DNA of 64,000 nucleotides from an uncultured Eubacteriales bacterium (lineage in GTDB: Bacteria > Bacillota > Clostridia > Peptostreptococcales > Anaerovoracaceae), in NCBI GenBank assembly GCA_902763505.1, contig CACWSO010000001.1:145390-209389 (forward strand). The letters run 5' to 3'. This document shows, piece after piece, positions 1 through 64,000 of this stretch (position 1 is its first letter; every line of letters starts with the position of its first letter). Both the position numbers and the translations under genes were made by a program. The notes beneath the pieces were generated by a model. The model was not told the origin of the DNA and made no database searches. It was given only the letters and a program-made list of their open reading frames with translations.

Positions 1-1101
1 ACTCTAAAAGCGCATGTTTCATCACCGGATAAGACGCTTCCGTCCAGAAACCGTCAGATTTTCTGCGTAAACGGCAGAATCATAGCCAGTTCTGTACTGG
101 AAAGGGCACTGGACAGAGCCTATGCAGAACGCATGTTCAAGGGAAGATTTCCGATTGCATTTCTGTTTCTAGCCATGCCGGCGGAGAAACTTGATGTAAA
201 CATACACCCAACAAAGAAACAGATCCGATTCGATGACAACAGTGAAGTAGAGGATTTCGTCACTGAAGCGATCAAGGATGCATTAACAGGTGAAAAAGCT
301 GTTCCTGATGTGGCGCAGACGGTGGAAGAGAGGGTGATTTCCCATCTAAAAGATGATGGATTCACATATCAGGCACCTGATTCGGCTGCAATAATACCCG
401 ATTCAGTGCCTCAGGAGCAAGTTAACATAAAATCCATATTGACAACACTCCGTGAGGAGAAAAAAACGGAAGAGATTCACAAAGAAATTCCTGATCCTGT
501 TCCGAAGGAAGTCAACAAACCATTTGATTTCGACGAACTGTCCATGATTGGGGCTGTTTTCAACACGTATATTGTCGCTCAGGATGAACATTGTTTTTAT
601 CTGATAGATCAGCATGCTGCTCATGAGAGGATTTTCTATGAAAAGCTGCTGAAGCAGTACCGGGCAGAAGAGAAGGTTTCCCAGCAGATGCTGATGCCTT
701 TGCAGTTCGATGTGCCTGCGGATATTGTCTCATCGGAGGATTCCTGGATTGAGAATGTCCGTTCTATGGGCTATGATATCGAATTCTTCGGGGGAAACAC
801 CTATCTTGTCCGTGAAATCCCCGCCTTTATGGATCTTGCTGAGGCGGAGGCATTTCTCGGCGATCTGTTCGGTCAGCTAAGTGATCATCCGGATCTTACA
901 GATTACAATACATTGGATAAAATCATCACCAGATCCTGCAAATCTGCTGTGAAGGGCGGAGATGTACTGGATACAGCGGAAATCCATGCGCTCATCTCGC
1001 AGCTCAAACTCTGTGATAATCCGTTTTCCTGTCCTCACGGCAGGCCGACATTCATCAAACTCACCCGTTATGAGCTAGAACGCATGTTCAAACGCGCATA
1101 G
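1..1101 (+). CDS. mutL: DNA mismatch repair protein MutL (5' truncated by window)
   Basis: The reading frame is open from base 1 and the start lies outside the window; 366 residues are visible. The first part is the end of the GHKL ATPase/transducer domain, with a VNIHPTKKQIRF motif shortly after the internal Met. A variable linker follows, then the C-terminal endonuclease domain with the metal-binding DQHAAHERIFYEKL motif (about residues 203-216) and the CPHGRP motif (about 344). These mark the MutL type that nicks DNA itself, as expected outside the MutH-containing gammaproteobacteria. MutS normally lies upstream in Firmicutes but is out of view. miaA follows after 6 bases, so the two are probably co-transcribed. 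Confidence 0.96.
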   Translation, partial: TLKAHVSSPDKTLPSRNRQIFCVNGRIIASSVLERALDRAYAERMFKGRFPIAFLFLAMPAEKLDVNIHPTKKQIRFDDNSEVEDFVTEAIKDALTGEKAVPDVAQTVEERVISHLKDDGFTYQAPDSAAIIPDSVPQEQVNIKSILTTLREEKKTEEIHKEIPDPVPKEVNKPFDFDELSMIGAVFNTYIVAQDEHCFYLIDQHAAHERIFYEKLLKQYRAEEKVSQQMLMPLQFDVPADIVSSEDSWIENVRSMGYDIEFFGGNTYLVREIPAFMDLAEAEAFLGDLFGQLSDHPDLTDYNTLDKIITRSCKSAVKGGDVLDTAEIHALISQLKLCDNPFSCPHGRPTFIKLTRYELERMFKRA

Positions 1102-1107
1102 ACGATC

Positions 1108-2043
1108 ATGAAAGACAGACGTATTCTCGTAATAGCCGGTCCGACGGCTGTTGGAAAAACTGAATATGCCATAGAAGCTGCAAAGGCATTCGACGGAGAA
1201 ATCGTCTCCTGCGATTCCATGCAGCTCTATCAATATATGGACATCGGCAGCGCGAAACCAACAGAAGCTGAACAACAGGAAGCCGTACACCATCTGATCG
1301 ATTTTCTCGATCCGAGAGAGCCATTCTCTGTCGCACGCTATCAGCAGTTGGCAAGGGCCGCAATCGATGACATTCTGGCAAGGGGAAGACTTCCTATAAT
1401 TTCCGGAGGTACAGGATTATACCTCAATTCCATCCTCTATGATATGGATTTTGCCGGGGCAGGGGAAGACTCGGATCTGCGCAATCAGCTGAGAAAAACC
1501 GCAGATACAGAAGGCCCTGAGGCGCTTCATGAGATGCTCCGGGAACTGGATCCGGAAGCTGCGGAACGCATCCATCCCAACAACGTCAAAAAAGTGATCC
1601 GGGCCATTGAACGCCTGAAAGCAGGGGAGGGAGAAGTCCGTCCATTCAATGGCGGAATTCGTGTGAACGAACGCTACAACCCTTTGCTGGTATGCCTTAC
1701 AAGGGATAGAGAGGAACTGTATGATAGGATCAACAGACGAGTGGACGCCTTGATCGAGGCCGGACTTGTCGATGAAGTGCGGTCTCTGATGACCATGGGA
1801 TTGACTGCAGATGACATCTCCATGAAGGGGATCGGCTATAAGGAAATCATCGATTATCTCAATGGTGAAACGACATTTGAGAATGCCGTCGAAATTATTA
1901 AAAAAAATACAAGACATTATGCCAAAAGACAGTTAACATGGTTCCGCAGATATGATACAATCAATCTGTTCGATTTATCGGCATACTTGAATGAAGAAGA
2001 TGCTAAAAGGGGTTTGATGACGTGGCTGAAGGAAAAACTGTAA
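1108..2043 (+). CDS. miaA: tRNA dimethylallyltransferase MiaA
   Basis: This 311-residue protein has the usual length for MiaA. It transfers a dimethylallyl group to N6 of adenosine 37 in tRNAs that read UNN codons. The P-loop GPTAVGKT lies at residues 11-18, followed by the substrate-binding segment SCDSMQLYQYMDIGSAKP, and the C-terminal part carries the family segment MKGIGYKEI. The start is 6 bases after mutL and has only a weak ribosome site, which suggests translational coupling. The 3' end overlaps the next gene by 22 bases. mutL-miaA is a common order in Firmicutes. Confidence 0.96.
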   Translation: MKDRRILVIAGPTAVGKTEYAIEAAKAFDGEIVSCDSMQLYQYMDIGSAKPTEAEQQEAVHHLIDFLDPREPFSVARYQQLARAAIDDILARGRLPIISGGTGLYLNSILYDMDFAGAGEDSDLRNQLRKTADTEGPEALHEMLRELDPEAAERIHPNNVKKVIRAIERLKAGEGEVRPFNGGIRVNERYNPLLVCLTRDREELYDRINRRVDALIEAGLVDEVRSLMTMGLTADDISMKGIGYKEIIDYLNGETTFENAVEIIKKNTRHYAKRQLTWFRRYDTINLFDLSAYLNEEDAKRGLMTWLKEKL

Positions 2044-3155
2044 GATTACATAACAGAAGCGAAAAGCCGGATAATATCGTACTGAAGGAACATGAGATCG
2101 TGACCAAGTGCGAGGATATACAGAAAGAGCTCCCGAGCTTCATGCGGGGGTTTTTTGCTTATCTGAAAGGCAATGTTCTGCCGATGACTCGTCTTGCGTA
2201 TCTGACCGATATCCGATTCTTCTGTCAGTACCTTGTAGATGAGACTGATTTGACCAGAGCAACCTCCACAAGAGAGATCACAAGGTCCGATTTCAATGAG
2301 ATCATGGCCGTGGATGTGAATCTGTTCATCGATTACTGCCGCAGCTACAGAGTTGAGAAGGAGAATGAAATCGTTCTCTATGAAAACACAAATAAGACTC
2401 TGGCAAGAAAGAAATCTTCTGTTTCTGTTCTGTTCAAGCAGCTTTATCGCGATGGTATCATCGATAAGAACATTACGGACGGGTTTGATCCGATCCGGGT
2501 TCCGAAGGCAAGCGAACGGGAAATCAAGGCCCTGCAGGATGATGAAGTCATGATCATGCTGGATGCAGTCACCACAGGCGCCAATCTGACGCCAAAAGAG
2601 CACCAGTACTGGGAGAAGACCAAACGGAGGGATAAAGCAATTCTCATCCTCTTCATCACCTATGGTCTCAGGCTCTTTGAACTGCAGCAGCTGAATGTTT
2701 CTTCCTTCAACTTCAGCAGAGGGGAATTCAAGATATACCGTAAGAGAGACAAAGAGGCGATCATGCCTTTGAATCAGTCTGTTACGGCTGTGCTCACAGA
2801 TTACCTCGAAAACGAGAGAGCTGATGAAGAGCGGATACAGGAAGGTCATGAGGATGCACTGTTCCTGTCACTTCAGGGGAGACGTATGACGGAACGCGCG
2901 ATCCGTGATCTTGTGAAAAAATACACTTCGATCGGTATGGCGACATCCAGAAAATCCGGCTACAGCCCGCATAAACTCAGGGCAACGGCAGCGACGAGTC
3001 TCATCGGAAGGGGCAACTCGATTTTTGATGTGCAGGCACTTCTGGATCATGAGCAGGTAACGACGACGCAGCTCTATGCGAATCACAAGATGAACGTAAA
3101 AAGGGATTTGGTAAAAGACATGGAATGGGAGCTAGAACGGAAGGAGAGAGATTAA
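2022..3155 (+). CDS. Tyrosine-type site-specific recombinase (XerC/D-like)
   Basis: A 377-residue protein that starts at GTG inside the end of miaA, behind an AAAAGGGG ribosome site. The N-terminal third is a SAM-like core-binding domain (about residues 35-165). The C-terminal catalytic domain shows the Arg-His-Arg-His-Tyr set: R217 (YGLRLFEL), H317 and R320 (HKLR), H343 (LLDHEQ) and nucleophile Y352 (LYANH). The gene sits in a housekeeping operon without att-like repeats or other phage genes, so a chromosomal Xer-like role (dimer resolution) is more likely than an integrase. Which dif-like site it acts on cannot be told from here. Confidence 0.85.
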   Translation: MAEGKTVRLHNRSEKPDNIVLKEHEIVTKCEDIQKELPSFMRGFFAYLKGNVLPMTRLAYLTDIRFFCQYLVDETDLTRATSTREITRSDFNEIMAVDVNLFIDYCRSYRVEKENEIVLYENTNKTLARKKSSVSVLFKQLYRDGIIDKNITDGFDPIRVPKASEREIKALQDDEVMIMLDAVTTGANLTPKEHQYWEKTKRRDKAILILFITYGLRLFELQQLNVSSFNFSRGEFKIYRKRDKEAIMPLNQSVTAVLTDYLENERADEERIQEGHEDALFLSLQGRRMTERAIRDLVKKYTSIGMATSRKSGYSPHKLRATAATSLIGRGNSIFDVQALLDHEQVTTTQLYANHKMNVKRDLVKDMEWELERKERD

Positions 3156-3156
3156 G

Positions 3157-4719
3157 ATGAAATTGAGGAAAATACTGGCGCTGACTGCGCTTTCAGTGAT
3201 ATTTTTCGCGGGAAGCATGCTTCCTGTTTTTGCCGTAGAAACGGACGATGACGACAGTAATTACATGTATGATGACGATGGTAATTACATCGAATACGAA
3301 GAATATGATCCAAACGAGGATGTTGAAGAGGATACTTTCAATTCAACATTCAGTACATCCTGGTTCGACAATCACCGCCGCGCTGAGGTGTATACGATCA
3401 CAACTGCAATTCAGCTGCAGGGTCTGGCTGATTTGGTAAACGAAGGCCGATATGATGAATATACAAACCGGGCGAACCAGTATGAGAGCTTTGAAGGCAA
3501 AACCATCAAACTTGGACGTGATATCACCGTCAGAGACAACTTCACTCCAATCGGATGGAGTGAAGATATCTGTTTCAAAGGCGTTTTTGACGGAAATGGG
3601 CATACGATAAAAGGTCTCAAGTTCAATGAGAACGGCGGCAATGCAGGTCTGTTCGGATATCTCGACGGAACGGTCCAGAATCTCAAGCTGGAAGGAAGTA
3701 TTAAATCCAGCGGTGCAGAATGCGGTGCTTTTGCCGGTTATCTGGGAAAAGACGGCCTTGTGAAAAACTGCAAATCCTATGTAACGATAACAGGAAAAGC
3801 GATGACTGGCGGTATCGTCGGCCATAACGATGGCGGAACGATTACGGACTGCATCAATCACGGCGATGTCAAAGGCACCATGAAAGTCGGCGGGATCGTT
3901 GGTGAAAACTGGGGCAAGGTCATCAAATGCGGCAACAGAGGAGAAATCAAATCATCGGAACGAGGTGCTACGACCTATGGAACTGGCGGCGTCTGTGGTC
4001 GGTCTGTCAGTGAAGATTCTGTCGTCGAACGTTGTTTTAACACAGGTCTGGTTTCTTCCGGGACAGAAGGTACTGGCGGCATCTGCGGATATATGAACGC
4101 CAAAGGTTCAAAAATCGTCAGCTGCTATAACACCGGGCACCTTAAAGTCAGAAACAACGCTGTCCTCAAGACGAATAACATCAGAGGATATGCCGGCGGT
4201 ATCGTTGGCATTGCAGGTGTGAAAGGTCTCATCATCAGCGATTGCTATAATGCAGGTGCCATCGATAACTCTGATGTTTCCGGCGGCGTTATCGGCGGAT
4301 ATCTGGATGAATCAGGGCTTTCAAATGATCCCGATATCAGAAACAATTACTATCTGAATGAATCCGGCGTTAAAGGCGTCGGCAGCGATATCGCAGGAAA
4401 TGCGAAAAACATCCGGGAAGGAACAGATCGTATTTCGCAGACTACTCTGATCAGCAGCGCATCGAAACTGGGCAACGCTTATATCGAAGATTCTGAGAAC
4501 CAGTTCGGAGCGAATGGCTATCCGGTTCTCAAATGGCAGAAGAAGCACGGAAAGGTGAAAAATTCGCGTCTCACATGCGTTTCTGCTGATATGCAGAAGA
4601 AATACGACCGCTTCCTCAAGAAGAACCCGGCTTCCGAACGTCCGGATTGGCCGGTCATCATATTCTTTAATCACAGTGCATTTACAAGTCAGGCAATAGG
4701 AGATTTTCATGAACAATAA
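3157..4719 (+). CDS. Secreted protein with GLUG-like Gly-rich repeats
   Basis: A 520-residue exported protein. A Sec signal peptide is clear (basic MKLRKI, hydrophobic core, VFA cleavage near residue 27), followed by a very acidic stretch rich in Asp, Glu and Tyr. About residues 210-375 contain six degenerate repeats of the form GGIVG-x(6-10)-CxNxGxV, resembling the GLUG motif of bacterial surface and M26-type proteins, and are probably a beta-helix. No LPxTG, LysM or SLH anchor was seen. Its ribosome site AAGGAGAG lies just after the recombinase gene and its 3' end overlaps the next start by 11 bases. Function is unknown; surface adhesion or substrate binding is a guess from the fold. Confidence 0.7.
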   Translation: MKLRKILALTALSVIFFAGSMLPVFAVETDDDDSNYMYDDDGNYIEYEEYDPNEDVEEDTFNSTFSTSWFDNHRRAEVYTITTAIQLQGLADLVNEGRYDEYTNRANQYESFEGKTIKLGRDITVRDNFTPIGWSEDICFKGVFDGNGHTIKGLKFNENGGNAGLFGYLDGTVQNLKLEGSIKSSGAECGAFAGYLGKDGLVKNCKSYVTITGKAMTGGIVGHNDGGTITDCINHGDVKGTMKVGGIVGENWGKVIKCGNRGEIKSSERGATTYGTGGVCGRSVSEDSVVERCFNTGLVSSGTEGTGGICGYMNAKGSKIVSCYNTGHLKVRNNAVLKTNNIRGYAGGIVGIAGVKGLIISDCYNAGAIDNSDVSGGVIGGYLDESGLSNDPDIRNNYYLNESGVKGVGSDIAGNAKNIREGTDRISQTTLISSASKLGNAYIEDSENQFGANGYPVLKWQKKHGKVKNSRLTCVSADMQKKYDRFLKKNPASERPDWPVIIFFNHSAFTSQAIGDFHEQ

Positions 4720-5986
4720 TACAAACAGACTATTAATTGAAGAATTCGGTATTTCAGAAAAGGTTCTCGAACTGGTAGATTCCTGCGAACAGGAAGTCAA
4801 GCCTCTGTTCGATGAGCTGGATGACATCATGACATACAACCAGTACAAGGTGCTGGATGCGTTCCATAAGAACAATATCAGTGACCGCCACTTCGCATGG
4901 AATACAGGATACGGCTATGATGATATGGGTCGCGAAGCGACAGAACGTTTATTTGCCGATGTATTTCACGCCGAGGCGGCCCTCGTCAGACCGATCATCG
5001 TCAATGGCACGCACGCCCTGAGCCTCGCTCTGACAGGCGTATTAAGGCCGGGAGACCATATGATCTACAGCACCGGCGGTCCTTATGATACTCTGGAAGA
5101 GACCATCGGTATCAGAGGCAAAGGCAAAGGCACGCTGATGGATTATGGCGTGACCTATGATCAGGTGGAACTGACCCCTGATGGGTCTATTGATTTCGAT
5201 GCTCTTGCAAAAGCAATTAAACCTGAGACAAGAATGGTTTGTCTCCAGCGTTCCACGGGATATGGCTGGAGAAAAGCAATCACCATCGAACAGATTGAAG
5301 AATGGGCATCATTCGTACATGGAATCAATCCGAATCTGATCTGCATGGTGGATAACTGCTATGGAGAATTTCTCCACACCAAAGAGCCGACAGATGTAGG
5401 CGCTGATATCATGGCCGGATCCCTGATCAAGAATCCGGGTGGCGGCCTTGCTTTAACAGGCGGATATATCGCAGGACGAGAAGATCTGATTGAAAACGTC
5501 AGCTATCGCATGACCACACCGGGAACAGCCGGAGAATGCGGCCTGACATTCGGTCAGACCAGAACGATGCTGCAGGGTCTGTTCATCGCTCCGAAGACAG
5601 TTAACGGTGCGGTCAAAGGCGCGGTTCTCTGCGCCAAGGTGTTTGAGAAACTTGGCTATGAGGTCTGTCCTGGTCCGTCTGATAAGAGAAGTGACATCAT
5701 ACAGGCAATCAGGCTCGGCACTGCCGAAAAAGTGACCGCTTTCTGCAAAGGCGTTCAGGAAGCAGCGCCAATTGACGCGAATGTAACGCCGGTACCGATT
5801 CCTACAGGTGGATATGAAGATCCGGTTATCATGGCTGCTGGAGCATTCATACAAGGTTCTTCTATTGAACTTTCCGCTGATGCGCCTATGCGTGAGCCGT
5901 ATAATGTGTATTTCCAAGGCGGACTGACCTATGAACACTCCAAATTCGGCGTGATCAAGGCCTTGGATGCTCTTGGCATTCTATAG
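4709..5986 (+). CDS. PLP-dependent methionine gamma-lyase-like protein (aluminium resistance family)
   Basis: A 425-residue fold-type I PLP enzyme that matches the Alum_res family often found near miaA in Firmicutes. The Schiff-base lysine is K241 in GSLIKNPGGG, preceded by the cofactor-binding Asp segment MVDNCYGEF; NGTHALSLAL is the phosphate-binding region. The family is annotated as methionine gamma-lyase-like and aluminium resistance, but its true substrate is not settled. An AGGAG site precedes the ATG, which lies within the end of the secreted-protein gene, suggesting coupled translation. Confidence 0.87.
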   Translation: MNNNTNRLLIEEFGISEKVLELVDSCEQEVKPLFDELDDIMTYNQYKVLDAFHKNNISDRHFAWNTGYGYDDMGREATERLFADVFHAEAALVRPIIVNGTHALSLALTGVLRPGDHMIYSTGGPYDTLEETIGIRGKGKGTLMDYGVTYDQVELTPDGSIDFDALAKAIKPETRMVCLQRSTGYGWRKAITIEQIEEWASFVHGINPNLICMVDNCYGEFLHTKEPTDVGADIMAGSLIKNPGGGLALTGGYIAGREDLIENVSYRMTTPGTAGECGLTFGQTRTMLQGLFIAPKTVNGAVKGAVLCAKVFEKLGYEVCPGPSDKRSDIIQAIRLGTAEKVTAFCKGVQEAAPIDANVTPVPIPTGGYEDPVIMAAGAFIQGSSIELSADAPMREPYNVYFQGGLTYEHSKFGVIKALDALGIL

Positions 5987-6002
5987 TTACAATACATAGA
6001 AC

Positions 6003-6746
6003 ATGGATAAGCAATCTGAAAAAGCAAATCTGAATAAAGAAGAAAAACGCAAGCGGATCATGGCTGTTCTGAAGCTTTCTCTTTTGGCGCTGATTTTGAT
6101 TGGCATCCCTGTTTATATCTACTTTTTCCATCATGATCTGATTGATTCTTTCTCAAATATGAAAGAACTCATTCGTGATATCAAAAGCTACCGCAAAGAA
6201 AGCATTCCGATTTATCTGATTGCACAGGCACTGCAGGTTGTCATCTGTATCATACCCGGGCAGGCGTTGCAGTTCGCAGGCGGATATATATTCGGAATTC
6301 CGTTGGGGCTGCTTCTGTCTATCATCGGTATCGCCATCGGATCCTGCATTGCTTATTTCTTCGCCAGGATGCTGGGACGTGACGCAGTACATCTCTTCTT
6401 CGGGGAACGTAAAGTTACAGAGATGATAGACCTGATGAACAGTCCCAAAGGACTGATTGTAACGTTTATCATATTTCTGATTCCCGGAATTCCAAAAGAT
6501 CTGTGCAGCTATGCCGCCGGTCTTTCCAATATCAAAATCAGGCCTTATCTTATCGTGTCAATGATTGCGCGTATTCCTGGAATGCTCGGCTGTCTCATCA
6601 TTGGAAGCCGCGTAGGGGCAGGGGGGTATGTAAGTGCCGCTATTGTCGCTGCGGTTGCTGTTGTTCTGTTGATTATAGGCATTATATTCCGCCAGAAAAT
6701 CATTGACTTCACCTATAAAGCCACTGATAAACTCCTCAATATGTAA
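6003..6746 (+). CDS. TVP38/TMEM64 (VTT/DedA-like) family membrane protein
   Basis: A 247-residue polytopic membrane protein. A charged N-terminus (residues 1-22) is followed by about six hydrophobic segments, with the VTT-domain signature GxxLGxxxSxxIGxxIAYFFARxLGR around residues 95-125 and the motif PGIPKDLCSYAAGLS near 160-175. Members are thought to act in lipid or polyprenyl-phosphate movement; the exact role here is unknown. It lies 16 bases after the PLP-enzyme gene with no clear ribosome site and is probably the last gene of the mutL run, since a separate SOS promoter begins right behind it. Confidence 0.85.
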   Translation: MDKQSEKANLNKEEKRKRIMAVLKLSLLALILIGIPVYIYFFHHDLIDSFSNMKELIRDIKSYRKESIPIYLIAQALQVVICIIPGQALQFAGGYIFGIPLGLLLSIIGIAIGSCIAYFFARMLGRDAVHLFFGERKVTEMIDLMNSPKGLIVTFIIFLIPGIPKDLCSYAAGLSNIKIRPYLIVSMIARIPGMLGCLIIGSRVGAGGYVSAAIVAAVAVVLLIIGIIFRQKIIDFTYKATDKLLNM

Positions 6747-6761
6747 AAGATTATTAAGGAA

Positions 6762-6775
6762 CGAAAATTTGTTCG
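6762..6775 (+). promoter_or_regulatory. LexA (SOS) box 1
   Basis: CGAAAATTTGTTCG matches 12 of 14 positions of the Gram-positive SOS consensus CGAACATATGTTCG. It lies just upstream of the -35 element of the LysM-protein promoter. Confidence 0.7.
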
Positions 6776-6784
6776 CGTTTCATA

Positions 6785-6813
6785 TTGACAACGAACATAC
6801 ATTCTGTTACCAT
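6785..6813 (+). promoter_or_regulatory. Sigma-A promoter of the YneA-like gene
   Basis: TTGACA at 6785-6790, a 17-base spacer, and TACCAT at 6808-6813. A LexA-type box occupies the spacer. The promoter position rules out translation from the TTG at 6785. Confidence 0.7.
6792..6805 (+). promoter_or_regulatory. LexA (SOS) box 2, inside the promoter spacer
   Basis: CGAACATACATTCT matches 11 of 14 consensus positions and lies between the -35 and -10 elements, where bound LexA would block RNA polymerase. Confidence 0.65.
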
Positions 6814-6824
6814 TGAGAACGTAA

Positions 6825-6838
6825 AGAACAAACGTTCA
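6825..6838 (+). promoter_or_regulatory. LexA (SOS) box 3
   Basis: AGAACAAACGTTCA contains the exact GAAC-N4-GTTC core of Gram-positive LexA sites. It lies downstream of the -10 element, in the transcribed leader. Confidence 0.7.
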
Positions 6839-6865
6839 AAAGGGAAAGGAAAGGAGAGTTGTCAG

Positions 6866-7180
6866 ATGAAAACGAATACGAAGAAATATAGAATCAAATC
6901 AAAGTTCAGATTTATAACATTTATTGTCATAATCCTGGGGCTTACAATCGGAACATTTGGATATATAAGCGGAAATCATATCGCAACAGCGCTTGTAAAT
7001 CCGGAGGAACAGATTACTGTTGAAGTATCAGACGGTGACACATTATGGGAAATTGCTGATCATGTGAAAAGCGATGATACAGATATCAGGAAAGCCGTAT
7101 ATGAGATCTGCCAGGCCAATGATATCCAAGACGGATGCATCCAGTCGGGTATGATCCTGACAATTCCGGAAGATCTGTAA
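6866..7180 (+). CDS. yneA: YneA-like SOS cell-division inhibitor with LysM domain
   Basis: A 104-residue protein, close to the length of Bacillus subtilis YneA. A basic N-terminus is followed by one membrane segment (about residues 12-35) and a LysM domain (about 55-104) beginning VSDGDTLWEIADHV and ending LTIPEDL. YneA is induced by DNA damage and delays division from the outer face of the membrane. The ATG at 6866 was chosen over the TTG at 6785 because AAAGGAGAG precedes it at proper distance and the earlier codon lies inside the -35 box. Three LexA-type boxes surround the promoter. Unlike in Bacillus, no lexA gene is adjacent. Assignment rests on architecture and regulation. Confidence 0.78.
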   Translation: MKTNTKKYRIKSKFRFITFIVIILGLTIGTFGYISGNHIATALVNPEEQITVEVSDGDTLWEIADHVKSDDTDIRKAVYEICQANDIQDGCIQSGMILTIPEDL

Positions 7181-7312
7181 TCAGGGCATTTCCTAAAACG
7201 AAACACAAGGATATATATATCAAAAGGGGTTTAAAAAATCGCTTAAATCGAAAAATAGAGCGTCGAAATTTTGGCGAAAATAAAGAAAAAAAGGGTTTCA
7301 GCCCTTGGCACA

Positions 7313-7350
7313 AGCGGGTTTGGTAAAAATGACCATTCCCGCTGTTTTTT
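7313..7350 (+). terminator. Intrinsic terminator after the YneA-like gene
   Basis: Stem AGCGGG (7313-7318) / CCCGCT (7338-7343), with a possible inner GGT/ACC pairing, followed by a run of six T. The 130 bases before it are A-rich and hold no open frame of note. Confidence 0.7.
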
Positions 7351-7418
7351 ATAGGGTTTTGGCTCCATCTCTTCCCAAAATTATGATTATCGGAATAGTT
7401 ATCACTCTTCTCTTCCAA

Positions 7419-8294
7419 CTATTTTAAGCTGTTGATGATAATCTTCCTCTGTGTGATTTCGTACCCTGTTCTCTCTTCAACGACCTTGATACAGTAGTCA
7501 AGTGTCCTCTGCAGTTTTACTGCCAGGTTTGCGACCGCTGCGTACACTTCCGGATGCTCAGTCTTCACATCCAGTTCTATCTTCAATGGATAAATCGTCA
7601 TCTTCTTTATCGCCTCGTGCTTCGCATTTTCCATTCTCTGTTTCTCAGTACTGGCCTTTTCCGGATCAAACATCAGCTTCGTATTTCTGTCTTCTGCGAC
7701 ATTTACCTCGTCTGCCAAACGTATGATTGCCGCTAAGTATGGCAAACAAACTGTATTCCCATTATCAAGTTCCATAACGGATGGAAACAACTGTTCGTCA
7801 AACAGGTCCGCTTTTCTATGGCCTCTTGCCACCTGCATCACTGCGAACACATGTTTTTCTGATGGAAAATCAAAGAGCTGAGCGTATTTTTTGATAAAAC
7901 AAGCGGAGAAATCGTTATGGAAAGAACGGATCACGCCTGATACTTCTGCATCCTCATGGGTTTCAAAATAGTCTCCAAAGTCGATTTCCTGACAAAATTC
8001 ATGATAGTCCTTCTCGGATATGCCCATGCCTACATCATGAAGGTAGCAACCCATCAGGAGAATGTACAGCTCATCTTCGTTCATCTGATTGATGATCTCC
8101 TCCCCCATCAAATTGTTACAGTAATCTATGAGTGCAATGGAATGGGTCTCTGCATGGTCCGTGTACTCAGGGAAATATACCAAATAATCCGACAGGAGTT
8201 TCTGCAATACAAAAAGAGACTCCTTGACCCGGTTGTGTAAGTCCGGACTCAATTGGTATAGTCTCTTTTCAATCAGATAATCGTTCCCTGCCAT
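7419..8294 (-). CDS. HD-domain metal-dependent hydrolase
   Basis: A 291-residue protein with an HD-superfamily core: His in YTDHAETHS (about residue 47), the HD pair in GCYLHDVGMGIS (about 87), and further His in ARGHRKADLFD (about 155). This fits a nucleotide or phosphate-ester hydrolase. There is no GYP motif, so it is not a typical c-di-GMP phosphodiesterase, and no RelA-like synthetase domain is present. It ends ENAKHEAIKKM... to KIIINSLK without a recognisable partner domain. It stands alone on the - strand, converging on the YneA-like gene; the YdcZ-type gene lies 5 bases upstream and may share its transcript. Substrate unknown. Confidence 0.72.
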   Translation of the reverse strand: MAGNDYLIEKRLYQLSPDLHNRVKESLFVLQKLLSDYLVYFPEYTDHAETHSIALIDYCNNLMGEEIINQMNEDELYILLMGCYLHDVGMGISEKDYHEFCQEIDFGDYFETHEDAEVSGVIRSFHNDFSACFIKKYAQLFDFPSEKHVFAVMQVARGHRKADLFDEQLFPSVMELDNGNTVCLPYLAAIIRLADEVNVAEDRNTKLMFDPEKASTEKQRMENAKHEAIKKMTIYPLKIELDVKTEHPEVYAAVANLAVKLQRTLDYCIKVVEERTGYEITQRKIIINSLK

Positions 8295-8299
8295 TTATG

Positions 8300-8767
8300 T
8301 CAATCTCCTTTGATGGATAGCTTCACTAGCACAACTCCGGCAACAAGGAATGCAATGCCCAGTATTTTGACCCAGTTGATTGGTTCATGATCGATGCCAA
8401 ACCACCCGTAATGGGCTGTCAGCGTCGCTACGATCATTTGCACAGATACCGTGATAGATGCTGTCATAACCGGTCCGATCTTTGTGATGCAGAACACTGT
8501 AAACGCTAAAATAATGATACCACAGATTCCGGCGAGAATATAGTATTTTGGAATCTGCATCGCTCCCCCGCCGCGCAAGGTTGCAAATCTATCGTTCAGA
8601 AAACAGATACAAAGAACAATAGAAATGGATACAGACAAGCTGCAGAGCGCTGCATACCACATACTTCCCGTAAATCTTGCTACTGTCGTGTTGAAAATCG
8701 GCTGTATTGCCAAACAAGTTCCAATTAATACTGCCAGAAAAATCGGCACTACATACTTCATTACCAT
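8300..8767 (-). CDS. YdcZ-type (DUF606) DMT family transporter
   Basis: A 155-residue hydrophobic protein with about five membrane helices, the size of single-domain DMT_YdcZ proteins (about 145). The first helix carries GTCLAIQPIFN and the last GIAFLVAGVVLVKLS, both typical. Such half-size members act as homo- or heterodimers; the substrate is unknown. Two ATG codons (8767 and 8761) are possible starts and no strong ribosome site separates them. It lies between the HD gene and the LarC-like pair on the same strand. Confidence 0.75.
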   Translation of the reverse strand: MVMKYVVPIFLAVLIGTCLAIQPIFNTTVARFTGSMWYAALCSLSVSISIVLCICFLNDRFATLRGGGAMQIPKYYILAGICGIIILAFTVFCITKIGPVMTASITVSVQMIVATLTAHYGWFGIDHEPINWVKILGIAFLVAGVVLVKLSIKGD

Positions 8768-8790
8768 CGTCTTAATCCATTATCATCGTT

Positions 8791-9510
8791 TTAGTCTATA
8801 TATAACTCTGCAATCAGTCCATGCTCTCCGGTTCTTCTTCCGCCAAACGCTTCTGATGTGCGAACAGGCATGCCTTCCGGTTTATCGCCCGTTACTGCAC
8901 CGCTGCCGATTACCATGGCCAATCCGGACGGTGTGACCATTTCTCCTTCATATTCAGTCTGCTTGTAACTGAGATCGCAGTCGTCCAGCATCGCCTTTAC
9001 TGCAGGTACCGGTACATTCAGAACTCCATGGGCGCATTTCACTGTTCCGTGTCCATCACAGATGTCAGAAACGATTACAGTATCCGCATGCAGTTCATTC
9101 AGACAAACCGCAACGCCGACGACATTGGCAATCGCCTGATCACGGCCTACTTCATGGAAATGAAGCTCTTCCAGGGAATCGCCATGTACGGTTGATTCAG
9201 CCTTTGCGATCACCGCATAGATCTGCTGCGCAGCAGCTTTTACACCGCTGCTGACGTCGATTGATTCAATGATATGCTTCACATCGCTGTAGCTGCGGTG
9301 AAAGTGTTCGTGAACGTGTTCATCATGGTTGTGAACATGATCATGATCATGTTCATGATCGTGCTGATGTTCATGGGATGCTCCAATCTGATGGCTGATT
9401 CTGTGTATTTCAGATCGAACCGCCTGAGGATCTTCGTTCAGATCGATTAGGGCATTCAGCACCATATCACCGCTGACACCGTTTTCACAATTCAAATATA
9501 TTTTCTTCAT
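8791..9510 (-). CDS. LarC-like protein, divergent paralogue with His-rich insert
   Basis: A 239-residue protein of the LarC N-domain (TIGR00299-type) family. It keeps the N-terminal GxSGDM and the HFHEVG motif. It differs from its neighbour at conserved positions: the first Asp is Asn (NCENGVSGDM), and the usual AVDSIVDIVG after HFHEVG has become RDQAIANVVG. Residues 46-71 are a His/Asp/Glu-rich insert with 14 His, a likely nickel or other metal store. The C-terminal CTP-binding LarC2 part is absent. LarC proteins install nickel in the pincer cofactor of lactate racemase; no larA, larB or larE lies in the window. It begins 15 bases after the paralogue, with CGGAG upstream. Confidence 0.8.
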   Translation of the reverse strand: MKKIYLNCENGVSGDMVLNALIDLNEDPQAVRSEIHRISHQIGASHEHQHDHEHDHDHVHNHDEHVHEHFHRSYSDVKHIIESIDVSSGVKAAAQQIYAVIAKAESTVHGDSLEELHFHEVGRDQAIANVVGVAVCLNELHADTVIVSDICDGHGTVKCAHGVLNVPVPAVKAMLDDCDLSYKQTEYEGEMVTPSGLAMVIGSGAVTGDKPEGMPVRTSEAFGGRRTGEHGLIAELYID

Positions 9511-9525
9511 GTTATGTTTTCTCCG

Positions 9526-10293
9526 TTATTTCGTTTCAGCAAGCATCACTGTCATCGGCGGAAGCCCAGTATCACGTTTTCCGGTACCTCTGCCAATGGC
9601 GCTTTGATTTACGTCTTTCCAGGCTTGTTCAAAAGCATCCTCCTCCAGAAAACGATCAACGACTCCTGCCAGGACGGATGCACCTGTCGGCGTCAGCAGC
9701 TCCTGCTCGATATCAGAACGGTAATGCGGAATCCCTGTATTTCTCAATATGGCGGCTGTCGCAGGTGCTGGTACCGGAAGTGTTCCCCATGCACACTGCA
9801 CCGTTCCAAATCCCGTAGGGACAGGTGTGGAAACCACGGTGTCTGCACTGATGTAATCTAAACATATCGCAGCTCCTACAATGTCCACGATGGAGTCCAC
9901 TGCTCCCACTTCATGGAACTGCACCTCATCAACAGGCACACCATGGGCTTCTGATTCCGCAATTGCCTTGATGTCAAAGATCTGACGGCTCAAATTCTTC
10001 GCATGATCATTGAGATCAGACCGCCCAATCATCTCCTTGATTTCTCCATAGTTCCGGAATTTGCCGCTGTAGGGGTGAATCCAAGCGTTTTCTTTATTAT
10101 AAAGGATCACATCGACATCTGTTACCGGTGATCCATTGTATTCTTTTTCATTTACTGACAGCTCAAACTCATTGAGTCCAAGACTTGCCAGTCCCTTCTC
10201 CAGAACATCTAAAGGGACACCAAGAGACAGCATTGCCCCCAGTGTCATATCCCCGCTTGCTCCGGATCTGCAATCGATAAATAGCGTCTTCAT
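9526..10293 (-). CDS. LarC-like nickel-insertion protein (N-domain only)
   Basis: A 255-residue protein with canonical LarC1 motifs: DCRSGASGDM at the N-terminus and QFHEVGAVDSIVDIVG near residue 125. Full LarC is roughly 400 residues and in lactobacilli arises by frameshifting from larC1 into larC2. Here the frame ends at GLPPMTVMLAETK and the next gene is a second LarC1-like copy, so no LarC2 domain is seen in any frame. Role in nickel-pincer cofactor metallation is inferred from the family only. No ribosome site is visible; the leader predicted from the upstream promoter is very short. Confidence 0.82.
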   Translation of the reverse strand: MKTLFIDCRSGASGDMTLGAMLSLGVPLDVLEKGLASLGLNEFELSVNEKEYNGSPVTDVDVILYNKENAWIHPYSGKFRNYGEIKEMIGRSDLNDHAKNLSRQIFDIKAIAESEAHGVPVDEVQFHEVGAVDSIVDIVGAAICLDYISADTVVSTPVPTGFGTVQCAWGTLPVPAPATAAILRNTGIPHYRSDIEQELLTPTGASVLAGVVDRFLEEDAFEQAWKDVNQSAIGRGTGKRDTGLPPMTVMLAETK

Positions 10294-10317
10294 TATCAGT
10301 TTAATTTGGTTATTAAT

Positions 10318-10347
10318 ATTGTAAGATTGATTGTTTTATGATGTCAA
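10318..10347 (-). promoter_or_regulatory. Sigma-A promoter of the LarC-like pair
   Basis: On the - strand TTGACA (10342-10347), an 18-base spacer and TACAAT (10318-10323), placing the start of transcription about 18 bases before the ATG at 10293. Confidence 0.55.
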
Positions 10348-10348
10348 G

Positions 10349-10393
10349 AAAAAGGGGCATAGGGAGATATGGAGCACTCCCCTGCCCCCTTTT
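10349..10393 (-). terminator. Intrinsic terminator after the 3-hydroxyacyl dehydrogenase gene
   Basis: A long hairpin (GCAAAAGGGGGCAGGGGAG on the - strand pairing with CTCCCTATGCCCCTTTTT) that ends in T residues. It separates the sigma-54-driven gene from the LarC-like pair. Confidence 0.75.
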
Positions 10394-10403
10394 GCATTCA
10401 TAT

Positions 10404-11345
10404 TTACAGTCTGTCCAGTGCTTTTGCAACCTTGATCAAACCTTCGGTCAGGTTCTTTCTGGATGCTGCGATTTCTTCTTCTGTCCATTCCTGGAAGCCC
10501 TTGCCCGTCTTGAATCCCAGGTCTCCCTTTTCGACCTTTTCAACAAGAAGCTTGGACGGTTCCGTTGAATTCTCAATATGTGGGAACAGATATTTGTGAA
10601 TGGAATAAGTCAGATCCACGCCTGCATTGTCGATGACTTCCATTGGAGCCATCACGCCAAGACGCATACCGAATCCGTACTTGATCGCATCATCAACATC
10701 CTTCGCATCAGCGATGTCGTTTTCAACGATGGAAATTGCTTCTCTGAACAGCGCATGCTGCAGTCTGTTAGCCAGGAATCCCGGTACGTCTTTTTTGACC
10801 AGAACCGGCTTCTTTCCTGCTCCTTCAAGGAGTTCAAACATAGCCTTTTCGGTCTCTTCTGAAACGTACTTTGTACGGATCACTTCTACCAGTGGAATCA
10901 GATAAGCCGGATTCCAATAGTGCGTTCCGATGATTCTTTCCTTATGTACTGATTTTTCAGCGATTTCCGTAATGCTGATAGCAGATGTGTTGGAAGCAAG
11001 AATCGTCGACGGCGGACACAGTTCGTCCAATGTCTTGAAGTAGTCCTGCTTTACTGCCAGATTCTCAACGATACATTCGAAGATAACATCTGCAAATTCC
11101 GCTGCTTCCTTCAGATCTTCTGTAAAGCTTACGTTATTGATTGTCTCTTCGATCTGCGCTTCATCGATGACGCCCTGATCAACCAGAACCTGTAAATTGT
11201 TGCGCATGGTCTCTACTGGTTTTGCTCTTACTTTGTCATCATAGACATAAATCAGCATAACCTTGTGGCCCTTTGATGCAAAGAGCTGAGCGATACCAGT
11301 ACCCATCATACCTGCGCCTAAAACAGCAACATTTTTCTTTGCCAT
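10404..11345 (-). CDS. 3-hydroxyacyl-CoA dehydrogenase family protein
   Basis: A 313-residue NAD(P)-dependent dehydrogenase. The Rossmann motif GAGMMGTGIAQ is at the N-terminus. The catalytic region reads GTHYWNPAYLIPLVEV instead of the GxHFFNPxPxMxLVEV of butyrate-pathway Hbd, and the C-domain has PGFLANRLQHALFREA. That variant is seen in relatives acting on free 3-hydroxy acids as well as CoA esters, so the substrate is open. ATG 11345 was chosen over TTG 11351 because CGGAG lies 7 bases before it. It is transcribed alone from a sigma-54 promoter and closed by a terminator. With the thiolase and BKACE it suggests oxidation of a 3-hydroxy compound. Confidence 0.85.
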   Translation of the reverse strand: MAKKNVAVLGAGMMGTGIAQLFASKGHKVMLIYVYDDKVRAKPVETMRNNLQVLVDQGVIDEAQIEETINNVSFTEDLKEAAEFADVIFECIVENLAVKQDYFKTLDELCPPSTILASNTSAISITEIAEKSVHKERIIGTHYWNPAYLIPLVEVIRTKYVSEETEKAMFELLEGAGKKPVLVKKDVPGFLANRLQHALFREAISIVENDIADAKDVDDAIKYGFGMRLGVMAPMEVIDNAGVDLTYSIHKYLFPHIENSTEPSKLLVEKVEKGDLGFKTGKGFQEWTEEEIAASRKNLTEGLIKVAKALDRL

Positions 11346-11417
11346 AATCAAACTCCGTTTTTCTTAATTCAATAAACTATATACGTACTTTGTTGAAAAT
11401 GAATTATTAATATAAAT

Positions 11418-11434
11418 AGCAAATGCTGTGCCAA
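11418..11434 (-). promoter_or_regulatory. Sigma-54 promoter of the 3-hydroxyacyl dehydrogenase gene
   Basis: On the - strand TTGGCACAGCATTTGCT: a -24 TTGGCAC, 5-base gap and -12 TTGCT, matching the sigma-54 consensus at all invariant positions. The expected start is near 11407, giving a leader of about 60 bases. Confidence 0.85.
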
Positions 11435-11497
11435 TTCTTCTACCTGATTATACCCTTGTTTACACAGCAAATTCATGTAATATCGTATCAAAAATGG

Positions 11498-11532
11498 ATT
11501 TGTTGCAACAAATTGTTGCTAATGTGCAACAA
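11498..11532. promoter_or_regulatory. Upstream activator sites of the sigma-54 regulator
   Basis: A perfect 16-base palindrome ATTTGTTGCAACAAAT (11498-11513) directly followed by the inverted repeat TTGTTGC-N6-GCAACAA (11513-11532). They lie 65-100 bases upstream of the -24 element of the dehydrogenase promoter and just upstream of the regulator's own promoter, so they can serve activation on one side and autoregulation on the other. Confidence 0.75.
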
Positions 11533-11559
11533 ACAGCTTTCTTTTAACAGATTATCTGC

Positions 11560-11565
11560 TATAAT
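11560..11565 (+). promoter_or_regulatory. Extended -10 promoter of the sigma-54 activator gene
   Basis: TATAAT preceded by TG and one base (TGCTATAAT); no good -35 is seen, which suits an extended -10 promoter or one needing an activator. Confidence 0.5.
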
Positions 11566-11606
11566 AAAAAAACTTGAATGTGAGAAAACACAATGAGGAG
11601 GACATC

Positions 11607-13142
11607 ATGGATCAGGCACTGGCCATCAAGATAATTCAGAATAAAATCAATACCGCCTTGGAACAGAGCGATACATCAAACCCGTCCGAATGCCGTGCCC
11701 TTCTGCAGGAAATTGCATCGGATTTGAATGTATTTCTGTCGGAAGGCATCGATTACAAACTCGTCGTGGATAACTTAGATGAGAGTATCTTCATAACCGA
11801 TAAAGATGGTAAGGTTCTCTATGTCAACCCCGCCTATGAAAACAATACCGGCATACTGCGTGAAGAAGTGTTAGGCAGAACGGTTCAGGATATTCTTGAA
11901 GAAGGAAAGCTCTTTAGCGGCGGCGCAACACTTGATGTGATCAAAATGAAAAAACGCGTCTTCAGATTGTCCACCATCTTGAAAACAGAGCCCCATCACA
12001 CAGGTTATGCAATTGGCGTTCCTATCTTTGATGGGGATGGCGAACTGTCTCAGGTTGTTGTAAGCAGCCGCCCTATTTTCACGCTGCGTGAGCTGCAAAA
12101 CGATTATCATCGCTTTCTTGATGAAGTAACTTTCATTAATGAGCAGAAAGAACTCGTTAAGCTTTTTGAAAATGCGGGACAGATCCCGATATCAGATAAT
12201 CTGATTGGATCCTCCCCTGCCCTGCAGAAGGTATATGAACTTGTGCAGAAAGTCGCACCTACGGATGCAAGCGTTATGCTTACCGGTGAATCCGGTGTTG
12301 GTAAAGAAATCGTAGCCGATGAAATCTATAAACTGGGTCCAAGGAAAGATAAGCCGTTTGTAAAAGTCAATTGTGCATCTATTCCCTCAAATCTATTGGA
12401 ATCGGAACTCTTCGGTTATGAAAAAGGTGCGTTCACTGGTGCAAATGCTTCCGGTAAACGTGGACTATTTGAAATGGCCAACCACGGCACGCTGCTTTTG
12501 GATGAGATTGGTGATATGCCGCTGGATCTGCAGGTCAAACTGTTGAGGGCCATCCAAAACAAAGAAATCACCCATGTTGGCGGTACAAAGCCGATTCCAC
12601 TGGATATTCGGTTCATTTCCTCTACAAATTCAGACTTAAATAAAAAAATCGAGGAAGGCACCTTCAGGCGTGATTTATTCTACCGTCTCAGTGTCATCCC
12701 GATTCATATCCCACCGCTTCGGGATCGTACGGAAGATCTGGAAGAACTTTGCAACCACTTCATCAGTATCTTCGGCGAACACCATGGCCACAGAATTCAT
12801 TTGCTTCCGGAACATCTGAATCTGATGAAACGGTACAACTGGCCGGGCAACATCCGTGAATTGGAAAATGTCATTGAATATCTCACCATCTGCAGTTCCG
12901 GAACAGGATATATAGATACGGATATGCTCCAGGGTCTGCTGAATATTACAGATATCGATGAACAGAATGTGAACGACGCCTCCCTGGCGGAGTCCATGGA
13001 ACAGTATGAGATCGCGCAGATTGAGAATGCGCTGGCCAATTCACACAATCTGCGTGAAGCCGGAAAAATCCTCGGTGTCAACGCATCTACAGTATCCCGT
13101 AAAATCAAACAGTATGGAATCCCTTATCCAAAGAGCAAATAA
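11607..13142 (+). CDS. Sigma-54-dependent transcriptional activator (PAS-AAA+-Fis HTH)
   Basis: A 511-residue bacterial enhancer-binding protein. A PAS sensor (about residues 52-165, DESIFITDKDGKVLYVNPAYE) is followed by the AAA+ domain with Walker A GESGVGKE (about 227-234), the sigma-54 contact loop GAFTGA (about 274-279), Walker B LLLDEIGD, and a Fis-type helix-turn-helix at the end (NLREAGKILGVNASTVSRKIK). There is no response-regulator receiver, so it likely senses a small molecule through PAS. The ATG at 11607 follows GAGGAGG at 5 bases; the upstream TTG at 11574 lacks a site. It sits between two targets that carry sigma-54 promoters and matching palindromes. Confidence 0.95.
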   Translation: MDQALAIKIIQNKINTALEQSDTSNPSECRALLQEIASDLNVFLSEGIDYKLVVDNLDESIFITDKDGKVLYVNPAYENNTGILREEVLGRTVQDILEEGKLFSGGATLDVIKMKKRVFRLSTILKTEPHHTGYAIGVPIFDGDGELSQVVVSSRPIFTLRELQNDYHRFLDEVTFINEQKELVKLFENAGQIPISDNLIGSSPALQKVYELVQKVAPTDASVMLTGESGVGKEIVADEIYKLGPRKDKPFVKVNCASIPSNLLESELFGYEKGAFTGANASGKRGLFEMANHGTLLLDEIGDMPLDLQVKLLRAIQNKEITHVGGTKPIPLDIRFISSTNSDLNKKIEEGTFRRDLFYRLSVIPIHIPPLRDRTEDLEELCNHFISIFGEHHGHRIHLLPEHLNLMKRYNWPGNIRELENVIEYLTICSSGTGYIDTDMLQGLLNITDIDEQNVNDASLAESMEQYEIAQIENALANSHNLREAGKILGVNASTVSRKIKQYGIPYPKSK

Positions 13143-13172
13143 TCACCAATTCAAATAATCCATGACATTAAA

Positions 13173-13212
13173 AAAACCGCTGCACCGAGTTGATACTCAA
13201 TGCAGCGGTTTT
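13173..13212. terminator. Bidirectional terminator between activator and catabolic operon
   Basis: AAAACCGCTGCA (13173-13184) pairs with TGCAGCGGTTTT (13201-13212) around an inner GAGT/ACTC stem. A- and T-runs on both sides let it serve the two converging units. Confidence 0.85.
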
Positions 13213-13245
13213 GCTTTTGCAATTAATGTTTACACATTATGTAGA

Positions 13246-14163
13246 TTAATATACGCCGTAAGGATATTCCTTGTCCGGAACGCTCTTGTCGATTCTGTCT
13301 GATGGAACGAATGCAACGGCTCTTACGATGGTACCGTCTCCCATGTACCAGCGAAGTGGGAACGCACAGAACAGGAATCTCTGATTCTTAACTTTATCCA
13401 GATCGCCGCCCAGGTTCTCAATACCCATAACGTTATGAGCAAGTAAGATGTCGTGGCATGGTTCCCACTCAGGGAAATCTTCCTCGATCGGATGTCCGGC
13501 CATTTCTTCGTACTCTTCTACAATACGAGGAACATATGGGCCAGGGCCGTGCTTGCCGCCGTAGGTGTAAAGGAAGTGGTCAATGGCCTGCATATCGAAG
13601 CCAACGCCTCTTACCTTATGCTCTACGAACCACCAGGCTCCTTCGATGGAAAGTCCAGGGCTGTATCCGAAGTAATCTTCGTTCTCACCCCAGCGTCTGT
13701 GAGTACCTGTATTCAGCAGTACCCAGTCACCTTCTTTGATTCCGCCTGGAACCTTCTTGGCTGCTTCTTCAATCTCTTCAACTGTGATCATCTCCCACTT
13801 GCCCTTAGGGATGTCCAGACATACAGCTTCACCAAAGTAGTTCTGGATCGGCAGTTCATGAGTGAATGGACTCTCTGGAATTACATGTGACGGAGAATCG
13901 GCATGGGTTGAGTTGTGCATGTGGAATGAATTGAAGGTCTGCAGAAGTCTGTAATGCATTGGCATATGCTGGACTCTGTCAATGTGGAAGTCTCCGTTGG
14001 ACGGCCAAAGCGGATTGCCTCTTCCGAATGGGTTGGAGAGGTCCAGAAGTTCGAACTGTCCATCTTTGAACATATCGAAAATGCTGCCGTCATAAGGCTT
14101 CTTCCAGTCATATGTGTGCGCATAATTCTCTTCACGCGTGTGTCTCTCATAAATTTCTGACAT
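13246..14163 (-). CDS. Cyclase-family metal-dependent hydrolase
   Basis: A 305-residue member of the cyclase / kynurenine formamidase-like superfamily. The metal-binding signature is HNSTHADSPSH (H83, H87, D89, H93), a variant of HxGTHxDxPxH, and a second conserved His region follows near VGFDMQAIDHF. Known members hydrolyse formamides, isatin or cyclic amides. At 305 residues it is longer than bacterial KynB (about 210). It is the last gene of the seven-gene operon and could open a ring or cleave an amide before the beta-keto acid step; this is inference. ribosome site AAAGGAG precedes the ATG. Confidence 0.82.
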   Translation of the reverse strand: MSEIYERHTREENYAHTYDWKKPYDGSIFDMFKDGQFELLDLSNPFGRGNPLWPSNGDFHIDRVQHMPMHYRLLQTFNSFHMHNSTHADSPSHVIPESPFTHELPIQNYFGEAVCLDIPKGKWEMITVEEIEEAAKKVPGGIKEGDWVLLNTGTHRRWGENEDYFGYSPGLSIEGAWWFVEHKVRGVGFDMQAIDHFLYTYGGKHGPGPYVPRIVEEYEEMAGHPIEEDFPEWEPCHDILLAHNVMGIENLGGDLDKVKNQRFLFCAFPLRWYMGDGTIVRAVAFVPSDRIDKSVPDKEYPYGVY

Positions 14164-14187
14164 AGTTTGTTCTCCTTTCTAACATAA

Positions 14188-14709
14188 CTATATTCTGACG
14201 ATTCTTCCCTGTTTGCGCTCTGGCGCCGGTGGAAGATCGCCTTCTCTGTATCCCAGGATACAGTTTCCGATACCTACGAAGCTGTCGCCGATGCCCCATT
14301 TAGCCTTCAGCGCTTTGCCTTCTTCCGTTTCGAAGACTTCTTTGGCTCTGTGGACCCAACATGAATCCACGCCTTCAGAAAAGGCTGCCAACATCATGTT
14401 TCCAATGACAAGACTACCATCTTCGACAGGAGTGGCTGTTTCAGCTGCATCTGCAAAGACAACGACTACAGTCGGTGCTCCATAGAACGGATCGATATCC
14501 ATGCCCATGACTTTGGCGTTAAGACCGCTCATGACAGCAATGGTTTCCGGATCCTGTACAGGTACGATTACGGTTGACTGTGATCCCATTCCACTTGCGG
14601 CGTATGTGCCGGCTTCCAGAATGGCATCCAGCTGCGCATCTTTGATCTGGTCATTCTTATATGCTCTGATGCTGCGTCTTTCCTTCATGTTTTTAATTAC
14701 TTCGTTCAT
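14188..14709 (-). CDS. Nitroreductase family flavoprotein
   Basis: A 173-residue FMN-binding protein with the N-terminal RRSIRAYKNDQI motif that contacts FMN phosphate and the later GVDSCWVHRAKEVF and IGDSFVGIGNCILGY regions of the family. Natural substrates vary widely (enoates, quinones, iodotyrosine, nitro groups). ATG 14709 is preferred to TTG 14730 because AAAGGAT lies just upstream of it. It lies 24 bases before the cyclase-family gene and 27 after the BKACE gene, so it belongs to the same transcript and probably reduces an intermediate of that pathway. Confidence 0.85.
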   Translation of the reverse strand: MNEVIKNMKERRSIRAYKNDQIKDAQLDAILEAGTYAASGMGSQSTVIVPVQDPETIAVMSGLNAKVMGMDIDPFYGAPTVVVVFADAAETATPVEDGSLVIGNMMLAAFSEGVDSCWVHRAKEVFETEEGKALKAKWGIGDSFVGIGNCILGYREGDLPPAPERKQGRIVRI

Positions 14710-14736
14710 TGTTGTATCCTTTTCACCCAATGTGAT

Positions 14737-15582
14737 TTACACTCCAAGAATCTCTCTGGCTTCTTCCGGAGTAGCTGGTTCTTTGCCCATCTCTCTGGCA
14801 ATACGAACTACTCTGGCGATGAACTGTTCATTGGATTCTGCCAGAACGCCCTTGTTGTAGTAGACATTATCCTCAAGACCTACACGGACGTTGCCGCCCA
14901 TGGCGATACCGGAAAGCAGGATTTCATTGGCTCCTCTGCCGATGCCGAACGTACTCCATGTACAATCTTCCGGCAGATGATTTACCAGGTAAACCAGATT
15001 CTCTGTTGTGGCTTCCATTCCTCCCGGTGCACCGAGACAAAGCTGGAAGTGAGCCGGTCCCTTGATAATACCCTTCTTCAGATAATACTTAGCAGTATTG
15101 AGCATGCCCATATCAAAGACTTCGATCTCCGGTTTGACATTCACTTCCTGCATGACTTCTCCGCACTTTTCGAGGAAGCCAGGCTCATTCATGAACACGA
15201 CAGTATTGAGCCAGTTCATGGTACCTGCATCAAAGGATGCCATTTCCGGTTTCAGTTCCTTGAATGGTTTGATACGCTCATCCCAGCTGAATCCCTGACC
15301 GCCTGAGGAGGTCAGGTTGATGATTCCAGGGAAGTTTCCATCACGCAGCTTCGTAACGATTTCTTCAAACCGATCGAAGCGCATGCTTGCGGTATCGTCC
15401 TCGTTTCTGACATGAATGTGAACACAGGCAGCGCCTGCCTCATAGCATTTCCATGCAGATTCTACGATTTCGTCCGGTTGTGTCGGCAGTGCCGGGTTGT
15501 CTTTTTTTGTCGTGACAGCTCCGGTCAGAGCCGCTGAAATAATGATTTTATCTTTATGATTTGATCTTCTAGTATCGAACAT
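14737..15582 (-). CDS. Beta-keto acid cleavage enzyme (BKACE / Kce family)
   Basis: A 281-residue TIM-barrel protein of the BKACE family (founder: 3-keto-5-aminohexanoate cleavage enzyme of lysine fermentation). The zinc-binding HIHVR motif is at H55/H57, with LTSSGGQG, CLGAPGGMEAT and VGLEDN later in the chain. BKACE enzymes react a beta-keto acid with acetyl-CoA to give acetoacetate and a new CoA ester. The other lysine-fermentation genes (kamD/E, kdd, kal) are absent, so the keto acid here is probably not that of lysine. The thiolase next to it could deal with acetoacetyl units. Confidence 0.9.
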   Translation of the reverse strand: MFDTRRSNHKDKIIISAALTGAVTTKKDNPALPTQPDEIVESAWKCYEAGAACVHIHVRNEDDTASMRFDRFEEIVTKLRDGNFPGIINLTSSGGQGFSWDERIKPFKELKPEMASFDAGTMNWLNTVVFMNEPGFLEKCGEVMQEVNVKPEIEVFDMGMLNTAKYYLKKGIIKGPAHFQLCLGAPGGMEATTENLVYLVNHLPEDCTWSTFGIGRGANEILLSGIAMGGNVRVGLEDNVYYNKGVLAESNEQFIARVVRIAREMGKEPATPEEAREILGV

Positions 15583-15621
15583 TATGATACTTCCTTTCTT
15601 AGCGAATAAAGTGGTTCCCGT

Positions 15622-16800
15622 CTAAACCATTTCGACAAGAACTGCGACACCCATACCGCCGCCGGCGCACAGCGTCGCAATACCGTACTTCTGGTCTCTT
15701 CTCTTAAGCTCGTGAACCAGAGTGACTACCAGTCTTGCTCCTGTTGCACCTACCGGATGTCCAATGGAGATACCTCCGCCGTTGACATTCAGCTTATCGA
15801 TATCGATACCTAAATCTCTCTGGCATGCCAGGCACTGTGCCGCGAAAGCTTCGTTCATCTCCCAGAGGTCGATATCATCGACTGTGAGACCGGCTTTCTT
15901 CAGAACTTTTCTCGATGCTCCAATCGGACCAAGACCCATGTAATCAGGGTCGAGACCAACAGCACCAACGGAAAGAACGCGTGCGATGATCGGAACGCCC
16001 AGTTCCTTCGCTTTGTCTTCATTCATCAGAAGTACGCCGGATGCAGCATCATTCATACCGGAAGAGTTACCGGCAGTAACCTTACCGTCTTCTTTGAATG
16101 TTGCCTTCAGCTTGCCAAGTTTCTCCAGTGAAGTATCCCTTCTCGGGAACTCATCAGTATCACAGACAGTATCGCCCTTCTTGCCTTTGATGGTAATTGG
16201 AACGATTTCGTCCTTGAACTTGCCAGCATCGATTGCTGCAACAGCACGCTGGTGGCTCTGCAGAGCATATGCGTCCATTTCTTCTCTGGTGATGCCATAA
16301 CGCTCCGCTACGTTCTCGGCTGTGATGCCCATTGCTGGACCGACGCCCAGATTCGTGAAGGAGTCCCACATGGAGTCACGAAGCTCCATGTGGCCGTACT
16401 TCTTTCCATAACGTGCGTCGAAAACCATGTGTGGCGCAGTGCTCATACTGTCAGCACCGCCGGCCATGATGCAGTCTGCCTCTCCAGCTGCAATCTGGTA
16501 AAAACCAAACTGGATAGATGAAAGTGAAGAGGTGCAGTTCCTATGAATGGTGATACCAGGAACGCTCTCAGGCAAACCTGCCTTTACTGCGGCTACACGT
16601 GCCAGATTGTTTTCTTTGTATGTTCTCTGGTAGTTGCATCCCCAGATGACATCTTCGATGATCTCAGGATCGACGCCGGAACGCTTTATGAGTTCCTGCA
16701 TAATCGGAATAGACAAATCCAACGATGTGATGGTCTTGTACATTCCGCCCAGGGCTCCGACTGCCGTTCTGCAAGCCGCTACGATTACTACGTTATTCAT
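15622..16800 (-). CDS. Acetyl-CoA C-acetyltransferase (thiolase)
   Basis: A 392-residue thiolase of standard length. The acylated Cys is C89 (HRNCTSSLSS), the His is in GGISIGHPVGATGAR, and the second Cys is in TLCAGGGMGVAV. It would cleave or form acetoacetyl-CoA or a related 3-ketoacyl-CoA. It lies 39 bases upstream of the BKACE gene in the sigma-54-driven operon, which suggests a catabolic rather than a general butyrate-pathway role. Confidence 0.93.
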   Translation of the reverse strand: MNNVVIVAACRTAVGALGGMYKTITSLDLSIPIMQELIKRSGVDPEIIEDVIWGCNYQRTYKENNLARVAAVKAGLPESVPGITIHRNCTSSLSSIQFGFYQIAAGEADCIMAGGADSMSTAPHMVFDARYGKKYGHMELRDSMWDSFTNLGVGPAMGITAENVAERYGITREEMDAYALQSHQRAVAAIDAGKFKDEIVPITIKGKKGDTVCDTDEFPRRDTSLEKLGKLKATFKEDGKVTAGNSSGMNDAASGVLLMNEDKAKELGVPIIARVLSVGAVGLDPDYMGLGPIGASRKVLKKAGLTVDDIDLWEMNEAFAAQCLACQRDLGIDIDKLNVNGGGISIGHPVGATGARLVVTLVHELKRRDQKYGIATLCAGGGMGVAVLVEMV

Positions 16801-16831
16801 TACGATAGTCCTTCCTATTTATTGCTTTTGC

Positions 16832-18175
16832 TTAGCCTTCAAGATGTTCGCCTGTAACTTCTTCTTCCTTCGCATAGTCCAGATTGTACTTTCTGGTGTT
16901 GAGTATGGAGATCAGGATGAAGTTGATGATCAGCAGACCGATGAATACTACATAAGCTCCTCTCAGTGAGCCGGTAACTCTCAGTGCTGTAGCATTTACG
17001 ATGTAGTTCAGCATGAGAACAACCTGCATGATTGGGAAGTAGATGGAGTATACGATATCGAAGCTGTGACGTCCGAATACGGATGCCGGCAGTGAAGTCA
17101 TGAAGTTTGCTGCTGCGCCGATTGCTACACCGATCATTGCTACGCAGATGTAACCGCCTGTCATGTTGTTGAACAGTACGTTAACTGCCAGTGCAACCAT
17201 GTACCAGAGCAGGAACGCTCTTACTGCAGTCTTAACGCCCAGTTTCTGGTCGATGAAACCAAATGCGAATGATCCGGCAAGACCGATCAGTGCGCATACA
17301 GTCATCAGAGCGATGGCCTTGTTCGGCTCGAATCCGAGCTCGATGTTTCTAGGAACGAGCTGTGACATTACACCTGTTGTTACCATCTGGTTGATACCGA
17401 TGATCAGAGCAACGATCCACATTTCCTTTGTCTTAAGAAGGTCTTTCACTGTCCATCTTGCAGGAGCATCATTTGACATGTCTGCATATTCTCTGTCATA
17501 TACGTCCTGTGTAACGTTATCAGGCAGCTGACCCATCTCCTGAGGAGTGTTCTTGATGATGAAGATTGCGATGAACGCAATAACGATAGCTGCAATACCA
17601 GTGATTGTCATGCCTTTGCCCATGCCGTAAGCACCGATCAGGAATGCGATGAGCGGTACATAAAGGGCTGAACCGAGGTTGTGGCCCATTGTAGTAAATC
17701 CATTAGCAAGTCCCTTCTTCTTAGGCATCCACTGAGTTACCAGGTTTCCGCCGCCCAGGTAAGCTGCTGCATTGATGAATACAGTAACCAGAGTCAGGCC
17801 TGCGAAATAAGTTCCCAGTGTTGTTGAGTGACCATAGAAGATGTAGGATAAACCAGCCAGTGCCAGACATACGACTGACAGCCACTTTGCGCCGATCTTA
17901 GTGAGGATACGGCCGATAACAAAGTATGCTACTACGCCGATGAATCCAGCCCACATTGCCAGTTCAAGCAGTTTTGCGTGGAGGAGTGTAGGATCAGTGT
18001 ATCCCAGCTCCTGCCAGTGTGCATTAACAAATACGTCGATGACGATATTCTGTCCGTCGATTGAGAAACCAATCAGGAACCAGAACATGATCATGCTGTA
18101 AAAGATGATGATCCAGCCTTTACCAAAGTTCACTTTGGTGTTTTCGGACTGGAGCTGCTGTCCATTCTGTGACAT
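16832..18175 (-). CDS. MFS transporter, OFA (oxalate/formate antiporter)-like
   Basis: A 447-residue protein with twelve predicted membrane helices and a central cytoplasmic loop near residues 210-240. Features of the OFA branch are the glycine-rich segment LGGGNLVTQWMPKKKGLANGFTT, cut here to its core GGGNLVTQWMPKKKG, and the short acidic C-tail EEVTGEHLEG. Members carry small carboxylates. It lies between the 87-residue gene and thiolase and most likely imports the substrate of the pathway or exchanges it for a product. Confidence 0.87.
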   Translation of the reverse strand: MSQNGQQLQSENTKVNFGKGWIIIFYSMIMFWFLIGFSIDGQNIVIDVFVNAHWQELGYTDPTLLHAKLLELAMWAGFIGVVAYFVIGRILTKIGAKWLSVVCLALAGLSYIFYGHSTTLGTYFAGLTLVTVFINAAAYLGGGNLVTQWMPKKKGLANGFTTMGHNLGSALYVPLIAFLIGAYGMGKGMTITGIAAIVIAFIAIFIIKNTPQEMGQLPDNVTQDVYDREYADMSNDAPARWTVKDLLKTKEMWIVALIIGINQMVTTGVMSQLVPRNIELGFEPNKAIALMTVCALIGLAGSFAFGFIDQKLGVKTAVRAFLLWYMVALAVNVLFNNMTGGYICVAMIGVAIGAAANFMTSLPASVFGRHSFDIVYSIYFPIMQVVLMLNYIVNATALRVTGSLRGAYVVFIGLLIINFILISILNTRKYNLDYAKEEEVTGEHLEG

Positions 18176-18211
18176 AATTATTTCTCCTTAAATGATTAGT
18201 AATGATAACTT

Positions 18212-18475
18212 TTATGCTCCAAAGGCTTCGTCGGTTGCTGCTTTGACCATTTCATCCCAAGTCTCATATTCAGTGCTCTCCTTGACGAAGTTGTTGAATA
18301 CGGTCTGGGAATACACGAGTCTAGGGGAATCCCATGACGCCATAACGGCGCTGGAATAGCGGAAGCCCTCGAAATTCTTAAAATTGGTATGCTTCTGCAT
18401 GAACTCGTCGCTGAAGATCTTATTCAGAAGGTCTTTCAGCTCCTGTGTGTAGTTAATAGAAACATAATCGTTCAT
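18212..18475 (-). CDS. Small protein coupled to the DUF362 gene, function unknown
   Basis: An 87-residue soluble protein I do not recognise. It is rich in aromatic residues (FKNFEGFRYSSAVMASWD), has no Cys, no signal peptide and no helix-turn-helix, and ends WDEMVKAATDEAFGA. Its ATG overlaps the stop of the DUF362 gene (TAATG), so the two are translated in fixed ratio. That suggests a small subunit or dedicated partner. A good ribosome site is not obvious because coupling supplies the ribosome. Confidence 0.75.
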   Translation of the reverse strand: MNDYVSINYTQELKDLLNKIFSDEFMQKHTNFKNFEGFRYSSAVMASWDSPRLVYSQTVFNNFVKESTEYETWDEMVKAATDEAFGA

Positions 18476-19761
18476 TATTTGCTCTCCGGATGTTCTTTGA
18501 AGTACTCTTCTGCCTTTGCAAATACGTAGTCATGCCATACCTGAGCGTCTCTTGCCATGCAAGGTCTGATGATTTCATCTTCCTGATCGCCCATTCCGTT
18601 GATGATCTCTTTTCTCTGTATTGTCAGATAAAGAGCCGGTTCGTTTGGAGGGCATCCCAGGATCCAATATGCATTTGGATGATCCTTCAGGTACTTCTTC
18701 GTGCAGTTGCCATGGAGAACGAGTTTGTCGTCAGGAATGTCCTTAGGAATATCGTTCTGCGGTCCAATAACAACTGTCATTCCTGCATTCTTGTCATATT
18801 CGCCGACTGCCTTCAGCTCTTCCATGTTGATAGCGAGCAGTGCCTGACAACTGGAGCATCCGCCTTCGCAGCGTACATCGTACTCAGGCCATCTTGTGCT
18901 CATGTCACCGATGTAAGGGATCCACATCTGCTTGAAGCATTCTTCTACCGTGTTTCCTACTACTTCGATGTCATCCAGATCATACTTTCCAAGACCTACT
19001 TCCTTAGCTACGTTGAAGTAATCTACAGCAGTAGTATCGATTCCTGTTACTTCGCATGCGATTCTGTCGATTGCTACAGGGTCCTTTGATCCGAGTACCA
19101 TGTTGGATTCGATTGGAACCGGCATGTGCGGTGAGTAACCGGATGCTGCTCTCATAGCGTCCATGATGTTGAGATCAGCCTTACATACAGACCAAACGTC
19201 CATCATAGCCATCGTCAGATTCTGCTGATGCATCTGCATATGAACCTTATCCTGTACAACGCCCTTGATGTTCTTCAGTGCGCCTGAGAATACCATGCTT
19301 GCATGTGCCTTGAGGATCGGCAGGTTGATGAGATGCTCTGCTTCCATGAGTCTCTTCGGCAGCTTAACGTGTGAGATATTGGATCTGAAGTCTCTTACAG
19401 CAACATTTACGAGATCCTTATCTCTCTTGATGTCGTAAGTTTCAACGCCTTCTTCATCGGCTACTGCCTGGATTCCGCTGACCTTGAAGCATTCAATCGT
19501 ATCGCATCCGATAGCTGCTGCTTCGGCGATAACGATTTCCTTAGGGTTAGCTTTTCTGACCTCTCTGATGACCGCTCTGACAACTTCAGGATTTGTGCAA
19601 ACTGAAGTTTCTGGTGGTTCAGCGTGGCCGACATTCGGCTTGATCATAACGGTTGTGCCCGGTCTGATCACGTTTTCAACGCCGCCCAAAAGGTCAAATA
19701 CTTTGGTAACGTTAGCCTGTACGTCTTCACCCTTTACGAGTGCTACTAAAGATTTTGACAT
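18475..19761 (-). CDS. DUF362-domain protein with extra Cys cluster
   Basis: A 428-residue protein. Residues 1-250 match the DUF362 domain (MIKPNVGHAEPPE, LINLPILKAHASMVFSGALKN split around GALKNIKGVVQDKVHM). DUF362 is sometimes joined to ferredoxin-type modules. Here the C-terminal part instead has C298-x3-C302-x2-C305 (CEGGCSSC), C353 (HGNCTKK) and C370 (GCPPNEP), plausible ligands for an Fe-S cluster or metal. ATG 19761 has AGAGGTG 6 bases before it; the upstream frame start at 19821 would sit on the predicted transcription start. First gene of the sigma-54 operon. Activity unknown. Confidence 0.82.
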   Translation of the reverse strand: MSKSLVALVKGEDVQANVTKVFDLLGGVENVIRPGTTVMIKPNVGHAEPPETSVCTNPEVVRAVIREVRKANPKEIVIAEAAAIGCDTIECFKVSGIQAVADEEGVETYDIKRDKDLVNVAVRDFRSNISHVKLPKRLMEAEHLINLPILKAHASMVFSGALKNIKGVVQDKVHMQMHQQNLTMAMMDVWSVCKADLNIMDAMRAASGYSPHMPVPIESNMVLGSKDPVAIDRIACEVTGIDTTAVDYFNVAKEVGLGKYDLDDIEVVGNTVEECFKQMWIPYIGDMSTRWPEYDVRCEGGCSSCQALLAINMEELKAVGEYDKNAGMTVVIGPQNDIPKDIPDDKLVLHGNCTKKYLKDHPNAYWILGCPPNEPALYLTIQRKEIINGMGDQEDEIIRPCMARDAQVWHDYVFAKAEEYFKEHPESK

Positions 19762-19832
19762 AAGTTCACCTCTTTGCTTTCTGGGTTTCCTTAGAAATAA
19801 TTGACTGTTCATTTTCAACATCTTTTATTAAT

Positions 19833-19849
19833 CGCAATATCTATGCCAA
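19833..19849 (-). promoter_or_regulatory. Sigma-54 promoter of the seven-gene catabolic operon
   Basis: On the - strand TTGGCATAGATATTGCG: -24 TTGGCAT, 5-base gap, -12 TTGCG. The GG and GC pairs at -24/-12 are intact. Expected start near 19822, about 60 bases before the DUF362 ATG. Confidence 0.8.
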
Positions 19850-19947
19850 ACGTTTTTTTCCAAGATTTCCGCAAAAACAATAAAAAATAATAAAAACAAG
19901 GGTATTATTTCCAAAATAATCACGTTTTTTGTTGCACAAAGCAAAAA

Positions 19948-19969
19948 GTTGTTGCATCTACGCAACAAC
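19948..19969. promoter_or_regulatory. Upstream activator site of the catabolic operon
   Basis: GTTGTTGC-N6-GCAACAAC, a perfect inverted repeat with the same half-sites and spacing as the one beside the regulator gene. It lies about 100 bases upstream of the -24 element. A weaker copy, TTTGTTGC-N5-GCAAAAA, lies at 19928-19947. Confidence 0.78.
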
Positions 19970-20015
19970 CTTTTGCATCATTTATGCAATTTGAAATATA
20001 AAAGAGGTGTTATGA

Positions 20016-21161
20016 TCAAAATGCCTGTTCCAGTATAGCAATGACATCTTCTTTGGTGATGCCCTGACGAGGATTGAAGCCCAGCACCGGCTCATTGAGC
20101 ACGTCATGAGCGAGCATATCGAAATCCTCCTTTGAGATTCCCTGCTCTTCCAGTGTCTTGATTCCCAGTTTCTTTGTCAGATCAAGAAGCGCATCTGCAA
20201 GCAGGTATTTATCCTTTTCAGGATCACCGCTGCCTGCAATACCGATTGCACCTGCAAGATCAGCCATCTTATCCGGACAGCTTTCAGCATTGTATCGCAT
20301 AACATATGGCAAAACGCATGCGTTTGCCATGCCGTGTGCAAGACCGAAATGCGCACTGAGTGTATGGGCGATGCCGTGTACCAGCCCAAGATTTGCATTT
20401 GAGAAACTGAAGCCAGTGATAATGCAGCCCAGCATCATCTGTTCTCTGGCATCCATGTCATTCCCATCTTCACATACCTTAGGAAGGTTCTTATAGAGAA
20501 TCTCCAATCCTTTCAGCGCATTGTACTCCGTCAGCGGCGTCGCCATGTTGGAGATATAACTTTCTACAGCATGCGTGATCGCATCCATACCTGTTGCTGC
20601 TGTTACGCTCTGTGGAACTGTTCTGGTCAATTCCGGGTCTGCAATCACATCTGTAGCAACGATATTGTTGTCTATGACAACATATTTGATGACCTTTTCT
20701 GTATCGATCAGAGCACTGACATTGGTGATTTCGCTTGATGTACCTGCCGTTGTTGGAATCGCAATCAGCGGAAGACAAGGATTCTTGACCATACCGATAC
20801 CGCCGTACTCTCCTATCCTGCCCTCATTTGTCATCAGAACGTTTACTGCCTTTGCAAGGTCGATACTGGAACCACCGCCAACGGCAACAAATCCTTCCAC
20901 GCCCGCATCTTTTGCAATGACAGCCGCTTCCTCAACCACATCGTTGGTCGGATTTGGAATGACGCCGTCAAAGATACAGTATGAAACACCGGTTTTTTCG
21001 ACTTCGTTGACCACTTTATCAGCAATCCCTGCTGCCTTCACACCACCGTCATATACAACCATGACGGAATTGAGATGATACCCCTTGATGATTTCTGATA
21101 AATCGTTCAATGCTCCTCTGCCGAAATCGATGTTGCTCTTTACAAAAAAGTTGAAGCTCAT
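20016..21161 (-). CDS. Iron-containing alcohol dehydrogenase
   Basis: A 381-residue group III alcohol dehydrogenase. GGGSSIDLAKA binds the nucleotide, PTTAGTSSEITNVSA is the family signature, and the metal ligands lie in GMDAITHAVES and in GLVHGIAHTLSAHFGLAHG. It could oxidise an alcohol or 4-hydroxy acid, or reduce an aldehyde. It is driven by its own sigma-54 promoter, which groups it with the neighbouring island although no TTGTTGC-type site lies directly upstream. GGAGGAA precedes the ATG. Confidence 0.9.
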   Translation of the reverse strand: MSFNFFVKSNIDFGRGALNDLSEIIKGYHLNSVMVVYDGGVKAAGIADKVVNEVEKTGVSYCIFDGVIPNPTNDVVEEAAVIAKDAGVEGFVAVGGGSSIDLAKAVNVLMTNEGRIGEYGGIGMVKNPCLPLIAIPTTAGTSSEITNVSALIDTEKVIKYVVIDNNIVATDVIADPELTRTVPQSVTAATGMDAITHAVESYISNMATPLTEYNALKGLEILYKNLPKVCEDGNDMDAREQMMLGCIITGFSFSNANLGLVHGIAHTLSAHFGLAHGMANACVLPYVMRYNAESCPDKMADLAGAIGIAGSGDPEKDKYLLADALLDLTKKLGIKTLEEQGISKEDFDMLAHDVLNEPVLGFNPRQGITKEDVIAILEQAF

Positions 21162-21180
21162 AGTATTCCTCCATAAAAAA

Positions 21181-21216
21181 AGACTTTGCTTATGTATATG
21201 ATAAAAAGCAAAGTCT
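21181..21216 (-). terminator. Intrinsic terminator of ruvX, overlapping a sigma-54 promoter
   Basis: On the - strand AGACTTTGCTT (21206-21216) pairs exactly with AAGCAAAGTCT (21181-21191) and is followed by TTTTTTTAT. The 5' arm contains the -12 element of the alcohol dehydrogenase promoter. Confidence 0.8.
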
Positions 21217-21223
21217 ATGCCAA
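21207..21223 (-). promoter_or_regulatory. Sigma-54 promoter of the iron alcohol dehydrogenase gene
   Basis: On the - strand TTGGCATAGACTTTGCT: -24 TTGGCAT, 5-base gap, -12 TTGCT. The expected start near 21196 falls in the loop of the overlapping terminator hairpin, giving a leader of about 35 bases. Confidence 0.8.
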
Positions 21224-21239
21224 CCTATTTACATGAAAT

Positions 21240-21668
21240 CTATCTCAGACTGTCTAAATAGCCCTGTAATATGATAATTGCAGCCTGACGGTCGATGATT
21301 TCTTTTCGCTTGTTTCGGCGCATATCGGCCTCAATAAGGACCTTCTCGGCCATCACAGTCGTCAGACGTTCATCGTAGAATTCAACTTTTATGTGGTTCA
21401 TACCGCTTCCCTTGAGTTTATTCTCAAGTTTCTGTCTGAATTCCCTTACCTTCTCCGTCTGCGGGCTGTCCGATCCATCGAGTTTCAACGGGAGTCCGAT
21501 CACCACGGTATCACAATCATATTCCTTGATCAGATCAAGTACTTTACCGGTATCTTTCTTGATTCCGATCCGTTCTATGGTCATAACGCCCTGTGCTGTG
21601 ATGTCCAGTCCATCGCTGACAGCGACCCCTATTGTTTTGTCACCTACATCCAGTCCGATTTTACGCAC
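21240..21668 (-). CDS. ruvX: Holliday junction resolvase-like protein RuvX (YqgF)
   Basis: A 142-residue RNase H-fold protein of normal length. The N-terminal DVGDKTIGVAVSD contains the first catalytic Asp, VVIGLPLKLDGS follows, and the end shows DERLTTV and the D in IDRQAAIIILQGYL. Members act in 16S rRNA 5' processing or recombination. It is third in the classical Firmicutes order alaS-ireB-ruvX, though a terminator lies between ireB and it. Confidence 0.93.
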   Translation of the reverse strand: MRKIGLDVGDKTIGVAVSDGLDITAQGVMTIERIGIKKDTGKVLDLIKEYDCDTVVIGLPLKLDGSDSPQTEKVREFRQKLENKLKGSGMNHIKVEFYDERLTTVMAEKVLIEADMRRNKRKEIIDRQAAIIILQGYLDSLR

Positions 21669-21723
21669 TGATCTTACCTCTACATAATTTAGTTATTGAA
21701 AACTACATTGATATTCCAAAAAT

Positions 21724-21755
21724 CAAAAAATAGTGGCGGACAAAAAGCCCGCCAC
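21724..21755 (-). terminator. Intrinsic terminator after ireB
   Basis: On the - strand GTGGCGG (21749-21755) pairs with CCGCCAC (21733-21739), followed by TATTTTTTG. It may leave partial read-through into ruvX. Confidence 0.8.
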
Positions 21756-21770
21756 AAAAGAATGCATTGT

Positions 21771-22019
21771 TTATTTATCGAGATATGCCTTGATCAATTC
21801 TTCAACCAGGTCGTCTCTTTCGATTCTGCCGATTACATTTCTGGCGTTATTGTGACTTGTGATATAGGATGGATCTCCTGAAAGAATATAACCCACCATC
21901 TGATCGATTGCATTGTATCCTCTTTCATCAAGAGAATCATATACGATTGTCAGTATCTCCTTGATCGTCTTCTGCTCGACTTTATCAAAGTTATCATACA
22001 TCCTTGTCTGTCTATCCAT
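21771..22019 (-). CDS. ireB: IreB family regulatory phosphoprotein (UPF0297)
   Basis: An 82-residue protein typical of the family: MYDNFDKVEQ near the start, GYNAIDQMVGYILSGDPSYI in the middle and RIERDDLVEELIKAYL at the end. In Enterococcus the homologue is phosphorylated by the IreK kinase on Thr and affects cephalosporin resistance; the short N-terminus here (DRQTRMYDN) retains one Thr. A GGGGAGG ribosome site precedes the ATG. It is between alaS and ruvX as in most Firmicutes. Confidence 0.93.
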   Translation of the reverse strand: MDRQTRMYDNFDKVEQKTIKEILTIVYDSLDERGYNAIDQMVGYILSGDPSYITSHNNARNVIGRIERDDLVEELIKAYLDK

Positions 22020-22055
22020 TATTAAACCTCCCCAATCAGTTCACTTGGTGACTAA

Positions 22056-22085
22056 AGTATAACACCAGATTACCAATCTTTACAA
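22056..22085 (-). promoter_or_regulatory. Sigma-A promoter of ireB
   Basis: On the - strand TTGTAA (22080-22085), 18 bases, TATACT (22056-22061), just downstream of the alaS stop codon. Confidence 0.5.
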
Positions 22086-22125
22086 GTCTTTATAAGAGAA
22101 TTAAGTCTTAAACTCTGTTAATTAT

Positions 22126-24753
22126 TTACAGTAATTCAGCTGCTTTTGCAAAGGCATCCTCGACCTTTGACGGATCCTTGGCTCCGGCCTGGGCAATATC
22201 GGCTTTGCCGCCGCCACCGCCGCCTGCTGCCTTTGCGATTTCTTTGATCATCTTGCCTGCGTGCATGCCCTTCTCCACCAGATCATCAGTGAGAGAAACG
22301 AGGAATGTTACTTTGCCGCCTGAAACAGATGCGAATACCATGGCGACGTTTTTATTTGCAGCTTTGACGTTATCCGAGAGATTTCTAAGATCTCCGATAT
22401 CATAATCATCAAATTTCTTCGTAACAAGTCTTACCCCATTGATTTCCTTTGCATCATCGAGGAATGCGTCAGCGTCCTTACTCATCTCCGCTGCCTTGAG
22501 GTCTGCAATTTCCTTTTTGAGTTCCTTGACTTCCTCTGCCAGTGCGGCAGCCTTTTCTACAAGAACATCTTTATTCGCCTTCAGAGCTACTGCAGTATCA
22601 TCGATGACCTTCTGTTCTCTGATGTAATCTGCCAGTATGCTCTGACCTGTGATTGCCTCGATACGTCTGACGCCGGATGCAACACCTGATTCGCTCAGAA
22701 TCTTCAGTGCACCGATTTGTCCGGAGTTGGCGACATGTGTACCGCCGCAGAATTCTCTGGAATAGTCACCGATGGAAACGACTCTGACCTTATCCCCATA
22801 CTTCTCGTCAAAGAGCGCCATAGCTCCTTCCTTCCTGGCGTCTTCAATGTCCATGACCTTTGTTGTGACAGACAGGAAGTGTTTGATTTTGTCATTGACG
22901 ATTTCTTCGACCTGTTTGATTTCCTCATCCGTCATTGCCTGATAGTGTGAAAAGTCAAATCTAAGTCCATTCTGATCCACATGGGAACCGGCCTGCTTTA
23001 CATGATCGCCCAGAACGTCACGCAGTGCTCTGTGCAACAAGTGCGTTGCAGAGTGGTTTGCAGCAGTCATATTGCGGACAGGCGCAACAACCATTGCGTC
23101 TACACTGTCACCAGTATTGAACTCACCCTGAACGATCGTAACCGAATGCAGATAGATACCATTTTGTTTTTTCACGCCGTCCACACGTGCAATGCCGCTC
23201 TTCTCATTGTAAATGAATCCGGCATCGCTGACCTGTCCGCCGCTTTCGGCGTAGAATGGTGTCTTATCAAGTATAAAGATACACTTGTCCCCTTCTGCTG
23301 CTTTTGCAAGCTCAGCAAAAGTATCATCACTGATATATGCAAGGACGGCATTCTGGCTGAGGGTTTCGTAACCGGTAAATTCAGTTTCCCCTGTAATGCT
23401 TAATTCTTTGGTATCATTCTTCCAGCCGGCGCCTTCCATTTCCGTTTCCGTTCTGGAGAGTTCCTTCTGACGCTGCATCTCTGCGGCAAATCCTTCCTCA
23501 TCGACCTGGTAACCCTTTTCTTCCATGATTTCTTTGGTCAGATCAATTGGGAACCCGTATGTATCATGCAGTTTGAACGCTTTTGCGCCATCGAGTGTCT
23601 TATTGCCTGAAATAACCATATCAGCAATGTATTCATCGATGATGCCCATGCCTTTGTCGATGGTAGCAGCGAACTTCTCTTCTTCCGCATTGATGACCCT
23701 CTTGATCATGATTCTGCGCTGCTCGAGAATTGGATAAGCACGTGCGGACTCGTCGATGACTCTGTCACAGAGATCTGTCAGGAACGGCCCTTTGATGCCC
23801 AGCTTGCGTCCGTGCATCGCGGCTCTTCTGATCAGTCTTCTCAGTACATAGTCTCTTCCCTCATTGCCAGGCAGGATGCCATCGCCGATCATGAATGTCA
23901 TGGAACGGAGATGGTCTGTGATGATTCTAAGGGAGATATCTGTCGGAACGGTGCCGTCTTTGTATGCAACGCCGGATACTCTTTCAACCTGGCTGAGTAC
24001 GGAACGGATCGTATCAACATCAAAGATGCAGCTTGTTTCCTGCATAATGCATGCGAGTCTCTCAAGGCCAAGACCTGTATCGATGTTCGGATGAGGAAGA
24101 TCCGTATAGGATCCGTCTTCCTCTTTATTGAACTGGGTGAATACCAGGTTCCAGAATTCAACGTATCTGTCACACTCGCATCCCGGTTTGCAGTCAGGTT
24201 TACCGCATCCGTGCTCTTCCCCTCTGTCGAAGTAGATCTCTGAGCATGGTCCGCAAGGTCCGCCCGTTCCGATTTCCCAGAAGTTGTCTTCCTTTCCGAG
24301 TCTGACGATTTTATGATCCGGAAGACCAATCATGTTGTGCCACAGATCATAGGCCTCCTCATCGTTTTCATAGATGGTGACCCAAAGCTTATCTTCCGGC
24401 ATCTTAAGTACATTGGTTGCAAAATCCCATCCCCATGTGATGGCTTCTTTTTTGAAGTAATCACCGAATGAGAAATTACCGAGCATTTCAAAGAATGTTC
24501 CGTGTCTGTCCGTATAGCCAACATTTTCGATGTCGCCTGTTCTGATGCATTTCTGACAGGTGGTCATTCTCTTTGACGGTGGTGTCTTCAGACCGGCGAA
24601 ATACGGCTTCAGAGGCGCCATTCCTGCACCAATGAGGAGAAGACTCGGATCATCTTCCGGAATCAGAGAGAAACTCTCTCTTCTGTAATGCCCTTGCTCC
24701 TCGAAATAGCTCAGAAACATTTCTCTCAATGTGTTCAAACCCAGTTTTTCCAT
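22126..24753 (-). CDS. alaS: Alanyl-tRNA synthetase
   Basis: An 875-residue class II synthetase of full length. The aminoacylation domain opens with LGLNTLREMFLSYFEEQGH; the editing domain has HSATHLLHRAL (zinc His pair) and CGGTHVANSGQIG (Cys and His); the C-terminal dimerisation domain contains GGGGGGKADIAQAG. ATG 24753 was chosen over a TTG at 24771 because the latter lies on the GGAGG ribosome site itself. It heads the alaS-ireB-ruvX run. No T-box leader fits into the short upstream region. Confidence 0.97.
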   Translation of the reverse strand: MEKLGLNTLREMFLSYFEEQGHYRRESFSLIPEDDPSLLLIGAGMAPLKPYFAGLKTPPSKRMTTCQKCIRTGDIENVGYTDRHGTFFEMLGNFSFGDYFKKEAITWGWDFATNVLKMPEDKLWVTIYENDEEAYDLWHNMIGLPDHKIVRLGKEDNFWEIGTGGPCGPCSEIYFDRGEEHGCGKPDCKPGCECDRYVEFWNLVFTQFNKEEDGSYTDLPHPNIDTGLGLERLACIMQETSCIFDVDTIRSVLSQVERVSGVAYKDGTVPTDISLRIITDHLRSMTFMIGDGILPGNEGRDYVLRRLIRRAAMHGRKLGIKGPFLTDLCDRVIDESARAYPILEQRRIMIKRVINAEEEKFAATIDKGMGIIDEYIADMVISGNKTLDGAKAFKLHDTYGFPIDLTKEIMEEKGYQVDEEGFAAEMQRQKELSRTETEMEGAGWKNDTKELSITGETEFTGYETLSQNAVLAYISDDTFAELAKAAEGDKCIFILDKTPFYAESGGQVSDAGFIYNEKSGIARVDGVKKQNGIYLHSVTIVQGEFNTGDSVDAMVVAPVRNMTAANHSATHLLHRALRDVLGDHVKQAGSHVDQNGLRFDFSHYQAMTDEEIKQVEEIVNDKIKHFLSVTTKVMDIEDARKEGAMALFDEKYGDKVRVVSIGDYSREFCGGTHVANSGQIGALKILSESGVASGVRRIEAITGQSILADYIREQKVIDDTAVALKANKDVLVEKAAALAEEVKELKKEIADLKAAEMSKDADAFLDDAKEINGVRLVTKKFDDYDIGDLRNLSDNVKAANKNVAMVFASVSGGKVTFLVSLTDDLVEKGMHAGKMIKEIAKAAGGGGGGKADIAQAGAKDPSKVEDAFAKAAELL

Positions 24754-24803
24754 AATGTGTATATCCTCCAAGTAATTTGGTTTTCATTCATCAACAATTA
24801 ATT

Positions 24804-24833
24804 ATTATACAATACACACATCCTTTATTTCAA
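24804..24833 (-). promoter_or_regulatory. Sigma-A promoter of alaS
   Basis: On the - strand TTGAAA (24828-24833), 18 bases, TATAAT (24804-24809), about 50 bases before the start codon. Confidence 0.7.
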
Positions 24834-24849
24834 CCGCTCATGCCAATTA

Positions 24850-24882
24850 TTAAAAGACCCGGGAGAAAAAGTATCCCGGGTC
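24850..24882 (-). terminator. Intrinsic terminator of lpdA
   Basis: On the - strand GACCCGGGA (24874-24882) pairs with TCCCGGGTC (24856-24864), followed by TTTTAATAATT. Confidence 0.85.
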
Positions 24883-24910
24883 CTGATAACATAACAATTA
24901 GTTTCCAAGT

Positions 24911-26320
24911 CTACCGCCTTGATGGTCTCGGCGCAGTATGCAGTGACATGCCGTGCACATCTTCCAGTGCTTCGCCGATGCCTTCGCTGTAGGTCGGGTG
25001 CGACATAATGCTTCGGAGCATATCGGATACCGTAAGATCATTGACGATGGCAGTTGTGAATTCACCAATCATATCTGTTGCACGGGCGCACATCATCTGA
25101 GCACCGAGAATCTTCTCAGTTCCTGCCTCAGCAACGACTTTGATGAAACCACGTTCTTCTTTTGTGATGAGGCTTTTGCCATTGGCGCTCATGATGAACT
25201 TGCCGGTTACAACCTCTATGCCCTGCTCTTTTGCCTGACTTTCTGTCATACCGACAGTGGCAATCTCAGGATCCGTGTAGACACCTGCAGGAACGATGAT
25301 CACATTCTGTGAATCAGAGGAGCCGCAGATGTTCTCCACCGCACGGATTCCATGAGCCGATGCGGCGTGCGCCAGCTGGATGCCGCCAATCAGGTCACCA
25401 ATGGCATAGACTCCCGGAATGCTTGTTCGGAAATTGTCATCCACTTTGACGTATCTGCCGTTCATCTCAGGCTGGACGTCATCTGCGAAGAGTCCTTCGG
25501 TAACTGGTCTTCTGCCAGCCGCAACCAGGATATAATCGCCTGAAGCAGACTGCTCCTTCCCTTTTTCCTCATAAAACGCGGTGACAGAACCGTCCTCTCT
25601 TTCTGCGAATCTGCTGACCATGGCTGATGTGTGGATATCAACGCCTCTCTTCTTCAGGATCATCTTCAGATTCTGGGAAATCTCCTTATCGAAGTTATCC
25701 AAAATCTTCGGCAATGCTTCCAGTATCGTGATTTTGCTGCCCAGATTGGAAAATACGGTAGCAAATTCAACGCCGATTACCCCGCCGCCAATGATGACAA
25801 GGTTTTCAGGCGCATGATCCAGCGCGAACAATCCGTCACTATTGATGACCTTCGGAAGCTCTGCGCCCTCCACAGGAAGAGACGCCGGTTTGGATCCGGC
25901 TGCCAGAATGATATTGTCAGCGTAATATACGTCGTCTCCAACGCGTACTGCGTTGACACCGTTTTCAGGCTGTTGGAGAATGCCTCTGCCCTCAATCACC
26001 GTCACTTTGTTGCCTTTGAGCAGCTGCTGTACGCCGCCAACAAGGGTATCCACCGTTTCCTGCTTATAGTCGCAGATTTTGCCGTAGTCATAGGATACGC
26101 CCTCTGCGTGCAGACCAAAACGATCGCCCTCCTGCATTTCTCTATAGAGAGATGATGCGTGAATCATCGCTTTTGTCGGGATGCATCCCCTGTTCAGACA
26201 GGTGCCGCCGACGCGATCAGCCTCAATCACAGCAACATTCAAGCCCTTTTGGGCACCTCTGATAGCTGCGACATACCCACCGGGGCCGGCGCCTATTACA
26301 ATTAGATCATATTTATCCAT
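24911..26320 (-). CDS. lpdA: Dihydrolipoyl dehydrogenase (glycine cleavage L-protein)
   Basis: A 469-residue FAD disulfide oxidoreductase. FAD motif GAGPGGYVAAIRGAQKG is at the N-terminus, the redox disulfide is GGTCLNRGCIPTKA (about residues 40-53), the NAD motif is GGGVIGVEFATVF, and the C-terminal His-Glu pair is in SHPTYSEGIGEAL, with Pro-Thr in place of the common variants. It reoxidises lipoyl-GcvH. It follows the gcv genes after a terminator and so could be transcribed partly apart. There is no N-terminal lipoyl domain fusion. Confidence 0.93.
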   Translation of the reverse strand: MDKYDLIVIGAGPGGYVAAIRGAQKGLNVAVIEADRVGGTCLNRGCIPTKAMIHASSLYREMQEGDRFGLHAEGVSYDYGKICDYKQETVDTLVGGVQQLLKGNKVTVIEGRGILQQPENGVNAVRVGDDVYYADNIILAAGSKPASLPVEGAELPKVINSDGLFALDHAPENLVIIGGGVIGVEFATVFSNLGSKITILEALPKILDNFDKEISQNLKMILKKRGVDIHTSAMVSRFAEREDGSVTAFYEEKGKEQSASGDYILVAAGRRPVTEGLFADDVQPEMNGRYVKVDDNFRTSIPGVYAIGDLIGGIQLAHAASAHGIRAVENICGSSDSQNVIIVPAGVYTDPEIATVGMTESQAKEQGIEVVTGKFIMSANGKSLITKEERGFIKVVAEAGTEKILGAQMMCARATDMIGEFTTAIVNDLTVSDMLRSIMSHPTYSEGIGEALEDVHGMSLHTAPRPSRR

Positions 26321-26366
26321 AACTGCCTCGCTTTTATCTATTACTGAATTCTTTGGATTAGATTTC

Positions 26367-26402
26367 TCATAATAAAGGGTCTGACAAAAGCATCAGACCC
26401 TT
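26367..26402 (-). terminator. Intrinsic terminator after gcvPB
   Basis: On the - strand AAGGGTCTGA (26393-26402) pairs with TCAGACCCTT (26375-26384), then TATTAT. Confidence 0.8.
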
Positions 26403-26418
26403 AAACAATACATATTGA

Positions 26419-27858
26419 CTATTCGAACTCGTATTTGAGAACCGGATGTCTTGCAGCTCCTACCTCATCGAGACGTGTCACAGGAGTCTTCACCGGAGCC
26501 TGATGCAATTTTTCAGGATCGGAGTAGGCGATCTCATTGAGTTCCATGAACACACCAATCGCCCAGTCAAGGGTTTCCTTGGATTCTGTTTCACATGGTT
26601 CCGCCATCAATGCTTCATGAACAGTAAGCGGGAAGTACATCGTAGGCGGATGGATTCCATTGTCCAGGAGTCCTTTAGCGATATCCATCGCCGTAACGCC
26701 TGTTTCCTTCGCCTGTCTACCGATGTCCATGACAAACTCGTGCATGCACACTTCCGGCTTAAATGCGATATCATAGACGGCTGACAGTTTCTTCATCATG
26801 TAGTTGGCGTTGAGGACTGCATTCTTACTTGCTTCCGGAATGCCCTCTTTACCGAGCATCTTGATGTAAGTCAGCGCCTTGACAGCTACCAGGAAGTTGC
26901 CGTAGAAGTTTTTCATCTCACCAAGGCTCGCTTCTGCCTTTGCAAAATCATATACTCCATCCTTCTCGACAGCGTATACGCCCGGCATGAACTTCGCCAG
27001 ATGCTCCTTACATCCTACTGGTCCTGATCCCGGACCGCCGCCGCCGTGCGGTGTTGAGAATGTCTTGTGAAGATTGAGGTGAACACAGTCGAATCCCATA
27101 TCTCCAGGTCTTGCCCAACCCATAACAGCGTTGAGGTTTGCGCCGTCATAATAGCACTGGCCTCCGCATTCATGGATGATGTCCGTGATTTCCTTGATGT
27201 TCGGATCGAAGAGACCAGCTGTATTTGGATTTGTCAGCATCAGTCCTGCGATTTCATCATTGCCTGCACAGACCTCTCTCAGCTTCTCCACATCGACAAG
27301 ACCCTTCTCGTCGGAATCCACATTGATAACCTCCATTCCTGCCATCACAGCAGAAGCCGGGTTAGTACCATGTGCGGAATCCGGAACGATGATCTTGCGT
27401 CTCTGGGTATCACCGTTTGCCAGATGATAAGCCTTGATCAACAGAAGTCCTGTGAACTCACCGTGCGCGCCTGCCGCCGGCTGAAGTGTAAAGTTGCTCA
27501 TGCCGGTAATAGCAGACAATGCATCTTCGGTTTCCTTCAGAATCTGCAGACAGCCCTGTACCGTTTCTACAGGCTGAAGCGGATGAATCTGTGTGAATCC
27601 ATCTAATGCAGCCATCTGCTCATTGACCTTAGGGTTGTACTTCATGGTACAGGAACCGAGCGGATAGAAACCGTCGTTGACACCATGGGCCTTTTTGGCC
27701 AGTTCTGTATAGTGTCTGCTCAGATCCACTTCCGCCATCTCAGGCAGATGCAGATCAGATTCTCTCATATCATCATCAGGAAGTGTGTACTGTTCAACGT
27801 CACAAGCAGGAATAGCGCTGCATCCTCTTCCCGGACGGGATTTCTCAAAAATCAGCAT
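26419..27858 (-). CDS. gcvPB: Glycine dehydrogenase (decarboxylating) subunit 2
   Basis: A 479-residue P-protein beta subunit. The PLP lysine lies in NLHKTFSTPHGGGGPGSGPVG, here seen as LHKTFSTPHGGGG. It decarboxylates glycine together with subunit 1 and passes the aminomethyl group to GcvH. The split P-protein is typical of Firmicutes. Its ATG is 2 bases after the gcvPA stop, so synthesis of the two subunits is coupled. Confidence 0.97.
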   Translation of the reverse strand: MLIFEKSRPGRGCSAIPACDVEQYTLPDDDMRESDLHLPEMAEVDLSRHYTELAKKAHGVNDGFYPLGSCTMKYNPKVNEQMAALDGFTQIHPLQPVETVQGCLQILKETEDALSAITGMSNFTLQPAAGAHGEFTGLLLIKAYHLANGDTQRRKIIVPDSAHGTNPASAVMAGMEVINVDSDEKGLVDVEKLREVCAGNDEIAGLMLTNPNTAGLFDPNIKEITDIIHECGGQCYYDGANLNAVMGWARPGDMGFDCVHLNLHKTFSTPHGGGGPGSGPVGCKEHLAKFMPGVYAVEKDGVYDFAKAEASLGEMKNFYGNFLVAVKALTYIKMLGKEGIPEASKNAVLNANYMMKKLSAVYDIAFKPEVCMHEFVMDIGRQAKETGVTAMDIAKGLLDNGIHPPTMYFPLTVHEALMAEPCETESKETLDWAIGVFMELNEIAYSDPEKLHQAPVKTPVTRLDEVGAARHPVLKYEFE

Positions 27859-27860
27859 CT

Positions 27861-29171
27861 CTACACCTCCTTTACGACAGCAACGGCTTTATCGATATCT
27901 GCCTTGCTGTTCATTTCCGTACAGCACCAGAGAATACGGTTGTCGTCGAGAGGAAGTCCTCCGAGGATGTCCACATCGTCAAGCGCTTTCAGAATATCTG
28001 ATGATTTCTTATCGGAATAGGTTACGAATTCATGGAAAAATTCTTCATTCTCGATTTCAAAGCCAATACGGCTCAGTTCCGCCGCCATATAATGGGCCTT
28101 GGAATAGCACTGACCGGCTACATTCTTCAGACCTTCACTTCCCATTGCTGAGAGGTAAACGCCAACTGCCAGCGCACAGAGCGCCTGATTGGAGCAGATG
28201 TTGCTGGACGCCTTCTCACGTCTGATGTGCTGTTCTCTCGCCTGCAGCGTGAGCACGTATCCTGTCTTGCCGTTGTGGTCCACGGTCTGACCGACGATTC
28301 TGCCCGGAAGGCTTCTCTTCATGGAATCGATGCTTGCCATGAATCCCAGATACGGTCCGCCGAATGCCAGTGACAGTCCCAGTGGCTGACCTTCGCCGAT
28401 TGCAAAATCAGCACCGTACTCTCTCGGGGTCTTCATCGTTCCCAGTGTGATTGGATTCACTGACATGATATATTTGCAGTTCTTAACAGAATGCGCGATC
28501 TGACCGATTTCAGCTGCTTCCTCAAGGCTTCCGTAGTAGTTCGGATGCTGAATCAGAACGCAGGCTGTATCGTCAGTCATCAGTTCTTTCAGCGCTTCCA
28601 CATCGGTCTGATGATCCTTTTCAGGAATCACAACAAGTTCCATCTCATTGCCGAAGCAATAGGTTTCAATGACCTTCATCACAGATGGCTGGATGCAGGC
28701 TGAAACGAGGGCTCTATTGGCTTTGCGCCCTCTGCACATGGCGACTGCTTCACCAGCCGCTGTTCCTCCGTCGTAGACGGAAGCATTTGATACATCCATT
28801 CCTGTCAGATCGCATATCATGGTCTGATACTCGAAGATCGACTGCAGTACGCCCTGGCTGATTTCCGCCTGATACGGCGTGTATGCCGTCTGAAGTGTTT
28901 CATTGCCTGTTACACTGCCTACAATTGCAGGAACATAGTGTCTGTATGCACCTGCCCCGCGGAACACTGAATCATAGATTCTGTTTTTTGCTGCGATTTT
29001 CTTAATTTCCTTCGCAGCTTCCATCTCAGACAGACCGGATGGAAGATCAAGCTCGCCTTTGAACTTCACAGCGTCAGGAATATGGGCGAAAAGGTCATCG
29101 AGCTTCTCGTAACCAATTTCCTTCAGCATTTCCTGCTGCTGCGCTTTGGTATTAGGTACAAAAGTGCCCAT
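27861..29171 (-). CDS. gcvPA: Glycine dehydrogenase (decarboxylating) subunit 1
   Basis: A 436-residue P-protein alpha subunit. It opens FVPNTKAQQQEMLKEIGYE and contains YTPYQAEISQGVLQSIFEYQ, the hallmark segment of this subunit, and SNICSNQALCAL. It has the PLP-enzyme fold without the cofactor Lys. It lies 18 bases downstream of gcvH and directly before gcvPB. Confidence 0.97.
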   Translation of the reverse strand: MGTFVPNTKAQQQEMLKEIGYEKLDDLFAHIPDAVKFKGELDLPSGLSEMEAAKEIKKIAAKNRIYDSVFRGAGAYRHYVPAIVGSVTGNETLQTAYTPYQAEISQGVLQSIFEYQTMICDLTGMDVSNASVYDGGTAAGEAVAMCRGRKANRALVSACIQPSVMKVIETYCFGNEMELVVIPEKDHQTDVEALKELMTDDTACVLIQHPNYYGSLEEAAEIGQIAHSVKNCKYIMSVNPITLGTMKTPREYGADFAIGEGQPLGLSLAFGGPYLGFMASIDSMKRSLPGRIVGQTVDHNGKTGYVLTLQAREQHIRREKASSNICSNQALCALAVGVYLSAMGSEGLKNVAGQCYSKAHYMAAELSRIGFEIENEEFFHEFVTYSDKKSSDILKALDDVDILGGLPLDDNRILWCCTEMNSKADIDKAVAVVKEV

Positions 29172-29189
29172 AAATGCCGCCTTTCCTGA

Positions 29190-29570
29190 TTATTCTTCTT
29201 CAGCGCAGAATGTCTCATAATCTTCCGGAGACATGAGTTCTTCTGCCTGTTCTGTTACGTTTTCAACCTTAATGAACCATGCATCATTTGCGTTTTCATT
29301 GATGAGCTCAGGCGCATCGAGGAGTTCTTCGTTGATTTCAGCGATCACTCCTGAAACAGGTGAATAAATGTCTGATACCGCTTTTACAGATTCGACATCG
29401 GCGAAGGTTTCACCGGCAGTCACTTCATCACCGGGTTCCGGCAGATTTACAAAAACCAGATCCCCCAGTTCTGACTGTGCATAGTCTGAAATGCCGACTG
29501 TAGCAGTATCGCCATCGATAACAACCCATTCGTGTGATTTCATGTAGAGTGCATCATTCTTAAGTTCCAT
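29190..29570 (-). CDS. gcvH: Glycine cleavage system H protein
   Basis: A 126-residue lipoyl carrier of normal length. The lipoylated Lys is in [18 protein letters not shown]. It shuttles aminomethyl and electrons between the P, T and L proteins. It is second in the gcvT-H-PA-PB operon; AAAGGAG precedes the ATG. Confidence 0.97.
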
Positions 29571-29616
29571 TTTCGTTCTCCTTTATTAAATAAACTATTA
29601 AATAATTGACTGATGA

Positions 29617-30705
29617 TTATCTCTTGTAGAACGGAAGCTCACATACTTCAGCATCGACCATACGGCCTCTGACATCCACTTGTACCTTCGTTCCGATTTC
29701 CTTGTATTCCCTTGGGATACGAGCCATTGCGATCGGATAATCGAAGAACGGGCACTTGGTTCCGGATGTCGTATATCCGACCTTTTCGCCGTTTACATAA
29801 ACATCCTGATGTTCACGGGCGATTCCTCTGCCTGTGATCTTCAGGCCGACACGGACGACTGCTGGTTTGCCTGCTTCGATCATAGGTGCCTTACCAATAA
29901 AGTCTACCGGCTTCTTGAGTTTGATGGCAAACATGAGGCCTGCTTCTCTAGGTGAAATATCATCGTTCATCTCATGACCGTAGAGCGGCATTCCTGCTTC
30001 CATTCTCAATGTATCTCTGGCGCCGAGTCCGCAAGGAATCAATCCTTCATCCTTCCCTGCTTCATAGATGGCATCCCACATTTCAGGAGCCTTTGCAGCA
30101 GGCAGGTAGATTTCTACACCATCTTCACCTGTATACCCTGTTGTGGAGCAGATGCATGGAATTCCGGCTACTTCTGCACCGAACTTGGCATAATAGTACT
30201 TCTCAGGAATGCTGCCTTCGCTGCAGATTTTCCTGATGATGTCTTTCGCCTTAGGTCCCTGCACAGCAATCTGTGCGTACTGGGAGGAAACATCCGTGAA
30301 GGTCACATCCCCGAACTGATGATCGCACATCCACTTGTAGTCTTTATCCTTATTCGCTGCATTGACAACAATGAAATACTTTTCAGGATTCATTTTGTAG
30401 ACGATAAGGTCATCAACCGTTCCGCCCTTCTCGTTGCACATTGGTGAATATCTCGCCTGTTCATCCACCATGTTCGTAAAATCATTTGTCAGAATCATGT
30501 TGAGATTGGCAAGTGCATCCGGCCCCTCACAGAGAATCTCTCCCATATGTGAGACATCGAACATTCCTGCCGCTGTTCTGACGGCCATATGCTCTTTGAT
30601 GACGCCTGACGACTTGTACTGTACCGGGAGAATATACCCGCCGAACGGTACCATTTTGCCGCCATATTCCAGATGTTTTTCATACAGTGGAGTTTTCAGT
30701 TCCAT
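29617..30705 (-). CDS. gcvT: Glycine cleavage system T protein (aminomethyltransferase)
   Basis: A 362-residue tetrahydrofolate-dependent aminomethyltransferase. MFDVSHMGEI near the start and GLGARDTLRMEAGMPLYGHE (about residues 225-245) are the folate-binding signatures. It transfers the methylene group to folate and releases ammonia. AAAGGAG precedes the ATG. An extended -10 upstream may give it a promoter in addition to read-through from the riboswitch-controlled gene. Confidence 0.97.
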   Translation of the reverse strand: MELKTPLYEKHLEYGGKMVPFGGYILPVQYKSSGVIKEHMAVRTAAGMFDVSHMGEILCEGPDALANLNMILTNDFTNMVDEQARYSPMCNEKGGTVDDLIVYKMNPEKYFIVVNAANKDKDYKWMCDHQFGDVTFTDVSSQYAQIAVQGPKAKDIIRKICSEGSIPEKYYYAKFGAEVAGIPCICSTTGYTGEDGVEIYLPAAKAPEMWDAIYEAGKDEGLIPCGLGARDTLRMEAGMPLYGHEMNDDISPREAGLMFAIKLKKPVDFIGKAPMIEAGKPAVVRVGLKITGRGIAREHQDVYVNGEKVGYTTSGTKCPFFDYPIAMARIPREYKEIGTKVQVDVRGRMVDAEVCELPFYKR

Positions 30706-30759
30706 AATTTCTCCTTTTTTGGTTTTATCACTTTAACTATCTAAATCAACACAGACGGT

Positions 30760-30765
30760 ATTATA
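30760..30765 (-). promoter_or_regulatory. Possible extended -10 promoter of gcvT
   Basis: On the - strand TGGTATAAT, a TATAAT with the extended TG element, about 55 bases before the gcvT ATG; the -35 region is weak. An upstream AGGACTAAAAAAGGT element recurs before nifS. Confidence 0.45.
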
Positions 30766-30825
30766 CCACAAAACATAGACCTTTTTTAGTCCTTTTTTGC
30801 GAAAAATACACTACAAATTGGGGAA

Positions 30826-32049
30826 TTATTTGATCTTTCTGGCTTCGATGTAGTATCTCTTGTCTTCCGCGTGACCCATTGAGAATGTTTTTCTTGGAAG
30901 TGCGCCGTCATTGATAACGGATCTGAACAGGTCGCCCTTATCCATCGCCGGCAGGAGAAATGCCATACAGCCAGGCTTCTGACCCAGTTCAATGGTGATT
31001 TCATCACCGTGAACGTAGTCGATCCCGATGCCATGTTCCTTGATGTATTTGTCAAGGAAGGACTGCAGTGTTCCTACTTCCAGCTGTGCCTTAGGCTCGG
31101 TCACTGTGAGATACTCGTCAACGCCTTCATACGCGTAACGAATGACATGACCTTCCCCTTTGCCGTCTACTGTAGATGGGTATTCTTCCTTAAAGGCCTT
31201 CAAAAGCGCTTCCGCATCAACATCGAACAGAACTCGATGAATCGGTTCAAATTCCAGTGCTTCATCGTAAAGATTTACGATTTCAACAAGCGCGTATCTT
31301 GATGGGAGCGTGTTCTCGCTGCCCGGTCCGAATTTCGCCTTTTCCTCTTCATAGAGCGCTTTGGCGGAAGCTAGTGAATGGTTACCGTCGCCTACCGCGA
31401 ACAGAAGCGGCTGAGCGTCTGCCAGAGCTTCCAGGGCCTTGCATGCGCCCTCTTTCAATTCTTCCGGAACAAGCCAGGCCTTCGCGTGGCCGCCGCCTTC
31501 CATGAGGTCGAAATCGTAAATGACATCTTCACAGGCTGCGAGAGGCCCAATGACTGAATTTTGTACGTCGTCAATCAGGAGCATGACATGAGGAAGTTCG
31601 ATTGCCGCATCCCTTCTGACTGCCTGTCTCGGCGGGATTCTTTCGAGCACCGTACCTTCCGTCGCTCTGACGAGGGATGTGCTGCCTTTGGAGTAATCAT
31701 ATTCTTCAAGGTCGATCTTACCGATCAGACCTCTTCTGATCTTACCGTCGCTCTGGACTCTCTCCAGATAAATCATGGAGTCAGGGTACTCCTGGAATAC
31801 GCCTGTTTCCAGATATTCTTTCATGGTTGCATTGATTTTATCGATGTGTTCTTCCGTATGACCGTCGGAAAGCTGTGCTTCCGGCAGAATGATGCGGAAT
31901 GTTGAAGGATTATCTCCAACTGTTTTCTCCACTCTTTCCCAGTATTCCGGCTGTGAAGTGAACTGGTCGCATGCTACGACTGCCCATGTTTCATAGTTGC
32001 CCTTTGCCGGCAGAAGAATATCTGCAGCAGAAAAACCTGTTTTACTCAT
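30826..32049 (-). CDS. DUF1015 family protein under a glycine riboswitch
   Basis: A 407-residue soluble protein of the DUF1015 family, recognised by the segments VACDQFTSQPEYWERVE near the N-terminus, YLERVQSDGKIRRGLIG, and FAVGDGNHSLASAKALYE in the middle. The biochemical role of the family is not settled. ATG 32049 is preferred to GTG 32067 because AAAGGATGG lies between. The leader carries a complete glycine aptamer and terminator, and gcvT follows, so a role in glycine or serine metabolism is suggested by context. Confidence 0.87.
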   Translation of the reverse strand: MSKTGFSAADILLPAKGNYETWAVVACDQFTSQPEYWERVEKTVGDNPSTFRIILPEAQLSDGHTEEHIDKINATMKEYLETGVFQEYPDSMIYLERVQSDGKIRRGLIGKIDLEEYDYSKGSTSLVRATEGTVLERIPPRQAVRRDAAIELPHVMLLIDDVQNSVIGPLAACEDVIYDFDLMEGGGHAKAWLVPEELKEGACKALEALADAQPLLFAVGDGNHSLASAKALYEEEKAKFGPGSENTLPSRYALVEIVNLYDEALEFEPIHRVLFDVDAEALLKAFKEEYPSTVDGKGEGHVIRYAYEGVDEYLTVTEPKAQLEVGTLQSFLDKYIKEHGIGIDYVHGDEITIELGQKPGCMAFLLPAMDKGDLFRSVINDGALPRKTFSMGHAEDKRYYIEARKIK

Positions 32050-32085
32050 TACGTTCCATCCTTTCACATCTATCTCTTGGATTCT

Positions 32086-32123
32086 AATAAAAAACAGAGG
32101 AAAAACATAACCTTTCCCTCTGT
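32086..32123 (-). terminator. Expression-platform terminator of the glycine riboswitch
   Basis: On the - strand ACAGAGGGAAA (32113-32123) pairs with TTTTCCTCTGT (32094-32104), followed by TTTTTTAT. It lies between the aptamer and the DUF1015 start and would be prevented by glycine in the usual ON design. Confidence 0.85.
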
Positions 32124-32133
32124 CAAAAACATC

Positions 32134-32258
32134 TTCAGAGTCCCGTCCGAATCTGATCCCTGGTACCTGAGAGTTTCAACGGTATTCCTGCCGTTTTGCC
32201 CCTTCGGTGCTTCGGCTTCCAGCCTGATAGAGCTGCAGCTAAGTCTCTCACAGATTCT
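32134..32258 (-). ncRNA. Glycine riboswitch (single aptamer)
   Basis: Read on the - strand the leader has the conserved aptamer segments in order: GAGAGACT, GCACCGAAGGGGCAA, and GAAACTCTCAGGTACCAGGG, then the closing CGGACGGGACTCTGAAG. Only one aptamer is seen; upstream bases to the promoter do not repeat the motif. It is followed by the terminator at 32086-32123. Glycine binding should raise expression of the DUF1015 gene and perhaps of gcv genes beyond it. Confidence 0.93.
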
Positions 32259-32288
32259 TCATCCGGGCTGCTATTTACTTACAAGAAG

Positions 32289-32317
32289 ATAATAGCATAA
32301 TCTGATAGCTGAAACAA
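32289..32317 (-). promoter_or_regulatory. Sigma-A promoter of the riboswitch transcript
   Basis: On the - strand TTGTTT (32312-32317), 17 bases, TATTAT (32289-32294), about 30 bases before the aptamer. Confidence 0.65.
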
Positions 32318-32334
32318 CCGTTTATCATGCAAAA

Positions 32335-33306
32335 TCACCACATAATGATGGCTCGAACCGGGCATACCGGCGCGCAGTATCCACAGGTTAAGCAGACATC
32401 ATAATTGACATCGGCCAAGCCTGCATCATTGATGTAAATGGCCTTGTTCGGGCATCTCTCAACGCAGGAATAACAGGCTTCGCAGTCGCCCTGGTCGATG
32501 TGGATCTTCTTGCCTTTGGTCTCCGGCTGGTAATCATCCGGAAGTTCTCCTTCCGCGTATTTGATGATGTCGTCAACTTCAGATTTCTTTCCCATGCCGA
32601 TCATGATCGAATGGCATCCCAGATCACGGACATAATTCAGGGACTTCATGTAGGTGTTTGTCAGATTTCCGCCGCCGAATGCTTTCATGGCGAAAACACC
32701 TTTCCCTGCATCCAAACATTTTCTGATGGCCGCTGCCATCTCTTCTGCCGTTCCCGGGCCATCGCCCTTTCTGATTCCCAGACCGGCGTAATTGATCAGC
32801 GGGAAAACGATGTCGCATTCAGGGATGTCCGCCATCATTTCCGTGATGTCCACATGATGGGTCGACACACCGATGGCGCCGACGATGCCTTTCTTTTTGT
32901 AATCGATCAGGCACTGCCAAGCTCCTGCCCTATCGGACCAATCCGGTTCCTGCCTGACTTCGTGCATTTTGAAGATATCGATGTGATCGATTCCCAGAGC
33001 ATCGAGGCACTCCTGAATCGCGGCTTCCATCTCCTCATAAGAATGGTCCAGGCTCTTGCTGGCTATGATCGGACGATCCGGGTTATTCGAACTCAAATCA
33101 ATATCTTTGAAGGCCTCCTTGATATACGGATAGGTCTCATAGTACTGCGCCGTATCAAAGAGCCGGATGCCTTTCTCATAGGCGTACTTGACGATCTTCG
33201 CGCCCTCTTCCAAAGGCAAATCAAGCTGGGTATAGCCGATAGTCAGCACACCCAGCCCGATTGGTGTTACAAATATATCTGTGTTTCCGAGTTTGTTCTT
33301 CTTCAT
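32335..33306 (-). CDS. Aldo/keto reductase fused to a 2[4Fe-4S] ferredoxin domain
   Basis: A 323-residue protein. Residues 1-265 form an aldo/keto reductase barrel (FDTAQYYETYP, DHIDIFKMHEV). The last 50 residues hold two ferredoxin motifs, CEACYSCVERCP and CLTCGYCAPVCP. Such fusions are common in anaerobes and may use reduced ferredoxin; the substrate is unknown. It follows nifU by 3 bases, so it is expressed with the Fe-S assembly genes that could supply its clusters. Confidence 0.9.
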   Translation of the reverse strand: MKKNKLGNTDIFVTPIGLGVLTIGYTQLDLPLEEGAKIVKYAYEKGIRLFDTAQYYETYPYIKEAFKDIDLSSNNPDRPIIASKSLDHSYEEMEAAIQECLDALGIDHIDIFKMHEVRQEPDWSDRAGAWQCLIDYKKKGIVGAIGVSTHHVDITEMMADIPECDIVFPLINYAGLGIRKGDGPGTAEEMAAAIRKCLDAGKGVFAMKAFGGGNLTNTYMKSLNYVRDLGCHSIMIGMGKKSEVDDIIKYAEGELPDDYQPETKGKKIHIDQGDCEACYSCVERCPNKAIYINDAGLADVNYDVCLTCGYCAPVCPVRAIIMW

Positions 33307-33309
33307 AGA

Positions 33310-33765
33310 TTACTCTTCTACCTGACAGCCGTGTTCGTGGGCGTCAGGATCTGTTTCAGGAACGTATCCTTCCAGTCCTTTGTAGGTCTTTCCGTTCTTT
33401 TCGGCATAATCATAGATTGCGTTTTTGATTGCATGCTCCGCCAGAACAGAACAGTGGATTTTGATTGCAGGCAGTCCGCCCAGTTCTTCCACGATTTTTT
33501 TGTTGCTGACTTCGAGTGCTTCATCGATGGTCATGCCTTTGATCATATCCGTCGCCATACTGGAAGAAGCGATCGCACTGCCGCAGCCATAGGTCTTGAA
33601 CTTAGCGTCAGTGATGACGTCGTTGTCATCGACATTGATTGTGACCAGCATCATATCGCCGCAGACCGGGCTTCCGTAGATGCCCTTGCCATCAGGGTTC
33701 TCAATCTCACCCACATTATGAGGGTTCATGAAATGTTCCATTACTGTATCATTATATAAAGCCAT
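33310..33765 (-). CDS. nifU: Fe-S cluster assembly scaffold NifU/IscU-type
   Basis: A 151-residue scaffold with the three conserved Cys: GSPVCGDMM, TYGCGSAIASSS and KIHCSVLAEHA. It opens MALYNDTVMEHFMNPHNVG; this ATG (33765) follows GGAAGGATGG, whereas the frame start at 33819 lies inside nifS. The acidic tail EHGCQVEE adds one further Cys. It is adjacent to the cysteine desulfurase that feeds it sulfur. Confidence 0.94.
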   Translation of the reverse strand: MALYNDTVMEHFMNPHNVGEIENPDGKGIYGSPVCGDMMLVTINVDDNDVITDAKFKTYGCGSAIASSSMATDMIKGMTIDEALEVSNKKIVEELGGLPAIKIHCSVLAEHAIKNAIYDYAEKNGKTYKGLEGYVPETDPDAHEHGCQVEE

Positions 33766-33766
33766 T

Positions 33767-34945
33767 TTATTTCCATCCTTCCATACCGTTGACCGGTGAT
33801 AATTCTCTAAGTTTAGCAACTATTTCTTTCAGTTTTTCCACGACGTAATCGATGTCCTCTTCTGTCGTGAAATCACCGACTGTAAAACGCACTGCACCGT
33901 TCGCCTTTTCAGGAGGAACATTGAGTGCATTCAGAACATGGGAAGTATCCAGTGATTCTGAGGAGCACGCTGATCCTGTGCTCACACTGATGCCGTTGGC
34001 ATCAAGCAGAAGAAGAATGGATTCTCCCTCTACGAAGTCAAAGGAAATATTCAGATTTCCAGGATGTCTCTTCGTGAAATCCTTTGGACCATTGAGTGTG
34101 ATATTCGGAATCTCAGCCTCGATCTTTTCCCAGAGCAATCTTCTCAGTTTATCGGAATGAGCAGCGTGTTCATAGAGATCACGCTTTGCCAGTTCTGCAG
34201 CCTTGCCGAATCCGACGATTCCCGCCGTATTCTCTGTACCTGCTCTCTTTTTCTTTTCCTGTGCTCCGCCGTGAACAAAGCTTGGAATGTTGATGCCAGC
34301 TCTCTTATATAAAGCGCCGATTCCCTTCGGCCCGTAGATTTTATGAGCGGACATGGAGATGAAGTCAACCCCTAATTCTTTGACATCGATCGGAATGTTA
34401 CCGATGGCCTGTACTGTATCTGTATGGAAGAGAACATCATGGGCTTTTGCAATCGCAGCGAGTTCCTTGATCGGCTGTATCGTTCCCACTTCATTGTTTA
34501 CCATCATAATGCTCACGAGGATCGTGGTGTCTTTGATCGCAGCTTCCAGATCAGCCGGAGAAACGAATCCCTCGCTGTCCACATCGAGGTATGTCACTTC
34601 CACACCATGCTTTTCAAGATACTGGCAAGTATGAAGTATGGCGTGATGCTCAATCTTCGTTGTGATGATGTGATTGCCCTTGTTTTTGCGTGCGTCAGCG
34701 ACTCCTTCGATAACCCAGTTGTCAGCCTCCGTGCCGCAGGATGTAAAGAAGATTTCCCTTTCTTCTGCGTTGATCAGATCCGCAACCTGCTGTCTGGCCT
34801 TCGTCAGGCCGTCTTTTGCTTCCAGTCCGGGCGCATAAAGACTCGATGGATTACCGAACTTTTCTGTAAAGTACGGAATCATTTCCTTCACAACTTCTTC
34901 CTTAACAGGAGTCGTTGCCGAATAGTCCATATAGACGTTTCTCAT
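33767..34945 (-). CDS. nifS: Cysteine desulfurase NifS/IscS
   Basis: A 392-residue PLP enzyme. The cofactor Lys is in SAHKIYGPKGIGAL and the persulfide Cys in STGSACSSESLDTSHVL. It removes sulfur from cysteine for Fe-S assembly on NifU, whose start codon follows by 1 base. AAGGAGATAC precedes its ATG, and a promoter with TATAAT is placed at the end of the preceding DUF896 gene. Confidence 0.96.
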   Translation of the reverse strand: MRNVYMDYSATTPVKEEVVKEMIPYFTEKFGNPSSLYAPGLEAKDGLTKARQQVADLINAEEREIFFTSCGTEADNWVIEGVADARKNKGNHIITTKIEHHAILHTCQYLEKHGVEVTYLDVDSEGFVSPADLEAAIKDTTILVSIMMVNNEVGTIQPIKELAAIAKAHDVLFHTDTVQAIGNIPIDVKELGVDFISMSAHKIYGPKGIGALYKRAGINIPSFVHGGAQEKKKRAGTENTAGIVGFGKAAELAKRDLYEHAAHSDKLRRLLWEKIEAEIPNITLNGPKDFTKRHPGNLNISFDFVEGESILLLLDANGISVSTGSACSSESLDTSHVLNALNVPPEKANGAVRFTVGDFTTEEDIDYVVEKLKEIVAKLRELSPVNGMEGWK

Positions 34946-34992
34946 GTACTGTATCTCCTTAGTTTAATCTATACTCATTAGGTCTAGATAAT

Positions 34993-34998
34993 ATTATA
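34993..34998 (-). promoter_or_regulatory. Possible -10 element of the nifS-nifU transcript
   Basis: TATAAT on the - strand inside the 10-base palindrome ATAATATTAT (34988-34997), preceded by AGGACTAAAAAGG. The palindrome could be an operator; the -35 is not clear. Confidence 0.4.
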
Positions 34999-35221
34999 CC
35001 TTTTTAGTCCTATTTGCAAGCTCTTCTTTTAATTCTTCTTCTGAAAGATCTTCCACGAATCTGACATTGTCCAGCTGGGCTTTCATACTGCCCCGGATCG
35101 CTGCCAGATAGTCCTTGTAAAGTGCCTTCTGCTCTGCCTGTTCCTCTGCTGTCAGACCTTCGGCTTTCTTCTTTGCTGCCAGTTCGTTGATTCGATCGAT
35201 CATTTCCTTTGTTACTGCCAT
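34994..35221 (-). CDS. DUF896 (YnzC/YaaH-type) small protein
   Basis: A 75-residue, highly charged helical protein of the DUF896 family, recognised by INELAAKKKAEGLTAEEQAE and LYKDYLAAIRGSMKAQLDNV. Bacillus homologues include SOS-region YnzC of unknown role. ATG 35221 has GGAGGTCATT before it; the longer frame start at 35233 has none. It overlaps the nadE stop by 10 bases. Confidence 0.88.
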   Translation of the reverse strand: MAVTKEMIDRINELAAKKKAEGLTAEEQAEQKALYKDYLAAIRGSMKAQLDNVRFVEDLSEEELKEELANRTKKV

Positions 35222-35970
35222 AATGACCTCCACTGTTCAACTTCGTATTCAAACTTCGGCATGGTGCGCATCTTGAACAGATTCATCGTATGCTTCTTGT
35301 CGATGCGTTCCTTTGCTACAGAATCCTCGCATACGCCTTCTCTGATGTATCTGTCGAGAACCGCATACGTGAATCCAAGATTGTCTTCATCTGTTTTCCC
35401 CTGCAGCCCGTCAATTGGAACTTTGTCCACGAACATGGATGGAAGATTTAGTGCCCTGCCTACCGCTTTGACCTCCTGCACTGTCAGCATGCTGAGCGGA
35501 CTGAAATCACCGGCGTTATCGCCGTATATGGTGTTGTAACCGACATAGTCTTCTGACAGGTTGCAGGTATTTGCAACGCGGCCGTTGACTGTCTGAGATG
35601 TTGCATAGAGCATGGTCATCCTGACTCTCGGCGGGATATTTGTCTTCGTCTGTACAGAGACCTCTCCAAATGCTGCCTCAACCTGTTTCTCGACGGCGTC
35701 ACAGGCCTCTCCTACATTCACTTCGATTCCTCTGATGCCAAGATGGTCGATCAGCGCTCTGGCAACATCGATATCAAACTGATATCCTCTCGGCATCATT
35801 ACGCCGACTACACGGTCTTTTCCAAGGGCTTCCGTGCAAAGAGCAGCCACAACGGAGCTGTCCTTTCCGCCGGAGATCCCGATGACGGCGTTGCAGCCTT
35901 TGCCGTTGATCTCGAACCATTCTCTGATCCATGCGATGATATCATTTTTGACTTTTTCTGCATCAAACAT
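35212..35970 (-). CDS. nadE: NAD+ synthetase (ammonia-dependent)
   Basis: A 252-residue N-type ATP pyrophosphatase with the P-loop GISGGKDSS and the segment YVGYNTIYGDNAGDFSP. It amidates nicotinate adenine dinucleotide. No glutaminase domain is present, so ammonia is the nitrogen source, as fits an organism that releases much ammonia. It lies 14 bases after the metallo-hydrolase gene. Confidence 0.94.
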   Translation of the reverse strand: MFDAEKVKNDIIAWIREWFEINGKGCNAVIGISGGKDSSVVAALCTEALGKDRVVGVMMPRGYQFDIDVARALIDHLGIRGIEVNVGEACDAVEKQVEAAFGEVSVQTKTNIPPRVRMTMLYATSQTVNGRVANTCNLSEDYVGYNTIYGDNAGDFSPLSMLTVQEVKAVGRALNLPSMFVDKVPIDGLQGKTDEDNLGFTYAVLDRYIREGVCEDSVAKERIDKKHTMNLFKMRTMPKFEYEVEQWRSLWQ

Positions 35971-35984
35971 CTTATTTCTCCTAT

Positions 35985-36959
35985 CTATTTTCCTTCTTCC
36001 ACTGCTCTGATCAGAGCTTTCAATATATGTCCGGAATTGATTCTAAAAGCCTCATAAGGCTGTTCGGACTCTTTAAGCGGCGTCCAGTATCTCACGAGAT
36101 AATTCGCCAGCATCTCATCCTGGGAAAGACCACGGCGCATCATTTCATCGACATAATCGATTTTGCTTTGACACTCTTTCCGGAACAGAGCGAAATACTC
36201 TTTGTTCATCTCCTGCGGAATCATGCCAAAGTGCGAAAGACATATGTACACCGGATGCAGACTTTCACATTTATAGCTCGATGCAACAGAGTCCAAAAAA
36301 CTCTTCAAACACGGCGTATGGACATAATCGTCACCCTCCAGAATCCCTGTGCTTTCACTCGTGAACAAAAGCCCCGGAGGATCCAGATAATAGCTTAAGG
36401 AGCAATCCGTATGCCCTTTTGTTTCATACGCAATAATCGTTTCTTTACCGAGAGACAGTGTGTCGCCGTCCCCCATGACGACATCGACCTTAAGCGGATC
36501 CATCTTCAGCGGCGTATTGTTACCGGGCGTATAGAGCGCCCTTGCTTCTTCTCCCAGTTCCCGAATGAGCTTTCTGGCGTTTTCACGGCTCAACACATTC
36601 TGGCATTTCTCGCTTCCGAAGACAACAGCCTCCGGAAAACGCTCCAGAATATAAGGCAGTCCTCCGATATGATCATAATGAGAGTGACTAAGGAGAATAT
36701 AATCCAACTTAATGCTGTCAATTCTCCCCTGCGCTTTCAGCTGCTTGAGCACTTCAGCGATGTTGTCAGCCGTTTGTTCTCCGCAATATGCCATGCCGCA
36801 GTCATACAGTGCTATCTTCTCACTTCCAATGATGAGCAGCGCTTCACCGCCGCGTCCGGATGTGACCTTGAAAATGTCCGCGGGGAAGCGGAACCGGTCA
36901 AAGTCCTCTCCGAATCGTTCGTATAATGCAATATCTATATTGGTTTCTGTTGTCCTCAT
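35985..36959 (-). CDS. Metallo-beta-lactamase fold hydrolase
   Basis: A 324-residue MBL-fold protein. The metal motif HSHYDHIGGLPYI, the later His in ETKGHTDCSLSYYL and the Asp/Glu region SESTGILEGDD give the binuclear site; a last His appears in CLSHFG. The ATG at 36959 overlaps the stop of rarD by 4 bases; the open frame continues upstream but only as an antisense-free extension through rarD with no MBL content. Substrate unknown. Confidence 0.86.
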   Translation of the reverse strand: MRTTETNIDIALYERFGEDFDRFRFPADIFKVTSGRGGEALLIIGSEKIALYDCGMAYCGEQTADNIAEVLKQLKAQGRIDSIKLDYILLSHSHYDHIGGLPYILERFPEAVVFGSEKCQNVLSRENARKLIRELGEEARALYTPGNNTPLKMDPLKVDVVMGDGDTLSLGKETIIAYETKGHTDCSLSYYLDPPGLLFTSESTGILEGDDYVHTPCLKSFLDSVASSYKCESLHPVYICLSHFGMIPQEMNKEYFALFRKECQSKIDYVDEMMRRGLSQDEMLANYLVRYWTPLKESEQPYEAFRINSGHILKALIRAVEEGK

Positions 36960-37876
36960 TCTAGTCTGTTTTCCTTTGTATTTTTGAATTCTCCATAGGT
37001 GAAGAATGCAAGCCCTACCCAAACGATTGCAAAGGCAATAAACTGCACCAGGTCGAATGGTTCTCTCATGAAGAAGATGCCAATTACCAGAGATATAGAT
37101 GGTGACAGGTACTCCAGCAGTCCGACCATAATGAGCGGAATCTTCGTTGCCGCATCTGCGAAGAATGACAACGGAGCTGCCGTAAGAATACCGCAGCACA
37201 GAAGAAGCAGGTACTTCCCCGGTGTCGCAACGCCCAATGCGCCGTTGCCAGTGCATTCGAGCCAGATGACCACCGCCAGCGCTGCCGGCATCAGAAAGAG
37301 TGTTTCCAAAAATACGGACATGATCGCAGGCAGGTCGAAATGCTTCTTCAAAGCTGCATAAGTAGCAAATGTAAGAGCCAGACCCAGTGCAATGCCCGGT
37401 ATCTGTCTGAAGTGCACGAGAAGTACAACCAATCCAGCCAACGCAAACAGGAAAGCAACTAATTTGAAACCTGTCAGTCTTTCACGGAAAAATACAATTC
37501 CCAGAACGCAGACCATAAGCGGCTCGATATAGTACCCGACACAGGTCTGAATGACATGATCTGCATTGACCGCCCAGATGTAGATGCTCCAGTTAGCAGT
37601 AATCAGAAGTCCTGCCAACGGAAATCTGAGTGCACTGTTCATGATGCCTGGGCCTTTGGGTCTGAGCTGCTCTTTTACAGGCTCCAGTCCGTAAATTTTC
37701 AGCGTAGCGATACCTGACACAAACCCGACGAGAAAAATCCTGTAAAAAATGATGACCCAGGAGTCTATGGGCCGCAAAGCCTGCCAGTAAATCGGCAGAA
37801 AACCCCAGAGCACATCGCAGCTGAGCATGGAAATCACGCCGGTTATATACGTTTTATCGTGTTTCCTCTCCATCAT
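36956..37876 (-). CDS. rarD: RarD-type EamA (DMT) transporter
   Basis: A 306-residue transporter with ten hydrophobic helices and two EamA halves. The start region SMLSCDVLWGFLPIYWQAL and the segment NWSIYIWAVNADHVIQTCVGYYI are characteristic of RarD. The substrate is not established. It overlaps the metallo-hydrolase gene and lies 3 bases after the acidic-protein gene. Confidence 0.9.
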   Translation of the reverse strand: MMERKHDKTYITGVISMLSCDVLWGFLPIYWQALRPIDSWVIIFYRIFLVGFVSGIATLKIYGLEPVKEQLRPKGPGIMNSALRFPLAGLLITANWSIYIWAVNADHVIQTCVGYYIEPLMVCVLGIVFFRERLTGFKLVAFLFALAGLVVLLVHFRQIPGIALGLALTFATYAALKKHFDLPAIMSVFLETLFLMPAALAVVIWLECTGNGALGVATPGKYLLLLCCGILTAAPLSFFADAATKIPLIMVGLLEYLSPSISLVIGIFFMREPFDLVQFIAFAIVWVGLAFFTYGEFKNTKENRLE

Positions 37877-37879
37877 CCT

Positions 37880-38452
37880 CTAATTCAGGTCTTCATCCTG
37901 ATCGACTGAGCTGATCAGGTCGGAGAATGACATTTCGTAGTAATCGATATCATAATCCAGTGCCATGGAAAAATCGAAGGCGTATTCCTCACCGTTGAGC
38001 CTTCCGGCTCTGGCTGTTGCGATGGCATCTCTGACGCTCTGTTCATACTCACGGCCAAAGATACCTGCCTCCTCCTCTTCTTTGACAAGTACGGATACGA
38101 CTGAGTCGTAAACATACCAGTTTCTGAAGCGGTAGAATCTGTCTGTGAAATTGCGGAATGTCTCAGGATCATCATCGGAGATGCTTCTGATGACACCCGT
38201 CAGTTCCATTCTGATCTGCTCCAGCAGAGAGAACAATTCGCTGTAATCCTCAGGAATCCCATCGGTAATATCATTGAAGTACTCGTCCAGCAGTTCAGCA
38301 ACCGCATTCCGATCGACTTCTTCAAACAACTTAAGCAGCGCATCGTAATCGATGTGCTCATCACTTTCAATCAGGTCAGCTATCTCTTCAAAATATCGAA
38401 GCTCAGCGCCGTTTTCGATATCAAGGTATTCAATCAAATCCTTGTAGTTCAT
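37880..38452 (-). CDS. Acidic protein of unknown function next to murI
   Basis: A 190-residue soluble, strongly acidic protein rich in Asp, Glu and Tyr and without Cys. It is predicted to be mostly helical (EEIADLIESDEHIDYDALLK; NFTDRFYRFRNWYVYDSVVS). I recognise no domain. Its ATG overlaps the murI stop (ATGA), so it is co-translated with glutamate racemase. No signal peptide or membrane segment is present. Confidence 0.75.
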   Translation of the reverse strand: MNYKDLIEYLDIENGAELRYFEEIADLIESDEHIDYDALLKLFEEVDRNAVAELLDEYFNDITDGIPEDYSELFSLLEQIRMELTGVIRSISDDDPETFRNFTDRFYRFRNWYVYDSVVSVLVKEEEEAGIFGREYEQSVRDAIATARAGRLNGEEYAFDFSMALDYDIDYYEMSFSDLISSVDQDEDLN

Positions 38453-39273
38453 CTGGTGATCTCCTTTTCGAGGTCAAAATTGAGAAATTTGACCTTTGTC
38501 TCTTCTTCTTTGAATATTTTATCGATCATGTTGATGAAGTTTTCGCTCAGGTCGCTTGCGTAGAACACGTTTGTAAAATCGGACCCTGACGCAAATCCAT
38601 CTCTGTCATCCAGTACCTCTCTGATTCTTCCAACGACAATATCCGACGGATTGATGATGTCCAGGTTCGGATAGAGCCGTTCGATGTTCTTTTTGATGAG
38701 CGGGTAATGGGTGCAGCCAAGCACGATTGCATCCAGATTATTGTCGTTGACAAAGGAATCCATATAGTATTTGATCGTGAGGTCCATAATCTCATTGTCA
38801 ATGATGCCCTCTTCAATCAGTGGCACAAAGGCAGGACAAGGAGTCTCAACGATGTCGAGTTTCTCGTTGTACATGTGAATCATGTTTTTGTATGCATGTG
38901 AAGTGATTGTGACCTTTGTCCCGATCACACCGACTTTATCCTTGACTCCCCGGTAAGTACCGACGTATCTTGCAGTCGGTTCAATGATGCCGATAATCGG
39001 CGTCTGCGGGAATCTCTGCTGCAGATCATAGACGCAGGTTGCGCTGACCGTATTGCAGGCGATGACGATCATCTTCACATCTGACTTCACCAGAAAGTCA
39101 GCGATTTCCATGCTGAAACTGCGTATGGTTCTGGTTGCCTTTGAACCGTACGGCGTTCTGGCTGTATCGCCGAAGTATATGATTTTCTCCTCAGGCAGCT
39201 CCCTCATGAGATAAGGGATGCATGTCAGCCCGCCGAGTCCTGAATCAAAGAAGCCGATAGGCCTATTGTCCAT
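38449..39273 (-). CDS. murI: Glutamate racemase
   Basis: A 274-residue racemase of normal length, providing D-glutamate for peptidoglycan. FFDSGLGGLTCIPYL opens the protein; the two catalytic Cys are in IACNTVSA and LGCTHYPLI. It is the first gene of a compact run reaching nadE and probably nifS. Confidence 0.95.
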   Translation of the reverse strand: MDNRPIGFFDSGLGGLTCIPYLMRELPEEKIIYFGDTARTPYGSKATRTIRSFSMEIADFLVKSDVKMIVIACNTVSATCVYDLQQRFPQTPIIGIIEPTARYVGTYRGVKDKVGVIGTKVTITSHAYKNMIHMYNEKLDIVETPCPAFVPLIEEGIIDNEIMDLTIKYYMDSFVNDNNLDAIVLGCTHYPLIKKNIERLYPNLDIINPSDIVVGRIREVLDDRDGFASGSDFTNVFYASDLSENFINMIDKIFKEEETKVKFLNFDLEKEITR

Positions 39274-39295
39274 ATTTTACGTATCCTCTCTGTTA

Positions 39296-39324
39296 TTGAA
39301 TAATCAACTCAAGTATTATACAAT
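39296..39324 (+). promoter_or_regulatory. Sigma-A promoter of pepF
   Basis: TTGAAT (39296-39301), 17 bases, TACAAT (39319-39324), about 38 bases before the ATG. Confidence 0.55.
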
Positions 39325-39361
39325 ATGACAGGATTAAAGTAAAACAATTGCGGAGGGAAAA

Positions 39362-41167
39362 ATGGGCTCAAAAAAACTGAAGACAAGAGATAAAATCGAC
39401 CCGAAGTACAAGTGGAACATCGAAGCCATGATCAGCGATGAAAGCACCATCGATCCGGATCTTGAAAAGATCAGGAAACAGGCTGATCAATACGCCGCGA
39501 AATTCGCAGGTCACCTAGGAGACAGCGCTGACATGCTTTACGATGCTTTTGCATCCATGGACAAACTGATGCGTAAGCTTGAGAAAATCTATGTCTATGC
39601 GCATATGAGACGCGATGAAGACAATTCCAACAGTCTCTATCAGGGAATGACAGACAAGACCAAGGCAGTAATCGCCTATGTTTCTGCACGGGTGTCCTTC
39701 TTCACGCCGGAACTCCTATCCATCAAGAAGAAGACTCTTCTTGGGTTCATCGAGGAGAATCCGAAGCTAAAGACTTATGAATTCGCGATTCTTGACTCGC
39801 TCCGCCGCAAGCAGCATGTCCTTGGACGCAAGGAGGAAACGGTACTCGCTCAAATCGGCGAGATCACAGGAGCAACCAATGACATCTTCACCATGCTGAA
39901 CAATGCTGACATCAAATTCAAGGACGCCGTTGACAGCAAGGGAAAAAACCACCCTCTTTCCCACGGGACATATATCAAGTACATGGAATCCAAGGACCGC
40001 GAACTGCGCAAGTCCGCCTATAACTCCATGTACGATTCCTTTAAGAATCTTATCAACACCATATCCGCCGCGTATAGCTACAACACCAGAACAGATGTTG
40101 TAACAGCTCGCATACGCAACTACGGTTCTTCCAGAGAAGCTGCCCTCTCCGGTGACAATATCCCGGGCGAGGTATATGACAATCTCGTTAGCGTTGTAAA
40201 CGAGAACTTGCCGTCCATGCATAGATACGTGCAGCTCAGAAAGGAACTGCTCGGCGTGGATAAAATGTACATGTACGACATGTATGTTCCGCTCATCAAG
40301 GTGCCTGACTGGAAGGTATCATTCGAAGAAGGTCTGGACATCATGCGTGAAGCCTTACAGCCATTAGGCAAAGACTATATCAACAAGATGAACAAAGGCA
40401 TAGAGCAAGGCTGGATCGATGTATATGAGAATCAGGGTAAAACCAGCGGAGCCTACAGCTTCGGCTGCTATGACAGCTACCCTTACATTCTGCTCAATTA
40501 CACAGATACGCTGAAGGATGTCTTCACTATCATCCATGAGATGGGTCACTCCATGCACTCCAGATACACAAGAGCCGCGCAGCCGTACATCTACGGCAGT
40601 CACTCCATCTTCACGGCAGAAACGGCTTCTACTGTGAACGAAGCGCTTCTCATGAACTATCTGCTGGGTAAGGAAACAGATAAGCGCATGCGAAAGTATC
40701 TGCTGAATATGTATCTTGAAGAGTTCCGCACGACGCTCTTTAGGCAGACCATGTTCGCGGAGTTTGAAGATATTACCCACAAAGCAATTGAAGCGGGTCA
40801 GGTTCTTACCGGCGATTGGATGTGCGAAGAGTATCAGGCGCTTAACGACAAGTACTATGGCCCTGCTGTTGAACGTGATGATACCATCAGATATGAGTGG
40901 GCCCGTATTCCGCATTTCTACAATGCGTTCTACGTATATAAATATGCTACCGGCTACTCCGCAGCAACGGCCATCAGCTCCGATATCCTCAGCGAAGGCA
41001 AACCGGCTGCGAAGAGATATATTGAATTCCTCAAGACGGGTGAATCTGATTACCCTATTGAGCTCCTGAAAATAGCAGGCGTGGATATGTCCAGCCCTGA
41101 ACCGATCAGAAAAGCGATGGATAAATTTAATGAACTGCTTGATGAATTTGAAGGATTGGTAAAATAA
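39362..41167 (+). CDS. pepF: Oligoendopeptidase F (M3 family)
   Basis: A 601-residue cytoplasmic zinc peptidase. The HEMGH motif is at about residues 392-396, with the third ligand Glu in FTAETASTVNEALL. Length and the C-terminal YSAATAISSDIL segment are typical of PepF. It degrades short peptides, consistent with an amino-acid-fermenting lifestyle. GGAGGG precedes the ATG; nadK follows directly. Confidence 0.95.
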   Translation: MGSKKLKTRDKIDPKYKWNIEAMISDESTIDPDLEKIRKQADQYAAKFAGHLGDSADMLYDAFASMDKLMRKLEKIYVYAHMRRDEDNSNSLYQGMTDKTKAVIAYVSARVSFFTPELLSIKKKTLLGFIEENPKLKTYEFAILDSLRRKQHVLGRKEETVLAQIGEITGATNDIFTMLNNADIKFKDAVDSKGKNHPLSHGTYIKYMESKDRELRKSAYNSMYDSFKNLINTISAAYSYNTRTDVVTARIRNYGSSREAALSGDNIPGEVYDNLVSVVNENLPSMHRYVQLRKELLGVDKMYMYDMYVPLIKVPDWKVSFEEGLDIMREALQPLGKDYINKMNKGIEQGWIDVYENQGKTSGAYSFGCYDSYPYILLNYTDTLKDVFTIIHEMGHSMHSRYTRAAQPYIYGSHSIFTAETASTVNEALLMNYLLGKETDKRMRKYLLNMYLEEFRTTLFRQTMFAEFEDITHKAIEAGQVLTGDWMCEEYQALNDKYYGPAVERDDTIRYEWARIPHFYNAFYVYKYATGYSAATAISSDILSEGKPAAKRYIEFLKTGESDYPIELLKIAGVDMSSPEPIRKAMDKFNELLDEFEGLVK

Positions 41168-41971
41168 ATGAAGACTGGAATTATTTCACTGTTTACAAAT
41201 GAGACAGAGCGTTCAACCGGCGTTGAAAACGAACTGCAGAAAAAACTCACCGCCCGCGGCTATGAAGTCGTGGAAGGTTTTCATGAAGATGCGGAACTGC
41301 TGATTTGCATCGGCGGTGACGGCGCCTTCCTGAGAACCATGCACCGCTGCGGGATTCCTGAGACACCTATCGTCGGAATCAACACCGGTCATCTTGGTTT
41401 CTTCCAGGAAGTATGGCCGGAAGATTTCGATGTTTTTCTCGAGGATTATGAACTTGGGAATTATACGATACAAAAACTCGGAACGGTTATGGGCATCGCT
41501 ACGACTGCAGATGGAAAGAAGGACACGCATATCGGTCTGAATGAGCTGGCTGTCACAGGCAGCAAATCCTATTCCATCCATCTGGATCTTTCTATAGGCG
41601 GCAAACCGATCGAGAAGTTCAGCGGCGACGGTATTCTCGTTGCCACATCAGCAGGCAGTACTGCTTACAACTACTCTCTGGGCGGTTCCATCGTCGATCC
41701 AAGACTCAACGCCCTTCAGGTGACCCCTCTTGCGCCGATGAACACAACCGCTTTCAGATCCTTCACATCCAGCATCATGCTCCCATCGGATCTGACGCTG
41801 GGCATCGTTCCTGAGGAATCAGACAAGGTCATTTACATCCATAATGACGGTATTGAAACAGCCTATTCGAACCTCAAGGAAATCGAGGTCCGCACCTCTG
41901 AAAAATGTGTCAATCTGATACGATTCAGCGACTATGACTTCTGGAGTAAAGTAAAAGACAAGTTCCTCTAA
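41168..41971 (+). CDS. nadK: NAD kinase
   Basis: A 267-residue kinase with the GGDGAFLRTMH motif (about residues 41-51) and the second signature DGILVATSAGSTAYNYSLGG. It makes NADP from NAD. It begins at the base after the pepF stop and overlaps the next start by one base (TAATG). Confidence 0.96.
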   Translation: MKTGIISLFTNETERSTGVENELQKKLTARGYEVVEGFHEDAELLICIGGDGAFLRTMHRCGIPETPIVGINTGHLGFFQEVWPEDFDVFLEDYELGNYTIQKLGTVMGIATTADGKKDTHIGLNELAVTGSKSYSIHLDLSIGGKPIEKFSGDGILVATSAGSTAYNYSLGGSIVDPRLNALQVTPLAPMNTTAFRSFTSSIMLPSDLTLGIVPEESDKVIYIHNDGIETAYSNLKEIEVRTSEKCVNLIRFSDYDFWSKVKDKFL

Positions 41972-42861
41972 TGACTCAATTTCGCCACATTGTGACAAGT
42001 GAAGACGAAGGCAAGGAAGTACGCCAGATCACGCGGGAGTACTTCGATTTTTCGGCGCGCCTGCGCAACCGGATCAAGCGTGAGAAACTCACCATGAGAA
42101 ACGGTGCTCCCACAGAAGGATGGCACAAAGTCAACGCAGGCGATGAAATCAGCATTACACTCCCTGATGAGCACAGCAACTTCCCGCCGGAAGACATCCC
42201 TCTCGACATCGTATTTGAAGATGATGATCTCATGATCATTAACAAACAGCCTGGCATCGTCGTGCATCCAACGAAAGGTCATCCCTCAGGAACATGCGCC
42301 AATGGTCTGGCGAACTATATGGAGAAAACCGGAAATGTCTTTAAGATTCGTTTTGTGAACAGACTGGACAGAGATACTTCAGGACTCCTGATTGTAGCGA
42401 AAAACGCCTACTGCCAGAACCATATTACAGATCAGATGAGAAAAAATCTCATTCATAAGAAGTACATTGCCATCGTCAAAGGCGAACTGGCCGCTGAGTC
42501 CGGCACGATCGATCTTCCAATCGGAAGACCCGACCCGGAAGACGTAAAAAGAGGCGTCACATCAGACGGCGCCCCTTCTGTTACTCTTTATGAAGTGGTA
42601 CAGCACCTCAAGTGTCATACCCTTGTTTCTCTGCTGCTTGAAACCGGCAGGACGCACCAGATCAGAGTGCACATGTCCCACATCGGACACCCCGTTCTTG
42701 GTGATACCCTGTACGGCGGAGAAGACCCTCTTCTCATCGACCGCCAGGCGCTTCATGCTGCCAGCCTTTCGCTCATCCACCCCATTACGAAAGAAAGAGT
42801 GGAGTTCAACGCTCCCATACCGGAAGATATGTGGTCGACAATCCAAAAACTGAGCTTATGA
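41971..42861 (+). CDS. RluA family pseudouridine synthase
   Basis: A 296-residue protein. The N-terminal part (about 1-75) resembles an S4-type RNA-binding domain (FSARLRNRIKREKLTMRNG). The catalytic domain has the Asp in VNRLDRDTSGLLIVAKN and the RTHQIRVHMSHIGHPVLGD segment. It modifies uridines in rRNA or tRNA; which ones cannot be read from sequence. It is translationally coupled to nadK. Confidence 0.92.
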   Translation: MTQFRHIVTSEDEGKEVRQITREYFDFSARLRNRIKREKLTMRNGAPTEGWHKVNAGDEISITLPDEHSNFPPEDIPLDIVFEDDDLMIINKQPGIVVHPTKGHPSGTCANGLANYMEKTGNVFKIRFVNRLDRDTSGLLIVAKNAYCQNHITDQMRKNLIHKKYIAIVKGELAAESGTIDLPIGRPDPEDVKRGVTSDGAPSVTLYEVVQHLKCHTLVSLLLETGRTHQIRVHMSHIGHPVLGDTLYGGEDPLLIDRQALHAASLSLIHPITKERVEFNAPIPEDMWSTIQKLSL

Positions 42862-43257
42862 TCATGCGCCGATAATATCTGAAATCGGCTTATCTTTCAG
42901 CTCCTGTTCGAGAATCTTCTGAATGCGCTCAAGTTCCGTATGCATTCTGCACGGAATATCATCGGTATTCCTGCCGCAGTCTTCCTTCATGCAGTGAACG
43001 ATCGCAAGATCCTCCTCTGTCAGACTGACGATGTCATAGACCGTCAGGTCATCCAGTTTTTTGTTCAAATAATACCCGCCTTCTTTACCTCTCTCTGATT
43101 TGACGATTCCGCCCTGCTCCAGCTCGCGGATGATTTTGTAAGCAAAGGCTTTCGGGATATCTTCCTTCTCACAGATTTCACGGACATTATGTGTCTTTCC
43201 ATCGCGCAGCGCTCTGCAAACTCTCAATGCGTAATCGCTTCTTTTTGTTATGATCAT
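42862..43257 (-). CDS. Rrf2 family transcriptional regulator
   Basis: A 131-residue winged-helix regulator. The DNA-binding part is MIITKRSDYALRVCRALRDG to KIIRELEQGGIVKSERGKEGGYYL. Three Cys in the C-terminal part (CMKEDC then C after eight residues) occupy the place of the IscR cluster ligands, though spacing differs. It may sense Fe-S status, oxygen or cysteine supply. It converges with the RluA gene, their ends being adjacent. The best candidate target in view is nifS-nifU, by family knowledge only. Confidence 0.88.
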   Translation of the reverse strand: MIITKRSDYALRVCRALRDGKTHNVREICEKEDIPKAFAYKIIRELEQGGIVKSERGKEGGYYLNKKLDDLTVYDIVSLTEEDLAIVHCMKEDCGRNTDDIPCRMHTELERIQKILEQELKDKPISDIIGA

Positions 43258-43278
43258 ATGCTTCTCCTGATAGTACTC

Positions 43279-44763
43279 CTAATTCAATTCCTTATATACC
43301 TGCCCTGCTTTCGGGGTTCTGCCTGTTCTGTATTTTATCAGTTCACTGACTGTGACTGTCTGATACCCGTTTTCCTTAAGCCACGGGACGATCAGTTCCG
43401 TCGCTTCCGCTGACTCGCTATAGATGGAATGCATGAGAATGATTTTGCCGTCCAGACTCTTCGCTTTTTTGACTGTATTAAATATGGCTTCCGGATCCCG
43501 GCTCTTCCAATCCATGGTATCAAGTGACCATAAAATCTGTGCCATTCCAGTCTTCTTCAGCACCCTGTCATTGAACGCGCCGTATGGCGGTCTTGCAACT
43601 ACCGGATCCACACTGCAGTATTTGTGGATGACCGCATTCGTTTTTTTGATCTGGCTCATGACCTGCTTGTTGTCAAGCTGTGAAAGCACTGGATGATTCC
43701 ATGAGTGATTTCCAAGTTCACAACCGATTTTTACAGCTCTGAGAGCCGACTCATGATCGTTTTTCACTCTGTTGCCAAGATAGAAAAATGTTGCAACACT
43801 TCCGTTACTCTCAAGCACATCAAGGATCTTGGTTTCTGTTTTTGTATACGGTCCGTCATCGAATGTCAGCGCGACCATCGGCTTATTCTTATCTATGTAG
43901 CGTTCCAGCACCTCCGGTCTGATCGCCGACCCGATGATGGTCTGCGGGATACTCATTTCAGGCGTTCCCTCGCCTTCCTGCAGAACTGTCCCTTCATCAA
44001 AGAAGAAGGTCACCTGTTCTGAAGTCACAACAAACTTGTTGAAGTTGTCATCTGTGCTGTCGATATAATCCTTCCAGTTCTCAGACAGTTGCTTCTTGCT
44101 GAAAGTCTTACTGAAATACTCTTCTGCGTAATCCCTTGCCTTGCCTTTGTAGTTGACATTCATGACCTGCAGAGGATCCGCGACTCTGTGCGTATCCGGA
44201 TGGAAGAGATAGGTGTCTACAGATGAGGATGCTCTTCTCATATGGCGTCCATCAGCTATGTATGTGCTGTAATGAATCACTGCGCTGACAGCACCATTTT
44301 CTGCAGTGTATGCCGCTGTGTCGATCAGAAGAGCTTTGGCGTCTTGATTTTTTTCTGAAATGGTATCAATCTGCCGGTCCAGAAAGCTCTTCGTATCTCC
44401 ATCCACCCAATCGCCGCGTCTGACTGCAATCGACGTTTCCTCACTGAAATGGTATTCTCTGTCATCGACTCCGCTATTCGGACAGACACTGTCAGTTTCA
44501 AAAGCATCATCTGCAAAGGCAATAAACTCTTCTTCGGTCTCAAATATGTCCGATGAGAACAGTTTGACCAACCCGAAACAAAGACAAGCTGCAGCTGCAA
44601 GCACAATCAAAAGAAGTGCCAACTTCCTTGCCGCCGCTTTGTTCTTTCTCTTCTTCGCTCTGTCTTTCTGCCTTCTGTTTTCTTCCCGGATGGCTTTCGC
44701 CATCCTTTCATCTAAATCGCTGTCAAATCTATTGTTCAAGCTGTTTCCTGCTGTTTCTTTCAA
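43279..44763 (-). CDS. Membrane-anchored polysaccharide deacetylase with RsiV-like domain
   Basis: A 494-residue protein. A basic, Arg/Lys-rich cytoplasmic segment (about residues 18-47) precedes one membrane helix (about 48-68). The middle (about 95-270) resembles the DUF4163/DUF3298 region found in the anti-sigma factor RsiV. The C-terminal NodB domain carries VALTFDDGPYT and ELGNHSWNHPVLS, the Asp and His metal ligands, and RPPYGAFND. It likely trims acetyl groups from peptidoglycan or another wall polymer outside the cell. Confidence 0.9.
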   Translation of the reverse strand: MKETAGNSLNNRFDSDLDERMAKAIREENRRQKDRAKKRKNKAAARKLALLLIVLAAAACLCFGLVKLFSSDIFETEEEFIAFADDAFETDSVCPNSGVDDREYHFSEETSIAVRRGDWVDGDTKSFLDRQIDTISEKNQDAKALLIDTAAYTAENGAVSAVIHYSTYIADGRHMRRASSSVDTYLFHPDTHRVADPLQVMNVNYKGKARDYAEEYFSKTFSKKQLSENWKDYIDSTDDNFNKFVVTSEQVTFFFDEGTVLQEGEGTPEMSIPQTIIGSAIRPEVLERYIDKNKPMVALTFDDGPYTKTETKILDVLESNGSVATFFYLGNRVKNDHESALRAVKIGCELGNHSWNHPVLSQLDNKQVMSQIKKTNAVIHKYCSVDPVVARPPYGAFNDRVLKKTGMAQILWSLDTMDWKSRDPEAIFNTVKKAKSLDGKIILMHSIYSESAEATELIVPWLKENGYQTVTVSELIKYRTGRTPKAGQVYKELN

Positions 44764-44833
44764 AATTGTACCTCAATACTCCAATTTAGATTATTATAAC
44801 ATAAGAATCTTATCCGAACTGTATTTTTTGTGT

Positions 44834-44839
44834 TATAAT
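44834..44839 (+). promoter_or_regulatory. Extended -10 promoter of mscL
   Basis: TGTTATAAT gives an extended -10 about 50 bases before the mscL ATG; the -35 is poor. Confidence 0.5.
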
Positions 44840-44887
44840 AATTGAGAAATTATTTACAAATCATTAATACGTTAAGGAGAACATACA

Positions 44888-45298
44888 ATGAAAAGTTTTA
44901 TCAGTGAATTCAAGGAATTTGCCCTTCGCGGAAACGTGATGGACATGGCAGTTGGTATCATCATCGGCGCTGCATTCACAGCCATTGTCACCGCATTGGT
45001 CGATAACATCATTTCACCAATCATCGGCATGTTTGTGAAAGTTGACTTCAACCATCTGGTTGCGACGGTCAACGGTGTTGAACTCCAGTATGGTGCTTTC
45101 ATCATGGCCATCGTCAATTTCGTCATCGTTGCACTGGTACTGTTCTGCATCATCAAAGCAATGAACAAGGCCGCATCTATGAATAAGAAAGAAGAGGCCG
45201 AAGAAGAACCGACCACCAAGGAATGTCCATTCTGTTTGCAGGAGATTCCTATCAAGGCGACAAGATGCCCTCACTGCACTTCACAGCTGGACGAATAA
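44888..45298 (+). CDS. mscL: Large-conductance mechanosensitive channel with C-terminal zinc ribbon
   Basis: A 136-residue MscL. The N-terminal half is canonical (FALRGNVMDMAVGIIIGAAF) with the second helix AFIMAIVNFVIVALVLFCII. The usual cytoplasmic helix is followed by a zinc ribbon CPFC-x10-CPHC at the very end. It releases solutes during osmotic down-shock; the ribbon may alter assembly or sense redox or metal state. AAGGAGAACA precedes the ATG. Confidence 0.95.
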   Translation: MKSFISEFKEFALRGNVMDMAVGIIIGAAFTAIVTALVDNIISPIIGMFVKVDFNHLVATVNGVELQYGAFIMAIVNFVIVALVLFCIIKAMNKAASMNKKEEAEEEPTTKECPFCLQEIPIKATRCPHCTSQLDE

Positions 45299-45327
45299 TC
45301 ACCTGATTACAAAAAACGAAAAACAAA

Positions 45328-45354
45328 AGACGGCTGGTTAACAGCCGTCTTTTT
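45328..45354. terminator. Terminator between mscL and tRNA-Leu
   Basis: AGACGGCTG (45328-45336) pairs with CAGCCGTCT (45342-45350), with T after and A before it, so it can stop both converging transcripts. Confidence 0.85.
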
Positions 45355-45440
45355 GGTGCGGATAAGAGGATTCGAACCTCCACCGAATTGCTCCGACACG
45401 GACCTGAACCGTGCGCGTCTGCCAGTTCCGCCATATCCGC
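45354..45440 (-). tRNA. tRNA-Leu (CAG)
   Basis: On the - strand a 7-base acceptor stem GCGGATA/TATCCGC, D-arm with GGCAGAC, anticodon stem GCACGG...CCGTG around loop TTCAGGT (anticodon CAG), a long variable arm as in class II tRNAs, T-arm GGTTCGAATCC, discriminator A and an encoded CCA. Confidence 0.95.
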
Positions 45441-45523
45441 ATGACTTCTCTATTATACATTATGAAAAAATTATTGCAAGATGTTTTTTCAAATAATCTA
45501 TATCATTTTCAAGATTATTTATG

Positions 45524-45879
45524 GACCCGGGCAAGACATAAGCCGGGTTCTGTATCTGACAATCATCTATCTCGACATACCGTTGCCGGCATGCTCCAGC
45601 GACCTACCTTCCGGGCGGCAGCGGGCAACTGCCCGGCCAAAGCCGTACGCCCTTTCTGGTCTTGCTCCGGATGGGGTTTACACGAGACATATGTTACCAT
45701 ACATCCCCGTGAGCTCTTACCTCACGATTTCACCCTTACCGCAAATGCGGCGGTATGTTTCTGTTGCACTTTCCCTATAGTTACCTACGCCGGACGTTAT
45801 CCGGCATCCTCGCCCTGCGGAGCCCGGACTTTCCTCACAGCGCCGAATGCGCTGCGCGATTGCCTGTCTTACCCGGATC
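45524..45879 (-). ncRNA. rnpB: RNase P RNA (bacterial type A)
   Basis: Read on the - strand it contains the conserved blocks GAGGAAAGTCCGGGCTC, ACAGAAACATACC, GGTAAGGGTGAAA, GTAAACCCC and ACAGAACCCGGCTTA. The ends GATCCGGGTAAGACA and TGTCTTGCCCGGGTC pair as helix P1 and set the limits. It is the catalytic RNA that trims tRNA 5' ends. Apparent open frames across it on the + strand are not genes. Confidence 0.95.
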
Positions 45880-45890
45880 AGTAAATATGA

Positions 45891-46670
45891 TCACAATGTA
45901 TATGGATTTGTATCAGCCTCAGCCATTATAACATCCATGTCAAGATGATAATCAAGCACTTTCTGTTTGAGCTGCCGAGCCATATTCTCTGTAAAGATCT
46001 TCTCTGTTCCGTAATGACCGGCGTCGATGACAGAGATGCCGGCTGCCTTTGCATACTGCGCTTCATGAAGTTTCAGATCTCCTGTAATGAAGAGGTCGCA
46101 TCCAGCTGCTGCGGCCGACGGAATATAGCTTCCTCCTGCCCCTGTGCAAAGTCCGACCTTCTTCAGCATGTCTTTGCCCCCGTCGACGCATCTGATATAG
46201 TATTCCGGAAGTAAAAGGCATTTTTCCACATGTCTGCAGGCTTCCTCGAAACTCATTGCCTCAGGCAGATATCCTCTCCACTCCTCACTCATCGATCCTG
46301 GCTCAACATCAGTCAGCCCCAGAAGCTTCGCCAGATAGGCGTTGTTCCCCTTAGCTGCAAAATCAAAGGACAGATGCGCGGAATAAACACTGATTCCCTC
46401 TCTGATCGCTTCGTGAATATATCTGCCGGGATAATCATTGTAATTGATGTACGACTCTGGTTCAAAGATCAGCGGATGATGGGTCAGAATCATATCTGCG
46501 CCTTTTTCCTCTGCTTCCTTCAAAACATCCTTGTTGATTTCCAGACATACCAGCACCCTATGAATATCTTCGGCGCCGCTGAATATCTGGGGACCGGAAT
46601 TGTCAACATCCCGATAGGCTTCTGTAGGAGCAATCTCCTCCATCAAGCTGATAAAATCTCTATACTTCAT
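45891..46670 (-). CDS. Nif3-like dinuclear metal centre protein
   Basis: A 259-residue member of the Nif3/YqfO family: MILTHHPLIFEP provides metal-binding His, and the C-terminal ITGDLKLHEAQYAKAAG and DAGHYGTEKIF complete the site. It may be a GTP cyclohydrolase I type 2-like or other hydrolase; the role is unsettled. ATG 46670 has AGGAG 8 bases upstream; it overlaps the trmK end by 11 bases, the usual trmK-nif3 pairing in Firmicutes. Confidence 0.9.
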   Translation of the reverse strand: MKYRDFISLMEEIAPTEAYRDVDNSGPQIFSGAEDIHRVLVCLEINKDVLKEAEEKGADMILTHHPLIFEPESYINYNDYPGRYIHEAIREGISVYSAHLSFDFAAKGNNAYLAKLLGLTDVEPGSMSEEWRGYLPEAMSFEEACRHVEKCLLLPEYYIRCVDGGKDMLKKVGLCTGAGGSYIPSAAAAGCDLFITGDLKLHEAQYAKAAGISVIDAGHYGTEKIFTENMARQLKQKVLDYHLDMDVIMAEADTNPYTL

Positions 46671-47385
46671 AACCGTAACTCCTGAAATAATCGATGCGTC
46701 GTTCAACATTGTGCAGTTCGCAGTCTGAAACATTGCTGCTGCGGCGCATACCTTCCAGTATTTTCTGTTCTATACCAAGTTTGACTGCAGCATAGTCTCT
46801 TGCCAGTTCTGGTTGAGATAACAACATGTCTTTCGGCAGATCCCAGCATGGGTCATCCTGTGCAGGTAATGTGTCTGAGAGGTCCGTATCGCCGTTTTTA
46901 GAGCTTTTAGGCGGTAAAACGGTAATTACCTCACAAATAAATTTGCCTTCCCTCACGAGCTGATTTTTAACAATGCTGAATCCATTGGAAACCAGCCAGT
47001 ATCTCAAATGGGCTGCGTGGTTCCTCGGTTGGAATATATATTTGCTGAAAGAGCACGTTTTCTCCATGTCAGCGGCGAGGATATCATGGATCAGAAGACC
47101 GCCCATTCCAGCTATCACTACAGCATCAACTTCCCCGGACTTAAGAACTTTCAACCCGTCTCCCGCTCTGAAATCCAGCTCTCGACCGAACTGGTATGCG
47201 CCGGCGGCTGCCTTTGCCTTCGCGAGAGATGGTTCGCTGATATCGCACATGATCACGGATGGGGATATTCCGTTCTCCCAAAGATATAATGGCAAAAAAC
47301 CATGGTCGGTACCTATATCGGCCATGGTCTCGCCTTGCTTGATTTCATCTGCAATCATCTGCAGTCTGTCAGTCAGTCCATTCAT
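46660..47385 (-). CDS. trmK: tRNA (adenine(22)-N1)-methyltransferase TrmK
   Basis: A 241-residue SAM methyltransferase with ADIGTDHGFLPLYL as the SAM motif and VIAGMGGLLI as motif IV region. It methylates A22 of certain tRNAs. ATG 47385 begins MNGLTDRLQMIA, matching homologues; the open frame further upstream runs into rpoD's end and lacks similarity. Order rpoD-trmK-nif3 supports it. Confidence 0.92.
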   Translation of the reverse strand: MNGLTDRLQMIADEIKQGETMADIGTDHGFLPLYLWENGISPSVIMCDISEPSLAKAKAAAGAYQFGRELDFRAGDGLKVLKSGEVDAVVIAGMGGLLIHDILAADMEKTCSFSKYIFQPRNHAAHLRYWLVSNGFSIVKNQLVREGKFICEVITVLPPKSSKNGDTDLSDTLPAQDDPCWDLPKDMLLSQPELARDYAAVKLGIEQKILEGMRRSSNVSDCELHNVERRIDYFRSYGYEV

Positions 47386-47413
47386 AGTAATCCCGCTGAA
47401 TGCGCCCTGTTCA

Positions 47414-48652
47414 TTACTCGAGATAGTCCTTGAGTTTCTTGCTTCTGGTCGGATGTCTGAGCTTCCGCAGCGCCTTGGCTTCGATCTGTCTGATTCTCTC
47501 ACGTGTTACGTCAAACTCCTTGCCCACTTCTTCCAGTGTTCTGGCACGTCCGTCTTCCAGGCCGAATCTGAGCTTGAGTACTTTCTGTTCTCTTTCTGTA
47601 AGAGTGTTCAGAACCTCAACGAGCTGTTCTTTAAGCATACTGAACGCAGCTGCTTCTGCAGGAGCAGGTGCATCTTCATCCGGAATGAAGTCTCCGAGAT
47701 GACTGTCTTCCTCTTCGCCGATCGGTGTCTCAAGTGATACCGGTTCCTGCGCGATCTTGAGGATTTCTCTGACCTTCTCTACTGTAATGCCCATCTCTTC
47801 TGCAATTTCGTCAGGGGTCGGCTCACGGCCGTTCTCCTGAAGGAGCTGACGGGATACTCTTATGAGCTTGTTGATGGTTTCAACCATGTGGACAGGGATT
47901 CTGATGGTTCTGGCCTGATCGGCGATGGATCTGGTGATCGCCTGTCTGATCCACCATGTGGCGTATGTACTGAACTTATATCCCTTGGTGTAATCAAACT
48001 TGTCGACTGCCTTAATCAGACCGAGATTACCTTCCTGAATCAGATCGAGGAACAGCATTCCTCTGCCGACATACTTCTTGGCGATGGAAACAACCAGACG
48101 GAGATTCGCTTCGCAGAGTTTCTGCTTAGCGTATTCATCCCCCTGCTCCATCCTCTTGGCCAGTTCCACTTCTTCCTCTGCTGACAGCAAAGGCACTTTG
48201 CCGATTTCCTTGAGGTACATACGAACCGGATCGTCCACGGCAACGGTTTTGGAAATTGTAGCTTCCAGATCGATTTCCTTGATCTTAGGATCCTTCTCGA
48301 GCTGCGCTTTTATTTCCGGATCTTCTTCTTCCTGATCGATCTTATCCAGCTCGCTGCTGTCCGGTTCTTCTTTGTCCGCGACTACGGCAATACCTGTTCT
48401 TTCCAGATAATCGTAGATGTCTTCAATCTGGTCTTTGTCAAATTCAATACTGTCGATCTTATCGCCGACTTCGGAGAATGTAAGTGAAGAAGCGCCCTTT
48501 TCCTCTGCAAGCTCCTTCAGGTCATTCATCGCTTCAAGCTTGACTCGCTCAGAAACACCTTCGTTTGCATCTTCTTCATTCTTGATTGCGATGATTTTCT
48601 CTCTGAACCGTTCCAGTTCCGTCTTTTTCTTGTTGTTTGTACCTTTCGCCAT
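47414..48652 (-). CDS. rpoD: Primary RNA polymerase sigma factor RpoD/SigA
   Basis: A 412-residue housekeeping sigma factor. Region 1.1 is at residues 1-80; then region 1.2 ([21 protein letters not shown]), region 2 ([29 protein letters not shown], shortened here to [16 protein letters not shown]), region 3 and the region 4 helix-turn-helix ([20 protein letters not shown]). Downstream of dnaG as in most Firmicutes, in the classical macromolecular synthesis operon. Confidence 0.97.
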
Positions 48653-48661
48653 TTTCTCACC

Positions 48662-50407
48662 CTATCCTTTAATTGATCTCTGTATCTCAATCTGTCTCTG
48701 CATCAGTTTCGCTGCTTCCTGCTTGTCTATCTCAGGATCCCGCAGTCTTGCCGTTATTCGATCAGCTTCTCTGGTCAGTTTTCGGTTCCTGATAAATCTG
48801 ATGCAGTCTTCATATATGTCCTTTTCTCTATCTCCGGGAATCACCTTCGATGTGATCGTATTCAGCAACTGTGAACATTCGATATCGATCTGGTCTGTGA
48901 TACGACTCATATCGAGGGGCCGTTCTCCCTTATCAACAGCCTTGATGGCTGCGTAGATACTGCTGCTTATCCTGTCACGGAAGACATCATCCTTAATATC
49001 TTCCGGCAGTTTCACGAAATCACTGTCGATCAGCATCAGTTTGAGCAGTTCCTGCTCCGCTTCGCTGATTTCATCCTCTGCAGATTGCTCTCTGCCGATG
49101 ATGGCTGCAAACGCGCTCTGATTCTGGTTGTCTTTCCCGCTTTCGTATTCCCTTCTGATCGCCTCTTCCGAAATGCCAGTTTCCTCAGACAGTCTGCCCA
49201 GATACATATCCGCCTCAACAGGCTTCATTCCCTTCAGAATCCTGATTGCGTCTCTGATGTATCTCAGCTTTTGCTGATTGTCTGTGATATCGTATATCTC
49301 TGCTGCCTTCTTCAGCTTGAAATCGCCAAATGGAAGCGCTTCATCAGCCAGTTTCAAATAAGCATCTCTGCCCTTTGCTTTAATGAACTCATCCGGGTCC
49401 TTCCCGTCTGTGACGACGAGCACCTTCGCTCTCAGATCTTCGCCATACAGGATATCCAGACCCCTGAGGGCTGCTTTCTGTCCGGCTGCATCTGCGTCAT
49501 AGGAAAGGATCACTTCTGATGTATATCGCTTGATCAACCTTGCCTGGTTTTCGGTCAACGCCGTTCCGAGAGAAGCAGATACGTTTCTGATCCCTGCCTG
49601 GTAAAGAGAAATCACATCCATATACCCTTCAACCAGGATGATTCTGTCTTCCTTCTTGACGTAATCCTTCGTTACATTCAGAGCGTATAGGTTATTCTTC
49701 TTCTGAAATACAGAGGATTCTTTGGAATTCAGGTACTTCGGCTCGCCATCGGCAATGATTCGACCGCCAAACCCTATGACCTTGCCTCCCGTATTGATGA
49801 TCGGGAAGATCACTCTCCCCCTGAATTTGTCGTAGTATCTGCCGTCCTTCTCGGAGGAAAGCCCCACTTCGACAAGTCTGGCCGGGTCAATACTCTGGTT
49901 CACAAGGTGATCCGTAAGACTCGTCCATTCCTCATCAGCATAGCCTATCCCAAAGGTGTTGAGCGTTTCGTCGGAGATGCCTCTGCGGCGCATGTATGTG
50001 TATCCGGGATTGTTGTGTTCCCGCAGCGCTCTGTAGAAGAATCTGGCGGCAAGTCTGTTGATCTCATAGTATTCCTTGCTGTGTGCGCTGCTCTGATCGT
50101 TCTTCTTCAGCTCAATGCCGTATTCCTTGGCGAGAAGCTCCATCGCCTCCATAAAATCAAGGCTGTAATACTTCTGGACGAAACTGATGACATCCCCGCC
50201 TTCACCGCAGCCGAAGCACTTATAAGACTGTCTCGTCTCATCAACAGAAAAAGAAGGTGTCTTCTCATTGTGAAAAGGACAAAGCCCCTTATAAGAGCTT
50301 CCTGCCTTTTTCAGAGTCACAACTCTGCCAATGACATCTACGATGTTACACCTGCTTTTTATCTCGTCAACGTTATTAAAATTATACGATCTGCGATTGA
50401 TAGCCAC
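48662..50407 (-). CDS. dnaG: DNA primase
   Basis: A 581-residue primase. The zinc finger CPFHNEKTPSF...CFGCGEGGD occupies residues 42-70, the catalytic core holds the TOPRIM segment VEGYMDVISLYQ, and the C-terminal helicase-binding domain ends LMQRQIEIQRSIKG. It makes the RNA primers for replication. It lies 9 bases upstream of rpoD. Confidence 0.96.
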   Translation of the reverse strand: MAINRRSYNFNNVDEIKSRCNIVDVIGRVVTLKKAGSSYKGLCPFHNEKTPSFSVDETRQSYKCFGCGEGGDVISFVQKYYSLDFMEAMELLAKEYGIELKKNDQSSAHSKEYYEINRLAARFFYRALREHNNPGYTYMRRRGISDETLNTFGIGYADEEWTSLTDHLVNQSIDPARLVEVGLSSEKDGRYYDKFRGRVIFPIINTGGKVIGFGGRIIADGEPKYLNSKESSVFQKKNNLYALNVTKDYVKKEDRIILVEGYMDVISLYQAGIRNVSASLGTALTENQARLIKRYTSEVILSYDADAAGQKAALRGLDILYGEDLRAKVLVVTDGKDPDEFIKAKGRDAYLKLADEALPFGDFKLKKAAEIYDITDNQQKLRYIRDAIRILKGMKPVEADMYLGRLSEETGISEEAIRREYESGKDNQNQSAFAAIIGREQSAEDEISEAEQELLKLMLIDSDFVKLPEDIKDDVFRDRISSSIYAAIKAVDKGERPLDMSRITDQIDIECSQLLNTITSKVIPGDREKDIYEDCIRFIRNRKLTREADRITARLRDPEIDKQEAAKLMQRQIEIQRSIKG

Positions 50408-50470
50408 ATCTACCCCTTATAGTTTACTCTTATACTTATAACTACGTCAGAAGTAGGGCTAATCCTTTTT

Positions 50471-51466
50471 TTATTTCATAATACTCAGATATGTATTTTC
50501 TGCATACCGGTCGGTCATCCCTGCGATGTGGTCCTTTACAAGTTCCTCCACAGAACAAACTCCCGCTAAATCAGGGAATTCTGCAATGATGAGCTCCGGG
50601 TTGTCATTATAATAGCGAAACAGTGAACCGATGATCTCCTCAATTTTCTCCATTTCTTCAGCGCTCTTCACCTTTTCATTGTGGTAGACATTTTCAAACA
50701 TATAGGCCCGCAGCTTGTTCATGGCAGCAAGCATTTCGTCACTCAGGCAGATTTCAGGAGAATTCTCACTATTTGCAATCATATTCTTGACCAGAGTATC
50801 TATTCTCTTCTTGTGGGAGTCCCCCAGAATGCTCACGCAATCCTGCGGAAGATCCTTCTCTGTGATCACACCGCTCCTGATGGCATCATCAATATCATGG
50901 TTGATGTAGGCAATTCTGTCACTCGTCTTCACAACCTGTCCCTCAGGCGTAAACGGCATGACCGGCCCAGTGTGATTCAGGATTCCGTCCCTTACTTCTG
51001 CGGTCAGGTTCATTCCTCTTTCAGAGCCATGAAATTCAAGGACGTCTACGACACGGAGACTCTGCTCATTGTGTCGGAAGCCTTTACTGTATAGTTTGCT
51101 CAGAACCTGTTCGCCGCTGTGTCCGAACGGAGTATGTCCAAGATCATGCCCCATGGCAATGGCTTCCGTCAGGTCCTCATTCAGTCCCAGCGCCCTGGAA
51201 ATGGTTCTTGCAATCTGGGAAACCTCGATGGTGTGTGTCAGCCTTGTCCTGTAATGGTCTCTTTCCGGTGCCAGAAAGACCTGTGTTTTATGCATCAGGC
51301 GCCGGAATGCTTTGGAATGGATGATTCTGTCTCTGTCCCTCTGGAAGTCCGTTCTGATGTCGCACTTATCCTCGGCCTTTGCTCTTCCCTTCGTCTCTGC
51401 TGCCTTTGTCGCAAAGGGTGAAAGGTATTCGTATTCACGTTTTTCGATATCAGTTCTTATAATCAT
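50471..51466 (-). CDS. dgt: Deoxyguanosinetriphosphate triphosphohydrolase-like protein
   Basis: A 331-residue HD protein. The motif IAMGHDLGHTPFGHSGE contains the HD pair, with the first His in TRLTHTIEVSQIAR. It hydrolyses dNTPs to nucleoside and triphosphate. Bacillus-type short form. It often precedes dnaG in Clostridia. Its frame begins one base after the dut stop. Confidence 0.93.
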   Translation of the reverse strand: MIIRTDIEKREYEYLSPFATKAAETKGRAKAEDKCDIRTDFQRDRDRIIHSKAFRRLMHKTQVFLAPERDHYRTRLTHTIEVSQIARTISRALGLNEDLTEAIAMGHDLGHTPFGHSGEQVLSKLYSKGFRHNEQSLRVVDVLEFHGSERGMNLTAEVRDGILNHTGPVMPFTPEGQVVKTSDRIAYINHDIDDAIRSGVITEKDLPQDCVSILGDSHKKRIDTLVKNMIANSENSPEICLSDEMLAAMNKLRAYMFENVYHNEKVKSAEEMEKIEEIIGSLFRYYNDNPELIIAEFPDLAGVCSVEELVKDHIAGMTDRYAENTYLSIMK

Positions 51467-51467
51467 G

Positions 51468-51896
51468 CTATACTCCGGTCGATCCGAATCCCCCGGTTCC
51501 TCTTACTGTGTCGGACAACTCATCTGCCGGCTCAATCTCTGCCTGCACGATCGGTGAAATGACCATCTGTGCGATCCTGTCTCCATTTTCGACTGCAAAA
51601 GCATCCTGACCCAGATTGATCAGCGCCACGATGATCTCACCACGGTAATCGCTGTCGATGGTGCCCACGCCGTTGACGAGACCGATGCCGTGCTTTGCAG
51701 CCAGGCCGCTCCTGGCTCTGATCTGCACTTCATACCCCGGCTCAAACTCCATAAAGAGCCCTGTGGGAATCATCTTCCTCTCTCCGGGTTTGATGATCAC
51801 CGGCTGTTCCAAATAGGCACGGATATCCATACCCGCTGATCCTTCTGTCTCGTATGACGGATAGATTCCTGAAAGACTATTGATTCTTACTTTCAT
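51468..51896 (-). CDS. dut: dUTP diphosphatase
   Basis: A 142-residue trimeric dUTPase. Motifs seen: AGMDIRAYL (1), RSGLAAKHGIGLVNGVGTID (2-3), GDRIAQMVI (4) and the C-terminal GTGGFGSTG (5). It removes dUTP. ATG 51896 follows GGAG at 7 bases. It overlaps the M16 peptidase gene by 20 bases. Confidence 0.95.
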   Translation of the reverse strand: MKVRINSLSGIYPSYETEGSAGMDIRAYLEQPVIIKPGERKMIPTGLFMEFEPGYEVQIRARSGLAAKHGIGLVNGVGTIDSDYRGEIIVALINLGQDAFAVENGDRIAQMVISPIVQAEIEPADELSDTVRGTGGFGSTGV

Positions 51897-53139
51897 CAAT
51901 AAGCTCCTTTATGTTCAGCTCTTTGCCGGTTATGACAGCTGCGCAGTATTGATCAAGATCGCCAACCATTTCGGCAGCCTTCAGAATGTCGCTGCAGGTG
52001 ACGGCGTTGTACTTCTCAATGGATTCATCGACGGAAAACAGCCTGTCCATGAGCAGTTTATTCCTGCCCAGTGAGAACATGAGCGCAGCAGGATTCTCAA
52101 GAGAGAAGATATAAGTCGTCTTGACCTGTTCCTTTGCGATGGAAAGTTCATCCTCCGTCACGCCGTGCTCAGCCAGTCGTTCAAGTTCATAACGGATTTC
52201 CTTGATGGTTTTAGCGGCATTCTCGTGCGCGATGCCGGCGTATATATTGAAGAAACCGGATGTGCTGTTGAACGCATTCATGGAACTTACGGAATATGCA
52301 AGTCCCTTCTGTTCTCTGATATTCTGAAACAGTCTGGAACTCATGGAACCACCCAGAATGCTGCTCATGAGCACAAAGGTATAGTACATGTCGTCCATAT
52401 AGGAGACACCCGGTACTGCCAGGCACAGATGTGTCTGTTCAATATCTTTCACTCTTACGTCGAAGGATTTCTCATACTGCGCCTCAACCTTTTCGAATGG
52501 CGGCAGTTTTTCATTCAGCACTTTCATCTTTTCATCGAAGAGCTCGATGATTTTCTGTTCATCGAAATTGCCGGCGACAGCAACCACGATACCCTCTCTG
52601 GCATATCGTTTCCTGTAGTACTCAACCATTCTGGCGCGGTCGATACCAGCAAGACTATCCGGTGTTCCAAGCACTGATCTGCCCAGGGAACCGCCTTTGT
52701 TTACAAGTTCTGAAATGATATCGTAAATCTCATCATCAGGCGTATCTTTGACCATCTTGATTTCTTCCAGAATGACCTGGCGCTCTTTATCCAGCTCCTC
52801 TGTATCAAACTTTGATCCCAGGACCATATCGATGAGAATCTCAGCGCCCTTGTAGATGTTGGATGTGAGGGTCTTGACGTAATAACAGGTGGATTCTTTG
52901 CCTGTCATCGCATTAAAGGTAGCGCCGATCTTATCCATATCTTCAGCGATCTGCCGGGCGCTTCTGTTTTCTGTTCCCTTGAACATCATATGTTCAATAA
53001 AATGAGAAACACCATGCGTGCTGTCATCCTCGTACATTGAACCTGAGGCCACCCATATTCCAAGGGCGGCTGATCTGACCATGGTGTTTTTTTCTATGAT
53101 TATCCTGACTCCGCAGTCAAGTCTTATTTCTTCTGCCAT
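51877..53139 (-). CDS. M16 family zinc peptidase
   Basis: A 420-residue single-cassette member of the pitrilysin/processing peptidase family. The inverted zinc motif HFIEHMMFKGT (HxxEH) and the downstream Glu in TYVEK-like position (DDEIYDIISELVNKGGSLG) fit an active enzyme; the second half is the inactive-type domain. The Bacillus homologue is MlpA. The start ATG abuts the stop of the Cys-rich small protein. Confidence 0.92.
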   Translation of the reverse strand: MAEEIRLDCGVRIIIEKNTMVRSAALGIWVASGSMYEDDSTHGVSHFIEHMMFKGTENRSARQIAEDMDKIGATFNAMTGKESTCYYVKTLTSNIYKGAEILIDMVLGSKFDTEELDKERQVILEEIKMVKDTPDDEIYDIISELVNKGGSLGRSVLGTPDSLAGIDRARMVEYYRKRYAREGIVVAVAGNFDEQKIIELFDEKMKVLNEKLPPFEKVEAQYEKSFDVRVKDIEQTHLCLAVPGVSYMDDMYYTFVLMSSILGGSMSSRLFQNIREQKGLAYSVSSMNAFNSTSGFFNIYAGIAHENAAKTIKEIRYELERLAEHGVTEDELSIAKEQVKTTYIFSLENPAALMFSLGRNKLLMDRLFSVDESIEKYNAVTCSDILKAAEMVGDLDQYCAAVITGKELNIKELIDESKNQ

Positions 53140-53427
53140 TTATTCCTTTCCTTTGTCTTTCGCAATCTCCATAAGAAGTCCCATCTTGGACATCACATGA
53201 TCATATGCCCCTTTCCCGTGAGGGACCATACAGCCGCTGCAGTCCTTGATGCCGTTATCTGTATAAGTAAAATTACCGCCGCATTCCTTTCCTAACGCAT
53301 ACAGCGGACAGTAACAGAAGAGACAGTTAAATGACTCTTCGTCTGATACTTTATGGCACGGGAAGAATTCGCACTCTCTGTGCGAAAAGAACTTATAGTT
53401 TTCTTTATTGTTCTGATTCTGGTCCAT
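53140..53427 (-). CDS. Cysteine-rich small domain protein
   Basis: A 95-residue protein with ten Cys: HRECEFFPCHKV, NCLFCYCPLYALGKECGG and IKDCSGCMVPH. The pattern matches the cysteine-rich small domain family often near cobalamin or metal genes, probably a zinc or Fe-S binding module. ATG 53427 is inside the end of the DUF975 gene, so it is translated by overlap. The open frame upstream of this Met is an out-of-frame reading of the neighbour's Glu/Lys tail. Confidence 0.82.
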   Translation of the reverse strand: MDQNQNNKENYKFFSHRECEFFPCHKVSDEESFNCLFCYCPLYALGKECGGNFTYTDNGIKDCSGCMVPHGKGAYDHVMSKMGLLMEIAKDKGKE

Positions 53428-54400
53428 CTTCTTTCGTCTCCTGTTCTGTCTCCTGCTTTTCTTCCTGCGCTTCCTTCTCTTCGACTTTCTGTTCCACCTT
53501 ATCCTGCTCTGCCGATTCTTTTTCTTCCGCTTCTTTCGCAATGATTTCTTCATACTGCTGCTGCGCCTCTTCTGCAGTAACAGGAACAGGCATGGTTTCC
53601 TTAATGAGATGTCCCGAGAGAATCTCATAGAACCCCGCAAATGTGGAATACATATATGCGACAACGGGCGCCATGAACAGTCCTCCGATGATGGAGAACA
53701 GAGCAATGACAAATGAGTTGTTTGTTATGATTCCGCCGATGGACTCTACAATACCGGACGGAATTGCCGAGAGAATCATCCAGCCGATAAACGAGAGTGA
53801 TAAGAGGAAAAACTTAGCCTTATTCCCTTTCATCATGGCTTTTGATTCATTCATACATTGTCTGATGCCTTTATCCGGATCATCTGCCAGAATGAAGAAG
53901 GCCTGGCTGTAACGGATGGATGCAATGATTCCCGGAATGATGAACAGCAGTGTCCACAGGAAAATGAACAGTTCCATGAACAGGAACAGTCCCAACGCTT
54001 TGCCGAATTTCTCAAATCCCAGGAACATATCCGCCACCTGCACATCGTGCTTTCTGAAGGTAGCCAGGAAGAACAGACTGATTCCTAAGGTCATCGGACC
54101 TGCAACCAAAAGCAGATAAATCTGACTGAGCGCGCTGATCTGCGGCATATTGTTGTAGAAATCAACATACATACCGGCATCCATACCGTAAGTATACCCA
54201 TTGCTTGTCATCATGCTGCCGACATTCAGCCCGAAGAGCGCATCAAATACCGCCATCGGGAGCTGAAGGACAAGAATAAAGACGCAAACAGCCGTGATTG
54301 CAAGTTTCCACTTGCCTGCAAGTGCGTTTCTGCCCAGTGTTCTCAAGGTTTTGCAAGGTTCTGCAATGATTATGTTCTGTTCAACCAAAATATCCTGCAT
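53405..54400 (-). CDS. DUF975 family membrane protein with acidic tail
   Basis: A 331-residue protein with about six membrane helices (e.g. WKLAITAVCVFILVLQLPMA; ALGLFLFMELFIFLWTLLFI) and the family motif SYRYSQAFFILADDPD-like IRYSQAFFILADDP. The last 50 residues are almost only Glu, Lys and Gln, an unordered cytoplasmic tail. Role unknown. ATG 54400 has AAAGGAG 8 bases before it; the longer open frame has no site. Confidence 0.82.
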   Translation of the reverse strand: MQDILVEQNIIIAEPCKTLRTLGRNALAGKWKLAITAVCVFILVLQLPMAVFDALFGLNVGSMMTSNGYTYGMDAGMYVDFYNNMPQISALSQIYLLLVAGPMTLGISLFFLATFRKHDVQVADMFLGFEKFGKALGLFLFMELFIFLWTLLFIIPGIIASIRYSQAFFILADDPDKGIRQCMNESKAMMKGNKAKFFLLSLSFIGWMILSAIPSGIVESIGGIITNNSFVIALFSIIGGLFMAPVVAYMYSTFAGFYEILSGHLIKETMPVPVTAEEAQQQYEEIIAKEAEEKESAEQDKVEQKVEEKEAQEEKQETEQETKEDGPESEQ

Positions 54401-54512
54401 ATAATATACTCCTTTAATACTCCTTTTATTGTCTCTACTGATACCTTGATATGTTATCACAAATCAAAACCATGTTCAAACAGTAATACATCATATTATT
54501 CTTAGATATTTT

Positions 54513-54548
54513 TAATAAAAAAGAGCGAAGGATGACTCCTTCGCTCTT
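54513..54548 (-). terminator. Intrinsic terminator after abfH
   Basis: On the - strand AAGAGCGAAGGA (54537-54548) pairs with TCCTTCGCTCTT (54521-54532), followed by TTTTTTATT. Confidence 0.88.
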
Positions 54549-54574
54549 ATGTGATGATTTTATTATGTTTGTTT

Positions 54575-55699
54575 TTAGTAGAGGTTCTGGAAGATCTCAG
54601 CGATTTCTTCTTCAGAAAGTTCTACATAGTTGTTGCCGAGCAGTCTCTGCTGGTTGTCGATCGTTGACTTAGCAAATGGAGCAACCTGATCCTCAGTCAT
54701 GCCATACTCTCTGAGCGGCTTCTTCTCAAGAATCTTGCCGAGGAATGCATCCAGTTCTTCATAAACGACATCTTCGCTGCATCCGAGAACATCGCAGAAG
54801 ATCTTGTTAGCTTCCTGGATCTTACCAACCGGCTGCTTTCTCATGTACATCTTGAATACTTCAGTGAAGCAGATGAAGTTTGCTTCGCCGTGAGGAATGT
54901 GGAATGCGCCGCCGTGTGCATAGGACAGTGCGTGTACTGCTGCGCAGCCTGCATTACCAAATGCGATGCCGGCATAAGTAGCTGCCAGGCAGAAGTCCTT
55001 GAGCAGGTCAGCTCTGTTTTCCTTAGTGTTGCCGCCTCTTTCGACGATCTTCTTGTATCCGCCCATGATCAGTGCGATTGCTTCCTTGGAAAGGATCTCA
55101 GTGAATGGGGATGCCTTTGGTGAAAGGAATGACTCTACTGCGTGGATCAGAGCATCTACAGATGAAGTTGCAAATACTTTGTCAGGCAGACCCTGCAGTG
55201 ATTCCGGAATCAGTACTGCTTCATCTGCGAAAGTGTCAGGTGTAGCAATACCCTTCTTCAGGTTCAGTGATGGAATGGATGCTACCGCAACATTCGTTAC
55301 TTCTGAACCAGTTCCGCAAGTTGTAGGAACCGCGATGAGCTTCTTGATCTTCTTGCAAGGATACTTGTCAGTGTACAGATCAGCAACCTTGTCAGGAATC
55401 TCGCAAGCGAGAACCTTACAGCAGTCTACGATAGTACCGCCGCCGAACGCGATGATTCTGTCATAGTCATACTGATCCATCTCAGCCTTCATGGCGTCCA
55501 TCATCTCATCAGTTGGCTCTCCCATGCCGTACTTTTCCTGGAAAATAACAGGCATATCGATGCCAAGGCCTTCAACATATGGCTTGTACATCCACTCGTT
55601 TGTTACGAGGATATCGCCTTTTCCGAGTTTGAACTCATCGTTAAAGTCTTTGAAAGTATCAAAATAGTGAATTGTAGGGACTAATTTTAAAGCCTGCAT
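54575..55699 (-). CDS. abfH: 4-hydroxybutyrate dehydrogenase
   Basis: A 374-residue iron-type alcohol dehydrogenase. AFGGGTIVDCCKVL binds NAD, PTTCGTGSEVTNVAVA is the signature and the metal ligands lie around SSVDALIHAVESFL and ALSYAHGGAFHIPHGEAN. The position behind abfT and the sequence character support reduction of succinate semialdehyde to 4-hydroxybutyrate with NADH. Last gene of the abf group, closed by a strong terminator. Confidence 0.9.
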   Translation of the reverse strand: MQALKLVPTIHYFDTFKDFNDEFKLGKGDILVTNEWMYKPYVEGLGIDMPVIFQEKYGMGEPTDEMMDAMKAEMDQYDYDRIIAFGGGTIVDCCKVLACEIPDKVADLYTDKYPCKKIKKLIAVPTTCGTGSEVTNVAVASIPSLNLKKGIATPDTFADEAVLIPESLQGLPDKVFATSSVDALIHAVESFLSPKASPFTEILSKEAIALIMGGYKKIVERGGNTKENRADLLKDFCLAATYAGIAFGNAGCAAVHALSYAHGGAFHIPHGEANFICFTEVFKMYMRKQPVGKIQEANKIFCDVLGCSEDVVYEELDAFLGKILEKKPLREYGMTEDQVAPFAKSTIDNQQRLLGNNYVELSEEEIAEIFQNLY

Positions 55700-55754
55700 A
55701 ATGCATAACCTCCTTGAAATTGGTTTACCGTAATATAGTTATTTAATCATCTGA

Positions 55755-57083
55755 TTATTCGTCATAGCTGTGGTGGAAGATTTCTTTCATTGCTTCCTTG
55801 AGCTCCGGTCTGAAGTCAGGATGAGCGATATCGATCAGAGCCTTTGCTCTTTCCTTGTTGCTCTTGCCCCACAGATCTGCGATACCGTACTCGGTTACTA
55901 CGAATTCCGTATCGTTTCTGGAATCTGTTACGACCTGCTTGTCAGCCAGATGCGGTGTAATCTTGGAAATCTTCGTTCCATCCTTCTTAACAGCCATGGA
56001 TGGCATTGCGATGATGCCCTTGCCCATTCCATCTCTTGCCATTGCAGCGCCGCGGATGAAGTCGACCTGTCCGCCTACTCCGGAGAACTGTACGTCGCCG
56101 CCCAGCGTATCGGAAGCTACCTGTCCATAGAGGTCGCAGCCGAGTGCACCATTGATGGCGATCATCTTGGAGCAGTTCATGATGATGGTCGGGTCGTTTA
56201 CATAGTCAACCGGCATGATCTTAACTGCATGGTTGTGATCGCAGAACTCGTAGAGTTCCTGTGTACCCATGACAAAGTTCGCAACCATGACATCCTTATC
56301 GAAGGATTTCATCGTATTGTCGATGACGCCTTCATAATAGAGCTGCATCGCTCCGTCACCCAGCATCTCAGAGTGAAGTCCCAGGTGCTTTTTGTTCTTC
56401 AGCTGTGCGCATACAGCATCAGGAATGGATCCGATACCCAGCTGCAGTGTGGCGCCGTCTTCGATGAGACTTGCGCAGTACTTACCGATTTCCTCTTCAA
56501 CCGGACCGATCTTGGAAGCAGGAATTGTCGGGAGATATTCATCATATTCAACAATAGCGTCTGCATACTCCATCAGCGGGAATACAACATCGCCATAGGA
56601 GAACGGAACATGTTCGTTAACCTGTGCGATAACAGTCTTCGCTGATCTGATTGCCTGTACCGTGTAGTCACCGGATACGCCTGTGGAGACATAGCCGAGT
56701 TTATCCGGCTTAGAAACCTGAATCAGGACAACGTCAACCTGTACTCTTCCCTGTCTCATCAGTTCCGGCAGTTCATGGAAGAAGAATGTCGTGTAATCGC
56801 CCCAATCATTGCAGGCTTTCCTTGTCTGTCCGGAAATGAACCACATGTTTGGATGGAAGTTTTCTTTGTACTCTTCCTTGCAGTAATCTCCAGGACCGAG
56901 TGAGAACATGTGAGAAATCTCAACGTTCTTGTAGTTTTTCGCATTTCTGACCATGGCTCTAACCAGCTCTGCCGGTTCACCTACGTCATGCTGGAAAACT
57001 ACTTTGTCATTTGACTTGATGAGCTGTACGGCTTCATCGGAAGTCATTTTCTTTGCATCATAAAGTTCTTTCCAGTTTTTCAT
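55755..57083 (-). CDS. abfT: 4-hydroxybutyrate CoA-transferase
   Basis: A 442-residue class I CoA-transferase of the acetyl-CoA hydrolase/4HB group. The catalytic Glu lies in GLHSEMLGDGAMQLYYEG and the substrate segment is QLGIGSIPDAVCAQL. It moves CoA from acetyl-CoA to 4-hydroxybutyrate. It overlaps the 95-residue gene by 26 bases and has GGAGGAAAA before its ATG. Confidence 0.92.
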   Translation of the reverse strand: MKNWKELYDAKKMTSDEAVQLIKSNDKVVFQHDVGEPAELVRAMVRNAKNYKNVEISHMFSLGPGDYCKEEYKENFHPNMWFISGQTRKACNDWGDYTTFFFHELPELMRQGRVQVDVVLIQVSKPDKLGYVSTGVSGDYTVQAIRSAKTVIAQVNEHVPFSYGDVVFPLMEYADAIVEYDEYLPTIPASKIGPVEEEIGKYCASLIEDGATLQLGIGSIPDAVCAQLKNKKHLGLHSEMLGDGAMQLYYEGVIDNTMKSFDKDVMVANFVMGTQELYEFCDHNHAVKIMPVDYVNDPTIIMNCSKMIAINGALGCDLYGQVASDTLGGDVQFSGVGGQVDFIRGAAMARDGMGKGIIAMPSMAVKKDGTKISKITPHLADKQVVTDSRNDTEFVVTEYGIADLWGKSNKERAKALIDIAHPDFRPELKEAMKEIFHHSYDE

Positions 57084-57345
57084 TAACTTTTTCCTCCAGT
57101 AATTGTTCTATTTTGGATATGTGATCCTCTGACCACATTTTGATAACATCGCCATTGACAGTGTATTGATCAATAATAGGACAGCAGGCTGTACAGCCAC
57201 CTATGACAAGAAGATGATCATAGGCAGGCCCTTCTTCGGCATGCTCAAACTCAATTTCCGGTAGATCCGATTGTATTTTTCTGAACGCATCCCCTCTCTG
57301 ATAATGAGGATTGCAGCCGCCGCAGAACTTGACCCCGCACTTCAT
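57058..57345 (-). CDS. Small CGGCNP-type Cys protein between abfD and abfT
   Basis: A 95-residue protein with CGVKFCGGCNPHYQRG at the start and GGCTACCPIIDQ in the middle; six Cys in all. CGGCNP proteins of this size appear beside CoA-dependent fermentation genes, with a thioredoxin-like fold possible, but no activity is established. Its overlap with abfT suggests a fixed role with the transferase or in cluster supply to AbfD. Confidence 0.75.
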   Translation of the reverse strand: MKCGVKFCGGCNPHYQRGDAFRKIQSDLPEIEFEHAEEGPAYDHLLVIGGCTACCPIIDQYTVNGDVIKMWSEDHISKIEQLLEEKVNEKLERTL

Positions 57346-57376
57346 GTTAAATTCTTAACTTTCCTTCTTAATAATT

Positions 57377-57405
57377 GAGGCCGCCCGGGACTGCCAAGCG
57401 GCCTC
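57377..57405 (-). terminator. Hairpin between abfD and the small CGGCNP gene
   Basis: GAGGCCGC (57398-57405 on the - strand) pairs with GCGGCCTC (57377-57384). The following AATTATTAAG is a poor T-tract, so it may be a leaky terminator or an RNA-end stabiliser that raises abfD over downstream genes. Confidence 0.6.
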
Positions 57406-57444
57406 TTCACTAACACTGTCTATTTAGTTATCTCAGGTAATGCA

Positions 57445-58920
57445 TTATTCCTTGATACCTGCGATAGCCTTTGCAAGAGCCTTCTTGCCTTCGATGTTGC
57501 CCTGTCTCTGGATCATGATTCTCTGAGCCTGAGGTGAACCAGCACCATGCATTGACTCTGTTCTGTATCCTACTGCTGCAGCGCCGAGGCACAGGTTCTC
57601 GATCAGTCTGAGAACTCTCATACGCTGTTCAGTTGTGCATGATGGTGCAGCTGCGTAGAACTTGTTGCAGATTTCGCCGATTGTCTCGCCGTTTCTGCCT
57701 ACTGGCAGATCTGAATCGAAGTCTTTCTGAGCCGGCATAGTTACCATCAGTCCGCCTGCGATATCTTCAGCCAGTCTTACGATCTCGTAAGGGAATCTTG
57801 TGATGTTCTGCTTACATACGTTGGCCAGCAGCAGATCGATCTGATAGTTTCCTGCTTCTGTAGGATATCCTTCTGTTGAGCAAGCGATACCGCAGCAGTA
57901 CAGAGTTTCGTTCAGGTGAGTCATTTCAATGAGCTTGTCCTTAATGTGTGAAGCCTTCTGAGCGCCATTGTATTCAGCAGCCAGAGCAGCAGCACCGATC
58001 AGAACGTCACCAACGCCAACCTTGCAGCCGCCGTATGACTGTCTGTGATATCCAGCAAATCTTTCTACAACCATGCCTGCGAATTCATATTCGCCAGCGA
58101 GGAATACATATTCGTTAGGAATAAATACATCGTCGAATACTACGAGAGCTTCCTGTCCGCCGAACTGAGCGTTACCGAGGTCGATGTCAGCGCCTTCTTC
58201 CAGCTTTCTTGTGTCGCAGGACTGTCTTCCGTAGATCATATACATACCGTCAGCATCTGATGGGCAAGCGAATGCTACAGCGTAGTCAGCATCCTCTTCT
58301 CTCATAGCCTGTGTAGGCATTACGATGTGCCAGTGTGAGTTGATGGAACCAGTCTGGTGGCACTTAGCACCGCATACTACGATTCCGTCTTCTCTTCTCT
58401 CTTTGATTCTTACGAACAGATCCTTATCTCTCTGAGCGTGTGGAGCAAGTCCTCTGTCGCCCTTAGGGTCTGTCATAGCACCGTCAACTACCAGGTCTTT
58501 TTCCTGTACCATCTTCAGGAAGTTTGTGAAGTTTTCATGATAGTGAGTGCCATACTTTTTATCAATTTCATAAGTGGATGAGAACATTGCGTTGAATGCG
58601 TCCATACCTACACATCTCTGGAAGCATGAACCAGTCTTCTGTCCGCACAGTCTCTGCATCTTAACTTTGTTCTTCAGGTCTTCAGTGCTCTGGTGAAGAT
58701 GCGCAAATCTGTTTACTGTCTCACCTGTCAGATTTGACTTAGCAGTCATCAGGTCTCTGTATTCAGGGTCCTGAGCCAGGTCATAAGTAACCTTTACGCA
58801 GTTGATGGAAGGTCTGATGATTGGATGATCTACCCAGTTTTCAACCTTTTCACCGAACATGTAAACTCTAGTGTTCAGTTTTCTTAAGCTTTCAATGTAC
58901 TGTTCGCCTGTCATTAACAT
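57445..58920 (-). CDS. abfD: 4-hydroxybutyryl-CoA dehydratase / vinylacetyl-CoA isomerase
   Basis: A 491-residue FAD and [4Fe-4S] enzyme. All four cluster ligands are present at the positions numbered in Clostridium aminobutyricum AbfD: C99 and C103 (SCFQRC), H292 and C299 (YHRQSYGGC). It dehydrates 4-hydroxybutyryl-CoA to crotonyl-CoA by a ketyl radical mechanism and is oxygen sensitive. The ATG at 58920 keeps this numbering. It is followed by a hairpin and the CGGCNP-abfT-abfH genes. Confidence 0.97.
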   Translation of the reverse strand: MLMTGEQYIESLRKLNTRVYMFGEKVENWVDHPIIRPSINCVKVTYDLAQDPEYRDLMTAKSNLTGETVNRFAHLHQSTEDLKNKVKMQRLCGQKTGSCFQRCVGMDAFNAMFSSTYEIDKKYGTHYHENFTNFLKMVQEKDLVVDGAMTDPKGDRGLAPHAQRDKDLFVRIKERREDGIVVCGAKCHQTGSINSHWHIVMPTQAMREEDADYAVAFACPSDADGMYMIYGRQSCDTRKLEEGADIDLGNAQFGGQEALVVFDDVFIPNEYVFLAGEYEFAGMVVERFAGYHRQSYGGCKVGVGDVLIGAAALAAEYNGAQKASHIKDKLIEMTHLNETLYCCGIACSTEGYPTEAGNYQIDLLLANVCKQNITRFPYEIVRLAEDIAGGLMVTMPAQKDFDSDLPVGRNGETIGEICNKFYAAAPSCTTEQRMRVLRLIENLCLGAAAVGYRTESMHGAGSPQAQRIMIQRQGNIEGKKALAKAIAGIKE

Positions 58921-59002
58921 AATAAAATCACTCCTTCTTATTGCTTTACTTCTGGCGGCAGAATTGCCGGCAGATTATTGTGAACTAAATGATAGCTGAT
59001 AT

Positions 59003-59031
59003 TATTAAAAGGCAGTACAAAAAGGCTGCCT
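59003..59031 (-). terminator. Terminator after the NifU-domain gene
   Basis: On the - strand AGGCAG (59026-59031) pairs with CTGCCT (59010-59015), followed by TTTAATAAT. Short stem. Confidence 0.55.
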
Positions 59032-59033
59032 GT

Positions 59034-59321
59034 TTAATCGTCTTTCATTTCTCCCCTCAGGATTTTTCTGGCCATGTCAAGAAGATCCTCACTTACAGAA
59101 GTATCAAGCACAACGTCCTTCACTTCTGGACATCCTCCCATTACAAAATCCTTTACAACGCTCTCAAGAGTTTCCTGGGCAGACGGACACTGGGCACATG
59201 CACCTGTAAGTCTGACATATGCCACTCCATCCTCATACTTCGAAAGGCTTGAACCACCGAAGTGCTCCTGTAATACAGGATCAACTTGTTCTTTTAAAAT
59301 CGCTCTGATTTTTTCTTCCAA
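59034..59321 (-). CDS. NifU C-terminal-domain protein (Nfu type)
   Basis: A 95-residue protein consisting only of the Nfu domain, with the CAQCPSAQETLESVV motif whose CxxC binds an Fe-S cluster between two subunits. Likely a cluster carrier; AbfD and the ferredoxin-type proteins nearby are possible clients. It has its own good promoter. Confidence 0.92.
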   Translation of the reverse strand: MEEKIRAILKEQVDPVLQEHFGGSSLSKYEDGVAYVRLTGACAQCPSAQETLESVVKDFVMGGCPEVKDVVLDTSVSEDLLDMARKILRGEMKDD

Positions 59322-59356
59322 TTTACTCTCCTGAAAACGTGCAGACTTACGATTAT

Positions 59357-59385
59357 ATTATATTGTTTTACCTATGCGTTTTCAA
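59357..59385 (-). promoter_or_regulatory. Sigma-A promoter of the Nfu gene
   Basis: On the - strand TTGAAA (59380-59385), 17 bases, TATAAT (59357-59362), 36 bases before the ATG. Confidence 0.75.
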
Positions 59386-59432
59386 GCAATAAAACACTGT
59401 CGTATGAGATTATAATGCAAAAAAGCAACATA

Positions 59433-59488
59433 ATGCGCAAAACTGATATCTATCATCTATATGCGCAAAACTGATATCTATCATCTAT
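59433..59488. repeat. 28-base exact tandem duplication at the glpK 3' end
   Basis: The unit ATGCGCAAAACTGATATCTA plus eight more bases occurs twice, at 59433-59460 and 59461-59488, with no mismatch. The second copy covers the glpK stop codon (59485-59487). Confidence 0.95.
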
Positions 59489-60978
59489 CCGTTTCGTGTC
59501 AAAGTCCGTTTCACCGCTTCGTGCCACCCTTTCAGCAGTTCTTCTCTCTTCTCCTCTTCCATGCGGGATTTGAAGATTCTGTCAACCTGCCAGTTGTCAT
59601 CGATGTCATCTTCTGAGTTCCAGAATCCTGTTGCAAGGCCGGCAAGATAGGCTGCACCCAGAGATGTTGTTTCAATGCAATCAGGCCTGTAAACATCGCT
59701 GTCCATAATATCCGCCTGGAACTGAAGGAGGAAATCGTTTGCAGCAGCTCCTCCGTCGACCTTGAGTGCCTTGATGCCTTCTCCGAGATTCTCTGCCATC
59801 GCATTCAAAAGATCATAGGTCTGATATGCCATGGATTCCAGAGCAGCCCTAGCGATGTGATTTTTGTTTACACCTCTTGTAAGACCGAAGATCGCTCCCC
59901 TGGCATATGGATCCCAATAAGGTGCCCCAAGACCTGTAAATGCCGGAACAATGTATGCTCCTTCCGTATCATCCACTTTCATGGCCATTTCCTGCGTCTG
60001 CGCAGCGGTTTCAATGATTCCCAGTTCATCTCTGAGCCATTTTATAAGCGCACCGGAGACAAATACTGACCCTTCCAGCGCATAAGTGACTTTGCCGTTG
60101 ATGCCCCATGCGATCGTCGTCAGAAGGCCATTGGTTGACGTGACTGGAGTGTCCCCTGTGTTGACAAGGATGAATCCGCCTGTGCCATATGTGTTCTTTG
60201 CTTCCCCTTTTCCGAAGCATGTCTGTCCGAAGAGTGCTGCCTGCTGATCTCCGGCAGCGCCCCCTATTACAACGCTTTCTCCAAAGATGGATTTTTCTGT
60301 CTCACCGTAAATACAACTGGATGGCATCGGCTGCGGGAGCATGCATTCCGGAATATCCAGACGTTCAAGAATCTCCTTATCCCAGCAAAGTTCGTGAATG
60401 TTGAACATCATTGTTCTGGAAGCATTGGAATAATCCGTTACATGAACACGGCCACCTGTCAGATTCCAAATGAGCCATGTTTCCACCGTTCCAAAGAGCA
60501 GTTCGCCTTTCTCCGCCCTCTCTCTGGTTCCTTCCACATTTTCCAGGATCCATCTGAGTTTCGTGCCGCTGAAATATGGATCGATCAGAAGACCTGTCTT
60601 CGCACGGTACTTTTCCATCAGCCCCTCTGCCTTCAATTCCCCGCAGAAATCAGCCGTTCTTCTGCATTGCCAGACGATTGCGTTGTATACAGGTTCCCCG
60701 GTGTTTTTGTCCCAGACGATGGTCGTTTCCCGCTGGTTGGTAATTCCGATGGAGTCAATATCCGAAGCTGTCAGTCCTGCCTTTGCAAGGGCGTCCCTCG
60801 CGGTTTCGAGCTGGGTGTCCCATATTTCAATCGGATCGTGCTCGACCCATCCTGCCTCTGGAAAATACTGTGTAAACTCCTTTTGTGCCATGCTGATCTG
60901 AGTGCCTTCTTTGTTGTAGATAATACATCTTGAACTCGTCGTGCCCTGATCCAGAGCCATAATATATTTTTCAGTCAT
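59485..60978 (-). CDS. glpK: Glycerol kinase
   Basis: A 497-residue FGGY-family kinase of full length. [14 protein letters not shown] opens it, [13 protein letters not shown] and [13 protein letters not shown] follow, and the C-terminal [16 protein letters not shown] is the second FGGY signature. It phosphorylates glycerol. ATG 60978 has GGAG 7 bases before it; the longer frame does not. No glpF or glpD lies next to it. Confidence 0.95.
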
Positions 60979-61025
60979 CCTGATTCTCCATTTTCTTTCA
61001 TGATTGGATTCCGTCACTATATGAT

Positions 61026-61898
61026 TCAGTCAATTCTGTTCTTTCTGCCGCCTTCCTGGAAAGATTTCAGATTCTCCGCCATGAGATCAATGATCAGTTT
61101 TCTCGTTTCTCGCGGCGTAAAGGCAATATGCGGTGTAATCACGCAATTCTCAAGTCCGAGCAGCGGACAAGATTCGTCTGGGGGCTCTTTCGCGAGAACA
61201 TCCAGTCCCGCAGCAGCGATTTTACCGCTCTTTAGTGCATCTGCCAGCGCCTGTTCTTCTACAAGTGCGCCTCTCGCGGTGTTAATCAGTATCGCACCAT
61301 CTTTCATCCTGCCGATGAATTCACGATTCACCATCCCCTTGTTTTCCTCTGTCAGAGGACAGTTCAGAGAAAGAACATCCGCTTTAACGGCTCTGACAGG
61401 ATCTTTGCTGTACGGAATGACTTCCATGCCCAGCGCCTCAGCGATCTCACCGATTCTTCTGCCGATATTCCCATATCCAACGATGCCGATGGTCTTTCCG
61501 GTCAGTAGAGTCAGCGGCGTCGTATCCACATCATCATAAGCCCCCGGATGATTGGTTAGCTGCAAAAGCAGCGCAATAGCGTGCTGTGCAACGGCATCGG
61601 TCGAATAGGCCGGAATATTCGTGACAGCCACACCAAAATCAGCGGCTGCCTCAAGGTCAATGTGGTTGAACCCTGTTGCTGCGATTCCAATGTATTTCAG
61701 CTGTGGATGATTCTCCATGATCCTTCGATCGATTGGAAAAGAATCGATAAACACAGCATCCACACCATGCAGCCGTTCCTCCGCCTCTTCCTCTGTAGAC
61801 GTCAGAAACCATTTGAATTCACACAGGTTTTCCACCGGTTCCCACGACAGATTTCCGCGGTTGATATCGATACAGTCGAGAAAAACTGCTTTCATCAT
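61026..61898 (-). CDS. D-2-hydroxyacid dehydrogenase family protein
   Basis: A 290-residue NAD-dependent dehydrogenase. [20 protein letters not shown] is the nucleotide motif; the catalytic Arg is near [15 protein letters not shown] and [10 protein letters not shown], the Glu at [12 protein letters not shown] and the His in [14 protein letters not shown]. Substrate could be hydroxypyruvate, glyoxylate or a branched keto acid. At 290 residues it is shorter than PGDH. It precedes glpK on the same strand but with about 47 bases between. Confidence 0.9.
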
Positions 61899-61941
61899 TG
61901 ATCACATCCTCCTGTTACTCCAAGTTTACCATATGTTCTGA

Positions 61942-61970
61942 TAGAATTCACAGATTTCTTATGCTATACT
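61942..61970 (+). promoter_or_regulatory. Promoter of the 33-residue membrane peptide gene
   Basis: TAGAAT (61942-61947), 17 bases, TATACT (61965-61970) with an extended TG before it (TGCTATACT). Confidence 0.55.
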
Positions 61971-62022
61971 TTATGCAATCAGTCAGACTATGACGAATCC
62001 CGTTCTGAAAGGATATATTGCA

Positions 62023-62124
62023 ATGAAAAAATCAACGAAAATCATCATACTGGTCGTGCTGATCCTGATGTGTATTCTGATGGCAATCGGCGGAATCTCC
62101 ATGGGAATCGCTATGGCAGGCTGA
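62023..62124 (+). CDS. 33-residue single-pass membrane peptide
   Basis: A short frame coding for a basic MKKSTK start, a hydrophobic stretch of about 17 residues (IIILVVLILMCILMAIGG) and a Gly/Met-rich end GGISMGIAMAG. AAAGGA lies 9 bases before the ATG, a promoter lies about 50 bases upstream and a bidirectional terminator about 70 bases after the stop. It is the only + strand gene in this part. Function is unknown; small peptides of this kind often bind a membrane protein, and a toxin of type I systems is an alternative, though no antisense RNA was recognised. Confidence 0.55.
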   Translation: MKKSTKIIILVVLILMCILMAIGGISMGIAMAG

Positions 62125-62192
62125 TTCTAATCTGCGGATTCCGTGCTTGGGCACATTTCACGGACACATCTCATATGATTGAAAACACAAGA

Positions 62193-62223
62193 AAAGAGAC
62201 ACCGCTTTACGCGATGTCTCTTT
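62193..62223. terminator. Bidirectional terminator between the small peptide and the APC permease
   Basis: AAAGAGACA (62193-62201) pairs with TGTCTCTTT (62215-62223), with A's before and T's after. Confidence 0.8.
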
Positions 62224-62255
62224 ATTGTTAATTGACTGATTATCTCAGACTGTCT

Positions 62256-63749
62256 TTAGAAATCATGCTCTTCTTCGAGTTCGTGGTGCTGTGCGATGTA
62301 AGGCTTAGCAAACGATCTCAGATACTTGTGACCGAACATGAGGTATTCTGTTTCTTCTCTACGTGTCTTGCCGTTCTTGCCTGCCTTGTTCATGATGAAG
62401 AAGATGATGCCCAGGATGATCCATCCGCCGACAAACATCCATTCAGGACCAGTCAGTGGTGACGGGCTGCCCAGACCAGGCAGATACAGCCAGAAGAAGA
62501 ACAGAGCTACCAGCATCGCCAGTGCGCCGATGACAGGACCAGCCGGTGTACGGAATGGCCTTGTCAGCTCAGGTTCCTTTCTCCTCAGGATGAAGAATGA
62601 GAGTGATACCATGAAGTATGCAACTACCGTTCCGAACGCAGCTGCATCAACAAACCATACCAGTGCGGATCTTCCAGCACACGGTGAAATGATTGTGATG
62701 ATACCAACGAGCAGTACTGCTGCTGTCGGTGAGCCATACTTAGGGTGAACCTTCGCAAAGATCTCAGGCAGCATCTTAGCTCTTGCCATTGCGAAGATAA
62801 CACGTGATGCACCAACGACGAATCCGTTCCATGAGGTCAGGATTCCGCACATTGCTGCGATGATCATCAGTTTACCGAAGATCGGGTTGTTCATGCACCA
62901 TGCGAAGCAGTTCGCTACAGGAACGGCTGCAGGGTCATTGTTGAATCCATCGAGTACTTCTCCCGGAGTTGAAATTGCAACTGCGAAGATCATCAGGCAG
63001 TACCAGAAGGCTGCCATGCAAATCGAGATGATCATAACTCTTCCGATTTTGCCGAGAGGAATATTCATTTCCTCAGCAGCCTGCGGAATAACGTCGAATC
63101 CAACAAACATTGCAGGTACAGCCAGCATTACTGCTACGAAGCCCTTGCCGTCTGTGAAGAGCGGAATGAAGTGTTCAATGGAACCAGTTGCCGTACCACA
63201 GACTGCGAATGAAATACCGCCGATTGCCATTGCAACTGTAGCAACAGTCTGGAAGATAGCGGATGCCTTCGCGCCTCTGTAGTTAACAACTGTCATAACA
63301 ACAGCGCCGATGGCTGCAATAATCAGGAACGTCGTCGTTACATCCGATCCGGCAAATGTCCATAGTGTTGCTCCCTGAGGCAGTACGCCCGCAAACAGGA
63401 AGTTGATAGCGTTGGAGAGCGCCGGACCTTCCCAGGCAGCTACGCCCAGATAAGCCAGTGCAATCATCCAGCCGGTAAACCAGGATGCGTTGTATCCCAT
63501 CGCTCTGTATGAGAATACGAGTTCTCCGCCGGACAGCGGCAGCATCGGTGTCAGTTCTGCATAAGTCAGGCCGACGAAGATTGCCATCAGGCCGCCCAGT
63601 CCGAACGCGATCATTGCGCCCAGGCTTCCGCCGTTGCCTACCCATGAACCAGCCAGCATGATCCAGCCCCAACCGATCATGGTACCGAATGCCAGTGCCA
63701 GTATATCCTTCATGTTGAGGGATTTTTGTAATTCATGTCTTTCTTGCAT
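62256..63749 (-). CDS. APC family amino acid permease (probable GABA/glutamate-type)
   Basis: A 497-residue permease with twelve membrane helices. The first helix has FGTMIGWGWIMLAGSWVGNGG and a later loop PQAAEEMNIPLGKIGRVMI, both APC features. It lies 52 bases after the aminotransferase gene gabT on the same strand and upstream of the abf genes, so GABA or a related amino acid is the likely cargo; this is from context. AGGAGAAT precedes the ATG. Confidence 0.88.
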   Translation of the reverse strand: MQERHELQKSLNMKDILALAFGTMIGWGWIMLAGSWVGNGGSLGAMIAFGLGGLMAIFVGLTYAELTPMLPLSGGELVFSYRAMGYNASWFTGWMIALAYLGVAAWEGPALSNAINFLFAGVLPQGATLWTFAGSDVTTTFLIIAAIGAVVMTVVNYRGAKASAIFQTVATVAMAIGGISFAVCGTATGSIEHFIPLFTDGKGFVAVMLAVPAMFVGFDVIPQAAEEMNIPLGKIGRVMIISICMAAFWYCLMIFAVAISTPGEVLDGFNNDPAAVPVANCFAWCMNNPIFGKLMIIAAMCGILTSWNGFVVGASRVIFAMARAKMLPEIFAKVHPKYGSPTAAVLLVGIITIISPCAGRSALVWFVDAAAFGTVVAYFMVSLSFFILRRKEPELTRPFRTPAGPVIGALAMLVALFFFWLYLPGLGSPSPLTGPEWMFVGGWIILGIIFFIMNKAGKNGKTRREETEYLMFGHKYLRSFAKPYIAQHHELEEEHDF

Positions 63750-63801
63750 GTAATTATTCTCCTATTTATTAAAGAAATAGCTGTTTCAACAGTACTGCTT
63801 C

Positions 63802-64000
63802 TTATTTCGCAGCTTCTGCCAGTGCTTCTTCGAAGATCTTCAGTCCAGCTTCCAGCTGCTCATCAGTTGCAACCAGTGGGCAAAGGATTCTAATAACGTT
63901 GTTGAATGTTCCTGCTGCTTCCAGCATCAGGCCCTTGTTCATTGCGTTCTGTACGATCTTGCCTACGATCTCTGCATCCGGTGTCTTCTTCTCGTCCTTG
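63802..64000 (-). CDS. gabT: 4-aminobutyrate aminotransferase, C-terminal part (cut by window end)
   Basis: Only the last 65 residues are in view. They contain GLMLEAAGTFNNVIRILCPL and TDEQLEAGLKIFEEALAEAAK, the end of class III GABA aminotransferases. It would convert GABA to succinate semialdehyde with 2-oxoglutarate. The TAA stop is at 63802-63804. It starts beyond the window. Confidence 0.9.
   Translation of the reverse strand, partial: KDEKKTPDAEIVGKIVQNAMNKGLMLEAAGTFNNVIRILCPLVATDEQLEAGLKIFEEALAEAAK

Follow-up and report, generated by a model that had tools for sequence, protein, structure and literature searches.

A sigma-54-associated catabolic module of Clostridia, paralogous to the phloroglucinol pathway and possibly linked to the nickel-pincer nucleotide

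The closest described counterpart of the locus presented here is the anaerobic phloroglucinol pathway of Clostridium scatologenes (PGR, DPGC, TfD, TAL), for which the available part of the published account (PMC10470551) describes the biochemically tested enzymes DPGC (cyclase family), TfD (3HCDH family) and TAL (BKACE family), encoded in a cluster that also holds a thiolase, a carrier and a regulator. A second point of reference is the Lar system. According to the accessible portion of one survey, about 15% of genomes carry LarB, LarC and LarE without LarA, and which proteins besides LarA use the nickel-pincer cofactor is not known (PMC11796402); DUF362 proteins have served as an outgroup of LarA in one published study, as far as its accessible part goes.

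Here, we analyse a locus in a 64,000-nucleotide stretch of DNA (the window) from an uncultured Eubacteriales bacterium. Our best explanation, to which we give an even chance, is that it constitutes a sigma-54-regulated paralogue of the phloroglucinol pathway which opens a related polyhydroxylated ring, supplies butyrate fermentation with acetyl-CoA and a C4 acyl-CoA, and employs a DUF362 protein together with the nickel-pincer nucleotide. In the route that we infer, the MFS carrier would take up a polyhydroxylated ring compound, which the DUF362 protein with its 87-residue partner (p87) and the iron alcohol dehydrogenase (Fe-ADH) would dearomatise or isomerise, the nickel-pincer nucleotide carried by DUF362 being made by LarB, LarE and LarC. 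The DPGC-like cyclase would then open the ring by hydrolytic C-C cleavage, the TfD-like dehydrogenase would oxidise the 3-hydroxyacid, and the BKACE would, with acetyl-CoA, yield acetoacetate and an acyl-CoA, followed by thiolysis by the thiolase and, in many relatives, by conversion to crotonyl-CoA via 4-hydroxybutyryl-CoA dehydratase (AbfD). The order of carrier, ring opening, 3-hydroxy oxidation, BKACE and thiolase, which had already been proposed in the preliminary description of the locus, finds its precedent in the part of the phloroglucinol report at hand (PMC10470551). What the analysis shows are the genes and their conservation, the sites of the regulon, the similarity in fold and the conserved residues, whereas each reaction, the loading of DUF362 with the cofactor and the class of substrate are inferences drawn from them.

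Extent and conservation of the module

All ten open reading frames of the preliminary description, including their domains, were recovered at their coordinates by an ORF check and domain search of the window (Table 1), and, with regard to a dehydrocarnitine cleavage enzyme, the domain search found no thioesterase among them. Judged by conservation, however, the catabolic unit is larger than these ten genes and includes two adjoining LarC-type genes (positions 8791 to 10293); the core module stood, whereas its extent had been drawn too narrowly. The true start of the DUF362 gene is probably near position 19761, because the listed ATG follows the end of the -24/-12 site by only about 12 bases and because residues 1-20 of the structural model lie below a pLDDT of 50.

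Table 1. Features of the module and its regulatory sites in the window, with the number of module loci (of 62) carrying the gene; these numbers are lower bounds
Feature	Position	Strand	Basis	Loci
LarC1-type nickel-insertion protein, N-terminal half only, second copy	8791..9510	-	TIGR00299, Pfam Ni_insertion	
LarC1-type nickel-insertion protein, N-terminal half only	9526..10293	-	TIGR00299	23 (larC-type gene)
3-hydroxyacid dehydrogenase, TfD-like, 3HCDH	10404..11351	-	domain, motifs	51
sigma-54 -24/-12 promoter, exact match, upstream of dehydrogenase	11418..11433	-	site scan	
Palindrome TTGTTGC-N6-GCAACAA, putative activator site	11513..11532	.	pattern search	
PAS-AAA-HTH sigma-54 activator	11574..13142	+	domains	49
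Cyclase-family metal hydrolase, PF04199, DPGC paralogue	13246..14163	-	Trp kept, Tyr22 -> Ser	
Nitroreductase, lineage-specific extra	14188..14730	-	domain	8
BKACE, PF05853	14737..15582	-	Val at Kce Glu14 / TAL Trp16 position	29
Thiolase	15622..16800	-	TIGR01930 478.7 bits, cut-off 240.55	48
MFS carrier	16832..18175	-	domain; 38-42% to carriers of two phloroglucinol-type loci	28
87-aa protein (p87), DUF362 partner	18212..18475	-	co-occurs with DUF362 in 36 loci	38
DUF362 protein, LarA-like fold predicted, tentatively proposed nickel-pincer enzyme	18475..19821	-	start probably near 19761	38
sigma-54 -24/-12-like site, 2 mismatches, upstream of DUF362 operon	19833..19848	-	site scan	
Second palindrome TTGTTGC-N6-GCAACAA	19949..19968	.	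pattern search	
Iron alcohol dehydrogenase (Fe-ADH)	20016..21161	-	domain	32 (some Fe-ADH)
sigma-54 -24/-12 site, 1 mismatch, upstream of Fe-ADH	21207..21222	-	site scan	
HpaB/AbfD-family protein, probable 4-hydroxybutyryl-CoA dehydratase	57445..58920	-	HpaB-1 143 bits, below cut-off	

Neighbourhood comparisons were based on 62 module loci selected by their cyclase, six of 68 loci (L111-L116, 21-29% identity) having been dropped before counting; two of the 62 (L056 and L057) sit on one contig, and a set of 15 stretches overlaps the 62 named loci and is not independent of them. Many contigs stop near the module, and the counts must be read as lower bounds because in the 20.9-kb locus of E. timonensis, which seemingly lacked DUF362, this gene was found only by a wider fetch, just outside the locus together with p87 and the carrier. 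The core of the module is conserved across Clostridia, in line with the earlier view of a single sigma-54-controlled catabolic unit. The Fe-ADH of the window type occurs in eight loci and another Fe-ADH in 24. By its distribution the nitroreductase is peripheral, as seven of the eight proteins found come from close relatives (67-96% identity) and one is 32% identical, so that its assignment as a core step could not be upheld. A neighbour cluster ("c13") matching no Pfam or NCBIfam family was read as an open reading frame on the strand opposite the AbfD gene and excluded from the counts. What the preliminary description had missed was the LarC pair and with it the connection to the nickel-pincer nucleotide, the resemblance of the predicted DUF362 fold to LarA, and the presence of AbfD in relatives' loci.

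Regulatory sites

Matches to the -24/-12 consensus with up to two mismatches are no commoner in the window than expected by chance (27 versus 33.9), and the assignment of the weakest site (19833-19848, minus strand) therefore rests on its position and on the palindrome upstream of it. The window has just two instances of the pattern TGTTGC-(0 to 9 bases)-GCAACA (at 11514 and 19950; 0.02 expected), and the palindrome with the 6-base spacer has two exact copies in the entire genome and two more with one mismatch. Taken by their sequence, the sigma-54 sites and the palindrome appear to mark the regulon of the module.

In the wider comparison, -24/-12 sites lie within 300 bp upstream of 9 of 21 larC2-type genes, 4 of 8 larB genes and 20 of 30 DUF362 genes, as compared to 10 of 363 neighbouring ORFs, while none precedes the five larC1-type or the four larE genes. 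In four loci the palindrome is common to the module and to larB or larC2-type genes. Between the dehydrogenase gene and larC in the window, a hairpin with a T-run and a TTGACA-TACAAT-like box were read by eye, suggesting that the window larC may have a promoter of its own. The distant HpaB/AbfD gene of the window (Table 1) might possibly belong to the regulon; relatives' modules include the same family.

Ring-opening enzymes and the substrate class

Like the phloroglucinol pathway, the module clusters a cyclase-family ring opener, a 3HCDH-type dehydrogenase for free acids, a BKACE, a thiolase, an MFS carrier and a regulator. It differs, however, by the replacement of Tyr22 by Ser in the cyclase and of Trp16 by Val in the BKACE, and it adds DUF362, p87, the Fe-ADH, lar genes and AbfD. 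A separate phloroglucinol-type locus was found in the genomes of E. ramulus (where its reductase domain was confirmed), E. timonensis, Catenibacillus and Flavonifractor AGMB03687, with homologues at 34-37% (cyclase), 37-47% (dehydrogenase) and 48-50% (Trp-type BKACE) to those of the window. The module should therefore be regarded as a clear paralogue of the phloroglucinol pathway, and the notion of a pathway lacking any described relative is not supported.

Whether it might simply duplicate the ordinary pathway in divergent form, with phloroglucinol or dihydrophloroglucinol as the actual substrate, has to be weighed against this, since the same enzyme families take the same roles and Trp20 of DPGC is kept in the cyclase. 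Moreover, in six loci (L081, L083, L087-L089, L110) a TAL-like Trp BKACE replaces the Val type, and one locus (L072) has a Glu type, which favours a product resembling triacetate. We nevertheless deem this improbable, because four genomes already possess the separate locus, a close PGR was not found in the 62 loci (the best of three matches shares 28% identity with the reductase of E. ramulus), both specificity residues are changed, and DUF362, p87 and the lar genes would be left unexplained.

With respect to the individual enzymes, the PDB relatives of the cyclase found by sequence, i.e., isatin hydrolase, two kynurenine formamidases and a metal-dependent hydrolase, are all weak (best E 1e-6), and its Arylformamidase score is 44.9 against a cut-off of 223; on these weak scores an amidase reading was rejected. 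Of the two activities previously offered for this enzyme, opening has its precedent in DPGC, whereas de-amidation is not supported. The route formerly envisaged, in which a beta-keto acid would arise by de-amidation or lactam opening and reduction by the nitroreductase, could draw on these distant relatives and on the position of the nitroreductase within the operon, but in view of the scores and of the restricted distribution of the nitroreductase it is very improbable.

In the dehydrogenase, the catalytic Ser, His and Asn are kept (motifs SNTS, GTHYW and VPGFLANR), while the CoA-binding Lys56 and Asn221 are replaced by Val and Gly, respectively, in an alignment to 6aa8 read by eye and assuming a 20-residue tag in that chain; by these residues the enzyme appears to be of the TfD type. 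The BKACE scores 316.6 bits against the Kce model NF052387 (cut-off 382) and 215.5 bits against the TAL model NF053538 (cut-off 430), below which the BKACE of the E. ramulus phloroglucinol locus also remains (230.8 bits). It belongs to the same family as PDB 2y7d (254 bits) but has Val where Kce has Glu14, and it falls into a clade of 27 rows with a support of 0.998. From residue, scores and tree, an identity as lysine Kce or as TAL was rejected; the former had been rejected from the outset, and a second BKACE elsewhere in the genome exceeds the Kce cut-off (395 bits).

Clues to the substrate come from the relatives. In all four Family XIII loci, the large subunit of a pyrogallol hydroxytransferase, a full-length homologue of the pyrogallol-phloroglucinol enzyme (PDB 4v4c), is encoded between p87 and DUF362; a scan for Fer4 motifs did not find its small subunit there, and the large subunit is absent from the window locus and was found in none of the 74 stretches searched besides these four (58 from the set of 62 loci, 16 fetched). 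AbfD is present in 26 of the 62 loci; the other 36 showed none. The CxxxC and H(6)CK motifs are found in 25 of 25 proteins listed above 200 bits, and we take the Fe-S ligands of 4-hydroxybutyryl-CoA dehydratase to be C99, C103, H292 and C299. The AbfD of locus L035 matches PDB 1u8v, whose substrate is presumably a C4 acyl-CoA, over its full length (938 bits, residues 3-491). Together, hydroxytransferase and AbfD suggest a polyhydroxybenzene-type substrate that is fermented towards butyrate. Merely as an idea, hydroxyhydroquinone would fit on paper, via 6-hydroxy-3-oxohexanoate to 4-hydroxybutyryl-CoA, but this requires a 1,2-dione cleavage.

Alternatively, the module might degrade the A-ring of C-alkylated phloroglucinols, with a catechin-derived diarylpropan-2-ol giving 4-hydroxy-5-arylvaleryl-CoA and an aryl-valerolactone. 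The smaller residues in both specificity pockets and the frequent thiolase would be in keeping with this, and Flavonifractor, which is known for the catechin A-ring step, has the module. However, the closeness of the module AbfD to 1u8v, the Trp type of those Flavonifractor modules that show a BKACE, and the nickel-pincer genes, which would again lack an explanation, make this quite improbable, and in the accessible parts of the literature on flavan-3-ol A-ring genes no such cluster was found.

The DUF362 protein and the lar genes

The LarC pair beside the ten genes provides the link to the nickel-pincer nucleotide. Both copies exceed the TIGR00299 cut-off of 90 (174.3 bits for 9526-10293, 141.2 bits for 8791-9510) and are the sole PF01969 matches in the genome, but in contrast to the known Lar system they end at profile positions 227 and 223 of 375 (Pfam Ni_insertion), so that the C-terminal LarC2 domain is missing. 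Some lar gene is found in 27 of the 62 loci, with examples of LarB, LarC1 and LarE exceeding their cut-offs; further additions in relatives' loci are LarB, LarE, a metal repressor or, in one locus, a CbiM-type importer, and in L074 a CbiM/CbiQ importer and RpoN stand together with larB-larC-larE.

As to the DUF362 protein itself, 18 of the 19 best fold matches of its model in the PDB are lactate or malate racemases or LarA-like proteins (E 2.5e-7 to 6.7e-5), the title of the remaining one, 4nar, naming no function. Whole-chain TM-scores are only 0.27-0.42 (rmsd 6-16 A), and the domain arrangement thus differs or is uncertain. LarA residues H174, K184 and H200, assigned by motif as the L. plantarum LarA lies outside the alignment, align with H173, K183 and H198 of DUF362 (kept in 9 of 9 aligned sequences), which are invariant in all 32 aligned orthologues. 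Compared with the LarA superfamily as presented in the available parts of PMC7583248, PMC11770544 and PMC11796402, the model thus has its nearest PDB relatives in LarA and shares these three residues, and lar biosynthesis genes are linked to its module; in contrast, it belongs to PF04015 and not to PF09861, the alignment gives no equivalents of D72, R75 and H108, and it has four invariant Cys (322, 325, 373 and 390; 32 of 32 aligned proteins). Sequence similarity to LarA is weak, with 13.8 bits against Lar_N (PF09861; cut-off 23.3), weak matches in 15 of 32 orthologues (best E 0.0058) and a profile-profile E of 0.11 (probability 0.5%). The sole NCBIfam match is to the Npun_F2552 family, presumably named after a Nostoc gene, at 88.8 bits and far under the cut-off of 500. 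Its partner p87 matches no Pfam or NCBIfam profile, and although its model is confident (94.9), the best PDB match has an E of only 2.7.

Based on the predicted LarA-like fold and the three residues, we tentatively propose that DUF362 is a second nickel-pincer-nucleotide family outside LarA, which would act on a polyphenol-derived hydroxyketone or ring and not on 2-hydroxyacids; this is possible, though on balance we would not expect it. The protein could then be a hydride-transfer isomerase or a dearomatising enzyme, together with its 87-residue partner. In the available literature passages on DUF362 it was not found to be called a nickel-pincer enzyme, and no literature linking "nickel-pincer" with "phloroglucinol" was among the matches listed.

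In a competing explanation, ring opening stands, but DUF362 would be an Fe-S or electron-transfer protein without the nucleotide, and the lar genes would be mere neighbours that serve nickel supply or a LarA encoded elsewhere. The invariant cysteines are in keeping with this, a generic Fer4-containing DUF362 protein shares the same His/Lys/His columns, and the window genome carries a LarA which the window LarC could serve. At the level of single loci, lar genes show no association with DUF362 (both in 18 of the 62, lar only in 9, DUF362 only in 20, neither in 15; the respective numbers for the 28 stretches with a length of 20.7 kb or more are 13, 2, 11 and 2), and among 14 control genomes DUF362 is missing from two of six with LarC and present in one of eight without. 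On the other hand, larB and larC2-type genes share the promoter type of the module and, in four loci, its palindrome, and fold and key residues are LarA-like. Furthermore, no PF09861 match was found in E. timonensis or Hornefia, both of which have LarB, LarC, LarE and a module with DUF362; E. timonensis combines the complete module, DUF362 and larC included, with a larE-larB-larC operon at a distance of about 30 kb, and it gave no LarA match. However, genomes of the same genus with LarB but without both LarA and the module cyclase exist (e.g., G148, G172, G193), and the absence of LarA is therefore not specific to the module. In sum we judge this explanation unlikely, albeit worth serious consideration.

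If DUF362 does carry the nickel-pincer nucleotide, it might likewise fill the place of the missing cofactor user in cyanobacteria and other LarA-free organisms, a thought that draws on its match to the Npun_F2552 family. With its LarA-like predicted fold and residues, the module offers a concrete, co-regulated candidate in the breakdown of phenol-like compounds that makes the question of LarB, LarC and LarE without LarA testable. E. ramulus, Flavonifractor and Catenibacillus possess a second, putative ring-opening locus, which, if annotated only by family, might be mistaken for one of lysine fermentation or of the phloroglucinol pathway. The tie between a phloroglucinol-like gene set and the genes for a rare nickel cofactor hints at a possibly new type of nickel enzyme that takes part in breaking down a plant-type phenol.

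Conservation of the module and its relation to phloroglucinol degradation

The ten genes that the preliminary description had placed around the activator are all present where it located them and carry the domains it assigned, with three minus-strand units (the Fe-ADH; DUF362, the 87-residue protein (p87), carrier, thiolase, BKACE, nitroreductase and cyclase; and the 3-hydroxyacid dehydrogenase) flanking the plus-strand activator gene. Among 297 genomes of the order, 19 close copies of the cyclase were found (64-100%, the window's own included), below which there is a gap down to 41%, save for fragments in one genome having a full copy. In 15 fetched neighbourhoods the activator occurs 15 times, the BKACE 14, carrier and thiolase 13 each, DUF362 and p87 12 each and a larC-type gene 10 times. 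For 62 named loci chosen by the cyclase (68 found, six distant ones dropped) counts are lower bounds, because many contigs stop inside the module and flanks are at most 10 kb: cyclase 61, dehydrogenase 51, activator 49, thiolase 48, DUF362 and p87 38 each, Fe-ADH (two types) 32, BKACE 29, carrier 28, larC 23, larB 8 and larE 4. The core of the unit is conserved, the nitroreductase being peripheral, with 8 of the 62 loci and one of the 15 neighbourhoods. Eight loci share genes for a TRAP-type transporter, recognised by Pfam as DctM and DctP in L038 and by clustering in the others. Carriers of the module include Eubacterium ramulus, Flavonifractor, Catenibacillus scindens, Emergencia, Hornefia, Fusibacter and Clostridium thailandense, MAGs from goat, roe deer and buffalo gut, and Family XIII MAGs, which we take to be of termite origin.

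The module is related to phloroglucinol degradation yet distinct from it. According to the available text of Zhou et al. (PMC10470551), a reductase (PGR), the cyclase-family DPGC, the 3HCDH-family TfD and the BKACE-family TAL were tested for that pathway, and the families of the latter three recur in the module. A close PGR-like reductase is missing from the module, since a search of the 62 loci gave three matches, the best at 28%. The module cyclase retains the Trp of DPGC but has Ser in place of Tyr22, and the BKACE has Val in place of Trp16 of TAL. Moreover, a locus separate from the module is present in E. ramulus, E. timonensis, Catenibacillus and Flavonifractor AGMB03687; compared with the window proteins, its BKACE, of the Trp type, is 48-50% identical, its cyclase 34-37% and its dehydrogenase 37-47%. 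In E. ramulus this locus includes a 264-aa ORF that is an SDR, like PGR. The separate Hornefia locus has BKACE and dehydrogenase, the cyclase being absent from the stretch fetched.

By specificity residue, 22 of the BKACEs in the 62 loci are of the Val type, six of the Trp type (TAL-like) and one of the Glu type (Kce-like). The Val-type enzymes form one clade (FastTree support 0.998; 27 rows, some being repeat fetches of the same gene) on the Trp-type side of the tree, away from the Glu-type Kce, which bears out the earlier view that this is not the BKACE of lysine fermentation. The six loci in which this cyclase is accompanied by a BKACE of the Trp type (L083, L087, L088, L089 and L110 from Flavonifractor or related, L081 from a Eubacterium MAG) argue against a very different product.

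Substrate and end product

In all four Family XIII loci (L100, L101, L102, L105) a homologous gene lies between p87 and DUF362 (83-89% to the L101 copy), and the one in L101 is a full-length match (1237 bits) to the large subunit of pyrogallol hydroxytransferase; a simple Fer4-motif scan found no small subunit in these loci. FMN ene-reductases are present in L060, L101 and L105 (Pfam) and L102 (clustering). Genes of the 4-hydroxybutyryl-CoA dehydratase family (AbfD) occur in 26 of the 62 loci, seven of the 26 genes having a -24/-12 site; the ligand pattern is present in 25 of 25 listed copies, and the L035 copy matches 1u8v with 938 bits. Taken together, we infer a polyhydroxybenzene-type substrate fermented through C4 acyl-CoA to butyrate. 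The window has its own AbfD-family gene, in a row that, by gene content, looks like a 4-hydroxybutyrate route to butyrate; within 300 bp upstream of this gene neither an exact or one-mismatch palindrome (see below) nor a -24/-12 match was seen.

Control sites and lar genes

Features in the window and, where prefixed G000, elsewhere in the window genome
Feature	Coordinates	Strand	Remarks
Tandem LarC N-terminal halves	8791-10293	-	one His-rich; only PF01969 matches in window genome
-24/-12 site	11433		precedes dehydrogenase unit; exact match
-24/-12 site	19848		precedes DUF362 unit; two mismatches
-24/-12 site	21222		precedes Fe-ADH unit; one mismatch
Glycine cleavage genes GcvT, GcvPA, GcvPB	24911-30705	-	adjoining ORF dihydrolipoyl dehydrogenase-like, judged by eye
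AbfD-family dehydratase, CoA-transferase, Fe-ADH, consecutive	54575-58920	-	CoA-transferase of butyryl-CoA:acetate type, below cut-off
AbfD-family gene	57445-58920	-	CoA-transferase and Fe-ADH alongside
406-aa protein	G000:C1:59128-59583 (L182 8940-10160)		Lar_N 29.6 bits, DUF362 27 bits, both above cut-off
Further DUF362 proteins	G000:C10:852-1484; G000:C6:54929-55507		one ~11 kb from larE, same contig

The window holds 27 matches to the -24/-12 consensus with at most two mismatches, not above chance (33.9 expected), so that the support for the two-mismatch site is its position. A 7+6+7 palindrome, TTGTTGC-N6-GCAACAA, stands upstream of two of the three units; its core has only two copies in the window (0.02 expected), which are also the genome's only exact copies; two sites elsewhere have one mismatch. 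In 1.04 Mb of module loci the palindrome occurs 26 times and a reversed control not once.

Downstream of the dehydrogenase, two genes code for LarC1 proteins, above the curated cut-off and missing the C-terminal domain, and no LarC with this domain is among the PF01969 matches of the window genome; its LarB and LarE, as well as a LarA, are encoded on other contigs. At least one gene for the synthesis of the nickel-pincer nucleotide cofactor (larB, larC or larE) is found in 27 of the 62 loci. The 300 bp upstream contain a -24/-12 site for 9/21 larC2-type, 4/8 larB, 20/30 DUF362 and 31/63 cyclase genes, against 10/363 other neighbouring ORFs, and for none of the larC1-type (0/5), larE (0/4) and second-type DUF362 genes (0/5). 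The palindrome precedes larC in L052, L063, L066 and L067. In L074, cyclase, a CbiM/CbiQ/ABC importer, activator, larB, larC, larE, RpoN and AbfD are clustered, no DUF362 being seen in this stretch, and a metal-sensing repressor adjoins larC in L060 (Pfam checked), with relatives in L061, L076, L081 and L098. Counted per locus, lar and DUF362 genes show no association, as 18 loci have both, 9 have lar alone, 20 have DUF362 alone and 15 have neither; the nickel-pincer link therefore rests on shared regulation and module membership.

Ten cyclase-bearing genomes all have LarB, LarC and LarE above cut-off, and LarA, the lactate racemase using this cofactor, is above cut-off in seven, weakly matched in one and absent from two. 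One of these two is E. timonensis, where larE-larB-larC are contiguous and lie ~30 kb from DUF362 (81%), p87, carrier, thiolase, activator, larC, BKACE, cyclase, dehydrogenase and AbfD. Within the order, LarB is found at E < 1e-83 in 19 of 19 cyclase-positive genomes (above cut-off in 192 of all 297), of which four have a strong LarA, four a match between 1e-5 and 1e-3 and 11 none. Congeners with LarB but neither LarA nor cyclase (e.g. G148, G172, G193) count against reading the lack of LarA as specific.

The DUF362 protein

An AlphaFold2 model of the DUF362 protein (mean pLDDT 82.5) has 19 PDB matches (E 2.5e-7 to 6.7e-5; TM-scores 0.27-0.42), 18 of them named LarA-type enzymes and the other, 4nar, a structural-genomics entry whose title gives no function; the next match (7.4e-4) is unrelated. 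When three DUF362 proteins from the module were aligned by MAFFT with a generic DUF362, four LarA and an intermediate protein, LarA His174, Lys184 and His200 (numbering assigned by motif from the available text of PMC7583248) fell on window His173, Lys183 and His198 and are identical in 9/9, D72/R75 and H108 of LarA not being conserved in DUF362. Profile-profile comparison alone gave no significant match to LarA. The relation as such is already known, because DUF362 and DUF2088 share a Pfam clan, as given in the part of PMC11770544 available; a statement that DUF362 is a nickel-pincer-cofactor enzyme was not found in the literature searched. The 406-aa protein is, as judged from its sequence, a bridge between the Lar_N and DUF362 families. 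DUF362 also has four invariant Cys, which may be iron-sulphur cluster ligands. The DUF362 protein is a candidate new nickel-pincer enzyme, and the chemistry proposed for the module as a whole is our inference.
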